Shown: piece after piece, positions 1 through 64,000 of the stretch
How positions within the stretch are numbered: the stretch's first letter is position 1
How the letters are laid out: each line of letters starts with the position of its first letter
Source: Prevotella sp.
Lineage (GTDB): Bacteria; Bacteroidota; Bacteroidia; Bacteroidales; Dysgonomonadaceae
Reading direction: 5' to 3'
Assembly (NCBI GenBank): GCA_031285625.1
Contig: JAITVV010000007.1
Span: 124,001 to 188,000 of the forward strand
DNA length: 64,000 bases
Translations under genes and position numbers: made by a program
Notes under the pieces: generated by a model
Seen by the model: the letters and a program-made list of their open reading frames with translations, nothing else
Database searches by the model: none
Told to the model about the DNA's origin: nothing

Positions 1-363
1 TGCCCTGGTTTTAACACCATATCCGATGGCTACTATCTCCTGAAGCATAATTGCATCTTCTTTCAGATCGAGATCAATTGTTGTCCTACCTTTTACTTCT
101 ACTTCTTCGGATCTCATCCCCATAAAAGAGAAAACCAGTATATCTGTTCCAGCAGGCATATTTATAGCATATTTACCATCTACATCGGATAGTACACCAA
201 CAGTTGTTCCTTTCACAACAACGGAAACGCCAGGCATTGTGTTTCCTTGCACATCTTTGATTATTCCGCTAACAGTTCTTGCATTCTGGGCATACATTGT
301 CCCCACAGAGACAAGGCATAAAGCAAGAAACAGCATGGATATTCTTACAGATATTAATTTCAT
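1..363 (-). CDS. SusC/RagA-type TonB-linked outer membrane receptor, N-terminal fragment
   Basis: Partial gene: the first 121 codons are present and the rest lies beyond base 1. The protein starts with a signal peptide (MKLISVRISMLFLALCLVSV, cleavage near MYAQ). A carboxypeptidase-regulatory-like beta-sandwich follows (residues about 25-95: TVSGIIKDVQGNTMPGVSV, then DVDGKYAINMPAG). Next comes the SusC-typical linker EIVAIGYGVKTRA, which acts as the TonB box before the plug. Proteins of this family import oligosaccharides or peptides across the outer membrane with a SusD lipoprotein, which is not visible here. It is on the same strand as the glycosidase locus just upstream but is separated from it by a terminator, so it is probably its own unit. 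CAAACCTA at 396-403 would be a minus-strand -7 box (TAGGTTTG), without a good -33 box. Confidence 0.93.
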   Translation of the reverse strand, partial: MKLISVRISMLFLALCLVSVGTMYAQNARTVSGIIKDVQGNTMPGVSVVVKGTTVGVLSDVDGKYAINMPAGTDILVFSFMGMRSEEVEVKGRTTIDLDLKEDAIMLQEIVAIGYGVKTRA

Positions 364-720
364 AGTTTTTTGATTTAATTGTAACTTTTTATCTACAAAC
401 CTATTTTTTGTCCATCCAAGTATAACTGATAGTTATGACTTTAAAATGTGACATCATTATTAGCGTTTACTTATCTATTTATCAAAGTACATTTCATTTT
501 ATTCTTCGAATAAAGAATTTCAAGTGTGGTTATTAATTTTCAGTTTGTATGCCTGTGAAAATATTTTTTATTAGTATTTGTCAATAAGAATTATTTATAA
601 ACAGACCGGCATTTTTCTGTCTTTATACTTCGTTTTTGACAGATTCATTCTTTTTCGCCTTTCTTTAAAACTGCTTCCCATACGAGAACAGAAGTATGGG
701 AAGCAGTCATTCACCTAAGT
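364..720. other. Intergenic region upstream of the SusC gene
   Basis: No coding sequence seen in 357 bp. It holds the terminator of the GH116 gene at its right end and AT-rich sequence that should contain the SusC promoter. TTAGCGTTTACTT at 460-472 weakly resembles the operator-like sites of the neighbouring LacI regulator, but it is not a clean palindrome. Confidence 0.5.
663..706 (-). terminator. Rho-independent terminator after the 721-3816 glycosidase gene
   Basis: A perfect 12-bp stem (CTGCTTCCCATA at 671-682 with TATGGGAAGCAG at 695-706) encloses a 12-nt loop. On the minus strand it is followed by GTTTTAAAG and lies 15 bp past the stop codon. Confidence 0.85.
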
Positions 721-3700
721 TTACAGAAAAACAACCTTAATTTTATCTCCTGTTTTTAAATTCAATTTATCAAATGATATATCTATCTGATCATTTACAT
801 CAAATGTTGCTGGTATCACTTTATCATTGCAGAATACTTCTACCTTTTGCGGTGTAAATCCGGCAGGAACCGAAAGCTTTACTTTCTGCAGGGCAAGCCT
901 GCCATGTTTTACTTCAATAGTATTCTGTTGATTACGTCCTTCTCCGGTTTGGGAGATATTACCCCATCCTTCTGCTGCCGTAAAGAATCCTCTGAATTTA
1001 TTTGAAATCAGCTTCGGAGAGAAGCTCATAACTCCTTTAGGACCATCGTACCAATAATTTTGAATAGCATTAAGAACTCCATACGATGCCATTGCACGTG
1101 CATAATGATCACCGCACTCAATTTCGTTCCATGGATTATGTTTGGCTCCATCATAACGTGAATGCACAGCTTTCACTATGGCAAGGCCTTCATCAACCAT
1201 ACCTCTCAATATCATATTGGTAGCTACCTGATATTCAATACCTGTCCATACCTCATCACGATACCTGACACCAGCCTCGCCCGGATGTTTACTGTGCGGC
1301 CATGTACAGATCAGTAATCCCGGTTCGCCTGAATGAGCATAATATCTTTCCGGAAGGTGTGCTTCTGTCTGAGGCCCCACATCATTTGTCCAGTTATACT
1401 TCCACACCGAACGCAGTGCTTTATCAATTGCATCATTCGGATACAGATCACCGAGCCTTAACAGATCTGCCCATGTTTGTCCAAATAACTGATCGCTAAG
1501 ACATCCTTTTCCATACTGATGCTCCGGATATTCCTTTTCATCTACATCCTGTATAAAGTATTCACCATTCCACAAACGATCCATTGTATTGTCAGATCCG
1601 GCAGTATATATCTTCTTGTAACGTTCAGCAGCTGTTGTGTCATTCATTATCATAGCCATCTTCTCTCCTGCACGCAATGCTGCCAGATACAGTGCGCCCA
1701 CATAGGTGTTGGCTCCATGAAATGAAATATCATATGTATTCGGTTGCTTCTTTACAATGAGACCATCTTCATTCCCATCTTCACGAATAATATATTCCAA
1801 TGATTTCTTTATTTTAGCCCAGTTACGGGATAAAAAGAAATTATCTTTCGACATCAGATGCTCACGATACATACGCAGTATAACACTCGCATGTCCGTCT
1901 ATGAGTATACCGTGCTCGCCATTGCGTGAGAGAATTCCTCCATCCGGTTGGAGAGATACACTGTAATCGGTTTTTTCGCGTAAGTTCCGTTCCAGTTCAG
2001 GAAACAATGCAGCCATTGCCTGAGCATACCCCCAAACATGTGTACATGTACCTTCACAGGATCCTACACCTTCCCATGCCCAGAACTTATCTGTAGCCCA
2101 CCACTGGCATGTTTCAGAGGCCAGAATAGATATAGGCATCATCAAGCGGTGAGTCAGCCAATAAGGTAATGTAGTCTGATTATAATATGTATCATGGAAA
2201 TCAAAAGTAGCTTTCTCCAGTTTGCTATAGTTTTCATGTAATTGTTCAGCTACATCAAGTGAACTATTATACCAATTGGAATACATATTACCTATAGCCG
2301 GAGAATTAGGGGGTAAAGGCCTGTTCCATTCAGAACCCTTATAGCTCAACGGCCTGTTAGGGAAATACCATGAAAGCACAAAGATAACTTCCTTAGATTC
2401 TCCCGGTTTCAGGCTCATTGTAGAAGTTAATCCTCCGTTCAGTTTATCGCCCAATAAAGCCTCGGCATATGCCAATCCGTCTTTTGTAATATCTGCTGTA
2501 GCAGTAGCATTCGCATCAAAAACAGTGAGGGATAAGTTACCAAAATAAGCATGAGTTTCATCTATTTTAATACGAGGCATACCTACAGGTTCGTTGGCGA
2601 ACTGAATATTATCTACACTGATATGCCCCCAGTCACCTGTAACATCATCGATAATTTCAAAATATGCTTTTTTCCCTTTCCATTTGCTTACATCCCAGTT
2701 GCGAGGAAGGAAGTCTTCATTATTATTTCCGGTAGCGCTCATTGCTACAATACCATCAATCACAAGATTCATACACGTCTTTCCTTTGTGTGCACCTCCT
2801 GCAATATTGAATGTGATGTATTTATCAGAAATCGTAAATGTTTTGGAAGTCATTTTCCCGGTTGGCTTATCATAATCACTGTATGAGTTAGCCAATCCTT
2901 TGCCATAGTCTCCTCCAAGCGGATTTTGATTGCAGAGTTCACCTGCAGCAGGTTTATTCCCAAAAGCGGTACCTTCTACACGCCAGTTATTATAATTGCC
3001 TGATTCAAAATCATCAAATACTTTAAATTTACGGGTAGGAGATTTATCATCTTTCACTTTCCCACTAACGCTCATATCCATATATACAGATTTCTGGGAA
3101 GCATTAGAAACAACCTTATTCCTTAATGTTCCGCCTGCTCGGTCTTTCAGATCAATGCAAACGAGATTTTGCATCCAGCCTGTGAGATCTGCCTTTACAG
3201 TTTTGTCTGAGGTGTTCTTAACCGTATATTTCAAGATCGTAGCAGGTGTTGCCGACTCCTTCGCATTCAAAGGAATAAAAGGAGAATATACCTGGGAACT
3301 AACCTTTACAGGAAGTTCATTACTTTTTGAGTTATAATCAATAAATGCTATTGGGTATTCACCTATGAAAGAGATATCATCAAAGTCTTTTTTACTTAAT
3401 TCCTTTGTATATTTCTTTTGACTATCATCCACCGTGATTTTAAAACCCTGATCGATATAACTCATCGGTTCGAATGTCTGATAACATACTTTCCATGGGC
3501 CTAACGGTGTCTCAAAATTTAATAACCAGTCTATACCATAACCGGTATTGTATGCATTATTTGCAATCCACCAGTTAGCCAGTGTTCCATCACCTCTAAC
3601 ATATAGTTGTCCGGCAGCAATTCCGCCGCAAGGCATACCAATAGTTACAAGTTCATTCCCTTTATATACTTTTCTTTCTCCTTTACTATTTTTATCTCCT

Positions 3701-3816
3701 ATAAACGCCTGTATATTTCCCTTATCGGGAGAAACTTTATGATCAGATGAAATTTGTTGGCTAAAAACGAATAGGGGTAATAAAAACAGCAAAACTAATG
3801 TGCTGTATTGTTTCAT
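721..3816 (-). CDS. Secreted GH116-type glycoside hydrolase with an inserted beta-sandwich domain
   Basis: 1031 aa with a type I signal peptide (MKQYSTLVLLFLLPLFVFSQ). The N-terminal block GMPCGGIAAGQLYVRGDGTL matches the GBA2/GH116 N-terminal domain. The (alpha/alpha)6 catalytic domain (former DUF608) shows CEGTCTHVWGYAQA near residue 585 and NTYDISFHGANTYVGALYLA near 693; the Asp in the latter lies in the block that carries the acid/base in GH116. Known members are retaining beta-glucosidases, beta-xylosidases or glucosylceramidases, so the substrate cannot be read from sequence. Residues about 265-407 (starting FDDFESGNYNNW, ending near GDWGHISVDNIQF) form an inserted jelly-roll module like the one found in GH32 levanase-type proteins. 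The second GH116 protein here lacks it. A repeat-containing gap separates this gene from fucI. Confidence 0.85.
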   Translation of the reverse strand: MKQYSTLVLLFLLPLFVFSQQISSDHKVSPDKGNIQAFIGDKNSKGERKVYKGNELVTIGMPCGGIAAGQLYVRGDGTLANWWIANNAYNTGYGIDWLLNFETPLGPWKVCYQTFEPMSYIDQGFKITVDDSQKKYTKELSKKDFDDISFIGEYPIAFIDYNSKSNELPVKVSSQVYSPFIPLNAKESATPATILKYTVKNTSDKTVKADLTGWMQNLVCIDLKDRAGGTLRNKVVSNASQKSVYMDMSVSGKVKDDKSPTRKFKVFDDFESGNYNNWRVEGTAFGNKPAAGELCNQNPLGGDYGKGLANSYSDYDKPTGKMTSKTFTISDKYITFNIAGGAHKGKTCMNLVIDGIVAMSATGNNNEDFLPRNWDVSKWKGKKAYFEIIDDVTGDWGHISVDNIQFANEPVGMPRIKIDETHAYFGNLSLTVFDANATATADITKDGLAYAEALLGDKLNGGLTSTMSLKPGESKEVIFVLSWYFPNRPLSYKGSEWNRPLPPNSPAIGNMYSNWYNSSLDVAEQLHENYSKLEKATFDFHDTYYNQTTLPYWLTHRLMMPISILASETCQWWATDKFWAWEGVGSCEGTCTHVWGYAQAMAALFPELERNLREKTDYSVSLQPDGGILSRNGEHGILIDGHASVILRMYREHLMSKDNFFLSRNWAKIKKSLEYIIREDGNEDGLIVKKQPNTYDISFHGANTYVGALYLAALRAGEKMAMIMNDTTAAERYKKIYTAGSDNTMDRLWNGEYFIQDVDEKEYPEHQYGKGCLSDQLFGQTWADLLRLGDLYPNDAIDKALRSVWKYNWTNDVGPQTEAHLPERYYAHSGEPGLLICTWPHSKHPGEAGVRYRDEVWTGIEYQVATNMILRGMVDEGLAIVKAVHSRYDGAKHNPWNEIECGDHYARAMASYGVLNAIQNYWYDGPKGVMSFSPKLISNKFRGFFTAAEGWGNISQTGEGRNQQNTIEVKHGRLALQKVKLSVPAGFTPQKVEVFCNDKVIPATFDVNDQIDISFDKLNLKTGDKIKVVFL

Positions 3817-3848
3817 CTTAATTTATTTTGAATTAGTGTTTTTCATTT

Positions 3849-4021
3849 AGGAGGGTGCCAAAAGAAATTTTTTCTATTTCTTTGTCATGTTGAATTCGAA
3901 GGATCGGCGAAACCAACAGGAGTAAAACATCTCATGACCGAAGGGTCGAGATTCTTCATTACATTCAGAATGACAAAGAGAGTAACATCTTTATAGTGCA
4001 ATTTTACTTTTGACACCTCCC
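3849..4021. repeat. Palindromic MITE-like element
   Basis: The ends are imperfect terminal inverted repeats (GGAGGGTGCCAAAAG at 3849-3863 against CTTTTGACACCTCCC at 4007-4021). A second inverted pair lies inside: TCTTTGTCATGTTGAAT on the left against ATTCAGAATGACAAAGA on the right. The 173-bp unit has no ORF and fills most of the gap between fucI and the downstream GH116 gene. No clear target duplication is visible. Its inner arms resemble the ends of the hairpin repeats near 14040, 41230 and 47735. Confidence 0.6.
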
Positions 4022-4035
4022 TTGATAGCTAGTAA

Positions 4036-5802
4036 TTATTTATATCTGGGGCCATAATTTTCGCAAGCTCTGTAATCTGAGCCTTCAATATCCGATCCGA
4101 ATGAATTCCATGCAGAAGGCCTGAAAATATTGTCTTCATCAACATTATGCATGCATACCGGGATAGAAACCATAGCTGCTAGCGATATAAGGTCTGCACC
4201 GATATGTCCGTAACTAATGGCTCCATGGTTAGCTCCCCAATAATTCATTACGGAATACACATCCTTGAAATGTCCTTTTCCAGTCAGTCTTGGCACAAAG
4301 AACGTCGAAGGCCAGGTTTTATCGGTACGCTTGTCAATAACATCAAATACATCAGCAGGGAATGTTGCTGTCCATCCTTCGGCAATCTGGAGAACGGGGC
4401 CTAAACCTTTCACCAGATTGATACGACACATGGTAACAGGCATATTCGCCTTTGACAATAATTTGGATGAATAACCTCCTCCCCGGAAATACTCCAATGA
4501 CGAAGGACCCCATTTAGTTGCCTTAAGCATAGCGCCTACTTCACTTTCATTTATTTCCCAGAATGGTTTCATTACAGGCTTACCATCTTTAGTCTGCTCG
4601 CCAGTTGCATCTAATGTGCATGCTCCCGAGTTGATAAGATGAATCGCTCCATCTTTCAGTAATCCATCCGGCTCCCATCCGGTTACCCGCTTCAGCGATG
4701 CGGGGCTCCAATAAGTTCTTACATCAGCAAATATCTGTGCAGTATTGGTTAAAAGATTACCAAACAACATGGATATTGCATTCAGATGATCGTCTTCTGT
4801 CGCAAAGGTGAAAGGAGCTCTTATACCATTCCAATCGAAGGAAGTATTCAGTATTGCTTCCGAGAAATCACCATTAGGCATAAAATCTGTCCACTGGCGC
4901 TGCCCCTGAAAACCTCCAGCAATAGCATTGTGTCCCATTGCTTCTTCTTCGAATCCTATAAGTTTATCGTTACCTATCATAAGGTCGCGCATGATCAGTG
5001 TCATTTTAACTACAAATTCCCAGTCCTGATCCTTTTGTTCCCTTGTACGGCGGATAGCCTCCGGATTGTGGTCAGGTAATTCATTTACAGCACAATGTTT
5101 TTTGGTCCAAGCCAATGCTTTTTCATATTCTTCCTTATCATATATTTCCTGTTGTATACGACGCAGGATTTCAGAACAATCTACATATTCGGTACGCATA
5201 CCAAGATACTCCTGTAGAAACTCAGGGTTGACAATAGATCCACCGATACCCATAGAGACACTACCTATAGCCAGGTATGATTTACCCCGCATAATAGCGA
5301 CAGCAAGACCAGCTTTTGCAAATCGTAATAGTTTTTCTTTTACATCATCTGGTATAGCTGTATCTCCTATATCCTGAATATCATGTCCGTAGATACCGAA
5401 TGCAGGCAACCCTTTTTGCGTATGGGCAGCAAGCGCAGCAGCAAGATAAACCGCTCCCGGGCGTTCTGTACCGTTAAAACCCCAGATTGCTTTAGGTATA
5501 AGCGGATCCATATCAATCGTTTCCGATCCGTAACACCAACAAGGTGTGACAGATAAGGATAAACCGACATTCTCTTTCTCGAATTTCTCCGCACAATTAG
5601 CAGCTTCTTTTACCCCACCTATGCAGGTATCTGCAATAATACATTCTACTGGTGTACCATCCGGATATTTTAGATTTTCACTGTAGAATTTTGCAACATT
5701 ACGCGCCATATTCATTGTGGTTTCTTCCAATGATTCACGGATTCCTCTGCGACGCCCGTCAATAATAGGCCTGATCCCGATTCTCGGATAATTCTTTCCC
5801 AT
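4036..5802 (-). CDS. fucI: L-fucose isomerase-type aldose/ketose isomerase
   Basis: 588 aa, close to the usual length of about 590. The family converts L-fucose to L-fuculose, and often D-arabinose to D-ribulose, in the cytoplasm with Mn2+. It opens with the typical [20 protein letters not shown]. It carries [32 protein letters not shown] and [10 protein letters not shown], the blocks that hold the metal- and substrate-binding acidic residues, plus [16 protein letters not shown] near the C-terminus. The gene follows the 5836-7071 lipoprotein gene by 33 bp and is probably co-transcribed with it and with the second GH116 gene. No fuculokinase or aldolase gene is in the window, so the true sugar is uncertain. 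Confidence 0.93.
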
Positions 5803-5835
5803 AATCTTAAATTTTAAGTTATAATTCTCTATATT

Positions 5836-7071
5836 TTATTTGAATATTGTTTTTATTTTATCAATGGAGACTCCAAACAGTTTTTCAGTAATCACTGTAA
5901 GGTCTTCCTCTTCGCCTATAAAATGAAATACATTATGAAGGTGTACCAAAGATTCGGCAGGCTTAAGGAACGCCGCAGGCGAAGCGCTTTCTATTTCGAT
6001 GAATGGTCCCATAATGCTGCCATCTTCGAGAGGCCCGTCATTATAAGCATTCATAGCATCTCCAACCAGCGGATCTTTCTCAGAATTCCACTCCTGATTG
6101 AGATATATTTTGTCCGGAGCTACATCAAAAGTTGTGATAGTCAGTTTCTTTGTATCAGGATCGTAGTTTCCTGCTACAGACTTTGTGCGAAGCCTGCTCA
6201 TACCCAGTTTGTTCCTGTTTTTTCCATCTGTTTTCAGATAGAGCACACCATCTACGACCTTTAGCCTGTCTGCAGGAATTTCTCCAAAATAATCCGTTGT
6301 GGCTACTATACCAAGATCTTTTTCATTCCCTTCCTTAAAAGGAACTATTGTCATCGAATTTGGCGCAGGATTGTACATATCCAGCATCCAGATACATATA
6401 GTACCTGTCTCTTTTGTCCATTCGAAATTATCTGTATTTGTCAACGTATTTTCGGTAAGATACCCCACCGATTTTACAGCATCAGTGAGTGTTATTCCTA
6501 ACATAGAAGCTATTTCCTGTGTGTTGATTAATTTTATGCTCCTATTAACATCTACATTGAAAGTGGTACCAACATAATTTGTAATACGCATTTGTTTGTT
6601 CATAGAAACATTCTTAGACGAAGCAGATGTAACAGTCCATGCTTCGGTATCGAATGGAGCCGGAGTATGCCAGTTATCATAAACTTGCTTTACTCCCGGT
6701 TTGAAGTAGATAGAAAACTTACCTCCTTCGGGACCCAACCACAAGCGGTTTTCACCGCCATAGCCATTCATATGTTCGTTAATCTCTTTCGAGTCGAGTA
6801 CTTTATAATTGAGATAACCAAGACTTGCACCTTCAAGACCGTCTACAGTTGAAGTGAATACTTTAGCCTGATAGCCCGGAGAAACCAGTACCTGTGCCTT
6901 TTCATCATCACTGGTCAATATAATGATGCTATCCTTTTCTGATAAATAATTAACATCATAGCCAAAAGTTCCCTTTCCAAATGTTTTCATATCCTTTTTT
7001 GTTTTACTATTGCAGGATAGCATACCTATACATAGCACTGCAATGATTAACCTATTAATTATTGATTTCAT
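5836..7071 (-). CDS. Uncharacterised lipoprotein of the sugar locus (DUF6786-like)
   Basis: 411 aa from the start at 7071. I prefer this start because it opens a lipoprotein signal (MKSIINRLIIAVLCIGMLSC, lipobox GMLSC) and leaves 13 bp after the upstream gene; a start at 7104 would overlap that gene. The body is beta-rich, with motifs such as NRLWLGPEGGKFSIYF, GTICIWMLDMYNPAPNSMT and FIEIESASPAAFLKPAES. These recall Bacteroidota proteins grouped as DUF6786, possibly with a galactose-mutarotase-like fold; that assignment is from memory and uncertain. Its place between a GH116 gene and fucI suggests a periplasmic role in handling the same glycan or sugar. Confidence 0.7.
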   Translation of the reverse strand: MKSIINRLIIAVLCIGMLSCNSKTKKDMKTFGKGTFGYDVNYLSEKDSIIILTSDDEKAQVLVSPGYQAKVFTSTVDGLEGASLGYLNYKVLDSKEINEHMNGYGGENRLWLGPEGGKFSIYFKPGVKQVYDNWHTPAPFDTEAWTVTSASSKNVSMNKQMRITNYVGTTFNVDVNRSIKLINTQEIASMLGITLTDAVKSVGYLTENTLTNTDNFEWTKETGTICIWMLDMYNPAPNSMTIVPFKEGNEKDLGIVATTDYFGEIPADRLKVVDGVLYLKTDGKNRNKLGMSRLRTKSVAGNYDPDTKKLTITTFDVAPDKIYLNQEWNSEKDPLVGDAMNAYNDGPLEDGSIMGPFIEIESASPAAFLKPAESLVHLHNVFHFIGEEEDLTVITEKLFGVSIDKIKTIFK

Positions 7072-7084
7072 ACCTGTAAGTTTT

Positions 7085-9652
7085 TTAGATTGACTTACTC
7101 TCAAATGCTATCTCTTTACCGGAAAGGTTGCATAACTTTATATCTATACTGCCATAATAAATGGCTATAACCGGCTTGCCTCCTTTTACTTCTACTGTTC
7201 CAAATCCTTTATCAGTAGAAAGGAATGTTGTAAAGTCACCATCTATCTTAGAGTCGATATATAATGTTTTGTCTACGGCATCGTAACGAACACCTGTCAG
7301 CGCCTGTAATAAGCTATAGCTGGATAATGCCCTTGCATACCATGCCCCACACTCATATTCATTATAAGGATTACGGACTTTTCCTGTATAGCGGTCACGG
7401 CAAGTACGAACTATCTCAAGCCCCTTTTCTACTTCACCTTCGAAGATAAGATGTGCTGCCACCTGATATTCTATGCCTGTCCATACCTCATCGCTATATA
7501 CAAACGGAATACTTAGCTTTCCTCCTTTAGGCCATGTGCAAAGTAATAATCCTCCCTCATTGCCCAGAGCAAATGTCGGGCGTTGCGGATTAGCGTGATC
7601 GCGCAAATCTTTTTTCAAATTATATTTGTGGATAGAAACTAAATGACTCTTTACTTTTTCCTTATCGATAGGCTCTTCCATTCCGGCAGCAAGCGCCATC
7701 CAGCAACCAAGAATGCCATCAGATAAGCAACCTTTTCCATATTGATATTTCGGCCCTTCTTTTTCGAGAAGCGTACGTGCTTCTGCTGAGTAATCACTAT
7801 TCCAGTTACTTAAAGACAAAGCAACAGGATCAGGCGATTTTAGATCTTTCCAGCGGATATCCTGAATAAAGTATTCTCCATCATAAAGCTTGGTTTCCAT
7901 ATATACTTTGCTCTTAGTCAAAAGCTCTTCGTATTCTGCAACATTCTCATTCAAGGCTTTACCCATCAGTACCATACTTTGCAAAGCGGATGTGTAGATA
8001 CTAGTACACATGCCATCCGGTCCCCAGAACTCGATATCATAAGTGTTATGATGAGGCTCTTCCAAAGCACCTGTTTTTCGTGGATCCCATATGTTAATAC
8101 AATAATCTATACTTTGTTTCACCTGTCGATACATCATTTTCAGCCAATCGGTATTTCCACTGATACGCCAATCCCTGTACATCTTGATAATACCACCTAA
8201 CTGACCATCAGATGCAGAATGGAAATCATGTTTCACCGGGCGGATAGGTATATTGGTGCGGAACATCTGATGTCCCGACTTATCCTGACTTACATAAAAT
8301 TCTGTTTCTCTCAATGATCTTTCCAGTGCAGGGAAAAGATGAGGAATAGCCTGTGCATAATTCCATACATGTGTACACGAACCATGACAAGAGCCCCATG
8401 TATCACCACAACCTTCATAATTCCAAAGGCGTCCGTCATGCTGGCGCATAACTGTAGGTGATTTTAAAATAGAGAGGTTTGCACTCACAGCTTCAACTAC
8501 TTCAGCAGGCAGCGAACTGCTATAAAATGCTTTTGTGAATAATTCCGATTTAGACTTCAGGTCATTGTAGTTAGTAGCCCAATATGATGTCAGTTCACCA
8601 ATATTCTTAAAGCGGGTACTATACCAAGGTTCGTAATATTTAGGAGTTGTACCGTCACCATAGTTTACAGGACAGGCTGTTCCTTTATCCGAATCTGTCA
8701 CAGCATCCGTGCCAATATTTATATTTGATTTAGGAACGTACCATGCCATGTGCAAACGGATCGTTTTAGTTTCGCCGGCTTTTACCTTAAACGGAACATA
8801 AAGCGATCCTCCCGGTGCATTTTTTTCAACGGGTTCGTTTGTTAATATTGCTCCGTCAGCAACCGCATTCCATGCCATGGTAAGTGGATCCCACCATCCG
8901 CCACGAAACCAGCAATGATTTACTTTTGTATTATCATCATCTGTATAGATAGCAAATTCACCTTGTAGATGAGGTTTATCAGCAGGAGCTTCCTGTGTAA
9001 GTATAAAACCATTCTTAGTGGATTTCACTGTATTTACGGCCTCATCGGTCTTTTTCATAAAATTGCGTGAATTGTATGAAAAGATAGCTTCCACATCTTC
9101 TGATGCTGTATTTGTAAATGTATATTCCAATGCACCTACGGGTAAGCTTGAGTTATCATTGTCGGTAGGAATAAAAGGGCTCCATCCTTTGATCTGTACA
9201 TCGAGAGGCACGTCTTTATCTTTCAGATTAATAGTAGCAAATGGAAACTTTGAACTGAATGTTACATCATCGAACCGGGGTAATCCCCATGTGGTAAGCG
9301 GGCCTCCCAGAGCCGATTCACGATCTCCAAACTTCTTCCTGTCAGGAACCGGCCCTTCCAGAACCTTTGAACCATTTTCTTTACCTTTTACATGTATTGC
9401 AGCAAACATACACGGCTCCATAAATACGTCAGGCTGATGCCGTACCGACATGTTGGATATTGCGCCCGTGCCTTCTATACAGAACATTCCACCACCGATT
9501 CCTCCTATCGGAAAGGCTATCCGGTTCAGGTTATCTCCCCCATAAGAAGTTTCATACGTCCGCTTGAATACTGCGGATTCATTCTTTTTGCAAGCAAAGA
9601 ACAAGCTACTTGCTATACAAAGTAACAATACTGATAAAGCTAATTTTTTCAT
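7085..9652 (-). CDS. GH116-type glycoside hydrolase lipoprotein
   Basis: 855 aa from the start at 9652, which opens a lipoprotein signal ending SSLFFAC; an upstream start at 9682 adds only ten unlikely residues. The N-terminal domain begins RIAFPIGGIGGGMFCIEGTG. The catalytic domain shows CHGSCTHVWNYAQAIPHLFP near residue 422 and NTYDIEFWGPDGMCTS near 534, both shared with the other GH116 protein here. SDEVWTGIEYQVAAHLIFEG is the C-terminal family block, matched by RDEVWTGIEYQVATNMILRG in the paralogue. It lacks that protein's inserted jelly-roll. Membrane anchoring in the periplasm or on the surface suggests it trims an oligosaccharide before uptake. It is followed at 13 bp by the 5836-7071 lipoprotein gene and then by fucI. 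Confidence 0.85.
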   Translation of the reverse strand: MKKLALSVLLLCIASSLFFACKKNESAVFKRTYETSYGGDNLNRIAFPIGGIGGGMFCIEGTGAISNMSVRHQPDVFMEPCMFAAIHVKGKENGSKVLEGPVPDRKKFGDRESALGGPLTTWGLPRFDDVTFSSKFPFATINLKDKDVPLDVQIKGWSPFIPTDNDNSSLPVGALEYTFTNTASEDVEAIFSYNSRNFMKKTDEAVNTVKSTKNGFILTQEAPADKPHLQGEFAIYTDDDNTKVNHCWFRGGWWDPLTMAWNAVADGAILTNEPVEKNAPGGSLYVPFKVKAGETKTIRLHMAWYVPKSNINIGTDAVTDSDKGTACPVNYGDGTTPKYYEPWYSTRFKNIGELTSYWATNYNDLKSKSELFTKAFYSSSLPAEVVEAVSANLSILKSPTVMRQHDGRLWNYEGCGDTWGSCHGSCTHVWNYAQAIPHLFPALERSLRETEFYVSQDKSGHQMFRTNIPIRPVKHDFHSASDGQLGGIIKMYRDWRISGNTDWLKMMYRQVKQSIDYCINIWDPRKTGALEEPHHNTYDIEFWGPDGMCTSIYTSALQSMVLMGKALNENVAEYEELLTKSKVYMETKLYDGEYFIQDIRWKDLKSPDPVALSLSNWNSDYSAEARTLLEKEGPKYQYGKGCLSDGILGCWMALAAGMEEPIDKEKVKSHLVSIHKYNLKKDLRDHANPQRPTFALGNEGGLLLCTWPKGGKLSIPFVYSDEVWTGIEYQVAAHLIFEGEVEKGLEIVRTCRDRYTGKVRNPYNEYECGAWYARALSSYSLLQALTGVRYDAVDKTLYIDSKIDGDFTTFLSTDKGFGTVEVKGGKPVIAIYYGSIDIKLCNLSGKEIAFESKSI

Positions 9653-9840
9653 ATGTATTATGTTTGAAATTGTTATTTTCAAATTATCACTGATTCATAA
9701 GGCTCTCAGCCATAGCTGATAATAAAGGATTATATTAGATCATTAAAGGGTGTAGAAGGACACAGTTATCATATAACCGTAATCAGAAATACCAATTGCT
9801 TCATAGTTTTAGGTATTTAAGTTTATTGAGAATAAATCTC

Positions 9841-11055
9841 TTACATTTTGTATCCTTTTAAGCCATAGAATAAGACGAAAAGGAAACAAACCAGAGGGAT
9901 AGTGAAGCCCAAAGCCATATTTTGCTCACCCAAAAGCCCCATAATCATCGGAGTAAATGCACCACCTGCAACTGCCATTGTAAGGTAAGACGCAGCTTTC
10001 TTAGTATGTTCACCCATATTGGCAAGTCCCAGGGCATAAATAGTAGGGAACATGATAGACATAAAGAAAAAGCTTATATACAATGCATAGAGGGATACTT
10101 TACCCAATTCGAGGATAACAAGAGCCATAGATATGGCACAAACCAATGCATATAGTGTTAATAATTTGTTCGGTTTAAACCTTCCCATAAAGAAACTACC
10201 CGATAAACGGCCTATCATGAATAATAACATACCGCCGAATGCCAGAAACTGGGAAGCTTTTACAGGAGTTATAGTTGAATCCAGTTCTGTTACATAATTG
10301 ATAAAGAAACCAAAGACTCCTGACTGGGCACCCATATATGCAAACTGGGCAATGACTGCAAGTACAAAATGCTTATGTGACCACATCGACTTGGTTTTAG
10401 TTAAAGGCAATGTGCCGGCTTCAGGAGTATCATCATTGGTTTCTACAATATTGGGCAATTTTATAAAAAAGAAAAATACAGTAATAATCAATATACAGAT
10501 ACCTATAAGAATGTATGGCTTGGTTAGAGCCATTGTATCATCGGCAGAAGCTCCCAATATTAATTGCCCCCCTATAAACGGCCCTAAAACCCACCCCAAA
10601 CCATTAAGTGATTGTGATAAATTGAGGCGTTGCGCTGCACTTTCTTTCGGACCTAAAACTGTTGAATACGGATTGGCTGCCGTTTCGAGTATGCAAAGTC
10701 CGCATGCTACCACAAAAAGAGCTACAAGAAAAGGGTTAGCCGAGTGAAGAAAGGCTGCAGGAATAAAACTAAATGCACCGACTGCATATAGCAGCAGCCC
10801 GAATATTATCCCTTTCTGATAACCGTACCTTTTCATAAACAAACCTGCCGGGACACTCATCAGGGCATATGCAATATAAGTAGAAAACTGCACAAGCCCC
10901 GATTGAGCTTTGGACATCGTAAAAGCTACCTGAAAATGCTTATTTAAAACATCTAAAAGGCCATGGGCCAAACCCCACATAAGGAATAAACTACTTACCA
11001 AAATGAAAGGTATAAGATAACTTTTACCTGCTGGAGAAGAGAAAATGTTTTTCAT
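9841..11055 (-). CDS. fucP: FucP-type sugar:proton symporter (MFS)
   Basis: 404 aa with about 12 hydrophobic segments. It belongs to the fucose/glucose/galactose permease family of the major facilitator superfamily. WGLAHGLLDVLNKHFQ holds the conserved Asp of the first helix, and LCILETAANPYSTVLGP holds the conserved Glu of the ETAANPY motif; both are needed for proton-coupled sugar transport in E. coli FucP. It is the first structural gene after the LacI gene, and a palindrome at 11077-11094 lies just upstream. A 188-bp gap separates it from the GH116 gene downstream. Partnership with fucI supports L-fucose or a related sugar, but members also carry glucose, galactose or D-arabinose. Confidence 0.85.
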   Translation of the reverse strand: MKNIFSSPAGKSYLIPFILVSSLFLMWGLAHGLLDVLNKHFQVAFTMSKAQSGLVQFSTYIAYALMSVPAGLFMKRYGYQKGIIFGLLLYAVGAFSFIPAAFLHSANPFLVALFVVACGLCILETAANPYSTVLGPKESAAQRLNLSQSLNGLGWVLGPFIGGQLILGASADDTMALTKPYILIGICILIITVFFFFIKLPNIVETNDDTPEAGTLPLTKTKSMWSHKHFVLAVIAQFAYMGAQSGVFGFFINYVTELDSTITPVKASQFLAFGGMLLFMIGRLSGSFFMGRFKPNKLLTLYALVCAISMALVILELGKVSLYALYISFFFMSIMFPTIYALGLANMGEHTKKAASYLTMAVAGGAFTPMIMGLLGEQNMALGFTIPLVCFLFVLFYGLKGYKM

Positions 11056-11076
11056 AGTATAGTATATTAGTCAAAT

Positions 11077-11094
11077 AAGTTAAACGATTAACTT
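11077..11094. promoter_or_regulatory. Operator-like palindrome upstream of fucP
   Basis: AAGTTAAACGATTAACTT has perfect 7-bp arms around ACGA and lies 22 bp before the fucP start. A CG-centred palindrome beside a LacI-family gene is typical of LacI-family operators. A related sequence precedes lacI itself. Regulation is inferred. Confidence 0.55.
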
Positions 11095-11110
11095 AATTTA
11101 GTAAAAAAAT

Positions 11111-12130
11111 TCACGAACTACCATCATGCAAAACAGCCTGAAGTTTAAGAGATTGAGTCTCTTTCTGACCTCTTTTTTTAGATGACATTTCTGTAATCAA
11201 GATTTCCACAGCTCTTTTTCCGATCTCTGCTATTGGTTGCAAAACATAAGGAATAGGGATAGACATCAGATCGAAAGCATCATTTTTGTCAAAACACACG
11301 ACCTGTACATCAGTCGATATATCTATACCTTTTCGCATAATACTCTTTAGGGCATACATTGAGATACTATTAGTAGCGAAAAAGATACCATCGACACTGC
11401 TTCCGTTATCAAATAATTCGTTAATGGCATTATCTATATCTGAACGAATATGAGAATAACGTATTTCTTTTATACATATATTATCAGCCATACCGGCATA
11501 AGCCATTGCATCAACATAACCGCTTCTGCGTTCCAGAATATGTGGAAGGTTATTTTGATAAATCAACAATGCTATTTTTTTACACTTTTTGTCTAACAAT
11601 AGCTTTGTAGCTTCCAATGAGGCTTTATAATTATCAATACCAACATAACTTGTTTCGATAAAAGGAAAATACCGGTCTAGTAAGACTAAAGGAAAATTAT
11701 CTTTAACCAGTCCGAGAATATGATCTTCACTATGCTCAGTAGGAACGATCAGGAACCCGTCGACCTGCCTGTTGCGAAACATATTAATCATAGTACCCAT
11801 TTTATCTACACTTTCATTTGTATTGGTAATAATTACCGTATAACCATATTTTTCGGCCTCTTCCTGTATATAAAAAGCCAATGTACTAAAGAACAAGTTG
11901 GATATATCAGCCACGATCAGGCCTATTGTTTGAGAAGATCCAACTCTAAGACTTCTGGCCAGACTATTGGGCTGATAATTCATTTCCTTTGCTGTAAGTA
12001 TTATTTTCTCTGCCAAAGCTTTACTTACACGGCCCTCCTTTTGCTTTCCACTGAGTACTAAAGATACCGTTGCATTAGAAACACCTAATTTTTCAGCTAT
12101 ATTCTTTATCGAAGTCCTTTTGATTTGCAT
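11111..12130 (-). CDS. LacI-family transcriptional regulator
   Basis: 339 aa from the start at 12130 (MQIKRTSIKNIAEKLG). That start puts the helix-turn-helix (SIKNIAEKLGVSNATVSLVL, hinge near NYQPNSLARSLR) at the N-terminus as in all LacI proteins; the frame stays open to 12208. The rest is a periplasmic-binding-protein-like sugar-sensing domain (TIGLIVADISNLFFSTL, VDGFLIVPT). It lies directly upstream of fucP on the same strand. Likely role: local control of the glycosidase/fucI/fucP genes, relieved by a sugar. An operator-like site 93 bp before its start suggests autoregulation. Confidence 0.9.
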   Translation of the reverse strand: MQIKRTSIKNIAEKLGVSNATVSLVLSGKQKEGRVSKALAEKIILTAKEMNYQPNSLARSLRVGSSQTIGLIVADISNLFFSTLAFYIQEEAEKYGYTVIITNTNESVDKMGTMINMFRNRQVDGFLIVPTEHSEDHILGLVKDNFPLVLLDRYFPFIETSYVGIDNYKASLEATKLLLDKKCKKIALLIYQNNLPHILERRSGYVDAMAYAGMADNICIKEIRYSHIRSDIDNAINELFDNGSSVDGIFFATNSISMYALKSIMRKGIDISTDVQVVCFDKNDAFDLMSIPIPYVLQPIAEIGKRAVEILITEMSSKKRGQKETQSLKLQAVLHDGSS

Positions 12131-12477
12131 ATCATATTTAGGTAAAATTGAATTCTTTATATTTTGCTTAATCGATTCAGCAATAAATACAAAAAAAATA
12201 TTTGTCACAAAGCAAACATAATGCTAAAACGTTTAACTAGCAAAAAAATAAATATGTTTTTTAACATAAACATGGATAACTGATTGCAGAAAACTTATAA
12301 GTAACTGTAAATAAGCAACAAGAATTAGTAATAGAATCTATATGGTTTACTATTCATTTTGCCTTGATGCAAATCATTGAAAATTCGCGTCGTACTTCAA
12401 CAAGTGCCGTTAACATCCTTTTGGGGGTTTAGCCAATAGGATGCTAAGCAATCGCACAGTAGAATTGATAATACTAT
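12131..12477. other. Intergenic region between rhlE and the LacI gene
   Basis: 347 bp without a supported gene. Apart from the operator-like site at 12223-12241 I see only AT-rich sequence. Confidence 0.5.
12223..12241. promoter_or_regulatory. Operator-like site upstream of the LacI gene
   Basis: GCTAAAACGTTTAACTAGC has the palindromic core AAACGTTT and GCTA/TAGC ends. Its reverse strand reads AGTTAAACGTTTTAGC, matching AGTTAAACGATTAACT before fucP in its left half and centre. This suggests one regulator binds both sites. Confidence 0.5.
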
Positions 12478-13596
12478 TCAGCTTGTAAGAACAGGCAATG
12501 TTTTTCCTGTAAGTTTTTGGATATCTTTAAGTAAAGGACGTTCATCCTGTGCACAGAAAGTAAGTGCTGTACCGGCATTTCCGGCTCTACCAGTACGCCC
12601 GATGCGATGTACATATGTTTCGGCAACATCAGGTAAATCGTAATTTACAACCAGTTCCAACTGATCTATATCAATTCCCCTGGCAGCAATATCAGTTGCA
12701 ATAAGTACACGGGTCTTGTGAGATTTGAAATTTGTGAGTGCCCGTTGTCGTGCATTTTGTGACTTATTTCCATGTATCGCTTCACTGCCTATTCCTGCTT
12801 TGCAAAGAATACGCGCGATTTTATCAGCACCATGTTTAGTCCGTGAAAAAACCAACGCCGACTTTTTCTTATCTTTTTTCAGCAGATCTATCAGTAAATC
12901 TTTCTTTTCCGGTTTTTCAACATAATAAAGATATTGTTGTATGGTATCGACTACCGACGAAACCGGAGATACCTCTACTCTTGCCGGATTGCGCAAAATA
13001 GAACGCGAAAGTGCAGCTATAGTTGATGGCATAGTTGCAGAAAAGAGCAATGTTTGCTTTTCGCGGGGTAGCTTTGGCAACAAACGTTTTATATCGTGGA
13101 TAAAACCCATATCGAGCATGCGGTCGGCCTCATCAAGTACAAAATGGCGAATCGAATTCAGATTTATAAAACCCTGATTCATCAAGTCGAGCAATCGTCC
13201 AGGTGTGGCAACTAATATATCAATCCCTTTCTTTAGCTCATTGGTTTGTGCATTCTGCTTCACACCACCATAGATAACACAATGGCGCAGTCCTGTATAT
13301 TTAGTATAATCGTTGAGACATTCATTGATCTGGATTGCCAACTCTCTTGTCGGCGTCAATATCAATGCCTTTATTTCCCTGTTCTTGCCACTTACTTTAT
13401 TCAGATATAGTTGTTGTATGATTGGGAGCGAAAAAGCAGCTGTTTTACCAGTTCCTGTTTGTGCTAACCCTAGCATATCGCGATTATTCAGAACTACAGG
13501 AATAGCATCTTCCTGTATAGGTGTCGGATTTATATATCCTTTTTCTTCCAGAGCTCTTAAAATTGGCTCTATAATATTTAATTCTTTAAATGTCAT
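12478..13596 (-). CDS. rhlE: DEAD-box ATP-dependent RNA helicase, RhlE type
   Basis: 372 aa, a minimal two-RecA-domain helicase with almost no C-terminal tail. Motifs in order: Q motif (PTPIQEDAIP), motif I AQTGTGKTAAF, Ia PTRELAIQ, GG near HCVIYGGVKQ, motif II DEAD, motif III SAT, IV ALVFSRTK, V ATDIAARGIDI, VI HRIGRTGRAG. It unwinds structured RNA, usually in ribosome assembly or cold adaptation. The gene stands alone. A possible -7 box (CAAAGATA, 13802-13809, reading TATCTTTG on the minus strand) would give a leader of about 200 nt, long enough for autoregulatory structure as in other cold-induced helicase mRNAs; this is inference. Confidence 0.93.
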   Translation of the reverse strand: MTFKELNIIEPILRALEEKGYINPTPIQEDAIPVVLNNRDMLGLAQTGTGKTAAFSLPIIQQLYLNKVSGKNREIKALILTPTRELAIQINECLNDYTKYTGLRHCVIYGGVKQNAQTNELKKGIDILVATPGRLLDLMNQGFINLNSIRHFVLDEADRMLDMGFIHDIKRLLPKLPREKQTLLFSATMPSTIAALSRSILRNPARVEVSPVSSVVDTIQQYLYYVEKPEKKDLLIDLLKKDKKKSALVFSRTKHGADKIARILCKAGIGSEAIHGNKSQNARQRALTNFKSHKTRVLIATDIAARGIDIDQLELVVNYDLPDVAETYVHRIGRTGRAGNAGTALTFCAQDERPLLKDIQKLTGKTLPVLTS

Positions 13597-13920
13597 GTAA
13601 TAATCAACAGATTACTTCGTCAGTAATCCCTTTAGTTTATGAATGTTACGAATTATAGACTCAACAAGGAGCCTTATAATTCTAATAATTGAAACAATGG
13701 AGCTAAGGAAGGTCGTTTTCAACGATGAGAAGACTTAATACTTAAGCATTAAGAGCATTGCACTGAAGATAAAGAACAAAATGAACTCTTTGTTTATCTG
13801 GCAAAGATAGGTATAAAATACGAAACGGTCATTGTTTCAGTTAATTATTCGCCATAATGTATTAAGATTAGATAATAAAATTGTCTTATTATAAAAGAGA
13901 TCTTTAAGTATTGAAAAGAA

Positions 13921-13970
13921 AAAAGTAACAAATAAAAACAGGTAAAAATGTGTCACCTTTGTCACCTTTT
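13921..13970 (+). repeat. Tandem-GTCAC element, copy 1 (upstream of nikR)
   Basis: It begins AAAAGTAACA and ends TGTCACCTTTGTCACCTTTT, with GTCAC at 13952 and 13961, a 9-bp period. Two related copies lie upstream of the hydrogenase operon (minus strand) and hypB. All three are oriented with the downstream gene. Function unknown; candidate regulator-binding site or part of a dispersed repeat. Confidence 0.65.
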
Positions 13971-13998
13971 CGTTTTTCGAATTACGTATAAACTATGT

Positions 13999-14078
13999 TG
14001 TCATGCTGACGACAGGAAGCATCCCGAGCCATTTATCAAGGAAAAAAGAAAAGAGATCCTTCGTTCCTCAGGATGATA
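13999..14078 (+). repeat. Dispersed hairpin repeat, copy 1
   Basis: About 80 bp running from TGTCATGCTGACGACAGG to TTCGTTCCTCAGGATGATA; the ends are inverted repeats of each other. It shares an internal CATTTATCAAGGAAAAAAG block with the copies at 41192-41277 (inverted) and 47696-47775. Non-coding. Confidence 0.75.
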
Positions 14079-14235
14079 ACTATGAAGTAAATTACTTTAT
14101 CAAAGATGAAATATCTTGTATACTTTGTCACCTTTTTGAATTTATTTAATAAAAGCTTAAAGAAAATAAGAAAAATATATGTTAATTAATTTACTTTTTT
14201 TACATTTGAACACGATTCCATAAAAAAGTAACACT

Positions 14236-14652
14236 ATGGCAGTATCCAGATTTGGTGTATCACTAGAGAATGACTTACTTGAGGCATTGGATAGCTATGT
14301 ATTGGAGAATAATTTTCCAAACCGCTCACAGGCCATAAGACAACTTATAGAGCGGAACATAGTAGAGAAAAAATGGCAATGCAATAATATTGTTGCCGGA
14401 GCTATTATTCTGGTATATGACCACCACAAGCGGGATCTGATAAATAAGCTCACAAGCATACAGCATGATTATTATAAGGAGATACTTGCCGTACAACACT
14501 TTCATATTTCTGAATCCGTCTGCCTGGACATTATTGCTATCAAAGGACAATCTCATCGTCTTACAGAATTATCGGATAAGCTAATTGCTCAGAAAGGAGT
14601 ACGACATGGAAAACTGGTAATGACTAAAACAGACGACCAATATAAAGACTAA
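14236..14652 (+). CDS. nikR: NikR nickel-responsive transcriptional regulator
   Basis: 138 aa, the normal NikR length. The ribbon-helix-helix DNA-binding domain occupies residues 1-50 (RFGVSLENDLLEALDSYV, then FPNRSQAIRQLIER), followed by the ACT-like nickel-binding domain. All four high-affinity Ni(II) ligands of E. coli NikR (H76, H87, H89, C95) are present one residue later: H77 in QHDYY, H88 and H90 in QHFH, C96 in ESVCLD. The C-terminal GVRHGKL block is also conserved. NikR normally represses nickel uptake genes when nickel is sufficient. It sits 53 bp before a TonB-dependent receptor, its likely target, and probably matches nickel supply to the [NiFe] hydrogenase encoded about 22 kb away. 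Confidence 0.95.
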   Translation: MAVSRFGVSLENDLLEALDSYVLENNFPNRSQAIRQLIERNIVEKKWQCNNIVAGAIILVYDHHKRDLINKLTSIQHDYYKEILAVQHFHISESVCLDIIAIKGQSHRLTELSDKLIAQKGVRHGKLVMTKTDDQYKD

Positions 14653-14705
14653 TTTTTTTAATCAGATAGTAACACGATTTCATTCAATAATAACACCTTT
14701 TATTT

Positions 14706-16595
14706 ATGTATAGAAAGCTATTACTTCTTATCTTCATCGGATTAACATATACTCTAACCGGGTATGCCCAAAAAGACACTATCAACCTGAATGATGTGGT
14801 GGTAACCGGTACACGGGCACAAATAAACCGCAACAATGTACCTATGACTATTTCTGTAGTTGACAGAGCCGAAATAGAAGAAAGTAGCGAATCGGCACTC
14901 TTACCGGTCTTATCAGAACGGATTCCGGGAATGTTTGTCACCGAGCGTGGCATAACAGGCTTTGGAGTATCCTCGGGTGGGTCGGGAGGAATCACTATGC
15001 GCGGAATAGGCGGATCACCGACAACGGAGGTTCTAATACTTATCGATGGACATCCTCAATATATGGGATTGATGGGACATCATCTTCCGGACGCATATGT
15101 AGCTTCCGATGTAGAAAAGGTTGAAGTAGTAAGAGGCCCGGCATCAATATTATATGGAAGTAACGCTATGGGAGGTGCCATTAATATAATCACCCGAAAG
15201 CAGAATAAGGATGGGTGGAGTGCAAACGGACGGCTAATGTATGGTTCGCACAACACCCAGAAATATATGGCAAATGCAGGAATAAAGAAAGGGAAATATG
15301 ATGGCTTTGTATCAATAAATCATGACAGAACAGACGGACACCGTAAAAATTCTGACTTTCACATTACAAATGCATATGCAAGATCGGGATACAATATTTC
15401 TAATAATATAAGAGTATGGGGAGATGTGAGTGTTGCCGCTTATAAAGCACAAAATCCGGGAACGGAAGATGCACCAATGCTTGATAATATTGCTGATATC
15501 GTTCGTGGTGTTGCATCTTCTACACTGGAGAATAATTACGAAAATACAGATGGAGCGCTGAAGCTATTTTACAACTTTGGGAATCATAAAATCAATGACG
15601 GATATGCAACAGGGAAAGATCCTAAGAATTACCGCTTCCGTTCAAATGATAACAATTTCGGGGCTATGCTATATCAGAATTTCAGAGCTTTCCAGGGGAA
15701 TATAATCACTGCCGGAGTAGACTTTAAAAGTTTTGGCGGGCATGCATGGAACAGATATGAGGATGGTACTCCTGATGCAAATATTGTAGATACTACAGTA
15801 TATGAAATAGCGACATATGTTATCATGCAACAAACCTTGTTTGAAAAACTAACCCTGAATGGCGGGGTACGGCTAGAATATAACAGAGAATCCGGTAACG
15901 AATGGATACCCCAGATCGGTTTTGCATATCGTCCTTGGGAAAGTACTGTGATCAAAGGCTCGGTAGCAAAAGGTTTCCGCAGTCCTACAATCAGGGAATT
16001 ATTTATGTGGGGAGCAGCCAATCCTGACCTGAAACCCGAACGAATGGTGAATTATGAAATATCTGTAGGACAGAAGTTCCTAAATGGGCGCTTATATGCT
16101 GAGCTTACCGGCTTTATTGCTGATGGAAGTAACCTGATAAAAACAGAGCCTATAAAAAATGATGATGGAACAACCAAAATGGTGAACATGAATACAGGAG
16201 ATTTTCTAAACCGTGGTATTGAATTCAGCATAAAATGGAATGCTATAAGGAATCTGCATTTACATGCCAATTATTCGTTTCTGGATATGGATAAGCCTGT
16301 TATATATGCACCTAAGCAACAAATATTTGTCTCAGCCAGCTATCGCCTGCAAAAATGGAACATAAGTGCAAGCTATCAATATATAGATGAGATGTACTCT
16401 GTAACCGGAGACAATGCTGTAAAAGAAAACTATGGCTTAGTAAATGCTAAAGTATCATTCCGTCCGACAAAGCAACTTGAGCTGTTTGCTAAGGGAGAGA
16501 ATCTTACTGATAAGAAATATGAGATCATGCGTGGATATCCTATGCCAGGAACAACCATATTGGGAGGTGTAAATATATCTTTGGGCAATATATAA
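14706..16595 (+). CDS. TonB-dependent outer membrane receptor, probably for nickel complexes
   Basis: 629 aa. Signal peptide ends near TLTGYAQ; the TonB box region is INLNDVVVTGTR. The plug domain shows SERIPGMFVTERG, GGITMRGIGGSPTTEVLILI and VEVVRGPASILYGSNAMGGA. A 22-strand-type barrel follows, ending at GTTILGGVNISLGNI with an aromatic-poor but typical terminal strand. Size and plug resemble BtuB/siderophore receptors rather than SusC. Being in an apparent operon with nikR, it most likely imports a nickel chelate, as described for NikR-controlled TonB receptors in Helicobacter. No inner-membrane nickel permease is in the window. Cobalt, haem or siderophore transport cannot be excluded. Confidence 0.82.
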   Translation: MYRKLLLLIFIGLTYTLTGYAQKDTINLNDVVVTGTRAQINRNNVPMTISVVDRAEIEESSESALLPVLSERIPGMFVTERGITGFGVSSGGSGGITMRGIGGSPTTEVLILIDGHPQYMGLMGHHLPDAYVASDVEKVEVVRGPASILYGSNAMGGAINIITRKQNKDGWSANGRLMYGSHNTQKYMANAGIKKGKYDGFVSINHDRTDGHRKNSDFHITNAYARSGYNISNNIRVWGDVSVAAYKAQNPGTEDAPMLDNIADIVRGVASSTLENNYENTDGALKLFYNFGNHKINDGYATGKDPKNYRFRSNDNNFGAMLYQNFRAFQGNIITAGVDFKSFGGHAWNRYEDGTPDANIVDTTVYEIATYVIMQQTLFEKLTLNGGVRLEYNRESGNEWIPQIGFAYRPWESTVIKGSVAKGFRSPTIRELFMWGAANPDLKPERMVNYEISVGQKFLNGRLYAELTGFIADGSNLIKTEPIKNDDGTTKMVNMNTGDFLNRGIEFSIKWNAIRNLHLHANYSFLDMDKPVIYAPKQQIFVSASYRLQKWNISASYQYIDEMYSVTGDNAVKENYGLVNAKVSFRPTKQLELFAKGENLTDKKYEIMRGYPMPGTTILGGVNISLGNI

Positions 16596-16613
16596 TAGAA
16601 ATAGGTATTAGTT

Positions 16614-17183
16614 TCATTTATTCCGAAACCACTTCTTTTTCAGAAAAGGGCACGCTGTTGAATCGCGTTTTGACTTCAATGGATAAAAGTCAGCCTTTTT
16701 ACTACATGGATTCTCTTTAAAAGAAGGATAGTTCTCCATATAACCAAGGTTTGTATATTCTGGTTGAATATAATCACTGATATTTACAATATTCCCGTCT
16801 GGTAATATCTTATAATCCCGAAAAATAACACACTTATTCCCTTCTTCGCGGATTACCTGCGTTTTTATCAAATCGCCCTCTACTTTGTATGTTCCCCAAA
16901 GAGGATACTTACAAATATCGGATTGTCCTCCATTTTCAAAGCAATCGACAAGTTCAGGTAAGATCTCGCTAGTAGTAGCTATTGTAAATAAACCGTTAGT
17001 GTAAAACATATACATAGAATAGAATGTAGTATCGCATTTGTACTGTGAAACATAGTATCCATTTATATCAATTAATTTATCTAATCCTGTATCCTTATTT
17101 TCGTGGCGGTATGTAAAGTTTTTAGGACCTCCACAATTATAGAATAGCAATGCTAAAAATATAGCTAAATATATCTTCCTCAT
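16614..17183 (-). CDS. Hypothetical lipoprotein, partner of the 17185-18018 product
   Basis: 189 aa from the start at 17183, which opens a lipoprotein signal (MRKIYLAIFLALLFYNCGG, lipobox FYNC) and lies 1 bp after the upstream stop; the frame stays open to 17300 but would overlap that gene. The mature part includes INGYYVSQYKCDTTFYSMYM and YPLWGTYKVEGDLIKTQVI, a small beta-rich, lipocalin-like pattern. I do not recognise a family with confidence. Tight coupling to the upstream secreted protein suggests the two act together, possibly as effector and protective lipoprotein. Confidence 0.65.
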   Translation of the reverse strand: MRKIYLAIFLALLFYNCGGPKNFTYRHENKDTGLDKLIDINGYYVSQYKCDTTFYSMYMFYTNGLFTIATTSEILPELVDCFENGGQSDICKYPLWGTYKVEGDLIKTQVIREEGNKCVIFRDYKILPDGNIVNISDYIQPEYTNLGYMENYPSFKENPCSKKADFYPLKSKRDSTACPFLKKKWFRNK

Positions 17184-17184
17184 T

Positions 17185-18018
17185 TTAATATAGAGTATAT
17201 GGCTTGTCCACACCAATTTGCAGAAATTGATTTTTGTAATCACCCGATCTAAAATCCGGAGTATTAAACAGACTCCTGTGCCACCCATTTTGACCGGCAA
17301 CCCCTCCTACCCGGTTATTTATACCATAACGCAAGATCATACCATTGGTTGCATATCCTACATATACTGGGCTTGAGATTTGTTTTCCATCGCAATAAAC
17401 ACCTTTACTATTATTTAATGAAGCATCAGTAACTCCGTTAATATCTGTAGTATATACATTAGTACCTATCATAAATCCTTTGAAACGTACTTCCAATGCT
17501 GCAGTACGGTAACGGTCATATACTTTAAATCCGGTAAAAGGATAGGCTAGTATATCATCCTCAAAATTAATTCTAAAGTCATTCAGATGAAGGCTAACAA
17601 TACCTGATACCTGCTTATCACCCTGATAATATTTATTTACATAATATGATCCTCCATATTTGCCATCATCAAATTCTACCCCGGCAAACGATGTTCCCAA
17701 ACCAAATTTCTGATAAGCCTTATAAGCATCCATGCCTGTAAGAAGAGTCCAGTTGTCAATGGTTTGTGAAAGAGTAATACCTGCCCCCACGCGAAAACCG
17801 TTACGATCAGAAGCACCGGTAGTAAATAGTGCTACAAGTGAAATTGATACCCGAAAACCGTTATTTTTTTCTAGCCCGAATGTCAAAGTAGTAAGGTAGT
17901 CGTTATCGTAACGGAATTTATATTGTGAGTATGATTGTTGTGAGTATGATAAGAATAAAAACAAAATGATACATATAATATTATACTTATGGTTCTTTAT
18001 CCTTTTTTGTAATTTCAT
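17185..18018 (-). CDS. Secreted beta-rich protein with a type 23 polymorphic-toxin-like C-terminus
   Basis: 277 aa with a signal peptide (NIICIILFLFLSYSQQSYSQ). The N-terminal half looks like short outer-membrane-type beta strands (FRVGAGITLSQTIDNWTLLT). The C-terminal half contains PFTGFKVYDRYRTAALEVRF, then TNVYTT and a final WHRSLFNTPDFRSGDY block. This recalls Bacteroidota proteins annotated as polymorphic toxin type 23 (Ntox23), a resemblance from memory only. It is followed at 1 bp by a lipoprotein gene. Alternatives are an outer membrane or surface structural protein. No secretion-adaptor or Rhs repeat is attached. Confidence 0.6.
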   Translation of the reverse strand: MKLQKRIKNHKYNIICIILFLFLSYSQQSYSQYKFRYDNDYLTTLTFGLEKNNGFRVSISLVALFTTGASDRNGFRVGAGITLSQTIDNWTLLTGMDAYKAYQKFGLGTSFAGVEFDDGKYGGSYYVNKYYQGDKQVSGIVSLHLNDFRINFEDDILAYPFTGFKVYDRYRTAALEVRFKGFMIGTNVYTTDINGVTDASLNNSKGVYCDGKQISSPVYVGYATNGMILRYGINNRVGGVAGQNGWHRSLFNTPDFRSGDYKNQFLQIGVDKPYTLY

Positions 18019-18189
18019 TCCTGTTTGCTCATGCAGATTTTCTCCAAAAGTATTAAACTATTTCGGTTTTTTATCTTATAGAAAGAATTTTCGTTATTTA
18101 TTATGGATTTTAGATCTTATATAACTCTAAGTATAAAGCATAATTGATATATTTACATACTAAAACTATTTACTAAACAATACAAAACT

Positions 18190-18684
18190 ATGAAGAAGAT
18201 CAGCCTAGTCATTTTATGTGTTCTAATGATAACATGTACACCTGACAGAAAAAAGGATAATACAGGGAAAGAAACTCCGGAAAAGGAAATAATCAGAGAA
18301 AACATTAAGGAAGAAGTTGATATACCTGAAACAGAAAAAGAAGTAATAACAGATAATATATCTAATGGTGAAAAACCTCTTGTAACTGTAGAACAAATGC
18401 CTTCTTTTAAGGGAGGAGAAGCCGAAATGTTTAAATTTATTTCTAACAACATGAAATATCCTGCCAGTGCTAAAGAGAACGGTATACAAGGTCGTGTTAC
18501 AGTTCGTTTTGTAATTACTTCTGCAGGAAAAATCACAGATGTACAAATAATCAGAGGCATTGATCCGGCATGTGATAAAGAAGCTATACGCATAGTAAAA
18601 AGTATGCCTGATTGGGAACCGGGTAAACAAAATGGTAAAGCAGTATCAGTATATTATACGCTGCCTATCAAATTTAGCTTGTAA
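18190..18684 (+). CDS. Lipoprotein with a TonB C-terminal domain
   Basis: 164 aa. Lipoprotein signal MKKISLVILCVLMITC, then a highly charged linker (residues about 18-65, rich in Lys and Glu). The TonB C-terminal fold follows: MPSFKGGEAEMFKFISNNMK, YPASAKENGIQGRVTVRFVI, PDWEPGKQNGKAVSVYYTLP. This domain is very common in Bacteroidota envelope proteins. Because it has a lipobox rather than a TonB-like membrane anchor and lies apart from ExbB/ExbD, it is probably not the energising TonB itself. The next gene starts 24 bp downstream. Confidence 0.85.
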   Translation: MKKISLVILCVLMITCTPDRKKDNTGKETPEKEIIRENIKEEVDIPETEKEVITDNISNGEKPLVTVEQMPSFKGGEAEMFKFISNNMKYPASAKENGIQGRVTVRFVITSAGKITDVQIIRGIDPACDKEAIRIVKSMPDWEPGKQNGKAVSVYYTLPIKFSL

Positions 18685-18708
18685 TCACAGGATAAAGCAT
18701 TGTCCTAT

Positions 18709-19569
18709 ATGAAAAAAATGAATCTACTCTTTTCATGGATACTTCTCTCATGCTGCATGTTTGCTCAGACAGAGAGGAATATTATCGGGACATGGAAGTT
18801 TCTCAAAATTGATGCTATTGTAGAAACGAACTCTAGAGAAGCCACAGATAAGATCGTTGAAGATATTAGATCTCAACTAGAGTCAGATAGTATATATATA
18901 GAATTTACCACAAATGGTGAATGGATAACTATAGGAGAAGGTGTTCAAGGTATTGGCACCTATTCTGTTAATCAGAATAGGCTGACTGATCTGGAGACAA
19001 ATATATCAATGGACTACAGAGTGAATAAAGACACACTGATTTTAGATGTTGATTTCAATAAACTCGATACCTATGACACACATAAGTTAACAAACATGGA
19101 TATAACCCCCGAATCTATAATTATAGATAAGATCCTGGCTGAAACATATTTTTTAAGAGTTGATCAATCTTCGAATAGAATGAGTGAATTACCTGATAAT
19201 TTAACAGGAGTGTATACTCCATCAGGAGAAGATTCGCAAACCTGCCAGATAGAACTCATATCAAAAAACAGTAATAATATATACCAATACGTCCTAAAAG
19301 AAGACACAAAACAGACCCAGGGTACTATATCTTTTTATGGAGACTATGATATAGACAGAGAACTTACTATAGAACTTGAAGGATATAAATGGGAATCAGT
19401 AGGTGACATTAGTGATGAAAACGAGGCATGGCCCGTCTCTGAAACAAGAATAGGACTTGAAGGCACCTTAAAAGATGGTGAAATCACATTTATGAATTAT
19501 AGAAACACAATGGACTACTATATCAAGTTTAGTTGTCCGCAAAAGTTTGTAATATTAGAGAAGAAATAA
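18709..19569 (+). CDS. Secreted protein of unknown function, lipocalin-like start
   Basis: 286 aa from the ATG at 18709; a TTG at 18700 in the same frame is less likely. Signal peptide MKKMNLLFSWILLSCCMFAQ. The mature N-terminus (RNIIGTWKFLKIDAIVETN) resembles lipocalin-like proteins of Bacteroidota that begin with a GTW motif. The second half contains a further beta-rich segment (LTGVYTPSGEDSQTCQIELI). No catalytic motif is apparent. It ends at a strong hairpin terminator and is probably transcribed with the TonB-domain lipoprotein before it. Confidence 0.65.
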   Translation: MKKMNLLFSWILLSCCMFAQTERNIIGTWKFLKIDAIVETNSREATDKIVEDIRSQLESDSIYIEFTTNGEWITIGEGVQGIGTYSVNQNRLTDLETNISMDYRVNKDTLILDVDFNKLDTYDTHKLTNMDITPESIIIDKILAETYFLRVDQSSNRMSELPDNLTGVYTPSGEDSQTCQIELISKNSNNIYQYVLKEDTKQTQGTISFYGDYDIDRELTIELEGYKWESVGDISDENEAWPVSETRIGLEGTLKDGEITFMNYRNTMDYYIKFSCPQKFVILEKK

Positions 19570-19590
19570 AAGAGACTATTTAGTCTCTTT
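19569..19590 (+). terminator. Hairpin terminator after the 18709-19569 gene
   Basis: AAAGAGACTA (19569-19578) and TAGTCTCTTT (19581-19590) form a perfect 10-bp stem with a TT turn, ending in a T-rich run directly after the stop codon. It may also serve the small convergent ORF on the minus strand. Confidence 0.7.
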
Positions 19591-19604
19591 CCTTTACTCA
19601 TTAG

Positions 19605-19760
19605 TTAACCTCTATCCCTTGTATTTTCATCGGGATTCAAAATATCATTTTCTCTTTCGACCTCACGATCAGAAACTGTTCGCGGGTTTTTCTCATCGCT
19701 TTTATCTTCTGTCACTTTTTGAAAAGCGTTTTCCTCAGCTTTATTTTCCTCTTTGCACAT
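19605..19760 (-). CDS. Small highly charged protein (51 aa)
   Basis: Short ORF starting MCKEENKAEENAFQK and ending NPDENTRDRG, with over half of its residues charged or amide. It is convergent with the 18709 gene and ends 15 bp from that gene's terminator. Codon use is ordinary for the window. A perfect 16-bp palindrome lies 61 bp before its start. No family recognised; it could be a small cytosolic protein or a chance ORF. Confidence 0.45.
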   Translation of the reverse strand: MCKEENKAEENAFQKVTEDKSDEKNPRTVSDREVERENDILNPDENTRDRG

Positions 19761-19821
19761 AATAAATAATAGATTAATTCATATTTTGTAAACATAAAAA
19801 GTCATGATAAAGTTTATTGAA

Positions 19822-19837
19822 AGCCTGTATACAGGCT
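19822..19837. promoter_or_regulatory. Perfect 16-bp palindrome
   Basis: AGCCTGTATACAGGCT is perfectly self-complementary and stands alone in AT-rich sequence upstream of the small minus-strand ORF. With no loop it is a better dimer-binding site than a terminator. The cognate factor is unknown. Confidence 0.4.
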
Positions 19838-20000
19838 AATTTAATAAAAAGTGTAGCATAAAAAAGTCATATTTCACCAAAGATATATTAAGCTTAAAAA
19901 TCTCATAATCAAAAGGATCCTATTCTCCTATCGAAAGAAAAAGTCATCACCCCCTAAAAACAAGATTTATTTTATATTATAATTTATATTTTTGGAATGT

Positions 20001-20117
20001 TAACCTTAAGTCTATTAGAAAGAATAAGATTTTGATAATAAGAGGTAGTAGTGTTTGTGTACATTTTGTTCGAATTAGATTAGATTAAGAAAAGGGCTGG
20101 TGACAGTCCTTTTTTTG
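20001..20117 (+). ncRNA. Candidate small RNA
   Basis: A Rho-independent terminator at 20090-20117 has no plus-strand gene ahead of it. TATTTTTG at 19987-19994 fits the Bacteroidota -7 box and would start an RNA of about 115 nt, though no -33 TTG is visible. No known RNA family recognised. Confidence 0.3.
20090..20117 (+). terminator. Rho-independent terminator without an upstream gene
   Basis: AAAAGGGCTG (20090-20099), loop GTGA, CAGTCCTTTT (20104-20113) with one G-T pair, then more T residues. Confidence 0.65.
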
Positions 20118-20180
20118 ATTTGCACTATATGTGATTAGATCCGTAAAACATTCCTATATTTGTAAAAACATTACAAATAA

Positions 20181-20675
20181 ATGGCGTTAGACATAATACT
20201 AATTATAATAGGGATTATACTTATTGTTTTGGGGATTGTTGGCTGCATAGCTCCGGGACTTCCAGGCGTACCACTCAACTATCTTGCAATTATAGTATTA
20301 CAATTTACATCTAAAATTAATTTTTCTACTGAGTTTCTTATTCTTTGGGCTATTGCTGTTATTATAGTCCAATTACTGGACTATTACATTCCGGTATGGG
20401 GCACTAAAAAACTTGGCGGAGGTTCCTATGGAGCCTGGGGTTGCGCTATAGGTATCATCCTTGGACTGTTTGTATTTCCTCCATGGGGATTCATTTTCAT
20501 GCCTTTTGTTTGTGCTGTAATAGGTGAGCTATTAGACAATAAGGAGTTTAAAGTCGCATTAAAAGCTGGTTTTGGCGCATTTATCGGATTCCTGGCCGGA
20601 ACTCTCATGAAACTTATAGTTGCAATCATATTATCCTTCTACTTCTTCAGGGAAGTATTCAGATATTTCATTTAG
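20181..20675 (+). CDS. DUF456 family membrane protein
   Basis: 164 aa with four or five membrane segments. It opens with IILIVLGIVGCIAPGLPGVP and carries WGTKKLGGGSYGAWGCAIG and PPWGFIFMPFVCAVIGELL, the glycine- and proline-rich blocks of DUF456, with C-terminal repeats suggesting an internally duplicated helix hairpin. The molecular function of the family is unknown. The gene is monocistronic and convergent with the SpeE-like gene, with a TATATTTG -7 box 18 bp before the start. Confidence 0.88.
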   Translation: MALDIILIIIGIILIVLGIVGCIAPGLPGVPLNYLAIIVLQFTSKINFSTEFLILWAIAVIIVQLLDYYIPVWGTKKLGGGSYGAWGCAIGIILGLFVFPPWGFIFMPFVCAVIGELLDNKEFKVALKAGFGAFIGFLAGTLMKLIVAIILSFYFFREVFRYFI

Positions 20676-20718
20676 CAGATAAGCTATTTGGCTGAACCTA
20701 TAAATATTTAATGTCCTA

Positions 20719-22248
20719 TTAACTGTTAACTGCTATATCTTTTTCATAATAGCCTATCAGCACAGGCTTGAAAAGTGTGTTTATATCCAGTTTGTCCATA
20801 TCTGCTTTTTCATCATTTGCAAAAAGGAATAGAGACGGGTAATTGCTTTGATTCAGATATTGGTAAGCAATATTGGAAGGCAATTTCAGGTTATCAGGAA
20901 CTATGTAACGTTCCGAAGCCATATTAAAACCCCAGTCGCCGAATGACGGTACATTCACATGGTAAGGCACTACACAGGAAAATTCCTCTTTTAATGTCTT
21001 GTTGATACACCAAAAGGCATTTTTCGTATAATAAGGACTGTTGGACTGTGTGACCATAACCCCGCCCGGCATCAGATTATTCTTTATCAGACGGTAAAAA
21101 GCTGTGGTATACAGTTTATTTAAGGCATCATTATTGGGGTCGGGCAAATCGATAATGATAACATCATACAATTTTTGAGGATGCTGCAGATATGTAAAAG
21201 CGTCCTCTATAATTATACTCACTTTAGGATTAAAAAAAGCGCTATCGTTTAACCGGCATATTTCCGTATATTCTTTTGCTAATGAAACTACTGCATCGTC
21301 CAGATCCACCAGTGTAATGGTTTCTACACCGGGATATTTCAGTAGTTGTTTTGCTGCAAGCCCGTCCCCAGCTCCCAGCAATAAAATATCTTTCGCATGT
21401 GGACATGCCGCCATCGGAACATGCACTAACGGTTCGTAGTAACGGTATTCGTCCGCAGACGAAAATTGAATATTTCCATCGAGGAAAAGGCGTAAATCAT
21501 TTTTATGTTTAGTAAGGACTATTTTCTGGTAAAGGCTTTGCTTAGTATATACAATCCGGTCGCGGTACAACCCTTCTTCAAGATTATAAGTTATGTAGTC
21601 TCCACTAATAGTAAACCCAAGGATAGTAACAAAACAGACAACCAGCGTACCCTGAAAGAACTTACTGTACCGGAGATACTCCCTATAGCGCACAACAATG
21701 ATAGTGGCAGCAATCAGATTGATAAGGCCCACAACAAAACTTGTGGTTACATATCCCAGTTGAGGCAGAAGCAGTAAAGGGAAAGCGATAGAACCTATCA
21801 GCCCGCCAATATAATCGAATGTGAAAAGATTGGCAATATTGGATTTTATATTTTGCTTGTGTTCCTCAATGATACGCACCAACATTGGGATTTCGATACC
21901 GACAAGCATACCAATGGATAAGGTAAGCAGATACATCACTAAAGGGTAAATACTGGTATATATATGGCAGACAAACAGCAATATACTAGAAAAACTACCC
22001 AGCAGACCGACTGTAATCTCTACCAGAGTGAAAGCATCGAACAGATTGCGGCTCACATATTTTGACACATACGAACCCACACCCATAGCAAACAGATAGA
22101 GCCCTATAGTAATAGAGAACTGGGTAATGCTGTTTCCCAACAAATAAGAACTCAGACTGCCTATAATCAACTCGTAGACAATCGAGCAGATAGAAATCAG
22201 AAGTGTAGTAAACAGAAGCGGGACCGCATTGAATTGCTTTTGTCCCAT
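20719..22248 (-). CDS. Membrane-anchored spermidine synthase-like aminopropyltransferase
   Basis: 509 aa. About seven membrane segments fill residues 10-215 (IVYELIIGSLSSYLLGNSIT, FAMGVGSYVSKYV). A cytoplasmic SAM-fold domain follows: LDGNIQFSSADEYRYYEPLV, LLLGAGDGLAAKQLL near 286, TLVDLDDAVVSLA, and catalytic-type VIIIDLPDPNNDALNKLYTT near 365. Spermidine synthases move an aminopropyl group from decarboxylated SAM to putrescine. This membrane-fused subfamily lies here with two DUF350 genes, a DUF4178 gene and a speD-like gene in one tightly spaced operon (2 bp from the DUF350 stop). It may modify a membrane-linked or unusual amine rather than make bulk spermidine; that is inference. Confidence 0.85.
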   Translation of the reverse strand: MGQKQFNAVPLLFTTLLISICSIVYELIIGSLSSYLLGNSITQFSITIGLYLFAMGVGSYVSKYVSRNLFDAFTLVEITVGLLGSFSSILLFVCHIYTSIYPLVMYLLTLSIGMLVGIEIPMLVRIIEEHKQNIKSNIANLFTFDYIGGLIGSIAFPLLLLPQLGYVTTSFVVGLINLIAATIIVVRYREYLRYSKFFQGTLVVCFVTILGFTISGDYITYNLEEGLYRDRIVYTKQSLYQKIVLTKHKNDLRLFLDGNIQFSSADEYRYYEPLVHVPMAACPHAKDILLLGAGDGLAAKQLLKYPGVETITLVDLDDAVVSLAKEYTEICRLNDSAFFNPKVSIIIEDAFTYLQHPQKLYDVIIIDLPDPNNDALNKLYTTAFYRLIKNNLMPGGVMVTQSNSPYYTKNAFWCINKTLKEEFSCVVPYHVNVPSFGDWGFNMASERYIVPDNLKLPSNIAYQYLNQSNYPSLFLFANDEKADMDKLDINTLFKPVLIGYYEKDIAVNS

Positions 22249-22250
22249 CT

Positions 22251-22460
22251 CTACTGTATTGCCCCGCTAATAATAATGCCAATAGCAATAATAAATCCGC
22301 CCATGGCTATACCCGCAGCCGAGTTATGGTCATCAATGGCTTTGTTTAGGTCTATTTTAGCCAGTTTACAAAGCAATACCATTGCATAATAGCCAATGGC
22401 AAACAGGGCGATACCTATAGCCCAATATTCTATTGTAGATAATATTCCTGACATACTCAT
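22251..22460 (-). CDS. DUF350 small membrane protein (first of pair)
   Basis: 69 aa with two membrane helices (IEYWAIGIALFAIGYYAMVL and AGIAMGGFIIAIGIIISGAI) joined by a short polar loop containing the family NSAAGIA motif. The start is ambiguous: ATG at 22460 abuts the preceding stop, while ATG at 22454 sits better behind AGGAGG. DUF350 proteins occur in pairs as duplicated helical hairpins. Their molecular role is unknown. Position between DUF350 number two and the SpeE-like gene fixes it in the operon. Confidence 0.85.
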   Translation of the reverse strand: MSMSGILSTIEYWAIGIALFAIGYYAMVLLCKLAKIDLNKAIDDHNSAAGIAMGGFIIAIGIIISGAIQ

Positions 22461-22664
22461 TTATCCTCCTACGATTACAGACCTGATAATAATAGCAAGC
22501 CCAATGAAAATACCGGCTACAAGAAAACCTGTAGCATTACTTTTCTCTTCGAAGATTTCGCGCGTAAACTTGTATGGAATAAGCAAATCCATAATTACGG
22601 CACCTATGATAAGTAATACGATGCCAAGTGCACCATAACCTATCGAATTCAGAATTTGTGACAT
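22461..22664 (-). CDS. DUF350 small membrane protein (second of pair)
   Basis: 67 aa from the start at 22664 (MSQILNSIGYGALGIVLLII); the frame stays open to 22763 but that would overlap the upstream gene. Two membrane helices, a basic middle segment (LLIPYKFTREIFEEKSNATG) and the family pattern NATGFLVAGIFIGLAIIIRS. It is clearly a paralogue of the preceding 69-residue protein, so the two may form a heteromeric membrane assembly. Confidence 0.85.
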   Translation of the reverse strand: MSQILNSIGYGALGIVLLIIGAVIMDLLIPYKFTREIFEEKSNATGFLVAGIFIGLAIIIRSVIVGG

Positions 22665-22689
22665 ATCCTTATATAATTTATAATATTTA

Positions 22690-24234
22690 TTACTTACCGA
22701 AACTTGTACCCCCACCCTGCGAACTGCGGCTATATATACTGGACTGGCGGGTGCTGGATACATAATTATCGTACTTTGTTGTATTTATAGTTGTGTGATC
22801 CGGATAATTGTTTCTGGCAGCCGATCTGAAGAACCAATACATGCGATGCCTGTGATATGCCCTATAGGGGCTATATTCTTCCTGAGGCTCCTCTCCTTTT
22901 TTATCTATTTGAACCATTGTATTGCCATCTTCTCCCATATAAATAAGGGCTGTTTCTTTATCAGTCTGTACCATTATCAGGTCTTCTCCGATAGAATCAT
23001 TGGAGGTTACAACCGATTTTACATTTTCAGGATCCATATCAATTATGATTTTGCATGTGGCATCCGGATCATAATCAGACCTATAGATATCACTTTTGGT
23101 ATTAGACTTATTATTAGATGTCACTGATGTTTCGTAAGCAAACATCGCATTCGACTTCAATCCGTCCTTAATCGGATGTTTAGAATCACACGATGGCCAA
23201 AACATTACAAAAGCTACTACAGCCACAATCGCAGTCCAGATATACCCTTTAAAACCTTTACCTTTTCCGGAATTGCTACTTTCACTCCAATTGCTGATAT
23301 GCTCGATACCTAAGAGCTCTATATCCGTTTCATAAACCTCCTCTCCCAGTGAAGCCTCGGTTTCGTCTTCCCATATTTCGACGGATAGTTGTTCCCCACT
23401 TGTTGAACGGTACTCTTTGTAAGAAAAAGACTCATTATAATCAAAATCAACATCACCTTTACAATCTGCGACTCTGGCCTGACCTTTTTCTACAAATCCA
23501 AAAATTATATTATTATATTCTACTTTCTTTTCCGAATCCGAAAATTTAACACCTCTGTACGGAACCGAATAAGACAGACTAATTTCATAATTTTCTTTAC
23601 TTATTTTTTCTACTGAAAGCCAGTATTCTTTCCGGCCTCCATCAAGCTTATACTCTGTCCATGAGGCATTTTTATGTTTATGCTTAACATAGCCAACAAT
23701 GGTATAATTTTTACCCTTTATTTTTAGTTTCTGACCGACAGGCAGTTTTTCCCATTCATGCTTTTTCTCTACAGGAAGCGATGGCGGAACGAATAATGAT
23801 TCGGATTTTATATTTTCGAACAAAACTCTTTCACCTACATAAAACTCGCTGTATCTTCCCCATGTTTCGCTGCTGAATATATGCTGGTTATCATGCACCG
23901 ATTCGTAGTCGATAAAGTGCACTTCATTTCCCATTGTGACATCGCTTATACCACTTTTATTAATTACAGTGGCATCCCCTTCTTCAAGAATAGACGAGCC
24001 CTCATCATGAGGTTTAGGAAATAAAGCGGGATCAGCTACTTTGTAAAGGATAAGTTCTTCCCGAGAGGATAATTCGATATTGAACCAAAACTCTTCTCCG
24101 TTAGATGTATCTGTAAGCAAGAATTCTTTCCACTGATACGCCCCCTGTTTGAGCTCCATTACTCCTTTTATAAGGAAAGACCGGCTATTGATCTCGAGGC
24201 TATCGTTTCTTTTGAGTTGGTATATTCTTTCCAC
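22690..24234 (-). CDS. DUF4178 membrane protein
   Basis: 514 aa, starting at a GTG 5 bp after speD. Two related cytoplasmic beta-rich segments of the DUF4178 type span about residues 1-140 and 165-300 (GAYQWKEFLLTDTSNGEEFW, then NASWTEYKLDGGRKEYWLSV). A single membrane helix follows near 330 (GYIWTAIVAVVAFVMFWPSC), then an exported tail rich in Ser, Asn and Tyr that ends QGGGTSFGK. The family is known mainly from gene neighbourhoods with SPFH proteins, DUF350 and polyamine-type enzymes. Function unknown; the layout suggests a membrane scaffold or sensor with a ligand domain inside and a flexible tail outside. Confidence 0.8.
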   Translation of the reverse strand: MERIYQLKRNDSLEINSRSFLIKGVMELKQGAYQWKEFLLTDTSNGEEFWFNIELSSREELILYKVADPALFPKPHDEGSSILEEGDATVINKSGISDVTMGNEVHFIDYESVHDNQHIFSSETWGRYSEFYVGERVLFENIKSESLFVPPSLPVEKKHEWEKLPVGQKLKIKGKNYTIVGYVKHKHKNASWTEYKLDGGRKEYWLSVEKISKENYEISLSYSVPYRGVKFSDSEKKVEYNNIIFGFVEKGQARVADCKGDVDFDYNESFSYKEYRSTSGEQLSVEIWEDETEASLGEEVYETDIELLGIEHISNWSESSNSGKGKGFKGYIWTAIVAVVAFVMFWPSCDSKHPIKDGLKSNAMFAYETSVTSNNKSNTKSDIYRSDYDPDATCKIIIDMDPENVKSVVTSNDSIGEDLIMVQTDKETALIYMGEDGNTMVQIDKKGEEPQEEYSPYRAYHRHRMYWFFRSAARNNYPDHTTINTTKYDNYVSSTRQSSIYSRSSQGGGTSFGK

Positions 24235-24239
24235 GTTTA

Positions 24240-24599
24240 TTAGATGTTAAAGTTATCATTTCCCCGTTCTATCACCTGTATATACTTTTCCTCTGGTTGA
24301 TAATAATCAGACAGCAAATCGATAATCACCATTGTATCTGCATTGCCACAAGTAAATACATCAAGAAATATAGACTTGTACTCGGGATATGTATGAATGG
24401 ATATATGCGACTCTGCCAACAATGCAAATGCAGTGTATCCTCCATTGGGAAAAACAGTATGACCAAACTTTATCAAAGTCAAATGGGCATGTTTACAGCA
24501 ATTTTCAAAACATTGTTGCAAACTGTCTTTGTTGTAGTCTGTGTTAGATATACCATAAAATTCAGCCAGAATATGGTTCCCTTTAAACCGGTGTTTCAT
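24240..24599 (-). CDS. speD: SpeD-like pyruvoyl-dependent decarboxylase (AdoMetDC family)
   Basis: 119 aa, the size of prokaryotic class 1B AdoMetDC. The self-cleavage site is present: in LAESHISIHTYPEY the chain would break at E63-S64 to give the pyruvoyl group on S64. H69 and C84 (FTCGNAD) match the processing and proton-donor residues of the Thermotoga enzyme (S63, H68, C83). Classical enzymes make decarboxylated SAM for spermidine synthase, and a SpeE-like gene is in the same operon. However, Bacteroidota usually make spermidine by the carboxyspermidine route, and some SpeD homologues are known to decarboxylate ornithine or arginine, so the substrate is open. Confidence 0.88.
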   Translation of the reverse strand: MKHRFKGNHILAEFYGISNTDYNKDSLQQCFENCCKHAHLTLIKFGHTVFPNGGYTAFALLAESHISIHTYPEYKSIFLDVFTCGNADTMVIIDLLSDYYQPEEKYIQVIERGNDNFNI

Positions 24600-24608
24600 T
24601 TATCATAG

Positions 24609-24653
24609 TTTGTTTGTCGCAAACAAATATATAAAAAAACGATATATACTCAA
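24609..24653 (-). promoter_or_regulatory. speD operon promoter with an overlapping inverted repeat
   Basis: On the minus strand TTG (24653-24651), a 19-bp spacer and TATATTTG (24631-24624) make a full Bacteroidota promoter, with transcription starting only about 18 nt before the speD ATG. TTTGTTTG (24609-24616) and CAAACAAA (24620-24627) form perfect 8-bp arms around TCG, covering the -7 box and start point, an ideal place for a repressor. Confidence 0.65.
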
Positions 24654-24712
24654 TGCGACTGTACTTTTAAAAGCTTGTTTAATTTTAACCGGCGAATATA
24701 ATTATTTTGATA

Positions 24713-25804
24713 TTAGCCGTATTTATTTATGAGCCAGATAGAGAGGCCTAATAATATAAGGCCCGTAAGAATAGCCAGTGTGATTTTCGCCACACTATAC
24801 GGTCTGTCACCAGTGACTCTTCCTGTACGTCCGTTTACAAAGAAATGGTACAGCTTATTATTATAAGTATACGAAGACATGTATACAGGAAGAAGTATCA
24901 GTTTAAACTTAATACTGCTGAATCTTGTTTTAAACGAATTTATCCGTTGTTTATCTCCTCCGATATCCTGACGAATCGCATATTGTATATCAGACTCCAT
25001 TATACTTTTGGCAGAAGTAAATCCTGTCTGCATATTTATATTATACTTCTCGGTAATAAATCCGCTAAGAAAACGGTTATCAGCTTCAACCATATTCATG
25101 GTATCCCAATTGCTGATTTCAGTCATTACCTGAGTTGTAATAATCTTGGAAGCCGGAACCATTACATCATCAAAGAATAAAGAAATATGCCCACTCCGTG
25201 AAGACCAACGTGTACGAGTCTCTGTACGCCGGTTTTTCCCACTTCCTACAGTAACGGTATAATTATCGCCCCGTTGCCCGGCGTAGTCTGTATTTGTCTG
25301 TGCGTCGTATGTCCAGCACGGTATATATACCCCTTGTTGCCTATTAGAATGTAAGGCTCTTGTCTTTAACTTATTTGGAGCGAACCAACGTTTTGATAAC
25401 CATGTCAGCATGTGCACTTGAATCTCATTGTCCGAAATTTTGAACGGCAACAGATAAGAAGGTTGTATCAACCGTTCTTCATGAGCATCCGCCTCTATGA
25501 GTGGAGTACAACAATATGGACACTCCACAGATTTCATACTCTCATCAAAAGTAGATTCTGCACCACACTTACGACAACTGATTACTTTTGTTGCTTTTGT
25601 ATTCAGTATCTCTTCAGTCTGAACATATTGTTCAAAATCAAGTTCTTCAACTTCGTCAACAATTTTTACATCTATTGGTGTATCAGTACCGCAATAGTCG
25701 CAATGAAGTAGAGTAGTCCCGGGTTTATATTTCAGAGCAGCACCACATCCCCGGCATTGATATGTGTCGCTGCTCAAAGATATATTTTCGAAAACGTCTG
25801 ACAT
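24713..25804 (-). CDS. Double zinc-ribbon membrane protein (YdjG-like)
   Basis: 363 aa. Two TFIIB-type zinc ribbons lie at the N-terminus (C17/C20/C35/C38 and C77/C80/C95/C98). A beta-rich region follows with QQGVYIPCWTYDAQTNTDYA and a DNYTVTVGSGKNRRTETRTR loop, and one C-terminal membrane helix (LAILTGLILLGLSIWLINKY). The pattern matches proteins encoded next to SPFH proteins. In Bacillus the ydjFGHI operon pairs such a zinc-ribbon protein (YdjG) with SPFH protein YdjI to hold PspA at the membrane. Here the SPFH gene is 3 bp upstream. No PspA gene is in the window. Confidence 0.8.
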   Translation of the reverse strand: MSDVFENISLSSDTYQCRGCGAALKYKPGTTLLHCDYCGTDTPIDVKIVDEVEELDFEQYVQTEEILNTKATKVISCRKCGAESTFDESMKSVECPYCCTPLIEADAHEERLIQPSYLLPFKISDNEIQVHMLTWLSKRWFAPNKLKTRALHSNRQQGVYIPCWTYDAQTNTDYAGQRGDNYTVTVGSGKNRRTETRTRWSSRSGHISLFFDDVMVPASKIITTQVMTEISNWDTMNMVEADNRFLSGFITEKYNINMQTGFTSAKSIMESDIQYAIRQDIGGDKQRINSFKTRFSSIKFKLILLPVYMSSYTYNNKLYHFFVNGRTGRVTGDRPYSVAKITLAILTGLILLGLSIWLINKYG

Positions 25805-25807
25805 CGT

Positions 25808-26923
25808 TTAATCCTGTTTAGGTAGCGGTGGAGGCATCATAGTCCATAAGTCCTGCAAATCTCCCTGGTTTCCGGCAGGAGCCCAGTCAACCAAGCCACT
25901 TTTCCAAACTAAAGTCTCTTTTGATAAAGTTCTATCCTGTACCAATTTTGTTAACTCACTTCTATTGAATGGACCTGCTTGCTGTCCGTTAATGGCTACG
26001 TAATATGCCACTGCTCCGGGAACAGGAGGCGGACCGCTCTGAGTATTTTGTGTATTCTGACTCTGCATCTGATTAGCCATCGACTGTGTCATCTGGTTAG
26101 CCATAGCCATACCTGCACCCAGCCCAATACCCATGCCTGCGGTTCCGGACGGATTTTCTGCAGCAGCTTCCATAGCTTTGGCTGCTTTTAGCTTGGTCAG
26201 CTTATCCAGGTCAATCTTATCCAGACGGCTAAGTTCAAATATTTCTTTTTTCACCTCATCCGGCATAGAAATATTCTCTATCAGGAATTTAGTAACATCC
26301 ATACCATATGCCATAAAATCATTCTGCATAAAGCCGAATATAGCTTCTGACAATTCATTCAGGTTAGCAGCATACAACTCGACAGGCAGATTGGATTCGG
26401 CTGTAGCATCCGAAAAGCGGGTCACAATGATACTTTTCAGTTGCTCTTTAATATGTTCGGTTGTAAAGGTTTGGTTTGTTCCAACAATCTCTCTAATAAA
26501 TACAGAAGCATCTGTCACCTTAAAAGAATAGATACCGAATGCCCGTATCTCAACCATACCGAAACGGTTATCATTAAGAATAATCGCATTTTTAGTACCC
26601 CATTTCTGATCAAGGAAGTTTTTGGTACTCACAAAATACACCTCAGCTTTAAAGGGACTATTAAAACCATATTTCCAACCTTTGAGAGTTGTCAATATCG
26701 GTAAGTTCTGTGTATTCAATGTATATGTTCCGGGAGAAAAAGTATCCGCAATTTGCCCTTCATTTACAAATACTGCGGTTTGTCCTTCCCGCACAATCAA
26801 CTTAGCATTATTTTTTATTTCATTATTATGTCTTTCAAAGCGATAGACAATAGTATCCTGTGTATTATCCAGAAACTCGATAATATCTATTAACTCATTT
26901 CTTAGTTTGTCAAAAAGTCCCAT
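25808..26923 (-). CDS. SPFH-domain protein with C-terminal GYF_2 domain (YdjI-like)
   Basis: 371 aa. The SPFH/band-7 type domain covers residues about 40-240 (IVREGQTAVFVNEGQIADTF, VEIRAFGIYSFKVTDASVFI) with no obvious N-terminal membrane helix, as in the YdjI class. A coiled segment (SRLDKIDLDKLTKLKAAKAM) and a Met/Gly/Gln-rich linker (about 260-300) follow. The C-terminal GYF_2/DUF4339 module begins YYVAINGQQAGPFNRSELTK and contains the WKSGLVDWAPA block. SPFH proteins form large ring assemblies on membranes. It is the first gene of a pair with the zinc-ribbon protein. Confidence 0.87.
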   Translation of the reverse strand: MGLFDKLRNELIDIIEFLDNTQDTIVYRFERHNNEIKNNAKLIVREGQTAVFVNEGQIADTFSPGTYTLNTQNLPILTTLKGWKYGFNSPFKAEVYFVSTKNFLDQKWGTKNAIILNDNRFGMVEIRAFGIYSFKVTDASVFIREIVGTNQTFTTEHIKEQLKSIIVTRFSDATAESNLPVELYAANLNELSEAIFGFMQNDFMAYGMDVTKFLIENISMPDEVKKEIFELSRLDKIDLDKLTKLKAAKAMEAAAENPSGTAGMGIGLGAGMAMANQMTQSMANQMQSQNTQNTQSGPPPVPGAVAYYVAINGQQAGPFNRSELTKLVQDRTLSKETLVWKSGLVDWAPAGNQGDLQDLWTMMPPPLPKQD

Positions 26924-27031
26924 ATCCGATATTTTTGTGTTATTAAGGTCACAGACCTATTTATTACTTTTAAAATGTATAACAACAATAATTAGTTATT
27001 ATTCTGTTTTTCAAATATACTATAAATCAAA

Positions 27032-27059
27032 TAAAAAAAGCTAGTTTTAACTAGCTTTT
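27032..27059 (-). terminator. Rho-independent terminator after the ligase operon
   Basis: AAAAGCTAGTT (27036-27046), a TT turn and AACTAGCTTTT (27049-27059) form an 11-bp stem; on the minus strand it runs into a T tract, 13 bp past the ligase stop. It separates the ligase operon from the SPFH gene. Confidence 0.85.
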
Positions 27060-27072
27060 CATATCAGGTGGA

Positions 27073-28500
27073 TTATACTTTTTCCCACCCTTTCTTTATA
27101 TTTCCTTCAACGTATGTTTCATATATTTTCTTGATCTGCTCTTCACTATTAGAGATTCTTACATCTCTGTTCAATGGTTCTTTACGATCAGAACTATAGT
27201 TAGTATAGCAGAATACATATGCCGGATATTTAGACGAGTCTTCTTTATGCGTCTTCCACCACATAAATTTTTGTACCATCAACTTGCCTTTAGTTTCTTT
27301 CTTATATACTTCACGCTGCATAACCTCACTTTTCACTCCATCCAGAGATTTTTCTTCCAGAGGCGCAACATAGGCAAAATCAGTAATCTGAGATAAACGT
27401 AAATCCGTAGCATTTATAGCTTTATCTTCTCTAAACCGTTCAAAGATAGGGTATATTAAAGAGAAACCCGATGTTATTCTGGATAGCTTGTATTTACCGT
27501 CAACCACTTCTAATATAGGATTTGTTACGGCTGATGTAGAATTTTCCACGATCACATCATTGAAGTTCACTTCAAGGATTATCTCCGGCCTTACCATATG
27601 AAATGCCACGTGATTAGAGTCTGTCTCAATATATTGCGAAGGCATTTCCATTGGTTTTAATCGTTCCAATATCTCTTTCCGCATTTCATCTGAAAATCCG
27701 TTTCCTGTTTTACCTATTATCTGGAATTTTCCTTCTTCGGGCATCATAGCCAAAAGCATACTTCTTATCTGCCCTTTTGCATCATCAATACCTTCCGAAT
27801 AACCAACGACAACAACATCTGCCGAATGTCGAGGCTTTAGTTTACAGACAAATGGATATTCACTCCTGATAATGATACCTTCAGCATTCTCAGCTTCTAC
27901 CCATTCTTCATATAATTCCTTTATTTCTTTCCGGGAATTAACAACCTTATATCGGGGAGGAAAAACAACAGAAGAATCTTTAAATATACCTGCCAACTCT
28001 TTATATAACAGATCGTAGGTAGTATAATATCCTTTATCCCCATTTATTTCTATTATATCGAAAGGTACAAGACAAAGATCAGATTGCATTTTGGGTTCGG
28101 CCCAAGCCTGTAGGACATTAAAAACCCTTGTACGACCTTCGGTCTCTTTCATACAAACCTCACAAGCAAAGACGGCTGATTGGGTACCAGAGGCTTTTAA
28201 CAAACGGGTTGCTTCTTTCAAAAACGGAAGGCTTCCCCTAACTTTACCGCCCGGATTCATTATATATGAATTTTCTCCATCAAAGAGAAGGATATTAAAC
28301 TCTCCATCATATTTACGGGTAAGATAGAACTCTTTACCCATCGCTTTATCTTCAATCTGTCTGGGATTGATAGAGATAAAATTCTTAGCTATATTTTTCT
28401 TATATAATTTCGCTATGTCACGAGTTTGCTCATCCACAGCATCCAATGTACCAAGTGTATAACCCCGGTCTTGTTTCAGTTTTGTATTATCAATCTTCAT
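27073..28500 (-). CDS. ATP-dependent DNA ligase-type nucleotidyltransferase
   Basis: 475 aa. Nucleotidyltransferase motifs in order: motif I FYLTRKYDGEFNI with Lys63 as the adenylated residue, motif III LVPFDIIEING, motif IV NAEGIIIRSEY, motif V VCKLKPRHSADVVVVGY. An OB-type domain follows, with KTGNGFSDEMRKEILERLKP as in ATP-dependent DNA ligases. About 130 extra residues at the C-terminus (from about 345) are not part of a standard ligase and end VEGNIKKGWEKV. Bacterial replication uses NAD-dependent LigA, so this is an accessory ligase. It overlaps the upstream gene by 11 bp, which ties it to two unknown partners. Substrate (DNA, RNA or protein AMPylation) is open. Confidence 0.8.
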   Translation of the reverse strand: MKIDNTKLKQDRGYTLGTLDAVDEQTRDIAKLYKKNIAKNFISINPRQIEDKAMGKEFYLTRKYDGEFNILLFDGENSYIMNPGGKVRGSLPFLKEATRLLKASGTQSAVFACEVCMKETEGRTRVFNVLQAWAEPKMQSDLCLVPFDIIEINGDKGYYTTYDLLYKELAGIFKDSSVVFPPRYKVVNSRKEIKELYEEWVEAENAEGIIIRSEYPFVCKLKPRHSADVVVVGYSEGIDDAKGQIRSMLLAMMPEEGKFQIIGKTGNGFSDEMRKEILERLKPMEMPSQYIETDSNHVAFHMVRPEIILEVNFNDVIVENSTSAVTNPILEVVDGKYKLSRITSGFSLIYPIFERFREDKAINATDLRLSQITDFAYVAPLEEKSLDGVKSEVMQREVYKKETKGKLMVQKFMWWKTHKEDSSKYPAYVFCYTNYSSDRKEPLNRDVRISNSEEQIKKIYETYVEGNIKKGWEKV

Positions 28501-29197
28501 TGGTTATGCTTTTTAGTTCAAGATTGGTCAAGTGTAATATAAGACAATATTTATCTCCATCTATACGGCCTTCAAGGAATCCACGTTGTGGTTCACCTCC
28601 TGTAGTCAATATAATAGGCTCTATGCCTTTAGCTCCTCCTCCAACAAACATAAACGAATTGCTTTCTGCAAGTTTTGTAGCCATATCATATAGAAAATCA
28701 TACGTTAATCCATTCACATGTTTGAGCTGATATTTACGCGTAAAAACAAACTTCTTAATGGCTTCCTTTTTCGAAAAGAGTTTACCTGTCCAGCGCAAAG
28801 GTATTTCTGTAGTTACATTAGGTTCACGTTTCTCAGCGTCCCTCTCTTCTTTTAAGGTACCATCCGGATTTTTCACATATTCTTTTACCTGTATATGATA
28901 TACGATCTGATCATTTTCGTCCAGATACAATCTTTTTGTTGATGGTAAAATCTTACCAAATAGTTCTATATCAATCTCTGGATCGGATTTAATAATATCT
29001 TCACCTAATTGAACCAAGTCTTCATACTTATCTTTTAAGGCATCTATGGAGGTTTCCATAGTTCCACGCAAGACTTTTACACTTTTACTGTCCTGCCCGT
29101 CAGCAAGTACATACTTGATGTTTGGTTTTGGAGGTATATTATCTAACCCTACCAGAGCATCACGCTTTTTATCGTTTGTTATATTAAGTTGTCTCAT
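28490..29197 (-). CDS. Unknown protein of the ligase operon (235 aa)
   Basis: Not recognised. No signal peptide or membrane segment, so cytoplasmic. The N-terminal half contains LGEDIIKSDPEIDIELFGKI; the middle is charged (VKNPDGTLKEERDAEKREPN). The C-terminal half has KKFVFTRKYQLKHVNGLTYD, SFMFVGGGAKGIEPIILTTG and FLEGRIDGDKYCLILHLTNL. It overlaps the ligase gene by 11 bp and starts 4 bp after the 29202-29804 gene, so translation of all three is coupled. A substrate adaptor for the ligase is a reasonable guess but unsupported. Confidence 0.7.
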   Translation of the reverse strand: MRQLNITNDKKRDALVGLDNIPPKPNIKYVLADGQDSKSVKVLRGTMETSIDALKDKYEDLVQLGEDIIKSDPEIDIELFGKILPSTKRLYLDENDQIVYHIQVKEYVKNPDGTLKEERDAEKREPNVTTEIPLRWTGKLFSKKEAIKKFVFTRKYQLKHVNGLTYDFLYDMATKLAESNSFMFVGGGAKGIEPIILTTGGEPQRGFLEGRIDGDKYCLILHLTNLELKSITNED

Positions 29198-29201
29198 AGC
29201 T

Positions 29202-29804
29202 TTACATCATTGAAAAATCAATATCAAAATCATCGGAGTCGCTTTCTTCCTCTTCAGCATCGATAACGGCAGTTTCCTGCAAGTTGATAAATTCAAAATC
29301 ATTTTTATACCCGACTAACATAAACAGGCCGTTATCATTAGTTATCAGAAAAGCCTGACTGGTATCATAACCTGCGCGGTAATTAAACCTGAACTCGTAA
29401 ATATCATCTCCGATAAATTTTATTAAGTCTTCATAATCTCCGGTTAGTTCATATACAGTTGTAATACTATGATCGAGAAGCGTCTCAACCGAAACTTTGC
29501 TATTCAGATTGATAGGTGTAGAAAATGTGGAGGGTATCTGTTCAACTTTTTCGCCTTTATTATTTACGGCGATCAACTGATCACGATCAACCCAATTCAT
29601 ATGTTCGTCCAGTATACCCATAGAGATACCTCCTTTTGGTATAATAATAGTTCCGGATTCGTCCATACTTACAGCTTTACAGACTTGATTTTTGTCATCT
29701 AATATGACTCTCTCTGTAGTTCCGTATACTTTCGACCGATCTAGTTTTGTGGGTGAACAGACATAGTTTTTGTCATTAACTATAAAAGTTAGTTCTTGTG
29801 CCAT
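29202..29804 (-). CDS. Unknown acidic-tailed protein, first gene of the ligase operon
   Basis: 200 aa, cytoplasmic, not recognised. The N-terminus reads MAQELTFIVNDKNYVCSPTK, then ERVILDDKNQVCKAV and IIIPKGGISMGILDEHMNWV. The last 20 residues are strongly acidic (EEEESDSDDFDIDFSMM), a feature often used to bind basic partners or mimic nucleic acid. CAAAGATA at 29833-29840 reads TATCTTTG on the minus strand and is a possible -7 box 29 bp before the ATG. Confidence 0.7.
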   Translation of the reverse strand: MAQELTFIVNDKNYVCSPTKLDRSKVYGTTERVILDDKNQVCKAVSMDESGTIIIPKGGISMGILDEHMNWVDRDQLIAVNNKGEKVEQIPSTFSTPINLNSKVSVETLLDHSITTVYELTGDYEDLIKFIGDDIYEFRFNYRAGYDTSQAFLITNDNGLFMLVGYKNDFEFINLQETAVIDAEEEESDSDDFDIDFSMM

Positions 29805-29891
29805 TAGAAAGATTGTTAAAGTTCTATTTAAACAAAGATAAAAAAATAATTATAGAATGATACCCTCACATCGCAAGTTGTTAGTACGATA

Positions 29892-30680
29892 TTACAAATT
29901 TCCCGATTCCCAATTACTCCAATGATTATTCGGTTCTAATGCCGGTTTCCAAAGAGTAGCATCCTGATTGACTAATACCTTAGCTATCAACTGATATAAT
30001 TCCTGGTCACTGGCAAGTAAATCTTTATCATAAAGACTGGAATAGTGAAATTCATCCAGAGTCATTATTTTAGGGATATCTAAGGGTATATGTAGCTTTA
30101 TCTCTTCTTCACTTGCTCTGATAAGGTTAGGTTCAGCCTCGTTAAAATATCTTATCAATTCCCCAAAACCGACTAATCTATCAGGATTATCATATTCTCT
30201 TGGTTCTATTCCCAATCCTTCATATTTTAGCGGATCATGCTCAATAGTTACCATTGCCTCTTTTACTCTTACGGCCTCTACTTTAGGATTTATAAGCTCA
30301 AACAGACTTTCACCTGAATCGTCAAGACTTATTCGTTCATATTCTCCACCTGAAATAAGAGTTATTACTTCAGTATTAGAGACCGAAGTATAATCATCAG
30401 AATCTGTTATTATATAATCGATGCAATTACCTACATAATCCAGTTGAATCTCTGCTCTACCTCCCCTATTCTGATAACCACTCTTTTCGAAAATCACAGC
30501 CCATCTTTCCGCATCAGCATATAAATGAATCCTGTTTCCTGCTGTCTCGCAATATCCATGCTCCAGATCAAGGAAAAAATTATAGCAATTATATTTCTCG
30601 CCTTTAGGATAGTAAGAGCCGGGAACATCATTGAAAGCACAATCTAATTCTTCTAAAATATCAAATTCTGTGTAAGGCAT
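29892..30680 (-). CDS. Conserved protein of unknown function (DUF7003-like)
   Basis: 262 aa, cytoplasmic. Opens MPYTEFDILEELDCAFNDVP, then NCYNFFLDLEHGYCETAGNR, RIHLYADAERWAVIFEKSGY and QNRGGRAEIQLDYVGNCIDY. I associate this pattern with an uncharacterised Bacteroidota family (DUF7003, from memory). Such single-domain proteins often look like immunity or SMI1/KNR4-like proteins, but no toxin gene is adjacent. It lies 87 bp upstream of the ligase operon on the same strand; co-transcription is possible but not shown. CAAATATA at 30709-30716 may be its -7 box. Confidence 0.6.
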   Translation of the reverse strand: MPYTEFDILEELDCAFNDVPGSYYPKGEKYNCYNFFLDLEHGYCETAGNRIHLYADAERWAVIFEKSGYQNRGGRAEIQLDYVGNCIDYIITDSDDYTSVSNTEVITLISGGEYERISLDDSGESLFELINPKVEAVRVKEAMVTIEHDPLKYEGLGIEPREYDNPDRLVGFGELIRYFNEAEPNLIRASEEEIKLHIPLDIPKIMTLDEFHYSSLYDKDLLASDQELYQLIAKVLVNQDATLWKPALEPNNHWSNWESGNL

Positions 30681-30737
30681 ATTTTCATGTAATTATAGTG
30701 TTATCAAACAAATATAATCTTATTTGAGAGATTAATA

Positions 30738-30772
30738 AATAAAAAGGTTGCCTTAAAATGTAAGACAACCTT
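30738..30772 (-). terminator. Rho-independent terminator after the DUF349 gene
   Basis: AAGGTTG (30744-30750) pairs with CAACCTT (30766-30772); an inner CTTA/TAAG extends the stem past one mismatch. On the minus strand the hairpin is followed by TTTTATTTATT. Confidence 0.75.
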
Positions 30773-30796
30773 CTCTTATAAATATAAGTAAGTTGA

Positions 30797-32647
30797 TTAT
30801 TTTTCCAATTCGTTCAGATTTTCATCTAAAGCTTCGATTTTCTTCACCAGTAAGTCCATTTCCGTCTTCAGATTCTCTATTTTATTATTTACATCTTTCA
30901 ATAATCCACTTGCACCTTTAGAAGAAATAGATAAGAAATTCATATTGTTTTCATACGTCTGGAGATCAGATTTCACCTTATTATATTGATGCATCAGATG
31001 GTCGCGTTCTTTATACAGAGCCCTTTTCGGATTATCCTGTCTTGAAAGGTTATCTCTTACATTCGATTTGAATGATTCGAAACGACGTTCTGTTTTATCT
31101 ACTTTCAATCGATCGTAATGGGCGTCAACTGCCTGATGGAATTCTTTATAGATCTTATCTTTTTCTTTAAACGGAACAAAACCAATCTTATGCCACTCAT
31201 CTGCCAAAGCACGAACTTGCGCAATTAGTTCTGAAGGGTCAAGTGATTCATCTACATTTTTAATCTTCTCTATAATTTCTTTTTTAGCTGCTAAGTTTTC
31301 CAGTTCCTCACCTTTCTGAGAATACTCATTTTTCTTCTTTTGTTCAAAGAAATAATCACAAGCTGTTACAAACTCTTTCCAGATAGCATCAGAGAACTTA
31401 CGAGGAACAGGCCCAATGGTTTTCCATTCTTTCTGAATCGCAATAAGTTTATCTGCAGTCGATTTCCAATCAGTACTATCTTTCAAGGCAACAGCCTGCT
31501 CTGTCAAAGCACGCTTTTTCTCAAGGTTTTCGTCCATTTCGTTTCTCACCCCCTTAAAGAATTCACTCTTCCTTTCAAAGAATGTATCACAAAGAGAACG
31601 AAATTCTTCGAAAATCTGATTATTAACCTTTTTAGGAACAAAACCAATGGTTTTCCATTTGGCTTGAAGTTCTATCACCTCTTTGCTCTTCTCATCCCAT
31701 TCTTTAAATGAGGTAAGAAGAGAATAGTCAATATTCTTTAATATTTCACAAATAGCAGTCTTTTCAGCAAGATTTTCCTCTTCCCTGCCCTTTAGTGATT
31801 CAAAGTGAGTCTGATAGTTTTTATTTATTGCTGTGGATGCATTTTTAAAACGAGTCCAAATCTCTTCTCTCAGTTCTCTGGCAACAGGACCAATCCCACG
31901 CCATTGCTGATGAAAATTCTGCAATTGGTGAAAAGCCGATACAGAATCTGTATCATCCACAAGTTTTTCTACCGATTCACAAATGGCCGTTTTCAATTCC
32001 AGATTCTTCTTAAAATCGTAATCACGGAATTCATTATTTATTTTTATCAGGTCATAAAACTTCTCGGTATATATCTGATAAGATTTCCAAAGTTCTTTTT
32101 CTTTCGATTGTGGAATCAATGTAATCTCATTCCACTGTTGCTGCAAGTCTTTAAACTCTTTATACAGCTTACTAAAGTCATCAGAGCTTTCAGTAATATT
32201 CTTTATCGAATCTATTATCTGGAGTTTCTTCTTATAATTTTCTTCCTTGAGGTTTTCTTCTGCCGCAGCCTGACTGGCACGCTTTTCTTTTATATCATTC
32301 AGAAAAGTTTTTAAAACATCTTCACTCGGATCAGGAGCCGGGGTGAAAGCTTCTGCTTCATTTCCTTGTTCCACAAACTCAGCCCTTTGAGCTTCTATTG
32401 CAGCAGAACGCAATTTATAGAAGGCCTGCTTAAGGGACTCAACTTCATGGCGAGGCGGAACTTCTGACTGCGTAGCCAAATTTTTTAACTTTTCAATAAT
32501 TTCATCTTTGGTCAAAGACGGACTCTTTGCCACCGAAGTCTCTGTAGTTACTTCCGATTGCACCTTCACAACTTCTTCTGCAGGTTGATTTGTGATATCT
32601 TCAGATAGATTGTTCTCAGGCAATTCTGGATTTAGGTTCTCGTTCAT
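30797..32647 (-). CDS. DUF349 repeat protein
   Basis: 616 aa, cytoplasmic and almost entirely helical. At least five repeats of about 70 residues carry the DUF349 signature of a W, a GxVP and a following F (LQAKWKTIGFVPKKVN, IQKEWKTIGPVPRKFS, LADEWHKIGFVPFKEK, QQWRGIGPVARELR). An acidic, low-complexity N-terminal tail and a C-terminal coiled coil (from about 555) flank them. The family is universal in Bacteroidota and also found in Actinobacteria; the function is not established. It stands as a single gene with its own terminator. Confidence 0.88.
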   Translation of the reverse strand: MNENLNPELPENNLSEDITNQPAEEVVKVQSEVTTETSVAKSPSLTKDEIIEKLKNLATQSEVPPRHEVESLKQAFYKLRSAAIEAQRAEFVEQGNEAEAFTPAPDPSEDVLKTFLNDIKEKRASQAAAEENLKEENYKKKLQIIDSIKNITESSDDFSKLYKEFKDLQQQWNEITLIPQSKEKELWKSYQIYTEKFYDLIKINNEFRDYDFKKNLELKTAICESVEKLVDDTDSVSAFHQLQNFHQQWRGIGPVARELREEIWTRFKNASTAINKNYQTHFESLKGREEENLAEKTAICEILKNIDYSLLTSFKEWDEKSKEVIELQAKWKTIGFVPKKVNNQIFEEFRSLCDTFFERKSEFFKGVRNEMDENLEKKRALTEQAVALKDSTDWKSTADKLIAIQKEWKTIGPVPRKFSDAIWKEFVTACDYFFEQKKKNEYSQKGEELENLAAKKEIIEKIKNVDESLDPSELIAQVRALADEWHKIGFVPFKEKDKIYKEFHQAVDAHYDRLKVDKTERRFESFKSNVRDNLSRQDNPKRALYKERDHLMHQYNKVKSDLQTYENNMNFLSISSKGASGLLKDVNNKIENLKTEMDLLVKKIEALDENLNELEK

Positions 32648-32765
32648 ATAGTTAGTTTTTAGAATGAAAGGCTATGCCTCAAGTTTTTCACAAAGCAAAT
32701 TAATGATTTTTTTTTGTGATTTCAACTATGAGAGCATACCTTTTTTAAATATTCACTTATAAAAG

Positions 32766-35700
32766 TTAATTTTCACGTCTTTCGCGTAAACGCTGCTTCC
32801 TTTTTTCTTCGGCTTGCCTCTCTTTTTCTTTGCGTTCCTGCTCCCTTGCTTTCTCTTTTTCCTTACGCTCCTGCTCTCGCTGACGAAGACGTTCTTTCTG
32901 CAAGCGCTCTTTTTCTTTCCGTTCTGCTTCTTTCTGTTTACGCTGATCCTCTCTAGCCTTCACTGCAGCTCTTGCAGCATCTTCTTTTTGTTTTTCCTCC
33001 AATCGTTTCTGCTCATCGGCTTGCTTCTTTGCTGCTTTTATCGAATCTTCCGCAGCTTTTTCTTCTCTAGCTATAGAGTCTGTTCTGGCTTTCTCTACTT
33101 TCTTTATAGAATCCTGTTGTGCTTTCAGGGCTGCTTTCTGTTCTCTTTCCAGTTGTTTACGCTGTTTCTCTTCCTCCTTCAAGGCTTCTTTTTCTTCCTT
33201 GGTCAGTTTTTCCCTGTTCTTATATTTATCAAACAGATTCTTTATACCATCTACAGGATTATTAATTACATCTTCGACATTCTCAATAACATTATTTACA
33301 TCCCCGACTTTTTCCAGCTGATCTTTAGTTAGCAGGTCATCTGCTGTAATTTGTTTATTATTATCCGCTTGTTGAACCGGCTCTTCTTTAGACTTGTCTG
33401 TCACAATTAGTGTTTCAATTTCCGGATCAGATTTTGTTTTATCCGGGGCTTCGTCCGTTAACGTTGGTATCTCTTCTACCGGATTTTCTTCAGTAATTTC
33501 TATCGTTGGCTCGGTAGCGATGTATTCTACCCCATTCCAGGAAGCGATCAACTGAGGCAATTGTTGCGCAAAGTGCTCACTAAAGTAAGACATATATTTA
33601 TCCAATCCCAGACGTGGCAATACATTTATATAGTTATCAGTAGAAATAGGCAATACCAAAATAGATGTATCAAGTTTGTGTATAAGCCCCCCTTCATTAA
33701 ATGCCTTAGTAAGATAAGACCTGATAGCAGCAAACGAACTAAAACCTTTCATTTGCATAACATCGTATGGAGGATCGTTATCAAAACTTAAATCGAATGT
33801 CTGGATTACATAATTTGAGAAGTTATAATCGGCAACCTCATATAATAGTTCATTTCTGTCAATCGTATTAGGCTTGAACATTAATAATAACATATAAGGA
33901 ATATCCAGAGTATCGGAATACTGTAAGACTTTGCCCTTTCCTTCGGCAAGAACATCATCTTTATCATATGCCTTACTCCAATCAAAATCCGTAATAGGTG
34001 TTCCATCCGAAAGTAGAATCTTACCTTCTTTAACCCTTGCTAATATCTCGGATGCCAAAGGAGTCACATCTGCTTTCGGATATTTCTCAACCAACTCTGT
34101 TAAGCTGGTTTCCAGACCATAAGCATCACGTACCTGAGCATATGTGAGAGCATTCAACAATGTAAAGTTCGACATAAGATCTGTAAACGGATACTTCGTA
34201 TTCATTGATTGATAATTGCGCCTCACAACATCTACATCACCTCTACGATATGCATTATACGCCTCATTATACAATGAATCCTGCAAGCTGGCCATATGCC
34301 TGAAATTCCATTCATAATCAGGCTGTGAAACAGGCTCTGCATATTTTCCGGAAGGGAATTCTGCTAATAGCTTAGAACGGTAGAAGGACATCATATTACT
34401 ATCACCCGTACGCATATATATCAGCAATAACTGATAGTATATTTCTTCAAGATTAGGTGTATAAGGGAAACGCCTAATATCAGTATTAAAGGCATCGATA
34501 GCCAGTTCCATATCGCCCAGTTTATCCTTATAAATCAAGCCCATACTAAACAGAGCATCTTCGATCAATACATTAGATGATTCTATAGCTTCCGGAGTAA
34601 ATGGTAACTGCTGTAAATAATACTCAACAGAATATCTATCATCAACCACACTCTTTGGCTTATCTGTTCCTGCCTCAAGATTTCCTTTTACATCAGAATC
34701 TATAGAATCTGCTTCATTAGCTATATCAAGATCCGAAAATCCGGTAGATACCTTATTCCTCCTACGCCAGTTATCCTCAAGTTTACGTGTACCCCATTGT
34801 TGCTGAAAAGCTATTTTCCCTTGATTTACAGCCTGCTCATTATAGAAATAGAAAGTACTTCCCTGCTGAGCATTTATCACCGGATTAGTCGCTGTAGGTG
34901 TTGGCGAATTAAATAAACTTTCTTCAACATCATTCCACGAAGATATGCGTTGCTCTCTTTCCTCTATCCGTCTTTGATTTTCTTGCTCTTTGAGCAGATT
35001 CTCTTCTTCTTTTTTTAACGCGGCAATCTTATCATTGATTATTTGCAAACGTTCCGCTTCGGGCAATTGAGCTATATACTGCAAGCTATCCTGTTCTTCT
35101 ACAACTTTTACATGAACAACAAGCTCATCCAATACACTCGAACGAAGTGCTACCCGGGGATAGTCTACATGATTTTTTTTCAATAAAGGTAATGCCTCCG
35201 AATAGCATGGTTGAGCCAAAACAAATTCACGTTGAGTAAAATACACATCGCCAAGTCTCACCTGAGCCATGGCTTTATCATACCCATTACGTGTACTTTC
35301 TTTTATGGCTTTCCTGTAATTGTCAATGGCTTTGACGGTATCCATCTTCTCAAGATAGACATTTCCAAGAGTCGAATATACCTGATCTAAATATTCCTTA
35401 TTCCTTTCTTTTTTTGCCATACCTGATAAGATAGACAGGGCTTTTTCTTTCCCGGGAGAATCATCTAAAAGAATCTGTTGCAGTTGAGCATTAAATGTAT
35501 ATTTATACGGTGTGCTCATCCCTTTTACCGAGGCAAAGGCTTTATCGGCTTTTGTTTTATCTCCCATATTGGCATAAATTTGTCCTAAGAGATATTTCAT
35601 CCGAATTTTCTGTAGTTTATTTTTTTCTTTCTTTATTGCTAATTCCAATAATGGAATTGCAGTTTGGTATTCATTACTATAAACCAAATAGTTAGCCTTA

Positions 35701-36353
35701 ATCAGCGAATAAAGTCCCTGGAATTTTTCAGGTGGGCCTCCCGCAATCTCCATTTTGTGTAATACATTACCAGCTTCGTACAACCATCCCATTTCAGTGT
35801 ATGCTCTGGCTATCCAAAGTTGACACTCAGCTACAATTTCAGGATTGGTACTATATATCTTTGTTATATATAAAAAGGTGGTTATTGCCTGTAAGTAATC
35901 CCCATCCTGAAATTCGGCCTTGGCGAGTAACAGCCATACCTGATCCATAAAAGGAGTGTACTCCTTTTGTTTAAGCCAGGCCTGATATTCAGCATCGTTC
36001 CTCCTGTCCGGGTCACGCTTAGGCTTTGCCTTTATGGAGTGTAATTTAATAGCCTTGGTAGTCTTATCTATTGTTGTAGTAAAATTTCCAGATCCTCCTT
36101 CTATAGAATCTGAAACCTGTGGAAAAATATACAGCATCTGGGAAAGGTTATCTTCCCGTGCATGTTCTTTTGCTTCAAGTGCTTCTTTATAAGCGATATC
36201 TGCATTATAATGTATATTGTAACGCGTATTTACAGAATGGTAAAAACGTGTCAAAGCGGTGTTCTTCTTATTAGAACAAGCCGACATAAAGAGAAGTAAA
36301 AATAATACACTAAGCCCAATGCATAGTGTACGTACTAGATTATTTTGTGACAC
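32766..36353 (-). CDS. porW: PorW/SprE-like TPR lipoprotein with a long charged C-terminal tail
   Basis: 1195 aa. Lipoprotein signal ends FLLLFMSACSNKKN. FYHSVNTRYNIHYNADIAYK directly after it is the hallmark of SprE/PorW proteins, which support type IX secretion and gliding. TPR-like repeats follow (VWLLLAKAEFQDGDYLQAIT, VYSTLGNVYLEKMDTVKAID, GLIYKDKLGDMELAIDAFNT). Residues about 1040-1195 are an uninterrupted Lys/Arg/Glu-rich helix (REKLTKEEKEALKEEEKQRK, later RKEKERLQKERLRQREQERK). PorW of Porphyromonas and SprE of Flavobacterium are markedly shorter as I recall. The tail would make a long rigid periplasmic helix that could reach across to the T9SS core or peptidoglycan. The gene is monocistronic. 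Confidence 0.7.
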   Translation of the reverse strand: MSQNNLVRTLCIGLSVLFLLLFMSACSNKKNTALTRFYHSVNTRYNIHYNADIAYKEALEAKEHAREDNLSQMLYIFPQVSDSIEGGSGNFTTTIDKTTKAIKLHSIKAKPKRDPDRRNDAEYQAWLKQKEYTPFMDQVWLLLAKAEFQDGDYLQAITTFLYITKIYSTNPEIVAECQLWIARAYTEMGWLYEAGNVLHKMEIAGGPPEKFQGLYSLIKANYLVYSNEYQTAIPLLELAIKKEKNKLQKIRMKYLLGQIYANMGDKTKADKAFASVKGMSTPYKYTFNAQLQQILLDDSPGKEKALSILSGMAKKERNKEYLDQVYSTLGNVYLEKMDTVKAIDNYRKAIKESTRNGYDKAMAQVRLGDVYFTQREFVLAQPCYSEALPLLKKNHVDYPRVALRSSVLDELVVHVKVVEEQDSLQYIAQLPEAERLQIINDKIAALKKEEENLLKEQENQRRIEEREQRISSWNDVEESLFNSPTPTATNPVINAQQGSTFYFYNEQAVNQGKIAFQQQWGTRKLEDNWRRRNKVSTGFSDLDIANEADSIDSDVKGNLEAGTDKPKSVVDDRYSVEYYLQQLPFTPEAIESSNVLIEDALFSMGLIYKDKLGDMELAIDAFNTDIRRFPYTPNLEEIYYQLLLIYMRTGDSNMMSFYRSKLLAEFPSGKYAEPVSQPDYEWNFRHMASLQDSLYNEAYNAYRRGDVDVVRRNYQSMNTKYPFTDLMSNFTLLNALTYAQVRDAYGLETSLTELVEKYPKADVTPLASEILARVKEGKILLSDGTPITDFDWSKAYDKDDVLAEGKGKVLQYSDTLDIPYMLLLMFKPNTIDRNELLYEVADYNFSNYVIQTFDLSFDNDPPYDVMQMKGFSSFAAIRSYLTKAFNEGGLIHKLDTSILVLPISTDNYINVLPRLGLDKYMSYFSEHFAQQLPQLIASWNGVEYIATEPTIEITEENPVEEIPTLTDEAPDKTKSDPEIETLIVTDKSKEEPVQQADNNKQITADDLLTKDQLEKVGDVNNVIENVEDVINNPVDGIKNLFDKYKNREKLTKEEKEALKEEEKQRKQLEREQKAALKAQQDSIKKVEKARTDSIAREEKAAEDSIKAAKKQADEQKRLEEKQKEDAARAAVKAREDQRKQKEAERKEKERLQKERLRQREQERKEKEKAREQERKEKERQAEEKRKQRLRERREN

Positions 36354-36897
36354 GTATAAACTGGCAACTAATTTTCATTATATAAAACACAAAAATAAGC
36401 ATTTTATTGCTTTGTATCCTATTATGACAAAAAAGACAAAATATATTTAGCAGATATCTCAGATTTATAGCGTCGAAAAATGCATAAATTTCCATAATTT
36501 AAAATCATACAGCAAATATGTTTCGATTTACGAAACTAAAAATAGCATTTTAAGTTAATTTTTCAGATTGAGAAAAACATTAAAATTATCTTACTAAATG
36601 AGAAATACATTACATGAAAAAAACTCAAAATAATGCCTACAAATAATATATTCCTGTGCTACTTTTACAAATGTAAAGAGTAACTATAATTAGTTTAAAT
36701 GATAAGGTTGGGATAAACCCAAAAGATAAGCTTTAATCAAAGCAGTATTACTAGTCAGTAATTAATAGTTTTAAAAAAAACCGCAAGTTTTGTGTAGTTT
36801 GTGAAGTGTAGAACCATGTGAGCTGTGAAGTTCGCATGGTTTCGTTTTTTATAAAGAAACGGAGTGCAAAAGTAAGAAATATTTTAATATTCAATAA
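36354..36897. other. Intergenic region upstream of the PorW-like gene
   Basis: 544 bp, very AT-rich, no gene seen. The right part contains a plus-strand terminator-like hairpin (36812-36850) and GC-richer sequence ahead of it (from about 36778), which could belong to a short unannotated RNA. Confidence 0.45.
36812..36850 (+). terminator. Terminator-like hairpin with no plus-strand gene before it
   Basis: AACCATGTGAG (36812-36822) pairs with TTCGCATGGTT (36831-36841) with two G-T pairs, followed by TCGTTTTTT. It lies after the convergent-free end of the hydrogenase operon; on the minus strand no T tract follows, so it is oriented for a plus-strand transcript. Confidence 0.45.
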
Positions 36898-37338
36898 TCA
36901 AATTATCTTTTTAACTATACTTATTACCTCAGGGATAGCAGCTTCAACCTCAGCAGACAACTCCATTCCTACCTCATTAATATCTACTACAGATATAACT
37001 ATAAGATGTGTCTCCGGCATTTTCCCTGTCAACTGCATTGCTTCAATCATATCCTTCAATCCTATTTCGTGAGCGCTCATCAATGGAGGAAAATCAGATG
37101 AATAACGGGGCTTTATTACTCGTACCGTTCCGGGGGGATTACTATCCAGTGTAGCATCTATCATTATAATGCGATCATATTCTTCCAACCAGCTGATAAG
37201 ATGAAACCCTCCGGTTCCACCATCCATGAGGTGAATACCGGAAGGTAATTCTTCTTTTTCGAGTGCCTGTATTACATGAATACCAACACCTTCGTCTTTT
37301 AATAGTAAATTCCCTACTCCTAAGATAAGTGTCTTCAT
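36898..37338 (-). CDS. hyaD: Hydrogenase maturation protease (HyaD/HybD family)
   Basis: 146 aa. The peptidase removes the short C-terminal extension of the large subunit after nickel insertion. It shows the family start TLILGVGNLLLKDEGVGIHV with the nickel-sensing Glu17 in DEG, the Asp in IMIDATLD, and His in PPLMSAHEIGLKDM, matching the three metal ligands of E. coli HybD. The gene overlaps the cytochrome b gene by 4 bp (ATGA) and is the last of the hydrogenase operon. Its expected cut is after His557 of the large subunit. Confidence 0.93.
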   Translation of the reverse strand: MKTLILGVGNLLLKDEGVGIHVIQALEKEELPSGIHLMDGGTGGFHLISWLEEYDRIIMIDATLDSNPPGTVRVIKPRYSSDFPPLMSAHEIGLKDMIEAMQLTGKMPETHLIVISVVDINEVGMELSAEVEAAIPEVISIVKKII

Positions 37339-38102
37339 TCTTCAACAACTGCTTTAGGAGTTGATACTTTCTTTTTTATCTTTTTCTTATCCATTTCTTC
37401 CTTTTCAATTTTTTCTTCTGCCTTGGCAACCTCTTCCTCCACAAATTTCCAGCCACCGATCATCGAAGATGTAACTCCACGCCGTTCGATATAATCGTGA
37501 TAGCAAACCAGATAGATATGTCCTATTGCAAAAAGAATAAAGAACCACATTGCATAATGATGAATATGGCGTACTACCAGATCACCACCCATCAAAGGTA
37601 CCATCCATGCAAATAATTTAGGTAGGGCAGATGTACTCATTTGGGCATAAAGACCAAAACCCGTTATGCATTGTAACAAGAAAGCCAAAAACATAATAAA
37701 GTATGTACAACTGGCAACCTGATTATGCCCGATACTGTCTACAGGCTTATTCTTAATCATAAAAACATCCACTTTGATCACTTCAAACAGTTCCTTCCAT
37801 TGTGATTTTTTTAATGGAATAAAATTATTCCAACGGGCATATTTATTGCCTACAAATCCCCAATAGATACGAAATACAAAATTGAAGAAGAATACAAAAG
37901 CTGTTATAAAATGGACAAAGCGCACTATTCCAAACCAATATCTGAAAGTAGCCTCTGTTTCACTCATAATAGCAGGTGGGTCGGCAATAAGGAAGCCTGT
38001 TACACAAAGGATGACAATACACAAAGCATTTATCCAGTGATAAAAGCGTACAGGCAGTTCCCAAACATAGACTTCCCGTAATTTCTCTCTACGACTTCTC
38101 AT
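37335..38102 (-). CDS. hyaC: [NiFe] hydrogenase b-type cytochrome subunit
   Basis: 255 aa with four main membrane helices (INALCIVILCVTGFLIADPP, FITAFVFFFNFVFRIYWGFV, FIMFLAFLLQCITGFGLYAQ, HYAMWFFILFAIGHIYLVCY). Haem-ligand histidines are visible in FYHWINALC and HIHHYAMWFF. It anchors the hydrogenase to the periplasmic face and passes electrons to menaquinone. The C-terminal 45 residues are highly charged (KAEEKIEKEEMDKKKIKKKV) and unusual in length. It lies 11 bp after the large-subunit gene. Confidence 0.93.
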   Translation of the reverse strand: MRSRREKLREVYVWELPVRFYHWINALCIVILCVTGFLIADPPAIMSETEATFRYWFGIVRFVHFITAFVFFFNFVFRIYWGFVGNKYARWNNFIPLKKSQWKELFEVIKVDVFMIKNKPVDSIGHNQVASCTYFIMFLAFLLQCITGFGLYAQMSTSALPKLFAWMVPLMGGDLVVRHIHHYAMWFFILFAIGHIYLVCYHDYIERRGVTSSMIGGWKFVEEEVAKAEEKIEKEEMDKKKIKKKVSTPKAVVEE

Positions 38103-38113
38103 AACAATCCTGT

Positions 38114-39832
38114 TTAAAAAGTATCCATTTGATGTACATATTTACCATCCTCATCGTACAGATGAACTGCACAGGCAAGACATGGATCGAAAGAGTGTAT
38201 TGTGCGTAATATCTCCAATGGTAATTTAGGATCATGCACCGGTGTACCTATCAGAGCCGACTCATAGGCCGATAGCTGTCCTTTTTCGTCACGTGGAGAA
38301 GCATTCCACGTAGAAGGCACTACCATCTGATAATTTTTCACACGACTATTTTCTATAACAACAAAGTGCGCTAAAGCACCGCGTGGAGCTTCCGTTAGTC
38401 CGACCCCTTTAGCTTCTTTAGCCCAGGATTCATCTTTCCACTTTTCATTATTAAACATGCGTGTATCTCCGCCCTGAAGATTTGCAATTAACTGGTCGTA
38501 ACATTCAAGTGCCCAGTCTGCGTTGAGCTTAGACTCCAATGCCCGGGCAGCTGTTCTACCTAAAGTTGAAAACAATGCTTCGGCCGGAACGTTAAGAGCT
38601 TTCAGTGTATCATCAATCAACGATTTCTGAGGTTCTTTACCGGCAGCATAAGCAACAACCATTCTGGCTAAAGGTCCTACCTCCATTGGTTTTTCTTTCC
38701 AGCGCGGTGTCTTTATCCAGCTATACTTGTCATTTACATCCAGATGCTTATAAGGAGGACGAGGTCCGGTGTAATTCAACTCGGTTTCTCCCTCGTATGG
38801 ATGAAGACCGGCACTATCTCCCTTACTATATTTATACCATGAATGATAAATGTATTCCTGTATTTCCTCGGGTGAATTTGCATCTACCGGATGTACTTTG
38901 GTTAAATCTCTATCGAGAACAATTCCACGCGGCATTTTGTAGCTTTCCGGATCTGCACCATCCATAGGGAAGTCCCCATAGGCAAGGTAATTGGATATTC
39001 CGCCGCCAATCTTACCCCAATCATCCTTATACACACTACCAATAAGCAGAATATCCGGTATATATACCTGATCGATAAATGTTTTGGCATCCAAGAGTTT
39101 TTCTTTTACAAAAGCCAAACGTTCTGCATTTATTGCATTTGCTTCATTCAGATTGATGCTGGCTGGCATACCACCAACCAGATAATTTGGATGAGGATTT
39201 TTTCCTCCAAATACAGCATGAACTTTCACTATTTCTTTTTGCCACTCCAATGCCTCCAGGTAGTGGGCTACAGCAATAAGGTTTTGTTCCGGTGTTAGTT
39301 TATATGCCGGATGTCCCCAATATCCGTTTGCAAAAATTCCGAGTTGTCCGCTTTCCACAAATTTCTTAACTCTGTCCTGTATTCCTTTAAAATATCCTGT
39401 CGAGCTTTTAGGCCATGCAGACAATTGCTGTGCGGCTGCCGATGCAGCAGCAGGATCAGCTTTTAATGCAGATACAACATCCACCCAGTCGAGAGCATGT
39501 AAATGATAGAAATGGACCACATGGTCGTGCATATAAAGTACATTAGCCATGATGTTACGAACCATTTCCGCATTCGGTGGAATAACCATATCCAATGCAT
39601 CCTCCACGGCACGTACAGAACATAGTGAATGTGTAGAAGTACAAACCCCACATACACGTCCTACAAAAGCCCATACATCGCGGGGATCACGATCTTTTAC
39701 AATGGTCTCGATCCCACGAACCATCGTACCGGAACTATAAGCATCTTTTATAACTCCGTTTTCTATTTCTGCTTCTATTCTTAAGTGACCTTCAATACGG
39801 GTAATCGGGTCAACAACTATTCTTTCAGCCAT
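38114..39832 (-). CDS. hyaB: [NiFe] uptake hydrogenase large subunit
   Basis: 572 aa. It binds the NiFe(CN)2CO centre through two CxxC motifs: C61/C64 in GRVCGVCTSTHS and C551/C554 in DPCLACAVH. The chain continues 15 residues past His557 (LYDEDGKYVHQMDTF), the extension removed by the maturation protease, so this is the precursor form. The N-terminus VVDPITRIEGHLRIE is the group 1 signature. The protein oxidises H2 at the periplasmic side, carried there with the Tat-exported small subunit. The gene follows the small subunit by 6 bp. Confidence 0.97.
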   Translation of the reverse strand: MAERIVVDPITRIEGHLRIEAEIENGVIKDAYSSGTMVRGIETIVKDRDPRDVWAFVGRVCGVCTSTHSLCSVRAVEDALDMVIPPNAEMVRNIMANVLYMHDHVVHFYHLHALDWVDVVSALKADPAAASAAAQQLSAWPKSSTGYFKGIQDRVKKFVESGQLGIFANGYWGHPAYKLTPEQNLIAVAHYLEALEWQKEIVKVHAVFGGKNPHPNYLVGGMPASINLNEANAINAERLAFVKEKLLDAKTFIDQVYIPDILLIGSVYKDDWGKIGGGISNYLAYGDFPMDGADPESYKMPRGIVLDRDLTKVHPVDANSPEEIQEYIYHSWYKYSKGDSAGLHPYEGETELNYTGPRPPYKHLDVNDKYSWIKTPRWKEKPMEVGPLARMVVAYAAGKEPQKSLIDDTLKALNVPAEALFSTLGRTAARALESKLNADWALECYDQLIANLQGGDTRMFNNEKWKDESWAKEAKGVGLTEAPRGALAHFVVIENSRVKNYQMVVPSTWNASPRDEKGQLSAYESALIGTPVHDPKLPLEILRTIHSFDPCLACAVHLYDEDGKYVHQMDTF

Positions 39833-39838
39833 AGTCTT

Positions 39839-40954
39839 TTAAAGTTTATTAGTTTCCTTATCTTCCGGTTCTTCGTGTGAAACCTCGTTTTCTATTAATT
39901 TTTTCTTACGTATATTCGTTGCTATAGCATGTGCGGTAACTCCTGCTACAGTAGCAACCCCCAGAGCCAAGCCAATTTCATCTGCAGTGGCTTCTATACC
40001 AAAACCATGCGTTGTAGGATTACGCTCATAGAACGGACTCTTATCCCAGAATCCCTCCTCGCTACAACCCAGACACGGATGCCCGCTCTGTATAGGATAA
40101 CTAACACCTTCGTTCCACTTTATGATACCACATGCATTGTATGTGTTAGGTCCCTTACAACCAACCTTATAGAGACAATATCCTCTCTTTGCATTTTCAT
40201 CGTCGAAACTTTCTACAAACAATCCAGCATCAAAATTGGCACGGCGATAGCAAGTATCATGTACACGGCGCGAATAGAATGCTTTAGGACGCCCTAAGCT
40301 ATCCAACTGAGGAATAGAACCGAATGTAAGCAAATGTACTACAATACCAGCCATTACTTCTGCTATTGGAGGACAGCCCTGTACATTCATTACGGTTTTA
40401 CCCTTTATGATCCGGTGAGCAGGTCTTGCTCCCGTAGGATTAGGATTGGCAGCCTGTACACATCCTGCTGATGCACAGTTACCCCATGCAACCACCGCTT
40501 TAGCTCCGGCAGCGGCTTCTTCTACAATCTGTTTGGCACTACGTCCGCCAACACAGCAATAAGCTTCGTCTTTAGTAGGAATAGAACCTTCAATCATCAA
40601 AATGTATTCGCCTTTGTATTTTTCCATTGTATCATGCATACATTTTTCAGCCTGATCACCGGATGCAGCCATCAATGTTTCTGTATAATCCAACGAAATC
40701 TGGTCGAAAAGCAGATCTGCCAAGATAGGGTGCGCTGTGCGAATAAACGATTCGCTACAGCAGGTACATTCCTGAAGATGGAGCCAGATAATAGGCAAAC
40801 GGGATTTCTTATCCAATGCCTCAACTACCTGAGCCACGCCGGTGGATTCCAATCCCAGCAAAGCTCCCATCATCGTGCAAAACTTAAGGAAGTCGCGACG
40901 GGAAACTCCTTTTGCTTTGCTTTCTTCATAAACGGATAGTCTTTTGTTTTCCAT
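39839..40954 (-). CDS. hyaA: [NiFe] uptake hydrogenase small subunit, oxygen-tolerant type
   Basis: 371 aa. Tat signal with VSRRDFLKFC (residues 18-26), and a C-terminal membrane helix (GLALGVATVAGVTAHAIAT) that docks to the cytochrome b. The proximal cluster region has six cysteines: C63, C65, C66 (ECTCCSES), C160 and C165 (GNCASAGC) and C194 (QGCPPI). They align with C17, C19, C20, C115, C120 and C149 of Ralstonia HoxK. Standard oxygen-sensitive enzymes have glycine at the C19 and C120 positions. This pattern is diagnostic of the [4Fe-3S] cluster of oxygen-tolerant group 1d hydrogenases. Distal and medial cluster residues follow (GCKGPNTYNACG, HPCLGCSEEGFWD). First gene of the operon. Confidence 0.97.
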   Translation of the reverse strand: MENKRLSVYEESKAKGVSRRDFLKFCTMMGALLGLESTGVAQVVEALDKKSRLPIIWLHLQECTCCSESFIRTAHPILADLLFDQISLDYTETLMAASGDQAEKCMHDTMEKYKGEYILMIEGSIPTKDEAYCCVGGRSAKQIVEEAAAGAKAVVAWGNCASAGCVQAANPNPTGARPAHRIIKGKTVMNVQGCPPIAEVMAGIVVHLLTFGSIPQLDSLGRPKAFYSRRVHDTCYRRANFDAGLFVESFDDENAKRGYCLYKVGCKGPNTYNACGIIKWNEGVSYPIQSGHPCLGCSEEGFWDKSPFYERNPTTHGFGIEATADEIGLALGVATVAGVTAHAIATNIRKKKLIENEVSHEEPEDKETNKL

Positions 40955-41101
40955 ATTTACAAAGTCTTTAAATTAGTTGATCAACTCTATTATTGTGTAT
41001 TTTATATTGTTTTTATTCTAAAATGTCTGTCTCAGATTAGTTATATCTAAAAGGTAACAAGTATATAAAACAGCAACACTCTTATTTTTAATACTTTACA
41101 G

Positions 41102-41155
41102 CTAAAAGGTGACAAAAGTGACACTTTTTAGCTTGTTTTCTTACTGTAACCTTTC
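41102..41155 (-). repeat. Tandem-GTCAC element, copy 3 (upstream of the hydrogenase operon)
   Basis: On the minus strand it reads GTTACAGTAAG, then AAGTGTCACTTTTGTCACC, with GTCAC units 9 bp apart (plus-strand GTGAC at 41109 and 41118). It lies about 155 bp before the small-subunit ATG and in the same orientation. Confidence 0.65.
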
Positions 41156-41191
41156 TACGTGGCAACACGCTTGTTATCTGTTTACCATCTC

Positions 41192-41277
41192 TGTCATCCT
41201 GAAGAACAAAGGATCTCTTTCCTTTTTTCCTCGATAAATGGGTTGGGATGCTTCTTATCGTCAGCATGATAATGACA
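41192..41277 (-). repeat. Dispersed hairpin repeat, copy 3 (inverted)
   Basis: Reverse-strand copy of the 80-bp hairpin repeat: TGTCATCCTGAAGAACAAAG at one end and GTCAGCATGATAATGACA at the other, with CGATAAATGGGTTGGGATGC inside. Confidence 0.75.
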
Positions 41278-41329
41278 CCGAATCACAATGAATAAGTCTC
41301 TCAATATTAGACAATTTAACATCCAAATA

Positions 41330-42367
41330 TCAACAGATACGGGGCAACTGATCACCATTCAACATATTAATAACCCTGTAACCTCCATATATATTTTTCA
41401 TCCTTACCACAGCTTTTCCGGATGATGTCACCTTCCCTATTACAGTAGCATGCTGCCCTTCTGGAAAAGCATGCATGATTTTCAATGCCTGTTCTGCATA
41501 TATCTCAGGTAAAACAGTAAGAACAACCCCTTCATTTGCTATATATAAGGGATCTAGCCCCAATATTTCTGATGCAGCACGGACAGCCTCAGGAATGGGT
41601 AACAAAGACTCATCCAGTTCGATCTCAACTCCGGCAGCCTCGGCAATTTCATTTAGTGTGCTACTTAAACCACCTCTGGTAGGATCACGAAAAACATGTA
41701 TATCTTTTATATTATCATTTAAGGCGGCAATCATGTTATTTAAAGCAACTGTATCACTCTTCATAGATGTTTCAAAGCCAAGGCTTTCACGTGTAGATAG
41801 AATCGTAATACCATGTACTCCGATAGGAGCGCTACAAATAATTACATCACCCGGAGCTGCATTTTTGGGAGATATATTTACCCCCTCCGGCACAATTCCA
41901 ATTCCGGTTGTATTAATAAAAATCTTATCACACTTGCCACGCTCTACGACTTTAGTATCTCCGGCAACGATGTATACCCCGGCTTTCTCTGCAGCTTCTT
42001 TCATCGAGTTCACGATCAGTTGAAGATCTTTCAGGGGAAACCCCTCTTCAAGAATAAATCCGGCGGTAAGGTAAAGAGGCTTTGCACCACAACAGGCAAT
42101 ATCATTTACGGTTCCATTCACTGCCAAATCGCCAATATTGCCTCCCGGAAAAAAAACAGGATCTACAACAAACGAATCGGTAGACATGGCTAAACGCCCT
42201 TCTGTTACAGAAAATATACTTCCGTCATGATCCTGATCTAATAAAGGATTGCGAAAAGCGGGATAAAATATATTACTTATAAGACGATGGGTTAGACGTC
42301 CTCCACTTCCATGTCCTAATAGTACATGGTCAGAATCGTTGATAGGAAGAGGACAGTTTAGTTCCAT
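41330..42367 (-). CDS. hypE: Hydrogenase maturation factor HypE
   Basis: 345 aa. HypE takes a carbamoyl group from HypF onto its C-terminal cysteine and dehydrates it to thiocyanate, the source of the CN ligands. The C-terminus ends in the required PRIC. The ATP-binding AIRS/PurM fold begins LLGHGSGGRLTHRLISNIF, with AMSTDSFVVDPVFFPGGNIG and DIHVFRDPTRGGLSSTLNEI. It is the last gene of hypC-hypD-hypE, 64 bp after hypD. Confidence 0.96.
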   Translation of the reverse strand: MELNCPLPINDSDHVLLGHGSGGRLTHRLISNIFYPAFRNPLLDQDHDGSIFSVTEGRLAMSTDSFVVDPVFFPGGNIGDLAVNGTVNDIACCGAKPLYLTAGFILEEGFPLKDLQLIVNSMKEAAEKAGVYIVAGDTKVVERGKCDKIFINTTGIGIVPEGVNISPKNAAPGDVIICSAPIGVHGITILSTRESLGFETSMKSDTVALNNMIAALNDNIKDIHVFRDPTRGGLSSTLNEIAEAAGVEIELDESLLPIPEAVRAASEILGLDPLYIANEGVVLTVLPEIYAEQALKIMHAFPEGQHATVIGKVTSSGKAVVRMKNIYGGYRVINMLNGDQLPRIC

Positions 42368-42431
42368 AGCCTCGTTATTATGTTTTTACAGGTATTTATA
42401 TAAATCAGATATCAATTATTTGATACCAGTA

Positions 42432-43532
42432 CTATCTATAGTTATAGTAAGCTGCACATACGCCTTCCGTGGAAACCATTGGCGCACCGATAGGGGTTTC
42501 AGGCCTGCAAGACGTACCAAAGAAGGGACAATCCGAAGCCTGTTTGTTTCCTTTCATTATATCACCGGCGATACATTGTAAAGATAATTCATTTAAGTTA
42601 TTAATCGATACCTTACCACCATCTTTTGCAGGAAACTTCTTCGCTGCATCATACATTTCATATATCTCATTCAGATGTAATCCGCTTCCCGGAATATATC
42701 CAATGCCGCGCCATTCCTGATCAACAGGCTCCAGCATTTCATCCATTAAATGCCGGACAGCAGGATTTCCATCTTCTAGCACTATTCTTTTATATGCATT
42801 TTCAACTTCCGACTTTCCGCTTTCCAATTGTAGAATACACCGGTATATACCATATAGCAGATCGATAGGCTCAAAGCCAGTCACCACCATAGGCCTGCGA
42901 TAACGTTTCGCCAAATCATAGTATTCACTATTGCCCATCACAGCACAGACATGACCAGCTGTAAGGAATCCATCAACTTTACTTCCCTGATCGGAAAGGA
43001 TGATATCTATTGCCGGAGGTACTGTAAAGAGAGAAGTAATAAGAGAGAAATTTTTAAGCCCCTTTCGCTTAGCCTCCTTTATAGCTGTCAGGTGAACAGG
43101 TATGGTTGTTTCAAAACCAACAGCAAAGAAAACTATTTCTTTATCAGGGCTCTTTTCTGCAAGTTCTACAGCATCCAATGACGAATATAGCATACGAACA
43201 TCGGCTCCCTGAGATTTTATTGTCAACAAGTCCTCACTTGTCCCGGGTACACGCATCATATCACCAAAGGAGGTAAAAATAACTTCCGGACGTTTTGCAA
43301 TTTCCAAGGCATGATCTATCACTGCAACCGGGGTCACACATACAGGACAACCCGGTCCATGAAGCAATGTTATTTCAGGGGGAAGCATATCTTCGATGCG
43401 ATAACGTGAGATAGCATGGGTTTGCCCTCCACATATTTCCATTATATGCCATGGGCGTGTCACTGCTTTTTGTATTGCAGCCACAAGAACCTTTACTTGT
43501 TCCCTATCCCGGTATTCGTCAATATACTTCAT
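42432..43532 (-). CDS. hypD: Hydrogenase maturation factor HypD
   Basis: 366 aa. HypD carries a [4Fe-4S] cluster and, with HypC, is the scaffold on which Fe(CN)2CO is built. Conserved blocks: MEICGGQTHAISRYRIEDML, LLHGPGCPVCVTPV, FTSFGDMMRVPGTS, FFAVGFETTIP, GFLTAGHVCAVMG, and the cluster cysteines in LQCIAGDIMKGNKQASDCPF and FGTSCRPETPIGAPMVS. The start ATG shares one base with the hypC stop (TAATG). Confidence 0.97.
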   Translation of the reverse strand: MKYIDEYRDREQVKVLVAAIQKAVTRPWHIMEICGGQTHAISRYRIEDMLPPEITLLHGPGCPVCVTPVAVIDHALEIAKRPEVIFTSFGDMMRVPGTSEDLLTIKSQGADVRMLYSSLDAVELAEKSPDKEIVFFAVGFETTIPVHLTAIKEAKRKGLKNFSLITSLFTVPPAIDIILSDQGSKVDGFLTAGHVCAVMGNSEYYDLAKRYRRPMVVTGFEPIDLLYGIYRCILQLESGKSEVENAYKRIVLEDGNPAVRHLMDEMLEPVDQEWRGIGYIPGSGLHLNEIYEMYDAAKKFPAKDGGKVSINNLNELSLQCIAGDIMKGNKQASDCPFFGTSCRPETPIGAPMVSTEGVCAAYYNYR

Positions 43533-43774
43533 TATGTAGGATTTTCCAATGAACGGGCTATTGCGTCAAAGTCAGCTAATGTTTCTCTGGCTCTTTCCTC
43601 ATCAACTGTAGATATTGCCATTCCGGCATGTGCCAAAACATAGTCTCCTTCCGATGCTTCAACCCATTGGATGCATATATTCTTTATCATTCCTCCGAAA
43701 TCAACCTTTGCCATTTTCAGTTCCGGGACAGAAGAGTCAATGCTAATAATTTTTCCTGGTACAGCCAAACACAT
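43532..43774 (-). CDS. hypC: Hydrogenase maturation chaperone HypC
   Basis: 80 aa. The invariant start MCLAVPGKI supplies Cys2, which binds the iron during cofactor assembly and delivery to the large subunit. VDFGGMIKNICIQWVEASEG and DYVLAHAGMAISTVDEERA are standard family blocks. First gene of hypC-hypD-hypE and divergent from the FmdE-like gene. TATATTTG on the minus strand (43822-43815) is a possible -7 box, without a clear -33. Confidence 0.96.
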   Translation of the reverse strand: MCLAVPGKIISIDSSVPELKMAKVDFGGMIKNICIQWVEASEGDYVLAHAGMAISTVDEERARETLADFDAIARSLENPT

Positions 43775-44031
43775 AGCATTTAAGATTTAGTGTGTTAACA
43801 TATATACTGTTTTTCAAATATAAAGAATATATTTTTATGAAAAAGTAATAGATATTACAAAGTCGAATATTTTTTTACCTTTGTCAATAGCGAAAAACAT
43901 CTCGAAGCCCTTTTCTGACCTTTAGTTTGAGAAATATATATCAGTAAATCGGCTAGTTAGCGTGAAATTATTGAAATAAAACACCTTAAAGCATAACAAT
44001 TAACAATAATGCATAAATAAAATCTATAACT

Positions 44032-44571
44032 ATGATATTTAAGAACTTTCCTGATGACCCTGATTCATACTCCAAAGACATGCAGCACATGGTAAGCAAA
44101 ACAATTGAACGTCACGGCATTAACGAATGGAGAGCAGGCGTACTGACGAATGAATTACATGGACATTTAGGAATATATGCTATCATAGGTGTAAAAATGG
44201 GAATCTTTGCCTTGGAGTCTCTGGGTGTAGAGGCCGGGGATGTGAATATAATATCATATGCAGGCGTGAACCCTCCTGTAAGTTGTATGAACGATGGGCT
44301 ACAAGTGAGTACCAGTGCCACTCTAGGGCATGGGCTGATAAAATCTGAACCGACAGATACTCCCCAGACAGAAGCTATTTTTATAACAAATGATAAATCA
44401 GTTCGGATAAAGGTGAATGATAAAATATCCGATATGATAACGCAGGAAATAGCAGGAGCAATCAACCGCTGGGGACATAGCGCAGAATATTGGACATATG
44501 TACGAAAAGTGGCAATTAATTATTGGTATGAATTAGATAGAAATAATATATTTGATATAAAAAATATCTAA
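44032..44571 (+). CDS. FmdE-like domain protein encoded with the hyp genes
   Basis: 179 aa, cytoplasmic. NELHGHLGIYAIIGVKMGIF and SCMNDGLQVSTSATLGHGLI match the FmdE family, named after a subunit of formylmethanofuran dehydrogenase. The usual Cys after HGH is absent (HGHLG rather than HGHxCPG), so this is the variant subgroup, while His and the later Cys of the putative metal site remain. It is the first gene of a plus-strand operon leading through hypF and hypA, with TACCTTTG at 43876-43883 as a possible -7 box. Position implies a role in hydrogenase cofactor assembly or metal supply; no function is established. Confidence 0.8.
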   Translation: MIFKNFPDDPDSYSKDMQHMVSKTIERHGINEWRAGVLTNELHGHLGIYAIIGVKMGIFALESLGVEAGDVNIISYAGVNPPVSCMNDGLQVSTSATLGHGLIKSEPTDTPQTEAIFITNDKSVRIKVNDKISDMITQEIAGAINRWGHSAEYWTYVRKVAINYWYELDRNNIFDIKNI

Positions 44572-44576
44572 CACAA

Positions 44577-44792
44577 ATGGCAAAAAAGAGTCCTGACAAG
44601 AAATTAACAACTGGTAAAAACCGTGGTGAAACACTATATACAATATACTGTCCCAAATGCAAATCGATGAACGTATGGCAGCTAAAACGTTCTGACCCCG
44701 CGCCAAATGAAGGTGATTGTGATCCCTGTGGAATAGCTTTGTTTGATGAAAAAGGTAAATGTATAACAGATATCGAAGTAGATCTTATATGA
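44577..44792 (+). CDS. Small zinc-ribbon protein of the hyp operon
   Basis: 71 aa. Four cysteines form a zinc-ribbon pattern: C25/C28 (IYCPKCKS) and C48/C51 (GDCDPCGI). The N-terminus is lysine-rich (MAKKSPDKKLTTGKNRGE). It starts 5 bp after the FmdE-like gene and its stop overlaps the next start in ATGA, so it is surely co-translated. Not recognised beyond the fold pattern; a metal-binding accessory protein is plausible. Confidence 0.75.
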   Translation: MAKKSPDKKLTTGKNRGETLYTIYCPKCKSMNVWQLKRSDPAPNEGDCDPCGIALFDEKGKCITDIEVDLI

Positions 44793-45040
44793 AAATATCA
44801 TTCATTATATTAAGAGTCTTCGTAACAGCTTTAGCTATAATATCTATGCTGCTGACTTTTGTATTCGGATATTTCTTATATCAAAGGGCAGCGATGGATT
44901 TCAATTCAGAAGGTAATTATTTCGATGGAATTGTTACATATCATCAACAATCAATAACGGGATATGGAGTTTGTTTTGTCATTTCGCTCTTAATATCGGT
45001 TTTTCTCTTTTTCATAGTCAAAAGGACATATAAAGTATGA
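44789..45040 (+). CDS. Small two-helix membrane protein of the hyp operon
   Basis: 83 aa from the ATG at 44789; the frame stays open to 44759 but that start lies inside the zinc-ribbon gene. Two membrane helices (VFVTALAIISMLLTFVFGYF and GVCFVISLLISVFLFFIVKR) flank a 30-residue loop (YFDGIVTYHQQSITG). Overlaps both neighbours by ATGA. Not recognised. Confidence 0.7.
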   Translation: MKISFIILRVFVTALAIISMLLTFVFGYFLYQRAAMDFNSEGNYFDGIVTYHQQSITGYGVCFVISLLISVFLFFIVKRTYKV

Positions 45041-47286
45041 CAAAAAAGATAACCATACAAGGCCTTGTTCAAGGAGTGGGATTCCGCCCCTTCATCTATC
45101 TTCTGGCAAAAGAGATGGACATAAAGGGAACTGTTTCTAACCACAACAATGGAGTTATCATATATGCTGCACTATCACAAGAAGAATGTAAAATTTTCAC
45201 CGACAGGATTTTAAAAGAACACCCACAAGTAGCAACGATACATAAAATAGAAGTAGAAGAAATAGAAAACAATTTATATTTCGAAGATTTTGAAATCATA
45301 AAAAGCAATTCAGAGTCTGAGGGAATAACACAAGTAGCTGCAGATATAGCTGTTTGTCCCGACTGTATGGAAGACAGAGACAAACAAGAGTATCGCCTCT
45401 CCTACCCTTTTATAAACTGCACACATTGTGGCCCCCGTTTCTCTATTATCAAAGACTTACCATACGATAGAGCAAGTACAACAATGGCTGCATTCGAAAT
45501 GTGTGCTGAATGCAAAAAAGAATACAATAATATCTATGACAGGCGATTTCATGCTCAGCCAATTGCATGTAACCAATGCGGCCCTGTATATTATACCACA
45601 TACAAGGATATCGAATATAAAGATTATTCCGAAATCTTATTCCTTACTACCCACTTGATCAATAAAGGAAAGGTTATTGCAGTAAAAGGGATTGGAGGTT
45701 ATCACCTTATTTGTGATGCGACCAACGAAGAAGCAGTTAAAAATCTGCGTAAAATCAAACACAGAGATACTAAACCTTTTGCCGTCATGTTTAAGGATGC
45801 AAAAAAAGCAGCAGAATATGTATATATTAATAATCCGGAAGAAAGGAATCTCACATCGTGGCGCAGGCCAATCGTATTACTGAAACAATACAAACAACTG
45901 GCATCATGTGTAAATCCGGGTATGAATACACTTGGATGTATGCTTCCATATATGCCTATACATTATGATTGGTTTGAGCAGATTAATTCGCCTGCCCTTG
46001 TTATGACAAGTGGCAACCTTAGTGACCTGCCAATTGCCATTACATATGAAGAAGCAGAAAGGCAATTTGAAAATAAGGTAGAACTGATCTTACATCATAA
46101 TCGTGATATTCATAACCGTGTAGATGATTCGGTGATGCACATTTGTGGAGAACAATCATGTCTGATCCGCCGTTCGCGAGGATATGTACCGGAACCTTTT
46201 TTTGCAGATATTAATGTAGAGGGTCTACTGGCTTTCGGTGCAGAAAAAGTAAATACTTTTGCATTAGGCAAAGCCGATACAATTATACAGAGTCAATATA
46301 TAGGTGATCTCAAAAACTGGGAAACACTAGAATTTTACAAAGAATCATTAGAACGTTTTCAACACTTGTTTAGATTTACGCCTACACAGCTAATCTGCGA
46401 TCTCCATCCGGATTACATGTCAAGCAGGGAAGCGGAAAGGACGGCACTAAGAAATAATTTACCTTTATTAAAGATACAGCATCATCACGCCCATGCCGCA
46501 GCCTGTATGCTCGAATATGGACTGGACGAACCTGTTATTGCAATTATATGGGATGGAACAGGATTAGGCGATGACAATAAAGCTTGGGGAGGAGAGTTCT
46601 TCTTATGTGACAGAAAGGAGTATAAACGTCTCTCCCAACTGGAATATATTCCGATGCCGGGTGGAGATAAAGCCTCTGAGGAACCATGGCGTATGGCTGT
46701 CTCTTATCTCTATCACCTTGGACTCAAAATACCTAAAGATTTTATTGATCGTATTGGAGCCATAAAGGTGAATACTCTTATAACAATGATAGAAAAAGGA
46801 ATAAATACTCCTTATACTTCAGGGGCAGGACGTTTATTTGATGCCTTTGCTTCCATACTAGGACTCTGTGATATATCTACCCGGCAGGCAGAAGCTCCAG
46901 TTCTGTTAGAACAGGCAGCTATTGACAATTTTGAAGACCGATACCCCATAGATATATCTAAAAATCCTGTAACAACAGGTACCTTGTTTAAAGGTGTATT
47001 AAATGATTTACAAAAGAGCACTGATATTGGATTAATTGCAGCTAAAATTCATAATACTTTAGCATTTCTCATTTTAGAAAAATCGAAACAATACCTGAAA
47101 GAGACAAATACAACCAAAGTGATAATTTCAGGGGGATGTTTTCAGAATAAGCGATTGACAGAACAATTGCAGATTTTATTCTCAGAAGAAGGAATACCTC
47201 TGTATATACCCTCTAAAATACCATGCAACGATAGCGGAATAGCGGTAGGACAGATAACTATTGCAGCAGCCAGAAACATTAAATAA
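45037..47286 (+). CDS. hypF: Carbamoyltransferase HypF
   Basis: 749 aa with all HypF domains in order: acylphosphatase (IQGLVQGVGFRPFIYLLA), two zinc fingers (CPDCMEDRDKQ, FINCTHCGPRF, MCAECKKEYNN, ACNQCGP), the YrdC-like carbamoyladenylation domain (KGIGGYHLICDATNEEAV, SGNLSDLPI) and the Kae1-like transferase domain (QHHHAHAAACMLEYGLDEPV, IIWDGTGLGDDNKAWGGEFF, ISGGCFQNKRLTEQL). It makes carbamoyl-AMP from carbamoyl phosphate and ATP and loads HypE. Starts within the previous stop (ATGA). Confidence 0.97.
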   Translation: MTKKITIQGLVQGVGFRPFIYLLAKEMDIKGTVSNHNNGVIIYAALSQEECKIFTDRILKEHPQVATIHKIEVEEIENNLYFEDFEIIKSNSESEGITQVAADIAVCPDCMEDRDKQEYRLSYPFINCTHCGPRFSIIKDLPYDRASTTMAAFEMCAECKKEYNNIYDRRFHAQPIACNQCGPVYYTTYKDIEYKDYSEILFLTTHLINKGKVIAVKGIGGYHLICDATNEEAVKNLRKIKHRDTKPFAVMFKDAKKAAEYVYINNPEERNLTSWRRPIVLLKQYKQLASCVNPGMNTLGCMLPYMPIHYDWFEQINSPALVMTSGNLSDLPIAITYEEAERQFENKVELILHHNRDIHNRVDDSVMHICGEQSCLIRRSRGYVPEPFFADINVEGLLAFGAEKVNTFALGKADTIIQSQYIGDLKNWETLEFYKESLERFQHLFRFTPTQLICDLHPDYMSSREAERTALRNNLPLLKIQHHHAHAAACMLEYGLDEPVIAIIWDGTGLGDDNKAWGGEFFLCDRKEYKRLSQLEYIPMPGGDKASEEPWRMAVSYLYHLGLKIPKDFIDRIGAIKVNTLITMIEKGINTPYTSGAGRLFDAFASILGLCDISTRQAEAPVLLEQAAIDNFEDRYPIDISKNPVTTGTLFKGVLNDLQKSTDIGLIAAKIHNTLAFLILEKSKQYLKETNTTKVIISGGCFQNKRLTEQLQILFSEEGIPLYIPSKIPCNDSGIAVGQITIAAARNIK

Positions 47287-47298
47287 AAGAACTAGAAT

Positions 47299-47640
47299 AT
47301 GCATGAATTATCCATAGCACAGAGCATAGTAGAACTGGCAGAGCAACAAGCCCGAAGCCATAAGGCTACCGCTATAGAGGAGCTGGAACTGGAAATAGGC
47401 AGCCTCGCCGGAGTGGAGTTGCAGTCGTTAGAATTTGCACTGGAAAGTTCTGTAAAAGGGACAATGCTTAACGATGCCAGAATTGTACGTCACGATATAA
47501 AGGCAGAGGGTAGATGCGGAGATTGTGAAACGGAGTTTCCTGTAGAAACACTATTTTCACCATGCCCGAAGTGCGGTTCATATGCAGTAAAGATCATCAG
47601 AGGAAAAGAGCTTAGGATAAAGTCAATTGTAGTGAAATAA
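47299..47640 (+). CDS. hypA: Nickel metallochaperone HypA
   Basis: 113 aa. The N-terminal MHELSIA holds the nickel-binding Met1-His2-Glu3. The structural zinc site is formed by GRCGDCETEF and FSPCPKCGSYAVKII. HypA hands nickel, received with HypB, to the large subunit. It lies 12 bp after hypF and closes the plus-strand operon that begins with the FmdE-like gene. Confidence 0.96.
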   Translation: MHELSIAQSIVELAEQQARSHKATAIEELELEIGSLAGVELQSLEFALESSVKGTMLNDARIVRHDIKAEGRCGDCETEFPVETLFSPCPKCGSYAVKIIRGKELRIKSIVVK

Positions 47641-47695
47641 ATTTCGTAACTTGGGAATATGTTTTTTACGAAAAATTGTCTAATATAAAAGAACT

Positions 47696-47775
47696 TGTCA
47701 TGCTGACGAAAGAATGCATCCCGGCCCATTTATCAAAGAAAAAAAGAAAGAGACCCTTCGTTCCTCAGGATGACA
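47696..47775 (+). repeat. Dispersed hairpin repeat, copy 2
   Basis: TGTCATGCTGACGAAAGAAT to CGTTCCTCAGGATGACA, with inverted ends and the shared CCCATTTATCAAAG block. Same orientation as hypB. Confidence 0.75.
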
Positions 47776-47820
47776 AAAACAAACAATATGCAACAATATT
47801 ACTTATAATTGAAAAAGAGA

Positions 47821-47880
47821 AAAAGTAACAACCAAAAACAATGAAAAAGGTGTAACTTTTGTCACCTTTGTCACTTTTTT
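47821..47880 (+). repeat. Tandem-GTCAC element, copy 2 (upstream of hypB)
   Basis: Begins AAAAGTAACA as in copy 1 and carries three units 9 bp apart: GTAAC (47852), GTCAC (47861), GTCAC (47870). It ends about 50 bp before the hypB ATG. Confidence 0.65.
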
Positions 47881-47931
47881 AGAAATAATGAATAAATAAC
47901 AATATAAACCTATAAACTAAAATATAATATT

Positions 47932-48678
47932 ATGTGTGGAACATGCGGATGTAGTGATCATAACCATACACACGATCACGATCATAGTCATGAACATAAT
48001 CATGACCACAGTCACAATCATCGTATAGATGAGAGTACAATAATAGCTGTAGAGCAGGATATTCTTCAGCGGAATAATCTCTTAGCCGAACGAAACAGAG
48101 GATATTTTGAAGCGAAGAATATATTCTGCCTCAACCTGATGAGTTCACCGGGATCAGGAAAAACGACTCTACTCGAAGAAACCGTACGACGCATCAAGGA
48201 TAAAAAAGCAGTGTATGTTATTGAAGGCGACCAACAAACCTCAAATGATGCTGACCGCATAGCTTCCCTGAACGTTCCGGCTTTTCAGGTAAACACGGGA
48301 ACAGGCTGCCACCTCGAAGCGGATATGATAAATCACGCGCTAAAACATCTGAACCCTAAAGATGATGCTATTGTTTTTATTGAGAATGTGGGTAACCTCG
48401 TTTGCCCGGCCATGTTCGACTTGGGCGAAGCTACGAAGGTAGTTATTGTTAGTCCGACAGAAGGAGACGATAAACCATTAAAATACCCTTACATGTTTCA
48501 GGAAGCAAATATCTGTATTATCAATAAAGTTGATCTGGTACCTTATTTGACAACTGATACTGAAAAATTAAAGGAGAATGCTTTGAAGGTAAATCACCAT
48601 CTTGAATTCTTTGAAGTGTCTGCCATTAAAGGAACAGGTATGGATGAATGGTGTGGTTGGCTATTAAAACAGAAATAA
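47932..48678 (+). CDS. hypB: Nickel-inserting GTPase HypB
   Basis: 248 aa. The N-terminal MCGTCGC is the high-affinity nickel site, followed by a histidine-rich stretch (residues 9-31) that can store nickel. The GTPase domain has the P-loop SSPGSGKTTLLEETV, IEGDQQTSNDADRI, the metal-site block GTGCHLEADMINHAL, ENVGNLVCPAMFDLGE and NKVDLVPYL. It loads nickel into the hydrogenase large subunit with HypA. Monocistronic, with a strong terminator. Confidence 0.97.
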   Translation: MCGTCGCSDHNHTHDHDHSHEHNHDHSHNHRIDESTIIAVEQDILQRNNLLAERNRGYFEAKNIFCLNLMSSPGSGKTTLLEETVRRIKDKKAVYVIEGDQQTSNDADRIASLNVPAFQVNTGTGCHLEADMINHALKHLNPKDDAIVFIENVGNLVCPAMFDLGEATKVVIVSPTEGDDKPLKYPYMFQEANICIINKVDLVPYLTTDTEKLKENALKVNHHLEFFEVSAIKGTGMDEWCGWLLKQK

Positions 48679-48681
48679 AAA

Positions 48682-48715
48682 AACAGGTCTTTGCTTGTTG
48701 TGGCAAAGACCTGTT
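48682..48715. terminator. Bidirectional terminator between hypB and rsgA
   Basis: AACAGGTCTTTGC (48682-48694) and GCAAAGACCTGTT (48703-48715) form a perfect 13-bp stem with an 8-nt loop, flanked by A and T runs, between two convergent genes. Confidence 0.9.
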
Positions 48716-48721
48716 ATTTAA

Positions 48722-49789
48722 TTATTGACCTTTTTCAAGTTGATCTTTTTCATCTTTAAAAAATCTCACAGATTTTGCAAAAGATCTTTCTTTCTTCCTT
48801 TTTTCATGCTCAGATGCAGAAAAATGCCATGATTCGTTTCGAAGTTTCAGATAACTCTTATAAACACTTTCTTCCAGAGTTCCGTTATTTACGGCTTCGA
48901 GAACTGCACAACCGGGTTCATTGGTATGTGTACAATCTATAAAATGGCAAGCCCCTTCCAGGTCTGATATATTCAAAACCGAGGATAAGGTATCTGTATT
49001 ACCGGAAGTAATGCCAAATTCCCTCACTCCGGGAGTATCGATCAATACTCCGCAATGGTCTAGTAAAACCATTTCACGGCGTGTTGAAGTATGCCGCCCT
49101 TTTCCGGTTGACTCACTTATATAGGATGTATCCAATATATCCTTCTTGCACAAGGCATTAATAAGCGTACTTTTGCCAACACCGGAAGAGCCTGTAAATA
49201 CGATTGTTTCACCCTGATTGATATACAAACGTAAAGCATCTATTTTTTCAGGAGAATGTATACTGGTCACAAAGACATCCATCTTCTCTGATAAGTGTTT
49301 TAGTGAATCAGAAACATATGCTTCATCAAAGCCTAAATCAGCCTTGGTCAATATAAGAACAGGTATTATACCTTCATCTAAGATCTGGACCATAAAGCGT
49401 TCCAGCCTGCGCACATTGAAATTGTCATCTAAGCTCTGAACGATAAATGCTTTATCAACATGAACGGCTATAGCCTGACGTCCGAATACTGTTCCGTTCT
49501 TCTTCCGATACAAGGCTTTGCTCCTTGGCAGAATGTCAAAGATAATCCCCTTATCCTGATCTATAGGTTGAAAAATAACCCAATCGCCTGTACATGGATA
49601 TTCTTCCGGAGATTTCCCGTATAACATATTCCCGGTAAGTTCACATTGAAATAAACCTTCTTCTGAAATAACCTCATAACAAGTCCTGTGTACTACAGAT
49701 ACACGGCCATGAGTAAAATTATTAAATTGTGAGGATTGTTTTTGTTCGAATAGAGTATTATTCCATCCGTATAATGATAAATTATTCAC
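48722..49789 (-). CDS. rsgA: Ribosome biogenesis GTPase RsgA
   Basis: 355 aa. N-terminal OB domain (RVSVVHRTCYEVISEEGLFQ), then a circularly permuted GTPase with G4 LTKADLGFD, G1 FTGSSGVGKSTLINAL, G2 region KGRHTSTRREMV and G3 LIDTPGVREFGI. The zinc-binding tail shows CHFIDCTHTNEPGCAV. RsgA checks and releases late 30S ribosomal intermediates. Single gene. Confidence 0.95.
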   Translation of the reverse strand: MNNLSLYGWNNTLFEQKQSSQFNNFTHGRVSVVHRTCYEVISEEGLFQCELTGNMLYGKSPEEYPCTGDWVIFQPIDQDKGIIFDILPRSKALYRKKNGTVFGRQAIAVHVDKAFIVQSLDDNFNVRRLERFMVQILDEGIIPVLILTKADLGFDEAYVSDSLKHLSEKMDVFVTSIHSPEKIDALRLYINQGETIVFTGSSGVGKSTLINALCKKDILDTSYISESTGKGRHTSTRREMVLLDHCGVLIDTPGVREFGITSGNTDTLSSVLNISDLEGACHFIDCTHTNEPGCAVLEAVNNGTLEESVYKSYLKLRNESWHFSASEHEKRKKERSFAKSVRFFKDEKDQLEKGQ

Positions 49790-50020
49790 TGCTATAAAAT
49801 TTAATGATTGAAATAATGTTTGCTAAAAATTTGACACTGAACAATTTTGCCCCATTATAATAATGGATAGAGGTACCACATTTAAGTAGTATAATATCAA
49901 CAACAAAACTGCTCAGAATTAAGCAATTATTCCCGCCGCTAAATGATTATATGTGAATAGTTCTTTTTTCATGAAGTGCAAAGATACAAAAAATATAGAA
50001 TCAGATATATATTGCAAATA

Positions 50021-50049
50021 AAAAGAGCAGATAATTTACCTGCTCTTTT
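50021..50049 (-). terminator. Rho-independent terminator after alaS
   Basis: AAAAGAGCAG (50021-50030) pairs perfectly with CTGCTCTTTT (50040-50049), 9-nt loop; T tract follows on the minus strand, 20 bp past the alaS stop. Confidence 0.85.
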
Positions 50050-50068
50050 CCTATCATTAATCAACTGA

Positions 50069-52681
50069 TTATTTTATCTTTTCTACTATTTCGTCTACTG
50101 CTTTTGTTAAGCCTTCTGCATTTTTTCCCCCTGCTGTGGCAAAATGAGGTTGTCCGCCACCACCACCTTGTATATGCTTAGCTGCATCGCGCACCAATTG
50201 AGAAGCATTTAATCCATGATCCTTTACAAGGTCGTCACTTATCATTAAAGTAAGTAAAGGTTTGCTATCAGACTCAGTTGCGCCTATAAATACCGAATTC
50301 ACAGAAAACTGCCCTTTAATCTGGAATGCAATATCTTTTACAATATCAGCTGGGAATGGTCCTTTTAAGATATAGAAATCTATACTATTTACGACTTGTT
50401 TCTTCCTAATCAAAGCATCTTTTATCTGTACGGTTTTCTCCTTTACATACTCTTCCATTTTCTTTTTCATATCGGCATTTTCCTCTATGAATTTATGGAG
50501 AGCCTGAGTTAAATTCGGTACATTGTTAAATAAGGACTTGATCTCTGTCAAAACATCCTGTTGCGTATAGAAATAGTCTTCACATATTTCGGCTGTAATA
50601 GCCTCTATACGACGGATACCGGCAGCGATAGAACTCTCGTTGATAATACGGAAAGAACCGATGCGCCCAGTAGAAGATATATGTGTACCACCACACAGTT
50701 CAACAGATTCACCAAAGCGGATTACACGAACATCTTCGCCATATTTTTCGCCAAAGAGAGCCATTGCTCCCATTTCTTTAGCTTCGGCAATAGGAACATG
50801 ACGCATTTCCACGCGGGTAATATCCTCTCTGATTTTAGACGTCACATAACGTTCCACTTTGCGGATTTCCTTATCTGTGAGTTTCTGGAAGTGCGAGAAG
50901 TCGAAACGAAGAACAGACGGAGAGACGTATGAGCCTTTTTGCTCCACATGACTACCAAGTATTTCACGTAACCCCTCATGTAATAAGTGCGTTGCTGTAT
51001 GGTTACATTCTGTTGCCGTACGATTTTTTGTATTAATACGGGCAATAAATGTTGCCGTAATATCCTCTGGTAACTTGTTTGATAGGTGTACAGCCAGATT
51101 ATTTTCACGTTTAGTATCAAATATTTCAACCTGATCATCGCCGTTTATCAACCATCCACTATCACCTACCTGTCCTCCCATTTCTGCATAGAATGGAGTA
51201 TGACTGAGTACAATCTGGTAAAACTCATTATTCTTCTGTTTTACTTTACGATAACGCAATATTTCTGTTTCACATTCTGTAAAATCATAACCAAAGAATT
51301 CAATATCGCCCTCTTTCAAAGTAACCCAGTCCCCGGTTTCCATAGTAGCAGCATTGCGTGCACGGGCTTTCTGTTTTTCCATTTCAACATCAAACTCTTT
51401 CTCGTCAACAGTCATACCGTTTTCTCGAAGAATAAGATCAGTAAGGTCGAAAGGGAAACCATATGTATCATATAACGTAAAGGCAACCGAACCGCTTAGT
51501 GTCGTTTGTCCTTTAGCTTTAGCATCCTCTATTTGCTTATCTAATAGTTTTATCCCGGTTTCAAGAGTACGAAGGAAAGACTCTTCCTCCTCTTTCATTA
51601 CTTTTTCAATCAACGTCTGTTGTTGAACAAGTTCCGGATAAGCATCTCCCATTGTATCTATCAATGCAGGAAGCAACTTGTACATAAATGCCTTATGTTG
51701 ATCAAGGAATGTATATCCGTAACGTACGGCACGACGAAGAATACGACGAATCACATATCCGGCTTTTGCATTTGAAGGCAACTGACCATCAGTGATTGAA
51801 AAAGCAATAGTACGCACATGATCGGCAATAACCCGCATAGCTATATCCTTTTTCTCATCCTGTCCGTATGTCGTATTTGTAAATTCTCCAAGAGCTTTTA
51901 TAATAGTCTGAAAAACATCGGTGTCATAATTAGAGGTTTTACCCTGAACAGCCATACACAGACGTTCAAAACCCATCCCTGTATCAATTACCTTTGCAGG
52001 AAGCGGATCAAGAGATTTATCCGCTTTGCGGTTATATTGCATAAATACAAGATTCCAGATTTCGATTACATCCGGATCTTTATTTACCAGCTGGGCACCA
52101 TCAATCTCGGCCCTTCTTTCATTGGAACGTATATCAATATGGATTTCCGAGCAAGGACCGCAAGGGCCTGTTTCGCCCATCTCCCAGAAATTATCTTTTT
52201 TATTGCCGTTCAATATTCTCTCCTTCGGGAGATATTTCTCCCAATATCCGGCAGCTTCATCATCCCGATCCAGGCCTTCTTCAAGACTGCCTTCGAATAC
52301 GGTCACATATAAGCGCTCCTTATCTAATTTGAGAACTTCTGTCAGATATTCCCATGCCCACGCAATAGCTTCTTTCTTGAAATAGTCTCCAAACGACCAG
52401 TTCCCAAGCATTTCGAACATCGTATGGTGATAAGTATCGTGTCCGACTTCTTCCAGATCGTTATGCTTTCCACTTACGCGAAGGCATTTTTGTGAATCGG
52501 CAACACGTGGATACTTAATCGGCGCATTACCCAGTATAATATCTTTAAACTGGTTCATACCCGCATTAGTAAACATCAGTGTAGGGTCTCCCTTGATCAC
52601 CATTGGTGCAGATGGTACTATTCTGTGTTCTTTAGAAGCAAAGAAAGATTTGAACGATTCACGAATTTCTTTAGAAGTCAT
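50069..52681 (-). CDS. alaS: Alanyl-tRNA synthetase
   Basis: 870 aa, normal length. Class II catalytic core ([49 protein letters not shown]), then the editing domain with the zinc-site motifs [12 protein letters not shown] and [12 protein letters not shown], and the C-Ala domain ending with the Gly-rich [18 protein letters not shown]. It charges tRNA-Ala and edits mischarged Ser and Gly. Divergent from the M23 peptidase gene. Confidence 0.98.
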
Positions 52682-52786
52682 TTCTAATTATAAATTTGAG
52701 TTATAAGTTACCTGTCAATTCACAGTTCTCTAATTTTCACATTTTCAAACCGTAACCTTGATTTTCTATTTCTTTAATGTTATCAA

Positions 52787-52818
52787 TTTGCAAAAATAGC
52801 TCAAAAACTTTACTTTTG
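52787..52818 (+). promoter_or_regulatory. Promoter of the M23 peptidase operon
   Basis: TTTG (52787-52790), a 20-bp spacer and TACTTTTG (52811-52818) form a near-ideal Bacteroidota sigma promoter, with transcription starting about 30 nt before the ATG at 52856. Confidence 0.75.
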
Positions 52819-52855
52819 TCGAACTCGCTAATAAAAAAACGACGGGAACATAAAA

Positions 52856-53827
52856 ATGAAGCGAAAAATATATTATCGTTACAACCCACAAACACTAACA
52901 TACGACAGAATTTATCCTAGCAAAAAGGATAGAATATTTACTGTTTTCCGTCATTTGGCTTCCGGGATTGTCGTAGGTATTGTGGGATTGATAGCTGTTG
53001 TTTATTTCTTTGGCACACCATGGGGACGAGCCCAGAAGAAAGAAGATGAATTGCTCCGTGCACAGTATGAAGTGTTATCGAAGCGAATGGACGAAGCTAT
53101 CACTGTAATTGGCGACATACAACAACGCGACGACAACTTATACAGGGCAATATTTCATGCAGACCCTATACCATCTTCGATCCGTAATTCAGGAGTGGGA
53201 GGAATCGGCAGATATGATTATCTGATGGAATTATCCAATCCTGACCTTATTATACAAACGACAAAGAAGATGGACTACATAGCAAAACAGATATACATAC
53301 AGTCCAACTCCTTTGATGATGTACTCAATCTGGCAAAATCTCAAAAAGACCGTCTGAAACATATACCAAGCATACAACCTGTCCCCGACAGATTTTTAAA
53401 GCAAGTAGCATCCGGATACGGAACCAGGATTGATCCTATATATGGAACACCACGTTTTCATGCAGGAATGGACTTCTCTGCTAACATAGGCACTCCTGTA
53501 TATGCCACAGGGAATGGCACTGTAACACTTGCCGACTGGAAACAGGGGTATGGAAAATGTATTGTCATAGACCATGGCTATGGTTACGAAACCTTGTACG
53601 CCCACCTGAATGAGTATAACGTAAGGGCTGGACAAAAAGTAATACGTGGAGAACAAATAGGAGAAGTCGGAAATACAGGAAAATCAACAGGACCACACCT
53701 TCATTATGAAGTACACGTGAAAGGGAAAGTCGATAATCCGGCTAAATATTACTTTATGGACCTTACTCCTGAAGAGTATGACAAGATGCTACAGATAGCT
53801 GCCAATCACGGACAAGTAATGGATTGA
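52856..53827 (+). CDS. Membrane-anchored M23 family metallopeptidase
   Basis: 323 aa. A short cytoplasmic start, one membrane helix (LASGIVVGIVGLIAVVYFFG), a coiled region (residues about 60-170), then a LytM domain: FHAGMDFSANIGTPVYATGN holds the first His and Asp ligands, and GPHLHYEVHVKG the HxH pair, so the zinc site is complete. It is expected to cut peptidoglycan cross-links or act in envelope growth. A MerR-type gene follows 4 bp later. Confidence 0.92.
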   Translation: MKRKIYYRYNPQTLTYDRIYPSKKDRIFTVFRHLASGIVVGIVGLIAVVYFFGTPWGRAQKKEDELLRAQYEVLSKRMDEAITVIGDIQQRDDNLYRAIFHADPIPSSIRNSGVGGIGRYDYLMELSNPDLIIQTTKKMDYIAKQIYIQSNSFDDVLNLAKSQKDRLKHIPSIQPVPDRFLKQVASGYGTRIDPIYGTPRFHAGMDFSANIGTPVYATGNGTVTLADWKQGYGKCIVIDHGYGYETLYAHLNEYNVRAGQKVIRGEQIGEVGNTGKSTGPHLHYEVHVKGKVDNPAKYYFMDLTPEEYDKMLQIAANHGQVMD

Positions 53828-53831
53828 TATT

Positions 53832-54173
53832 ATGAAAATCGATTTTGAAAATAATAGTAAATTATATTACTCGATGAAAGAGGTTGCTTCTCATTTTAAT
53901 GTAAATGAGTCTCTTCTTCGCTTCTGGGAAACAGAATTCGATACAATCAATCCAAGAAAGACGGATGGAGGTACACGCCAATACACAAAAGCAGATATAG
54001 ACAATATTGCGGTAGTATATCATCTTGTTAAAGAAAGAGGCCTAACTCTTGAAGGAGCACGCCAAACGCTTAGACAAAAAAAAGACGAGGAAACCCGTAA
54101 AATACAGGTAATTCAAAAATTGGAACAGATTAAAAAAGAATTAATGGACATGGAACAAGAGTTCGGTGAATAA
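53832..54173 (+). CDS. MerR-type transcriptional regulator
   Basis: 113 aa. Winged helix-turn-helix: LYYSMKEVASHFNVNESLLR, FWETEFDTINPRKTDGGTRQ, YTKADIDNIAVVYHLVKERG. A C-terminal coiled coil follows with no effector domain or cysteine metal site, so it is the short Bacteroidota class widely encoded after an M23 peptidase gene. Its targets are unknown. Confidence 0.9.
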   Translation: MKIDFENNSKLYYSMKEVASHFNVNESLLRFWETEFDTINPRKTDGGTRQYTKADIDNIAVVYHLVKERGLTLEGARQTLRQKKDEETRKIQVIQKLEQIKKELMDMEQEFGE

Positions 54174-54215
54174 TATCAACTAATCTGACATAACTTACAT
54201 AACTATAGTACAGCA

Positions 54216-54785
54216 ATGGATCCCAATAAAATTTGGTTTACATCCGATCATCATTTCGGACATAAAAATATTATAGAGTTTAGCCAAAGGCCTTTCCTAA
54301 ACACTGATGAAATGAATGAGGAGCTTATCAAACGATGGAATGAGAAAATCGGAACAGAGGATATGGTCTATCATCTGGGAGACTTCGCTCTGATGTCATC
54401 CGGAAAATTAAGAAGTATTCTGGATCGGTTAAATGGGAGAATACACTTGATACAGGGGAATCATGAGAGCGCAGCACTTGATTGTGCCAGTCGTTTTGAA
54501 TGGATAAAAGATTATCACGAACTGACAGTGAAAGATACTGATGCCCATAAAGGCGAACGGTTTATCGTATTGCTCCATTATGCAATGAGGGTATGGAATG
54601 CGAGTCACTATGGGACATGGCACCTATACGGTCATTCTCATGGAGACCTTCCTGACGATGAAGCTTCTTTATCTTTTGATGTCGGTGTTGATACTAATAA
54701 TTTCTACCCATATTCCTACGAAGATATAAAAGTAAGAATGTCACAAAAAAAGTGGATTTCACCTATTGAGTCAAGAAATAAATAA
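54216..54785 (+). CDS. Metallophosphoesterase
   Basis: 189 aa, calcineurin-like fold. Metal-binding motifs in order: WFTSDHHFGHKNIIEF, VYHLGDFAL, LIQGNHESA, IVLLHYAMRVWN and YGHSHGDL. Substrate unknown; related short phosphoesterases act on phosphodiesters or phosphoproteins. Starts 42 bp after the MerR-type gene and ends against the convergent channel gene. Confidence 0.88.
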   Translation: MDPNKIWFTSDHHFGHKNIIEFSQRPFLNTDEMNEELIKRWNEKIGTEDMVYHLGDFALMSSGKLRSILDRLNGRIHLIQGNHESAALDCASRFEWIKDYHELTVKDTDAHKGERFIVLLHYAMRVWNASHYGTWHLYGHSHGDLPDDEASLSFDVGVDTNNFYPYSYEDIKVRMSQKKWISPIESRNK

Positions 54786-55442
54786 TCAGACCTTTTCCTG
54801 CCAGTCATCTCCCTCACTTTTTAGAATTGGCAGTTTTAGATGATATTTAGTTGCTAAAAATCTTATTACGACAACAAATATAGCTGTAGCAATTTCAGTA
54901 ACAACCAAATCCACATTTAATAGATTCAATACACTAAATAATACGCCTCCTAATATACAGGCAACGGCATATAGCTCCTGAGTAAAAATAATAGGAACTT
55001 CGTTTATCAGAATATCGCGAATCATCCCTCCTACTATCCCTGTTATTGTAGCCATGGATACACATACCCAAACAGGATACTCAAGTGCTAAGGCTTTCTC
55101 ATATCCAACAACAACAAACAGTCCCAGACCAATACAGTCGAACCAGAATATTGTATTATTGAGATGTACCAGATATTTTCTAAAACAAAGGACTATAATA
55201 AAAGCAAATAGTGTACACCAAATATAACGGCTAGCCTGTGTCCAGAATATAGGAACATCAAGTAACAAGTCACGAAGTGTCCCCCCTCCTACAGCTGTTA
55301 CAAATCCAATAACTATAGCTCCAAACCAGTCAAAACGCTTTGCCGAGGCTAAACGGATACCACTGATAGCAAATGCTATTGTTCCTAAAAATTCAATTAT
55401 ATCAACAAACTGAATTTGTGCCAAATCATCAAAGAGGAACAT
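54786..55442 (-). CDS. TRIC-family cation channel (UPF0126/YicG)
   Basis: 218 aa with about seven membrane helices in two repeats. Each repeat holds the family glycine-rich block: FVTAVGGGTLRDLLLDVPIF and TITGIVGGMIRDILINEVPI. Prokaryotic homologues are trimeric monovalent cation channels. It ends 1 bp from the convergent phosphoesterase gene. Confidence 0.9.
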   Translation of the reverse strand: MFLFDDLAQIQFVDIIEFLGTIAFAISGIRLASAKRFDWFGAIVIGFVTAVGGGTLRDLLLDVPIFWTQASRYIWCTLFAFIIVLCFRKYLVHLNNTIFWFDCIGLGLFVVVGYEKALALEYPVWVCVSMATITGIVGGMIRDILINEVPIIFTQELYAVACILGGVLFSVLNLLNVDLVVTEIATAIFVVVIRFLATKYHLKLPILKSEGDDWQEKV

Positions 55443-55478
55443 GATTTATTAAGATTTATAAATTATAAATGTGTTTTG

Positions 55479-56555
55479 CTATTCTTCATCATTGGCAATC
55501 ATTCCACTTCCAATACACAGTTTCGAATCTTTATCGTAAACAACACCAAACTGTCCGGCAGCTATACCTTGTACCTTCTCGTCAGAATAGATACGGTACA
55601 AATCACCTATTTTTTCAATTCTCCCTCGTGTGAATTCAGGTGTATGCCTTATTTTAAATGTTATATCTTTGGAGCCATCAAAGTCACCCCATATATCTTC
55701 TGTGATAAATGAAAAACCGGCTAGATTCACCACTTTTCCGTATTGGGTTTCAGGGTCATATCCATTAGATACATATACTATATTGCGCTTTGTATCTTTT
55801 TTTATAACAAACCACGGACCACCACTCAATCCTAACCCCTTACGTTGCCCAATAGTGTGAAACCAGTAGCCGTCATGCCTTCCTATTACATTTCCGGTTT
55901 CGAGCTCCACAATTTTACCCTTTCGCTCACCCAGATAGCGACGTATAAAATCATTATAATTGATTTTTCCAAGAAAGCATATCCCCTGACTATCTTTACG
56001 CTGAGCAGAAGGCAGACCCTGTTGTGCAGCAATAGCACGCACTTCACTTTTTAGCAAATTACCTATAGGAAACATCAGCTTCGATGCCTGCAGATAATCG
56101 ATCTGTCCTAAAAAATAAGTTTGATCTTTTACATGATCCTTTGCTGTAGATAACCAGGTCTTACCATTCAACTCTGTTGTTGTGGCATAATGCCCTGTAG
56201 CTATTTTATCAAATTCATGTCCCCATTTTTGTTCAAAGCATCCAAACTTAATGAGTTTATTACACATCATATCGGGATTAGGAGTAAGCCCCCTTTTAAC
56301 AGCATCAATTGTATAACTAACTACATTCTCCCAATACTCTTCATGTAGAGATACGACCTCCATCCTACAACCATACTTTTTAGCAATGTATGTTGTAATC
56401 TCGATATCCTCCTCGGCAGGGCAATCAATGTATCCCTGTTCGTCCTCCATACCTATCCGTATGTAAAATATCGTAGGGTCATAACCTTGTTCTTTTAGTT
56501 GATGAACAACTACAGAACTATCGACTCCTCCCGATACCAATGCTGCTATTTTCAT
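55479..56555 (-). CDS. mnmA: tRNA-specific 2-thiouridylase MnmA
   Basis: 358 aa from the start at 56555 ([20 protein letters not shown]), which begins with the PP-loop SGGVDSS as usual; the open frame continues to 56627 with a hydrophobic stretch not expected for MnmA. Catalytic cysteines lie in [13 protein letters not shown] and [23 protein letters not shown] and the C-terminal AGQFGVVYD complete the family pattern. It makes s2U34 in tRNAs for Lys, Glu and Gln. Confidence 0.95.
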
Positions 56556-56825
56556 TTTTAGTAAGTAATCAAAATACTGTGATAAAACAGGCTGCAAAGT
56601 TAGTAAAAATAACAGAATAATTTTCAATAATACTATTTAGTATCTACAAGGGTTTCCTTTACTTTTAGTTTAAAACAGTAAAGGTAACAACAGTGATTCT
56701 CTGGCTTTTATTTCATATTTTATATATGTTACATTTTCTTTATGCTATATTTTCTTTAGTTATTTCTAATAATTGTATATTTGTAGCCGAATAATATTGA
56801 TTGTTGTTATTTAGACCAAAGAAAA

Positions 56826-57455
56826 ATGGACACTTTAGAAAAACTGACAGCCGAAAAACTTCTTAGTATAAGGGCTATCAAATTACAGCCATCTAATCCC
56901 TTTACATGGGCTTCAGGATGGAAATCCCCTATTTATTGTGATAATCGTAAATTAATATCGTATCCTCGTATACGTACATTTATAAAGACAGAATTATCCC
57001 GTCTTATTCTGGAAAATTTTCAGGAAGTAGATGCTATTGCCGGTGTTGCAACCGGAGCTATTGCTCCCGGAGCATTAGTTGCTGATGCATTAGGATTACC
57101 TTTCGTTTATATCCGTTCTACTCCAAAAGATCATGGTTTGGAAAATCTGATAGAAGGTGAACTTAAACCAGGAAGTAAAGTAGTTGTAGTTGAAGATCTT
57201 GTATCGACAGGCAAAAGTAGTCTAAAAGCTGTAGAGGCAGTACGTCGTGACGGATCGGAGGTTATCGGTATGGTTGCTAATTTTACTTATGATTTCCCTG
57301 TTGCTACAGAGAATTTTAAACAAGCAGATGTAAAATTGATAACATTAACCAATTACGATGCTATTCTTGCGGAGGCTCTGCGGACAGAATATATTGCTGA
57401 ATCGGATCTGGAAACTTTGCAGGAATGGAGAAAAGCTCCTGCTGACTGGAAATAA
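56826..57455 (+). CDS. pyrE: Orotate phosphoribosyltransferase
   Basis: 209 aa. PRPP-binding motif VVVVEDLVSTGKSSLKAVEA, substrate regions NPFTWASGWKSPIYCDNR and FVYIRSTPKDHGLENLIEGE. Makes OMP from orotate in pyrimidine synthesis. TATATTTG at 56776-56783 is a likely -7 box. First gene of a run with the SRPBCC gene, argH and serB. Confidence 0.96.
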   Translation: MDTLEKLTAEKLLSIRAIKLQPSNPFTWASGWKSPIYCDNRKLISYPRIRTFIKTELSRLILENFQEVDAIAGVATGAIAPGALVADALGLPFVYIRSTPKDHGLENLIEGELKPGSKVVVVEDLVSTGKSSLKAVEAVRRDGSEVIGMVANFTYDFPVATENFKQADVKLITLTNYDAILAEALRTEYIAESDLETLQEWRKAPADWK

Positions 57456-57481
57456 CTTAACGTTTACTTATAATACACTCA

Positions 57482-57925
57482 ATGGCTGAATTTGTTAGTG
57501 AGATAAAAACAATTCCGCATGCGGATGCGGATATATATACAGTACTTTCAGATCTGAGTAATCTGGAGTTGGCAAAAGGAAAAATTCCTCAGGATATGAT
57601 CAAGGACTTATCTTTTGATCAGGATTCTTGTACTATAACAGTAGATCCTGTAGGAAAAATCAAATTTGTTGTCATTGAGCGTGAGCCCAATAAAACCATT
57701 AAATTTCAATCAGAGCAGCTGCCTTTTGATGTCACAATGTGGATACAATTAAAGGCTTGTGATGACAATGAAACTAAGATGAAGCTTACTATCAAAGCCG
57801 ATTTGAATCCGTTCTTAAAACCAATGGTATCCAAACCATTGCAGGCTGGAATTGATAAGGTTGCAGAAGGTCTGTCTTCACTACCTTATGACGAAATTTT
57901 GAATAAAGGAAGAATAGAAGAATAA
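57482..57925 (+). CDS. SRPBCC-fold protein
   Basis: 147 aa. Pattern of a START/SRPBCC ligand-binding fold: FVSEIKTIPHADADIYTVLS at the start, FVVIEREPNKTIKFQSEQLP in the strands, and a long C-terminal helix (ALP-type, LQAGIDKVAEGLSSLPYDEI). Common in Bacteroidota next to pyrE. Ligand unknown. Followed by argH at 3 bp. Confidence 0.85.
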   Translation: MAEFVSEIKTIPHADADIYTVLSDLSNLELAKGKIPQDMIKDLSFDQDSCTITVDPVGKIKFVVIEREPNKTIKFQSEQLPFDVTMWIQLKACDDNETKMKLTIKADLNPFLKPMVSKPLQAGIDKVAEGLSSLPYDEILNKGRIEE

Positions 57926-57928
57926 CCA

Positions 57929-59266
57929 ATGAAACTTTGGGAAAAAAGCGTCCAGGTAAATAAAGATGTTGAGTCGTATACTGTAGGACGCGATCAGGAG
58001 ATGGATATTTATCTGGCTCCTTATGATGTATTAGGGTCTATGGCTCACATTACGATGTTGGAATCTGTAGGATTGCTTGGAAAAGATGAGTTGTCAATAT
58101 TGCTGGCAGAACTCAAAACTATCTATAAACAAACAGTTTCGGGAGATTTTACCATTGAAGATGGAATAGAAGATGTTCATTCTCAGGTAGAATTGATGTT
58201 AACTCGGAAACTTGGTGACACTGGAAAAAAAATCCATAGCGGACGTTCCCGGAATGATCAGGTACTGGTAGATCTAAAGCTATTTACCCGGGATCGTATA
58301 CACATGCTTGTGGAATCCGTATCCAAACTGATAGATGTACTCTTAGAACAAAGTAATAAATATAAAGATGTATTAATGCCTGGCTATACTCATCTGCAAA
58401 TAGCTATGCCTTCTTCGTTCGGACTTTGGTTCGGAGCTTATGCAGAAAGTCTTGTTGACGACTTGCAGTTATTACTGGCAGCTTATAAAGTTTGTAACCG
58501 TAATCCGCTAGGTTCAGCAGCAGGCTATGGTTCATCATTTCCTCTCAATCGTCAGATGACTACGGATCTGTTAGGTTTTGACTCTATGGATTATAATGTA
58601 GTGTATGCACAGATGGGACGTGGTAAAATGGAACGCACTGTTGCATTTGCTATTGCCGGTATTGCCGGTACATTATCTAAACTGTCATATGATGCATGTA
58701 TGTTTAATAGTCAGAACTTTGGTTTTATCAAGTTACCGGACGAATATACTACTGGCTCAAGCATCATGCCCCATAAGAAGAATCCTGATGTCTTTGAACT
58801 TACACGTGCAAAATGTAACAAATTACAGGCATTACCGACCGATATCACTTTTATTATAAATAATCTTCCTTCCGGATATTTTCGCGATTTGCAGCTCATT
58901 AAAGAATTGTTTATTCCTTCATTTGAAGAAATGAATGATTGTTTGCAAATGGTTGCCCGAATGATGGGAGAAGTAAAGATTAACGAACATATACTTGATG
59001 ATCCTAAATATCTATTAATTTTTAGTGTTGAAGAAGTAAACAGATTAGTGCTTGAAGGAGTTCCTTTCCGCGATGCTTACAAACAGGTAGGACTGGAAAT
59101 CGAAAATGGGAACTTTGTACATGATAAAACAGTACATCATACACATGAGGGAAGTATCGGTAATTTGTGTAATGATCATATTGATATACTTAGACAGCAG
59201 ATTGTAGATCAGTTTGAATTCGAGAAAGTAATATCCGCTGAAAAAAAATTACTTGGAGAAATATGA
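57929..59266 (+). CDS. argH: Argininosuccinate lyase
   Basis: 445 aa. Fumarase-superfamily signature TGSSIMPHKKNPDVFELTRA with the catalytic Ser in its flexible loop; IHSGRSRNDQVLVDLKLFTR and MPGYTHLQIAMPSSFGLWFG are typical of ArgH. Splits argininosuccinate into arginine and fumarate, the last step of arginine synthesis. No other arg gene is nearby. Confidence 0.95.
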   Translation: MKLWEKSVQVNKDVESYTVGRDQEMDIYLAPYDVLGSMAHITMLESVGLLGKDELSILLAELKTIYKQTVSGDFTIEDGIEDVHSQVELMLTRKLGDTGKKIHSGRSRNDQVLVDLKLFTRDRIHMLVESVSKLIDVLLEQSNKYKDVLMPGYTHLQIAMPSSFGLWFGAYAESLVDDLQLLLAAYKVCNRNPLGSAAGYGSSFPLNRQMTTDLLGFDSMDYNVVYAQMGRGKMERTVAFAIAGIAGTLSKLSYDACMFNSQNFGFIKLPDEYTTGSSIMPHKKNPDVFELTRAKCNKLQALPTDITFIINNLPSGYFRDLQLIKELFIPSFEEMNDCLQMVARMMGEVKINEHILDDPKYLLIFSVEEVNRLVLEGVPFRDAYKQVGLEIENGNFVHDKTVHHTHEGSIGNLCNDHIDILRQQIVDQFEFEKVISAEKKLLGEI

Positions 59267-59314
59267 AAACCTACCAGGTACATTTCTTTATACATAGTTT
59301 AAACTTATACATAT

Positions 59315-60535
59315 ATGGAAGAATCTGAAATTATTCTGGCTAGTTTGTCAGGAGAGGATAAACCCGGAGTAACAGCTGCATTAACTGCGGTATTAGCTAA
59401 ACATAACGCAAACATCCTTGATATAGGGCAAGCAAATATTCACCATTCACTTTCTTTAGCCATAATGTTTGAGGCAACCAATGCCGGAGAGGTTATTAAA
59501 GATCTGCTTTTCAAAGCGACCGAATTAGGTGTTATTATACGCTTCTCTCCCATCAGTAAGGATGAATATATGCGTTGGGTGAATCTTCAGGGTACGAAAA
59601 ACCGTTATATTGTTACAGTTCTTGGACGTACTCTTAACCCTACTCATATATCTGCTGTTGCAGAAGTTAGCCAGAAATATAAACTGAATATTGAAAAAAT
59701 AATCCGTCTTACAGGCCGTGTTCCGTTAAATGCTTCAGATCGTCCCAGCCGGTCTTGCATCGAACTATCTATAAGAGGAACAGTAGAAAGTGTAGAAGAC
59801 CTGAAACACGATTTCATGAAACTAGCGGATGACCTGGGTATCGATATTGCTTTTCAAGTAGAGAATATGTATCGCCGTATGCGTCGTCTGGTTTGCTTTG
59901 ATATGGATTCTACGTTGATACAGACAGAAGTTATTGATGAATTGGCAGAACGCGCCGGAGTTGGAGAAGAGGTAAAAGCAATTACCGAATCAGCTATGCG
60001 TGGCGAAATTGATTTTAGTGAAAGTTTCAAAAAACGCGTAAGCCTTTTAAAGGGACTCGACGAATCAGTAATGCAGGATATTGCCGAAAATCTACCTGTT
60101 ACGGAAGGCATGACCCGTCTTATTCGTATATTGAAGAAAAGTGGATGCAAACTAGCAATATTATCAGGAGGATTTACCTATTTTGGAAATTATCTGAGAG
60201 ACAAGTACGGTTTCGATTATGTATATGCAAACGAACTTGAAATAGAAGATGGTAAGCTTACCGGAAACTATGTTGGTGATATTGTAGATGGCAAGCGTAA
60301 AGCCGAACTACTCCGCTTATTGGCTCAAGTAGAAAAAGTAGACATACGACAAACTGTAGCCGTAGGTGATGGTGCTAATGACCTGCCTATGCTTGGTATT
60401 GCCGGACTAGGTATTGCCTTCCATGCAAAGCCTAAGGTTAAAGCAAATGCAAAGCAATCTTTGTCTACTGTTGGTCTGGACGGAATCCTGTATTTCCTTG
60501 GATACCGCGATTCCATGCTGGAAGGCGAGAAATAA
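59315..60535 (+). CDS. serB: Phosphoserine phosphatase with N-terminal ACT domains
   Basis: 406 aa. Two ACT-type regulatory domains (residues about 1-170, starting LASLSGEDKPGVTAALTAVL), then the HAD domain: CFDMDSTLIQTEVIDELAER with nucleophile Asp and DxDST motif, LAILSGGFTYFGNYL, and AVGDGANDLPMLGIAGLGIA. Makes serine from phosphoserine. The ACT domains suggest feedback control by serine. Ends at a terminator. Confidence 0.96.
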   Translation: MEESEIILASLSGEDKPGVTAALTAVLAKHNANILDIGQANIHHSLSLAIMFEATNAGEVIKDLLFKATELGVIIRFSPISKDEYMRWVNLQGTKNRYIVTVLGRTLNPTHISAVAEVSQKYKLNIEKIIRLTGRVPLNASDRPSRSCIELSIRGTVESVEDLKHDFMKLADDLGIDIAFQVENMYRRMRRLVCFDMDSTLIQTEVIDELAERAGVGEEVKAITESAMRGEIDFSESFKKRVSLLKGLDESVMQDIAENLPVTEGMTRLIRILKKSGCKLAILSGGFTYFGNYLRDKYGFDYVYANELEIEDGKLTGNYVGDIVDGKRKAELLRLLAQVEKVDIRQTVAVGDGANDLPMLGIAGLGIAFHAKPKVKANAKQSLSTVGLDGILYFLGYRDSMLEGEK

Positions 60536-60559
60536 CAGAGAAACATCCTAAACATACAG

Positions 60560-60590
60560 AAAAGTCCGGAAATATCCGGATTTTTCTTTT
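60560..60590 (+). terminator. Rho-independent terminator after serB
   Basis: AAAAGTCCGG (60560-60569) pairs with CCGGATTTTT (60576-60585), one G-T pair, 6-nt loop, followed by CTTTT. It may also serve the convergent VOC gene. Confidence 0.85.
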
Positions 60591-60596
60591 ATCTCC

Positions 60597-60965
60597 TTAT
60601 TTCTGTGCCCATAAACCGACACGGTTTCCTTCACAATCGAGGAATACAGCAAAGAACCCTGCATTGTCAGCCTCTATTTGTGTTTTCGGGATAAGGGTTT
60701 TCCCTTCGTTCTTTTCTATATAGTTCAAAGCTGAATCTATATCCTCACAACTAAGACTTATCAATACTCCATCCTTTGATGGATTAAAGCCTTCAGCCCA
60801 TGATATTGCTCCACTGGCATCGCTACTCTCGTCAGAGAAAAATGCCATTTTTTCATGACCACAATCCATTACAGACAATTTAGTTTTCAGTAATGTTTCA
60901 TAAAATTTAATTGCCCTTTCGAAGTCTGTAGCAGGAATCTCAAAAAATGATACAAGTTTTTTCAT
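60597..60965 (-). CDS. VOC (glyoxalase-fold) family protein
   Basis: 122 aa from the start at 60965 (MKKLVSFFEIPATDFERAIK); the frame stays open to 61058 but the extra segment does not fit the fold. Two beta-alpha-beta-beta-beta units: FYETLLKTKLSVMDCGHEKM and ISLSCEDIDSALNYIEKNEG, ending GFFAVFLDCEGNRVGLWAQ. Metal ligands are incomplete by eye, so activity is uncertain; many homologues are annotated only as VOC proteins. Confidence 0.88.
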   Translation of the reverse strand: MKKLVSFFEIPATDFERAIKFYETLLKTKLSVMDCGHEKMAFFSDESSDASGAISWAEGFNPSKDGVLISLSCEDIDSALNYIEKNEGKTLIPKTQIEADNAGFFAVFLDCEGNRVGLWAQK

Positions 60966-61079
60966 AAAATCTGTTTGTTTAAAATTGTTTATTAAACTAA
61001 TTGACTTAACAAAAGTAGTATCTACAAGTAGCGAAAACTTGTAAAAAAAGGACATCATTTCTAATATGCCGGATATAAG

Positions 61080-61110
61080 AAAAGGGGATTAATCCCCTTT
61101 TTATTTTTTT
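61080..61110. terminator. Hairpin terminator between the VOC gene and the 62-aa gene
   Basis: AAAAGGGGATT and AATCCCCTTTT (61080-61101) form a perfect 11-bp palindromic stem. T-rich sequence follows on both strands, more strongly on plus (TTTTTATTTTTTT). On the minus strand it lies 26 bp past the stop of the 61127-61315 ORF. Confidence 0.8.
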
Positions 61111-61126
61111 ATTGATTACTTGCAAT

Positions 61127-61315
61127 CTAAAATTTTTGTACTAACCGGCTTTCAGCACTATCAGCTTTTTCCTTAAATACAATCCATAATATACCATTAT
61201 CTACCTTAATAATTTCAATCTTGTCAATGGCTGTAACTCCTAACTCATCTCTTATAGAAGGATTAGATTTTTCTCCGATGCTATTATCACCTTCCCATAC
61301 CAAAAAATGTTTCAT
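61127..61315 (-). CDS. Small hypothetical protein (62 aa)
   Basis: Begins MKHFLVWEGDNSIGEKSNPS and ends KADSAESRLVQKF, with IEIIKVDNGILWIVFKE in the middle. No membrane segment or family recognised. The following terminator supports that it is a real transcription unit. Confidence 0.45.
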   Translation of the reverse strand: MKHFLVWEGDNSIGEKSNPSIRDELGVTAIDKIEIIKVDNGILWIVFKEKADSAESRLVQKF

Positions 61316-61561
61316 AACGATATAGACTCCATTGAAAAGGAGCCAATGTCCATTTATTAGCTGTTGTATAAAAACCCATTTTTGCCGCCTTATTATTGTT
61401 TGTAATTGGACTTAAACGGTCCATTATTACATCCATTGTAAGATTTTTACTCAGCAGACTATTATCAATAGTCGTTTGATTGTAAGAAGTTAATGTTAAA
61501 TGCGTTCCTTCGAATGGAATTAATATTCTTCATATTCACATGCATCGACGAAAATAATGTA

Positions 61562-62359
61562 TCACGAGAAATAATCGGAATAAGGCACACAAATAGTCAG
61601 ATATTCAGTCGGCGTATAACCAGAAAAACTTTTAAATTCCCGGATAAGATGTGATTGATCATAAAAGCCACACCTGTAGGTAAGTTCGGTGAGATTAATA
61701 TTTGTATTGTTCTGTAAAGTATATAATGCACGATGAAAACGTACAATACGGGAGAACTCTTTTGGCCCTGTTCCCACATGTTGTGCAAATACACGATTAA
61801 ATTGTTTATAACTAAGGCAAACCTTTTCAGCTATGTCTTCCATTTTGATCTGATTCTGTGTATTTATGGATTCAATTGCTGCTGATATTCTTTTATAGTT
61901 GTAGTCTTTTATAGAATCTAACCGTTTCAATAAAAACTGTTCAATCAGATTAATGCACACCTGATTGTCAGCAGTTTCAACGATACGTTTACCTAAATCT
62001 TTAAGGGCTTTGTCTTCTATATCATTTACAGAAATGGTTTGCTCGTAAAATTCATTTAATGGAATATCGAAAAATGCACTTGCGCCATGAGCCTGAAACA
62101 CGACTACAATCATATTCACGGTATCTGTTGTAGATAGATCAGAAAAACCCATGCTCTGTCCACATATGAAAGACCGAGGTTGCAAATCGCGATCTGATGA
62201 AGAATACATTCTATTACCTCTGTGAAAAACCAGATTAATATATCCGGTTGGTATGATACGTTCTGATATATGGGCAATATCTTCCATCTCCAGTATCCAA
62301 TAGTTCTTAATATAAGGACTAAGTATGCTTGACGGATGTATTATACTAAATTTTTCCAT
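61562..62359 (-). CDS. AraC-family transcriptional regulator
   Basis: 265 aa from the start at 62359 (MEKFSIIHPSSILSPYIKNY). The N-terminal half is the DUF6597-type sensor (RIIPTGYINLVFHRGNRMYS, PRSFICGQSMGFSDLSTTDT). The C-terminal half has the two AraC helix-turn-helices: IKMEDIAEKVCLSYKQFNRV and NLTELTYRCGFYDQSHLIRE, followed by FKSFSGYTPTEYL. Targets unknown; the neighbouring small gene or VOC gene are possible. Confidence 0.92.
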   Translation of the reverse strand: MEKFSIIHPSSILSPYIKNYWILEMEDIAHISERIIPTGYINLVFHRGNRMYSSSDRDLQPRSFICGQSMGFSDLSTTDTVNMIVVVFQAHGASAFFDIPLNEFYEQTISVNDIEDKALKDLGKRIVETADNQVCINLIEQFLLKRLDSIKDYNYKRISAAIESINTQNQIKMEDIAEKVCLSYKQFNRVFAQHVGTGPKEFSRIVRFHRALYTLQNNTNINLTELTYRCGFYDQSHLIREFKSFSGYTPTEYLTICVPYSDYFS

Positions 62360-62873
62360 ATCGATAAAGATATGTAAAGATAACAAGATGTTTTTCTTTG
62401 AGATTGTAAAAAAAGGACATAATAACCAAATTTTAGAAAATAGGCTTACAAGAATCTTTCAATATCTGAAAGGAGTTATACCCAATAACCGCATCATCCA
62501 AAATCCACTTTCGCAAGTAGAAGTTTAAATCTGTAAGGTCGGTAATAAGTAAGGAGACTTACTCGGTTACTGAAGGTTACAAATGCCCAGAACACCCTTA
62601 AATAACTCCTTTCTGATATTTGATCTTAACTGCTTCTACAGTTAGATATATTTCTTCAGTGTGTATACAGATTTTTATTGTGTTTTAATTACACATAGTT
62701 TGCTAATACAAATATAGAGAAATATTTGATATATAATACAGCTATTATGTTAAAATTACACATGAAATGTATTTTTTTAAAGATTTAATTCAAAGAAGTT
62801 AATAAATATTCTGAAAATTTTAACAAAAGAATAATTTGCTTATTTTAGCATTTCAAATCGATATAAATTCAAT
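62360..62873. other. Intergenic region before the final lipoprotein gene
   Basis: 514 bp, AT-rich, no supported gene. A short hairpin (AGTAAGGAGACTTACT, about 62547-62562) is present. The sequence just before 62874 should hold the lipoprotein promoter, but no clear -33/-7 pair is seen. Confidence 0.45.
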
Positions 62874-64000
62874 ATGAAAAAACAAACTACACTAAAGATT
62901 TTTATTGCATTAATGTTTTCTGTGTTGATAGCATCATGTGATAGTGATGACTCTAAAAAACAAGGAAATGATAAGTATGGATGGAGCGAAACTATGCGTG
63001 GAAATGATCTGGAGGAAATCGCATGGCCCGACAGATCAGAAAATTACTGGGAATATACAATGGATGTTACCGAATATCCGAATGTTGGTTTGCGTTTTAA
63101 AGGCACTTATCCCACTAACGACACCCGCTTTTTTAATATAACAGTTTATAATGATATCTCAACAAAACGGATTGCATCTGTAGAAGACTTCAATATAACA
63201 CCAAATGAAGGAAGCAAAAATCCTTTCGCTGTTACAGGTGTTACAGGAAGTAATCAGTTTGAAGTAAATGTAGTTCCGGCAGGAACCGCTACTTCAATAA
63301 CAAGTTCGTTACCAAATGTTATGGAGTTTCCCCAAGATATTCAGAAACTGAGCATCCTTCTTCGAATATATTTCAACTCAGATGATCATGGAGCAGATTT
63401 TGGCGGAGTTGATCTGCCCGAAATTGTATTCTTTGACACAAAGACAGGAAAGGAAATTGGTAAAGCTGTAAGGGCTGAATCAAACTATTATGATGCATGC
63501 AAGATGATTGTAAAGAGTATCCCTCCATTAAAAGCTGTAGATGCTTTGGTATTTACATTAGCTCCTGACCTCATGTACTCGAATGGACCTACTGGATATG
63601 TTACTGCAGCTAACCGCCTGAAAACAGGAGAAGCTTTGCTATTCCGTTTCATACCGCCTGTATATCCTGAAAATATCACACAAAACAGAGATGCAGATGT
63701 TCGATACTGGTCTATTTGTGTGGGAGATACTGTTACCCGCACACCACATACAATGGCAGACCGCCAGATCGTAAAATCTGATGATGGCTATGTAAATTTC
63801 ATTATCGTTGAGAAGAAAGACCCTCTGATGGAAGCTATCAAGGCTAAAGCTGCATCTATGAAGATCAATGTTATTGTTTGGGATGGAGAAACCTTTGGTG
63901 AACCAATGATGGTATTTTATCGTCAGATGTATATTAAGGAAGGATACGAGTATTCTGTGAAGAAAATACCTTCTTTCCCTCCATTAAATTCTGCCGGACT
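62874..64000 (+). CDS. Hypothetical lipoprotein, C-terminus beyond the window
   Basis: At least 375 residues, incomplete. Lipoprotein signal ends FSVLIASCDSDD. The mature protein is beta-rich and opens YGWSETMRGNDLEEIAWPDR, with LRFKGTYPTNDTRFFNITVY, then AANRLKTGEALLFRFIPPVY and DADVRYWSICVGDTV. I do not recognise the family with confidence. A surface or periplasmic protein is expected. Confidence 0.8.
   Translation, partial: MKKQTTLKIFIALMFSVLIASCDSDDSKKQGNDKYGWSETMRGNDLEEIAWPDRSENYWEYTMDVTEYPNVGLRFKGTYPTNDTRFFNITVYNDISTKRIASVEDFNITPNEGSKNPFAVTGVTGSNQFEVNVVPAGTATSITSSLPNVMEFPQDIQKLSILLRIYFNSDDHGADFGGVDLPEIVFFDTKTGKEIGKAVRAESNYYDACKMIVKSIPPLKAVDALVFTLAPDLMYSNGPTGYVTAANRLKTGEALLFRFIPPVYPENITQNRDADVRYWSICVGDTVTRTPHTMADRQIVKSDDGYVNFIIVEKKDPLMEAIKAKAASMKINVIVWDGETFGEPMMVFYRQMYIKEGYEYSVKKIPSFPPLNSAG

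Follow-up and report, generated by a model that had tools for sequence, protein, structure and literature searches.

Which molecule accepts the aminopropyl group is the question raised by an operon in the window (the whole stretch of 64,000 nucleotides of Prevotella sp. DNA analysed here), in which a SpeD-type AdoMet decarboxylase is encoded together with a spermidine synthase-like (SpeE) domain fused to membrane helices.

The operon and its neighbours

SpeD, a membrane protein with two DUF4178 domains, two half-size DUF350 proteins and the 7TM-SpeE fusion form one operon (24599-20719, minus strand). The original prediction had listed these together with a zinc-ribbon and an SPFH protein, and all seven minus-strand genes were confirmed among the window's open reading frames, at about the positions it had given. 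The features are:

20181..20675, plus strand: DUF456 protein, boundary of the insertion (DUF456, Pfam, 7e-37)
20719..22248, minus strand: 7TM-SpeE fusion, 509 aa (Spermine_synth, Pfam, 6.7e-40; PRK03612, NCBIfam, 1.5e-177)
22251..22460, minus strand: DUF350 protein b, 69 aa (DUF350, Pfam, 1.2e-11)
22461..22664, minus strand: DUF350 protein a, about 67 aa (DUF350, Pfam, 1.6e-13)
22690..24234, minus strand: tail protein with two DUF4178 domains and a TM helix, 514 aa, GTG start (DUF4178, 5.4e-36, two stretches)
22693..22863, minus strand: C-terminal tail of the preceding protein, residues 458-514, ending SSQGGGTSFGK; its last Lys is the proposed acceptor
24240..24599, minus strand: SpeD, class 1b AdoMet decarboxylase, 119 aa (AdoMet_dc, Pfam, 2.4e-25; TIGR03330 above cut-off)
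24713..25804, minus strand: TM protein with two zinc ribbons, neighbour (two CxxC pairs by eye)
25808..26923, minus strand: SPFH-GYF_2 protein, neighbour (Band_7_1, 1.5e-94, and GYF_2, 1.2e-16, Pfam)

SpeD matches the NCBIfam family SAM_DCase_Bsu (TIGR03330, class 1b) at 9.6e-24, above its cut-off, and is the only SpeD hit in its own genome. The two DUF350 genes, of which gene a starts at 22664 with an ATG after AAGGA, sit between the DUF4178 and 7TM-SpeE genes, and each product covers about half of the Pfam model. Two of the original gene calls need qualification: the zinc-ribbon protein has its two CxxC pairs when read by eye but falls under every Pfam cut-off (best, DZR, 0.0064), and the DUF4178 protein has its DUF4178 and TM segments but also a disordered C-terminal tail that had been missed. 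No RNA element scored above threshold in 18000-31000.

Li, Kurihara, Kim, Liang and Michael reportedly described, in the Biochem J in 2019, polyamine-independent clusters of AdoMetDC, an MFS-type SpdSyn fusion and DUF350; the fusions are said not to have complemented a SpdSyn deletion, the acceptor reportedly being other than putrescine, and the work, which PMC11237479 cites, is not known to name an acceptor. The window shares with that cluster a class 1b SpeD, a multi-TM-SpdSyn-like fusion and an adjacent DUF350, and differs from it by a protein with a C-terminal-lysine tail and by a SpeE domain predicted to lie outside. The operon core (SpeD, DUF350 and 7TM-SpeE) is this polyamine-independent AdoMet-decarboxylase cluster, already described in Ravi 2024 and reportedly by Li and colleagues. 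According to the passages of Ravi 2024 (PMC11237479) covered here, the PspA-CesT/Tir group 2 operon comprises 7TM-SpeE, DUF350, DUF4178 and a Ctha_1186 lipoprotein, the first three of which are common to the window; a lipoprotein partner is a further likeness, and a possible counterpart of it is the type-B lipoprotein of the relatives, which ends GK. Shewanella oneidensis MR-1, to which accession AAN56744.1 of that paper probably belongs, and a Novosphingobium are examples of operon carriers. Pfam searches with nine proteins of the window gave no PspA and CesT/Tir pair. The word lysine is absent from the main text of that paper, and its examined passages mention neither an acceptor tail nor an outward SpeE domain.

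Around 7TM-SpeE, 104 stretches (L041 being the same stretch as L061, yet counted) contained DUF350 in 82, DUF4178L in 67, SpeD in 66, an amine oxidase in 52, SPFH in 18 and PspA in 10. Conserved co-occurrence beyond close relatives, which the original prediction had itself named as its check, is therefore strong. A strict twin-Arg motif is present in 32 of 53 entries of the co-encoded amine oxidase, a point in favour of the tail reading proposed below.

The SPFH and zinc-ribbon pair is a separate unit

In the original prediction the SPFH and zinc-ribbon proteins arrange the SpeD/SpeE site as an envelope-stress or defence device; we regard this as very improbable, since the pair is independent of the operon in the genus. 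Of the 25 genus genomes, 13 encode the zinc-ribbon protein; in two of them (G014 and G017) a gap of 48 bp, without a SpeD operon, separates the pair from DUF456, while a third (G018) has the pair and the operon on different contigs. The empty site and the split rule out pair and operon as one unit: the pair is a separate unit, older than the SpeD operon. Of nine regions examined around the pair in the genus, three (G008, G014 and G017) have DUF456 on the stretch, and G008 carries two other genes between pair and DUF456, so that the spot may accept insertions. What speaks for an organising role is that SPFH and PspA genes do occur near 7TM-SpeE (18/104 and 10/104 stretches) and that band-7 and PspA versions are described in the passages covered of Ravi 2024 (PMC11237479); the SPFH genes that recur in other phyla (the same 18 of 104 stretches) are of other types, and a looser link between SPFH and the operon is possible. 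As to defence, PADLOC returned for the nine window proteins only mad2, over residues 265-436 of SpeE, its core domain; this is weak ground, and a defence system was rejected.

The genus has another route to spermidine

Ordinary or local synthesis of a spermidine-type polyamine by a membrane-tethered spermidine synthase would agree with the catalytic residues and fold, which are kept, and with the NCBIfam equivalog name, polyamine aminopropyltransferase. The distribution in the genus makes this improbable: nspC, of the carboxyspermidine route, is above cut-off in 24 of the 25 genomes, spermidine thus being made by another route, whereas 7TM-SpeE is present in two, SpeD in three and the operon in just two. 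Moreover, the fusions reportedly fail to complement a SpdSyn deletion, and the Lys-tailed protein would be left unexplained. The contrast between nspC (24/25) and 7TM-SpeE (2/25) favours the predicted aminopropyl-type chemistry at the membrane over bulk spermidine synthesis.

Carriage of the operon by phages or plasmids was considered and rejected. Three phage records reached 1e-10, and in none did the match span 80% of the query; viral contigs gave one locus, without DUF350 or K tail; plasmids gave ten records at 1e-50, each of at least 0.6 Mb, and 39 at 1e-15, of which many are soluble SpeE.

Lysine-ended tails accompany DUF350

The tail protein of the window is built of a pair of beta domains resembling DUF4178, a single TM helix (about 329-344), a further domain and the disordered tail; in its AF2 model mean pLDDT is 68.2, and residues 458-514 fall below 50. 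Across 10 tail-bearing rows conservation is 0.77 in the tail versus 0.48 in the DUF4178 domain, and the tail is shared by eight clostridial relatives, which are 25-34% identical to the window protein.

A Lys-ended tail protein accompanying DUF350 loci is a new observation. Of the usable loci, all 81 that have DUF350 on the stretch encode a membrane protein or lipoprotein whose flexible tail has Lys as its last residue, under a rule allowing G, H or V as penultimate residue (V because of a single locus, L155); the endings are -GK or -HK, with one -VK, and under the same rule any other last residue is reached in at most 7/81. Clustered by SpeE identity, these loci form 78 groups at the 90% level and 71 at the 80% level. 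Among the 103 SpeE sequences kept after leaving out L041, every pair is less than 99% identical, and 99 loci remained once four with less than 600 bp upstream of SpeE were left out. When the scan was limited to 1 kb around SpeE and to a penultimate G or H, the last residue was K in 79 of the 99, any other in at most three, and K in none on the opposite strand; a wider scan gave K in 84/99, and dropping the penultimate condition gave K in 80/99, E in 16 and R in 10. Manual reading sought mainly K endings, and the counts were repeated with other last residues as a control; the automatic rule chose the wrong ORF in L060, L063 and L131, whose true tails were found otherwise. The rule was shaped on the first locus set; four DUF350-bearing plasmid loci that were added later all have a Lys tail, three of the four having same-genus or same-order kin in that set. 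Of the 18 usable loci in which DUF350 was not hit, 11 (one of them incomplete) lack a K tail, and neither a Haloarcula locus nor the viral-contig locus, both without DUF350, has one.

The carriers of these tails are unrelated: DUF4178-TM proteins, lipoproteins, membrane proteins of 45-90 aa and long DUF4178 proteins. For the 45-90 aa proteins no Pfam or NCBIfam family was found in four examples tested. Among 296 genomes the type-B lipoprotein was not found outside carriers of 7TM-SpeE, a result to be read as absence elsewhere and not as an independent match, since the search returned the very five genomes that had supplied five of the six alignment rows. With truncated seeds, 67 of 84 homology hits were K-ended, and the 17 others resembled DUF4178 proteins without the tail or overlapping ORFs in a wrong frame. 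A C-terminal-lysine tail is absent from the passages covered of PMC11237479, PMC10407285, PMC11107197, PMC12568646 and PMC10948618, as well as PMC12270671, PMC12506659 and PMC10433244, the search lying mostly outside subscription journals.

A different acceptor at the membrane would be a small molecule or the head group of a lipid (e.g. an amine phospholipid), whose aminopropylated product the Lys-tailed protein would only bind, sense or deliver. We consider this rather unlikely. In its favour are the membrane fusion and DUF350, and Ser/Arg/Gly-rich tails could bind an anionic lipid or wall polymer; however, a binding tail would have no evident need of a fixed end, yet K closes 81 of 81 tails on unrelated carriers, other residues at most seven.

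Catalytic site and predicted topology

In 7TM-SpeE, membrane helices (9-214) are followed by the aminopropyltransferase domain (about 222-506). The residues of the catalytic site and dcAdoMet-binding motif (D317, D367 and D370, with glycines 292, 294 and 296) are the same in every one of the 104 sequences. Soluble spermidine/thermospermine synthases (1uir, 6bq2 and 7xif) have the same fold and catalytic aspartates, but lack the membrane domain; the motif reads D-[FLV]-P-D-P in all 104 fusions versus D-L-[TA]-D-P in three aligned soluble chains.

All 104 sequences are richer in K/R in the N-terminus and loops 2, 4 and 6 than in loops 1, 3 and 5, and 19 of 50 structure rows start within loop 1 (residues 35-38), which places this loop beside the catalytic domain. 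Since loop 1 is also K/R-poor, we infer that the SpeE domain faces the outside of the membrane. It would thus lie on the same side as the tails, as predicted from the charge pattern (104/104), the loop-1 position (19/50 rows) and the tails borne by lipoproteins. In the AF2 model helix 134-187 is continuous, so the count of seven TM helices rests on hydropathy, charge and loop-1 position; the VIA structure rows list no relative of the 7TM part and are silent on its fold. An outside SpeE domain means that dcAdoMet must cross the membrane, for which we know of no precedent.

A candidate acceptor

We propose, with a confidence that we would call evenly balanced, that the operon is a system for aminopropylation of protein tails at the outer face of the cytoplasmic membrane. 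Cytoplasmic SpeD would make dcAdoMet; the 7TM domain, perhaps with the DUF350 proteins, would give it access to the outward SpeE domain; and this domain would move the aminopropyl group onto the side-chain amine of the tail protein's C-terminal Lys, the putative acceptor in the window being the DUF4178-TM protein ending GGGTSFGK. As the Lys side chain is an aminobutyl arm like putrescine, the product would be a protein-bound spermidine-like group, and the cationic tail may then act on the membrane or cell envelope. The tails could also be recognised instead of modified.

The proposal offers a specific candidate acceptor for a widespread aminopropyltransferase, and makes the substrate question checkable by one mass measurement. 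If true, (i) it would represent a new kind of protein modification, with Lys modified outside the membrane; (ii) it would imply passage of dcAdoMet across the membrane; and (iii) it would give a joint purpose to DUF350, DUF4178 and the E. coli YgiB/YjfM tails. The analysis draws attention as well to the 45-90 aa membrane proteins without a family (the four examples above).

Related modifications and an ATP-grasp counterpart

Extension of a Lys side chain into a polyamine, as proposed here, occurs in deoxyhypusine (eIF5A) and diatom silaffins. These differ in that the enzymes are other or unknown and the lysines internal, and to our knowledge neither involves DUF350 or 7TM-SpeE.

In each of the E. 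coli pairs YgiB-YgiC and YjfM-YjfC, a DUF1190 protein goes with an enzyme (YgiC/YjfC) that RefSeq calls peptide--spermidine ligase (cf. Pederick 2023). The likeness lies in a polyamine enzyme next to a partner that resembles a lipoprotein and has a Ser/Gly/Arg tail, and in the DUF350 of the yjf operon; the difference lies in Gly-Gly tails and an ATP-grasp enzyme there versus Lys tails and an aminopropyltransferase here. The ATP-grasp enzyme depends on ATP and presumably works in the cytoplasm; by analogy, the tails might then be modified before export, a point against the proposal.

More tentatively than for the window itself, we suggest that a class of post-translational modification may exist in about ten or more bacterial phyla, combining extracytoplasmic aminopropylation, supplied with dcAdoMet through the membrane, of the C-terminal Lys of a dedicated tail protein with a parallel ATP-grasp coupling of spermidine to C-terminal Gly-Gly that would yield the equivalent product, unrelated proteins being recruited as carriers of both tails. 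A recognisable tail protein was present in 13 of the 15 ATP-grasp loci (none was seen in L158 and L170), and among these relatives of YgiC/YjfC ten of the 13 tails end in Gly-Gly and none in Lys.

Organization of the operon

The seven genes named in the original prediction are all present in the window:

24599-24240, minus strand, SpeD (operon gene 1)
24234-22690, minus strand, DUF4178 protein (operon gene 2)
22664-22461, minus strand, DUF350-a (operon gene 3)
22460-22251, minus strand, DUF350-b (operon gene 4)
22248-20719, minus strand, 7TM-SpeE, a multi-helix membrane domain fused to a SpeE-like aminopropyltransferase domain (operon gene 5)
26923-24713, minus strand, SPFH-GYF_2 and zinc-ribbon genes (the pair), upstream of the SpeD operon across a 113 bp gap

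SpeD, DUF4178, DUF350-a, DUF350-b and 7TM-SpeE are consecutive, with intergenic gaps of 0 to 25 bp, and look like a single operon. The core of this operon is already described: PMC11237479, which cites Li et al. 2019, presents an operon in which 7TM-SpeE is accompanied by DUF350, DUF4178, a lipoprotein and PspA, and proposes roles in polyamine monitoring or in aminopropylation of other substrates. The SpeE core of the 20719-22248 gene matches the PADLOC mad2 (MADS defence) profile (9.9e-18), and the gene at 27073-28500, adjoining the SPFH gene, resembles an ATP-dependent DNA ligase (NHEJ-ligase-like).

The idea that the pair belongs to the operon's site was not borne out, the pair being a separate unit in the genus genomes: the zinc-ribbon protein is present in 13 of 25, and 7TM-SpeE in 2. 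In G014 and G017 only 48 bp, and no operon, separate the pair from DUF456 (the gene at the operon's other side); in G008 two other genes separate the two; in G018 operon and pair are on separate contigs, that of the pair extending 6.6 kb beyond the zinc-ribbon gene without the operon; and the other five regions read around the pair gave no DUF456 match. From the arrangements with no operon between pair and DUF456, the most likely event is insertion of the operon at the junction of the zinc-ribbon gene and DUF456. The closest named SpeE relative is that of Dysgonomonas sp. 521 (93%), so the window probably comes from Dysgonomonas; the next relatives are mostly clostridial (49-55% identity, with one Paludibacteraceae record among them), which fits acquisition by horizontal transfer. 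Other SPFH proteins stand in the operon elsewhere (18 of 104 stretches around 7TM-SpeE); a Novosphingobium row reads SPFH, two DUF4178, a 48-aa protein, DUF350, SpeE, amine oxidase and SpeD.

Relation to spermidine synthesis

The SpeD/7TM-SpeE operon is probably not the spermidine pathway. The carboxynorspermidine decarboxylase gene nspC scored over its cut-off in 24 of the 25 genus genomes, the sole exception being 71% complete, and SpeD was found in 3; at the thresholds used, a single homologue each of SpeD and SpeE was found in the window's own genome, both within the operon. The fusion reportedly fails to complement a spermidine-synthase deletion, and DUF350 is said to cluster with it. The SpeD homologue of G015, a genome without a 7TM-SpeE match, lies at L185:7727-8068 among ORFs that by eye resemble ssb, ParB and terminase genes, and this region is probably a prophage.

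A lysine-ending tail beside 7TM-SpeE

Clustering of the 7TM-SpeE neighbours brought out unrelated proteins with similar ends: a flexible C-terminal tail, on a membrane protein or lipoprotein, ending in lysine (K tail). Judging by their titles, we take the loci to span Bacteroidota, Bacillota, Acidobacteriota, Gemmatimonadota, Nitrospirota, Myxococcota, Spirochaetota, Campylobacterota, Chloroflexota, Desulfobacterota, Pseudomonadota and others. When membrane ORFs with a penultimate G or H were scanned up to 1 kb upstream of SpeE, K was the last residue in 79 of 99 loci and any other residue in at most 3; the opposite-strand control gave K in 0/99. A wider scan gave K in 84/99 (other residues at most 3), and dropping the penultimate condition gave K 80, E 16 and R 10. 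A search tied to DUF350 found the tail at 81/81 loci (GK 47, HK 33, VK 1; other last residues at most 7/81), these being the loci on which the tail rule was shaped; clustering them by SpeE identity leaves 78 groups at 90% and 71 at 80%. Later-fetched plasmid loci with DUF350 had the tail in 4/4 (an Alteromonas lipoprotein, Gemmatirosa, Novosphingobium and Burkholderia), all except Alteromonas having close kin in the first set. Among the 18 usable loci without a DUF350 match, 7 had a K tail (L042, L055, L070, L077, L097, L117 and L121) and none was seen in 11, including the truncated L071; Haloarcula L189 and viral contig L186, both without DUF350, also had none. Terminal K is rarer in the other operon families (SpeE 3/87, DUF350 0/56, long DUF4178 3/52, amine oxidase 2/46, SpeD 1/44, c6 5/23, short DUF4178 1/17, PspA 2/10, SPFH 0/9), the background being 143/1275 called neighbour genes.

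The carriers differ. The DUF4178-TM protein is the carrier in Clostridia and in the window; there the tail is conserved best (0.77 vs 0.48) and is disordered in the predicted model; at L049 it is fused to a long DUF4178 protein. One Bacteroidota group has it on a lipoprotein with an invariant Cys, whose family had no match in 296 phylum genomes beyond five 7TM-SpeE carriers, all of them also sources of the search alignment. In many phyla the carrier is small (45-90 aa), has a single hydrophobic segment and is mostly encoded immediately upstream of DUF350. When two lipoproteins and four small carriers were tested against Pfam and NCBIfam, none of the six reached a family cut-off.

LysW is an amino-group carrier protein; the N-terminal zinc ribbon of a long DUF4178 protein (L156:3268-4527) matches it weakly, below cut-off. 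At L045:12889-13950 a conserved membrane-like protein lies downstream of the amine oxidase; its profile matches in 25/104 stretches, and the one member tested had no Pfam or NCBIfam match.

Predicted topology

Taken together, the N-terminus and loops 2, 4 and 6 (mean K/R 1.72, 2.59, 3.23 and 3.08) carry more K/R than loops 1, 3 and 5 (0.02, 0.50 and 1.02) in 104/104 7TM-SpeE sequences, which, given seven helices, would place the catalytic domain outside. The seventh helix is argued rather than seen, since helix 134-187 of the predicted model is unbroken in DSSP. In the structure alignments, 19 of 50 rows start inside loop 1 (model residues 35-38), which would put this loop beside the catalytic domain. 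As for the tails, the N-flank is the more positive in 47 and the C-flank in 6 of 67 (three wrong picks included). A flavin amine oxidase occurs in 52/104 stretches; of its 53 entries, 32 carry a strict twin-Arg motif, the remainder including near-misses such as SRK and fragments or wrong frames. These three sequence patterns, in SpeE, tail and oxidase, all predict an outward location.

A parallel with ATP-grasp ligases and a proposed mechanism

ATP-grasp ligases work by activating a C-terminal carboxylate, and an aminopropyltransferase requires an amine; Gly-Gly would suit the former and Lys the latter. The RefSeq name of E. coli YgiC and YjfC is peptide--spermidine ligase (compare Pederick 2023), and their DUF1190 neighbours end in Gly-Gly. 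A tail protein could be recognised at 13 of 15 ATP-grasp loci; 10 of these proteins end in GG and 3 otherwise (CCG, SGS, IHA), with K in 0/13. The YgiC/YjfC arm combines an ATP-grasp enzyme with mostly Gly-Gly tails, whereas the 7TM-SpeE arm combines an aminopropyltransferase with Lys tails.

Mainly because the last residue matches the enzyme chemistry in both arms, we propose the tail lysine as the aminopropyl acceptor, a reading to which we give an even chance; the fuller picture, in which the SpeE domain also faces outward and a Gly-Gly arm runs in parallel, gets somewhat less than an even chance. Decarboxylated AdoMet made by SpeD would cross via or alongside the 7TM/DUF350 part, and the outward SpeE domain would move the aminopropyl group onto the tail lysine, giving a spermidine-like end anchored at the membrane, which the amine oxidase, where encoded, may remove or alter.

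The DUF1190-type tails at L141, L142 and L159-L169 often have an SRGGFG-like stretch in common. On an Arthrobacter plasmid, a short Gly-Gly-tailed protein adjoining the ATP-grasp gene (L166:3368-3874) is labelled tRNA-dihydrouridine synthase, a label that looks wrong.
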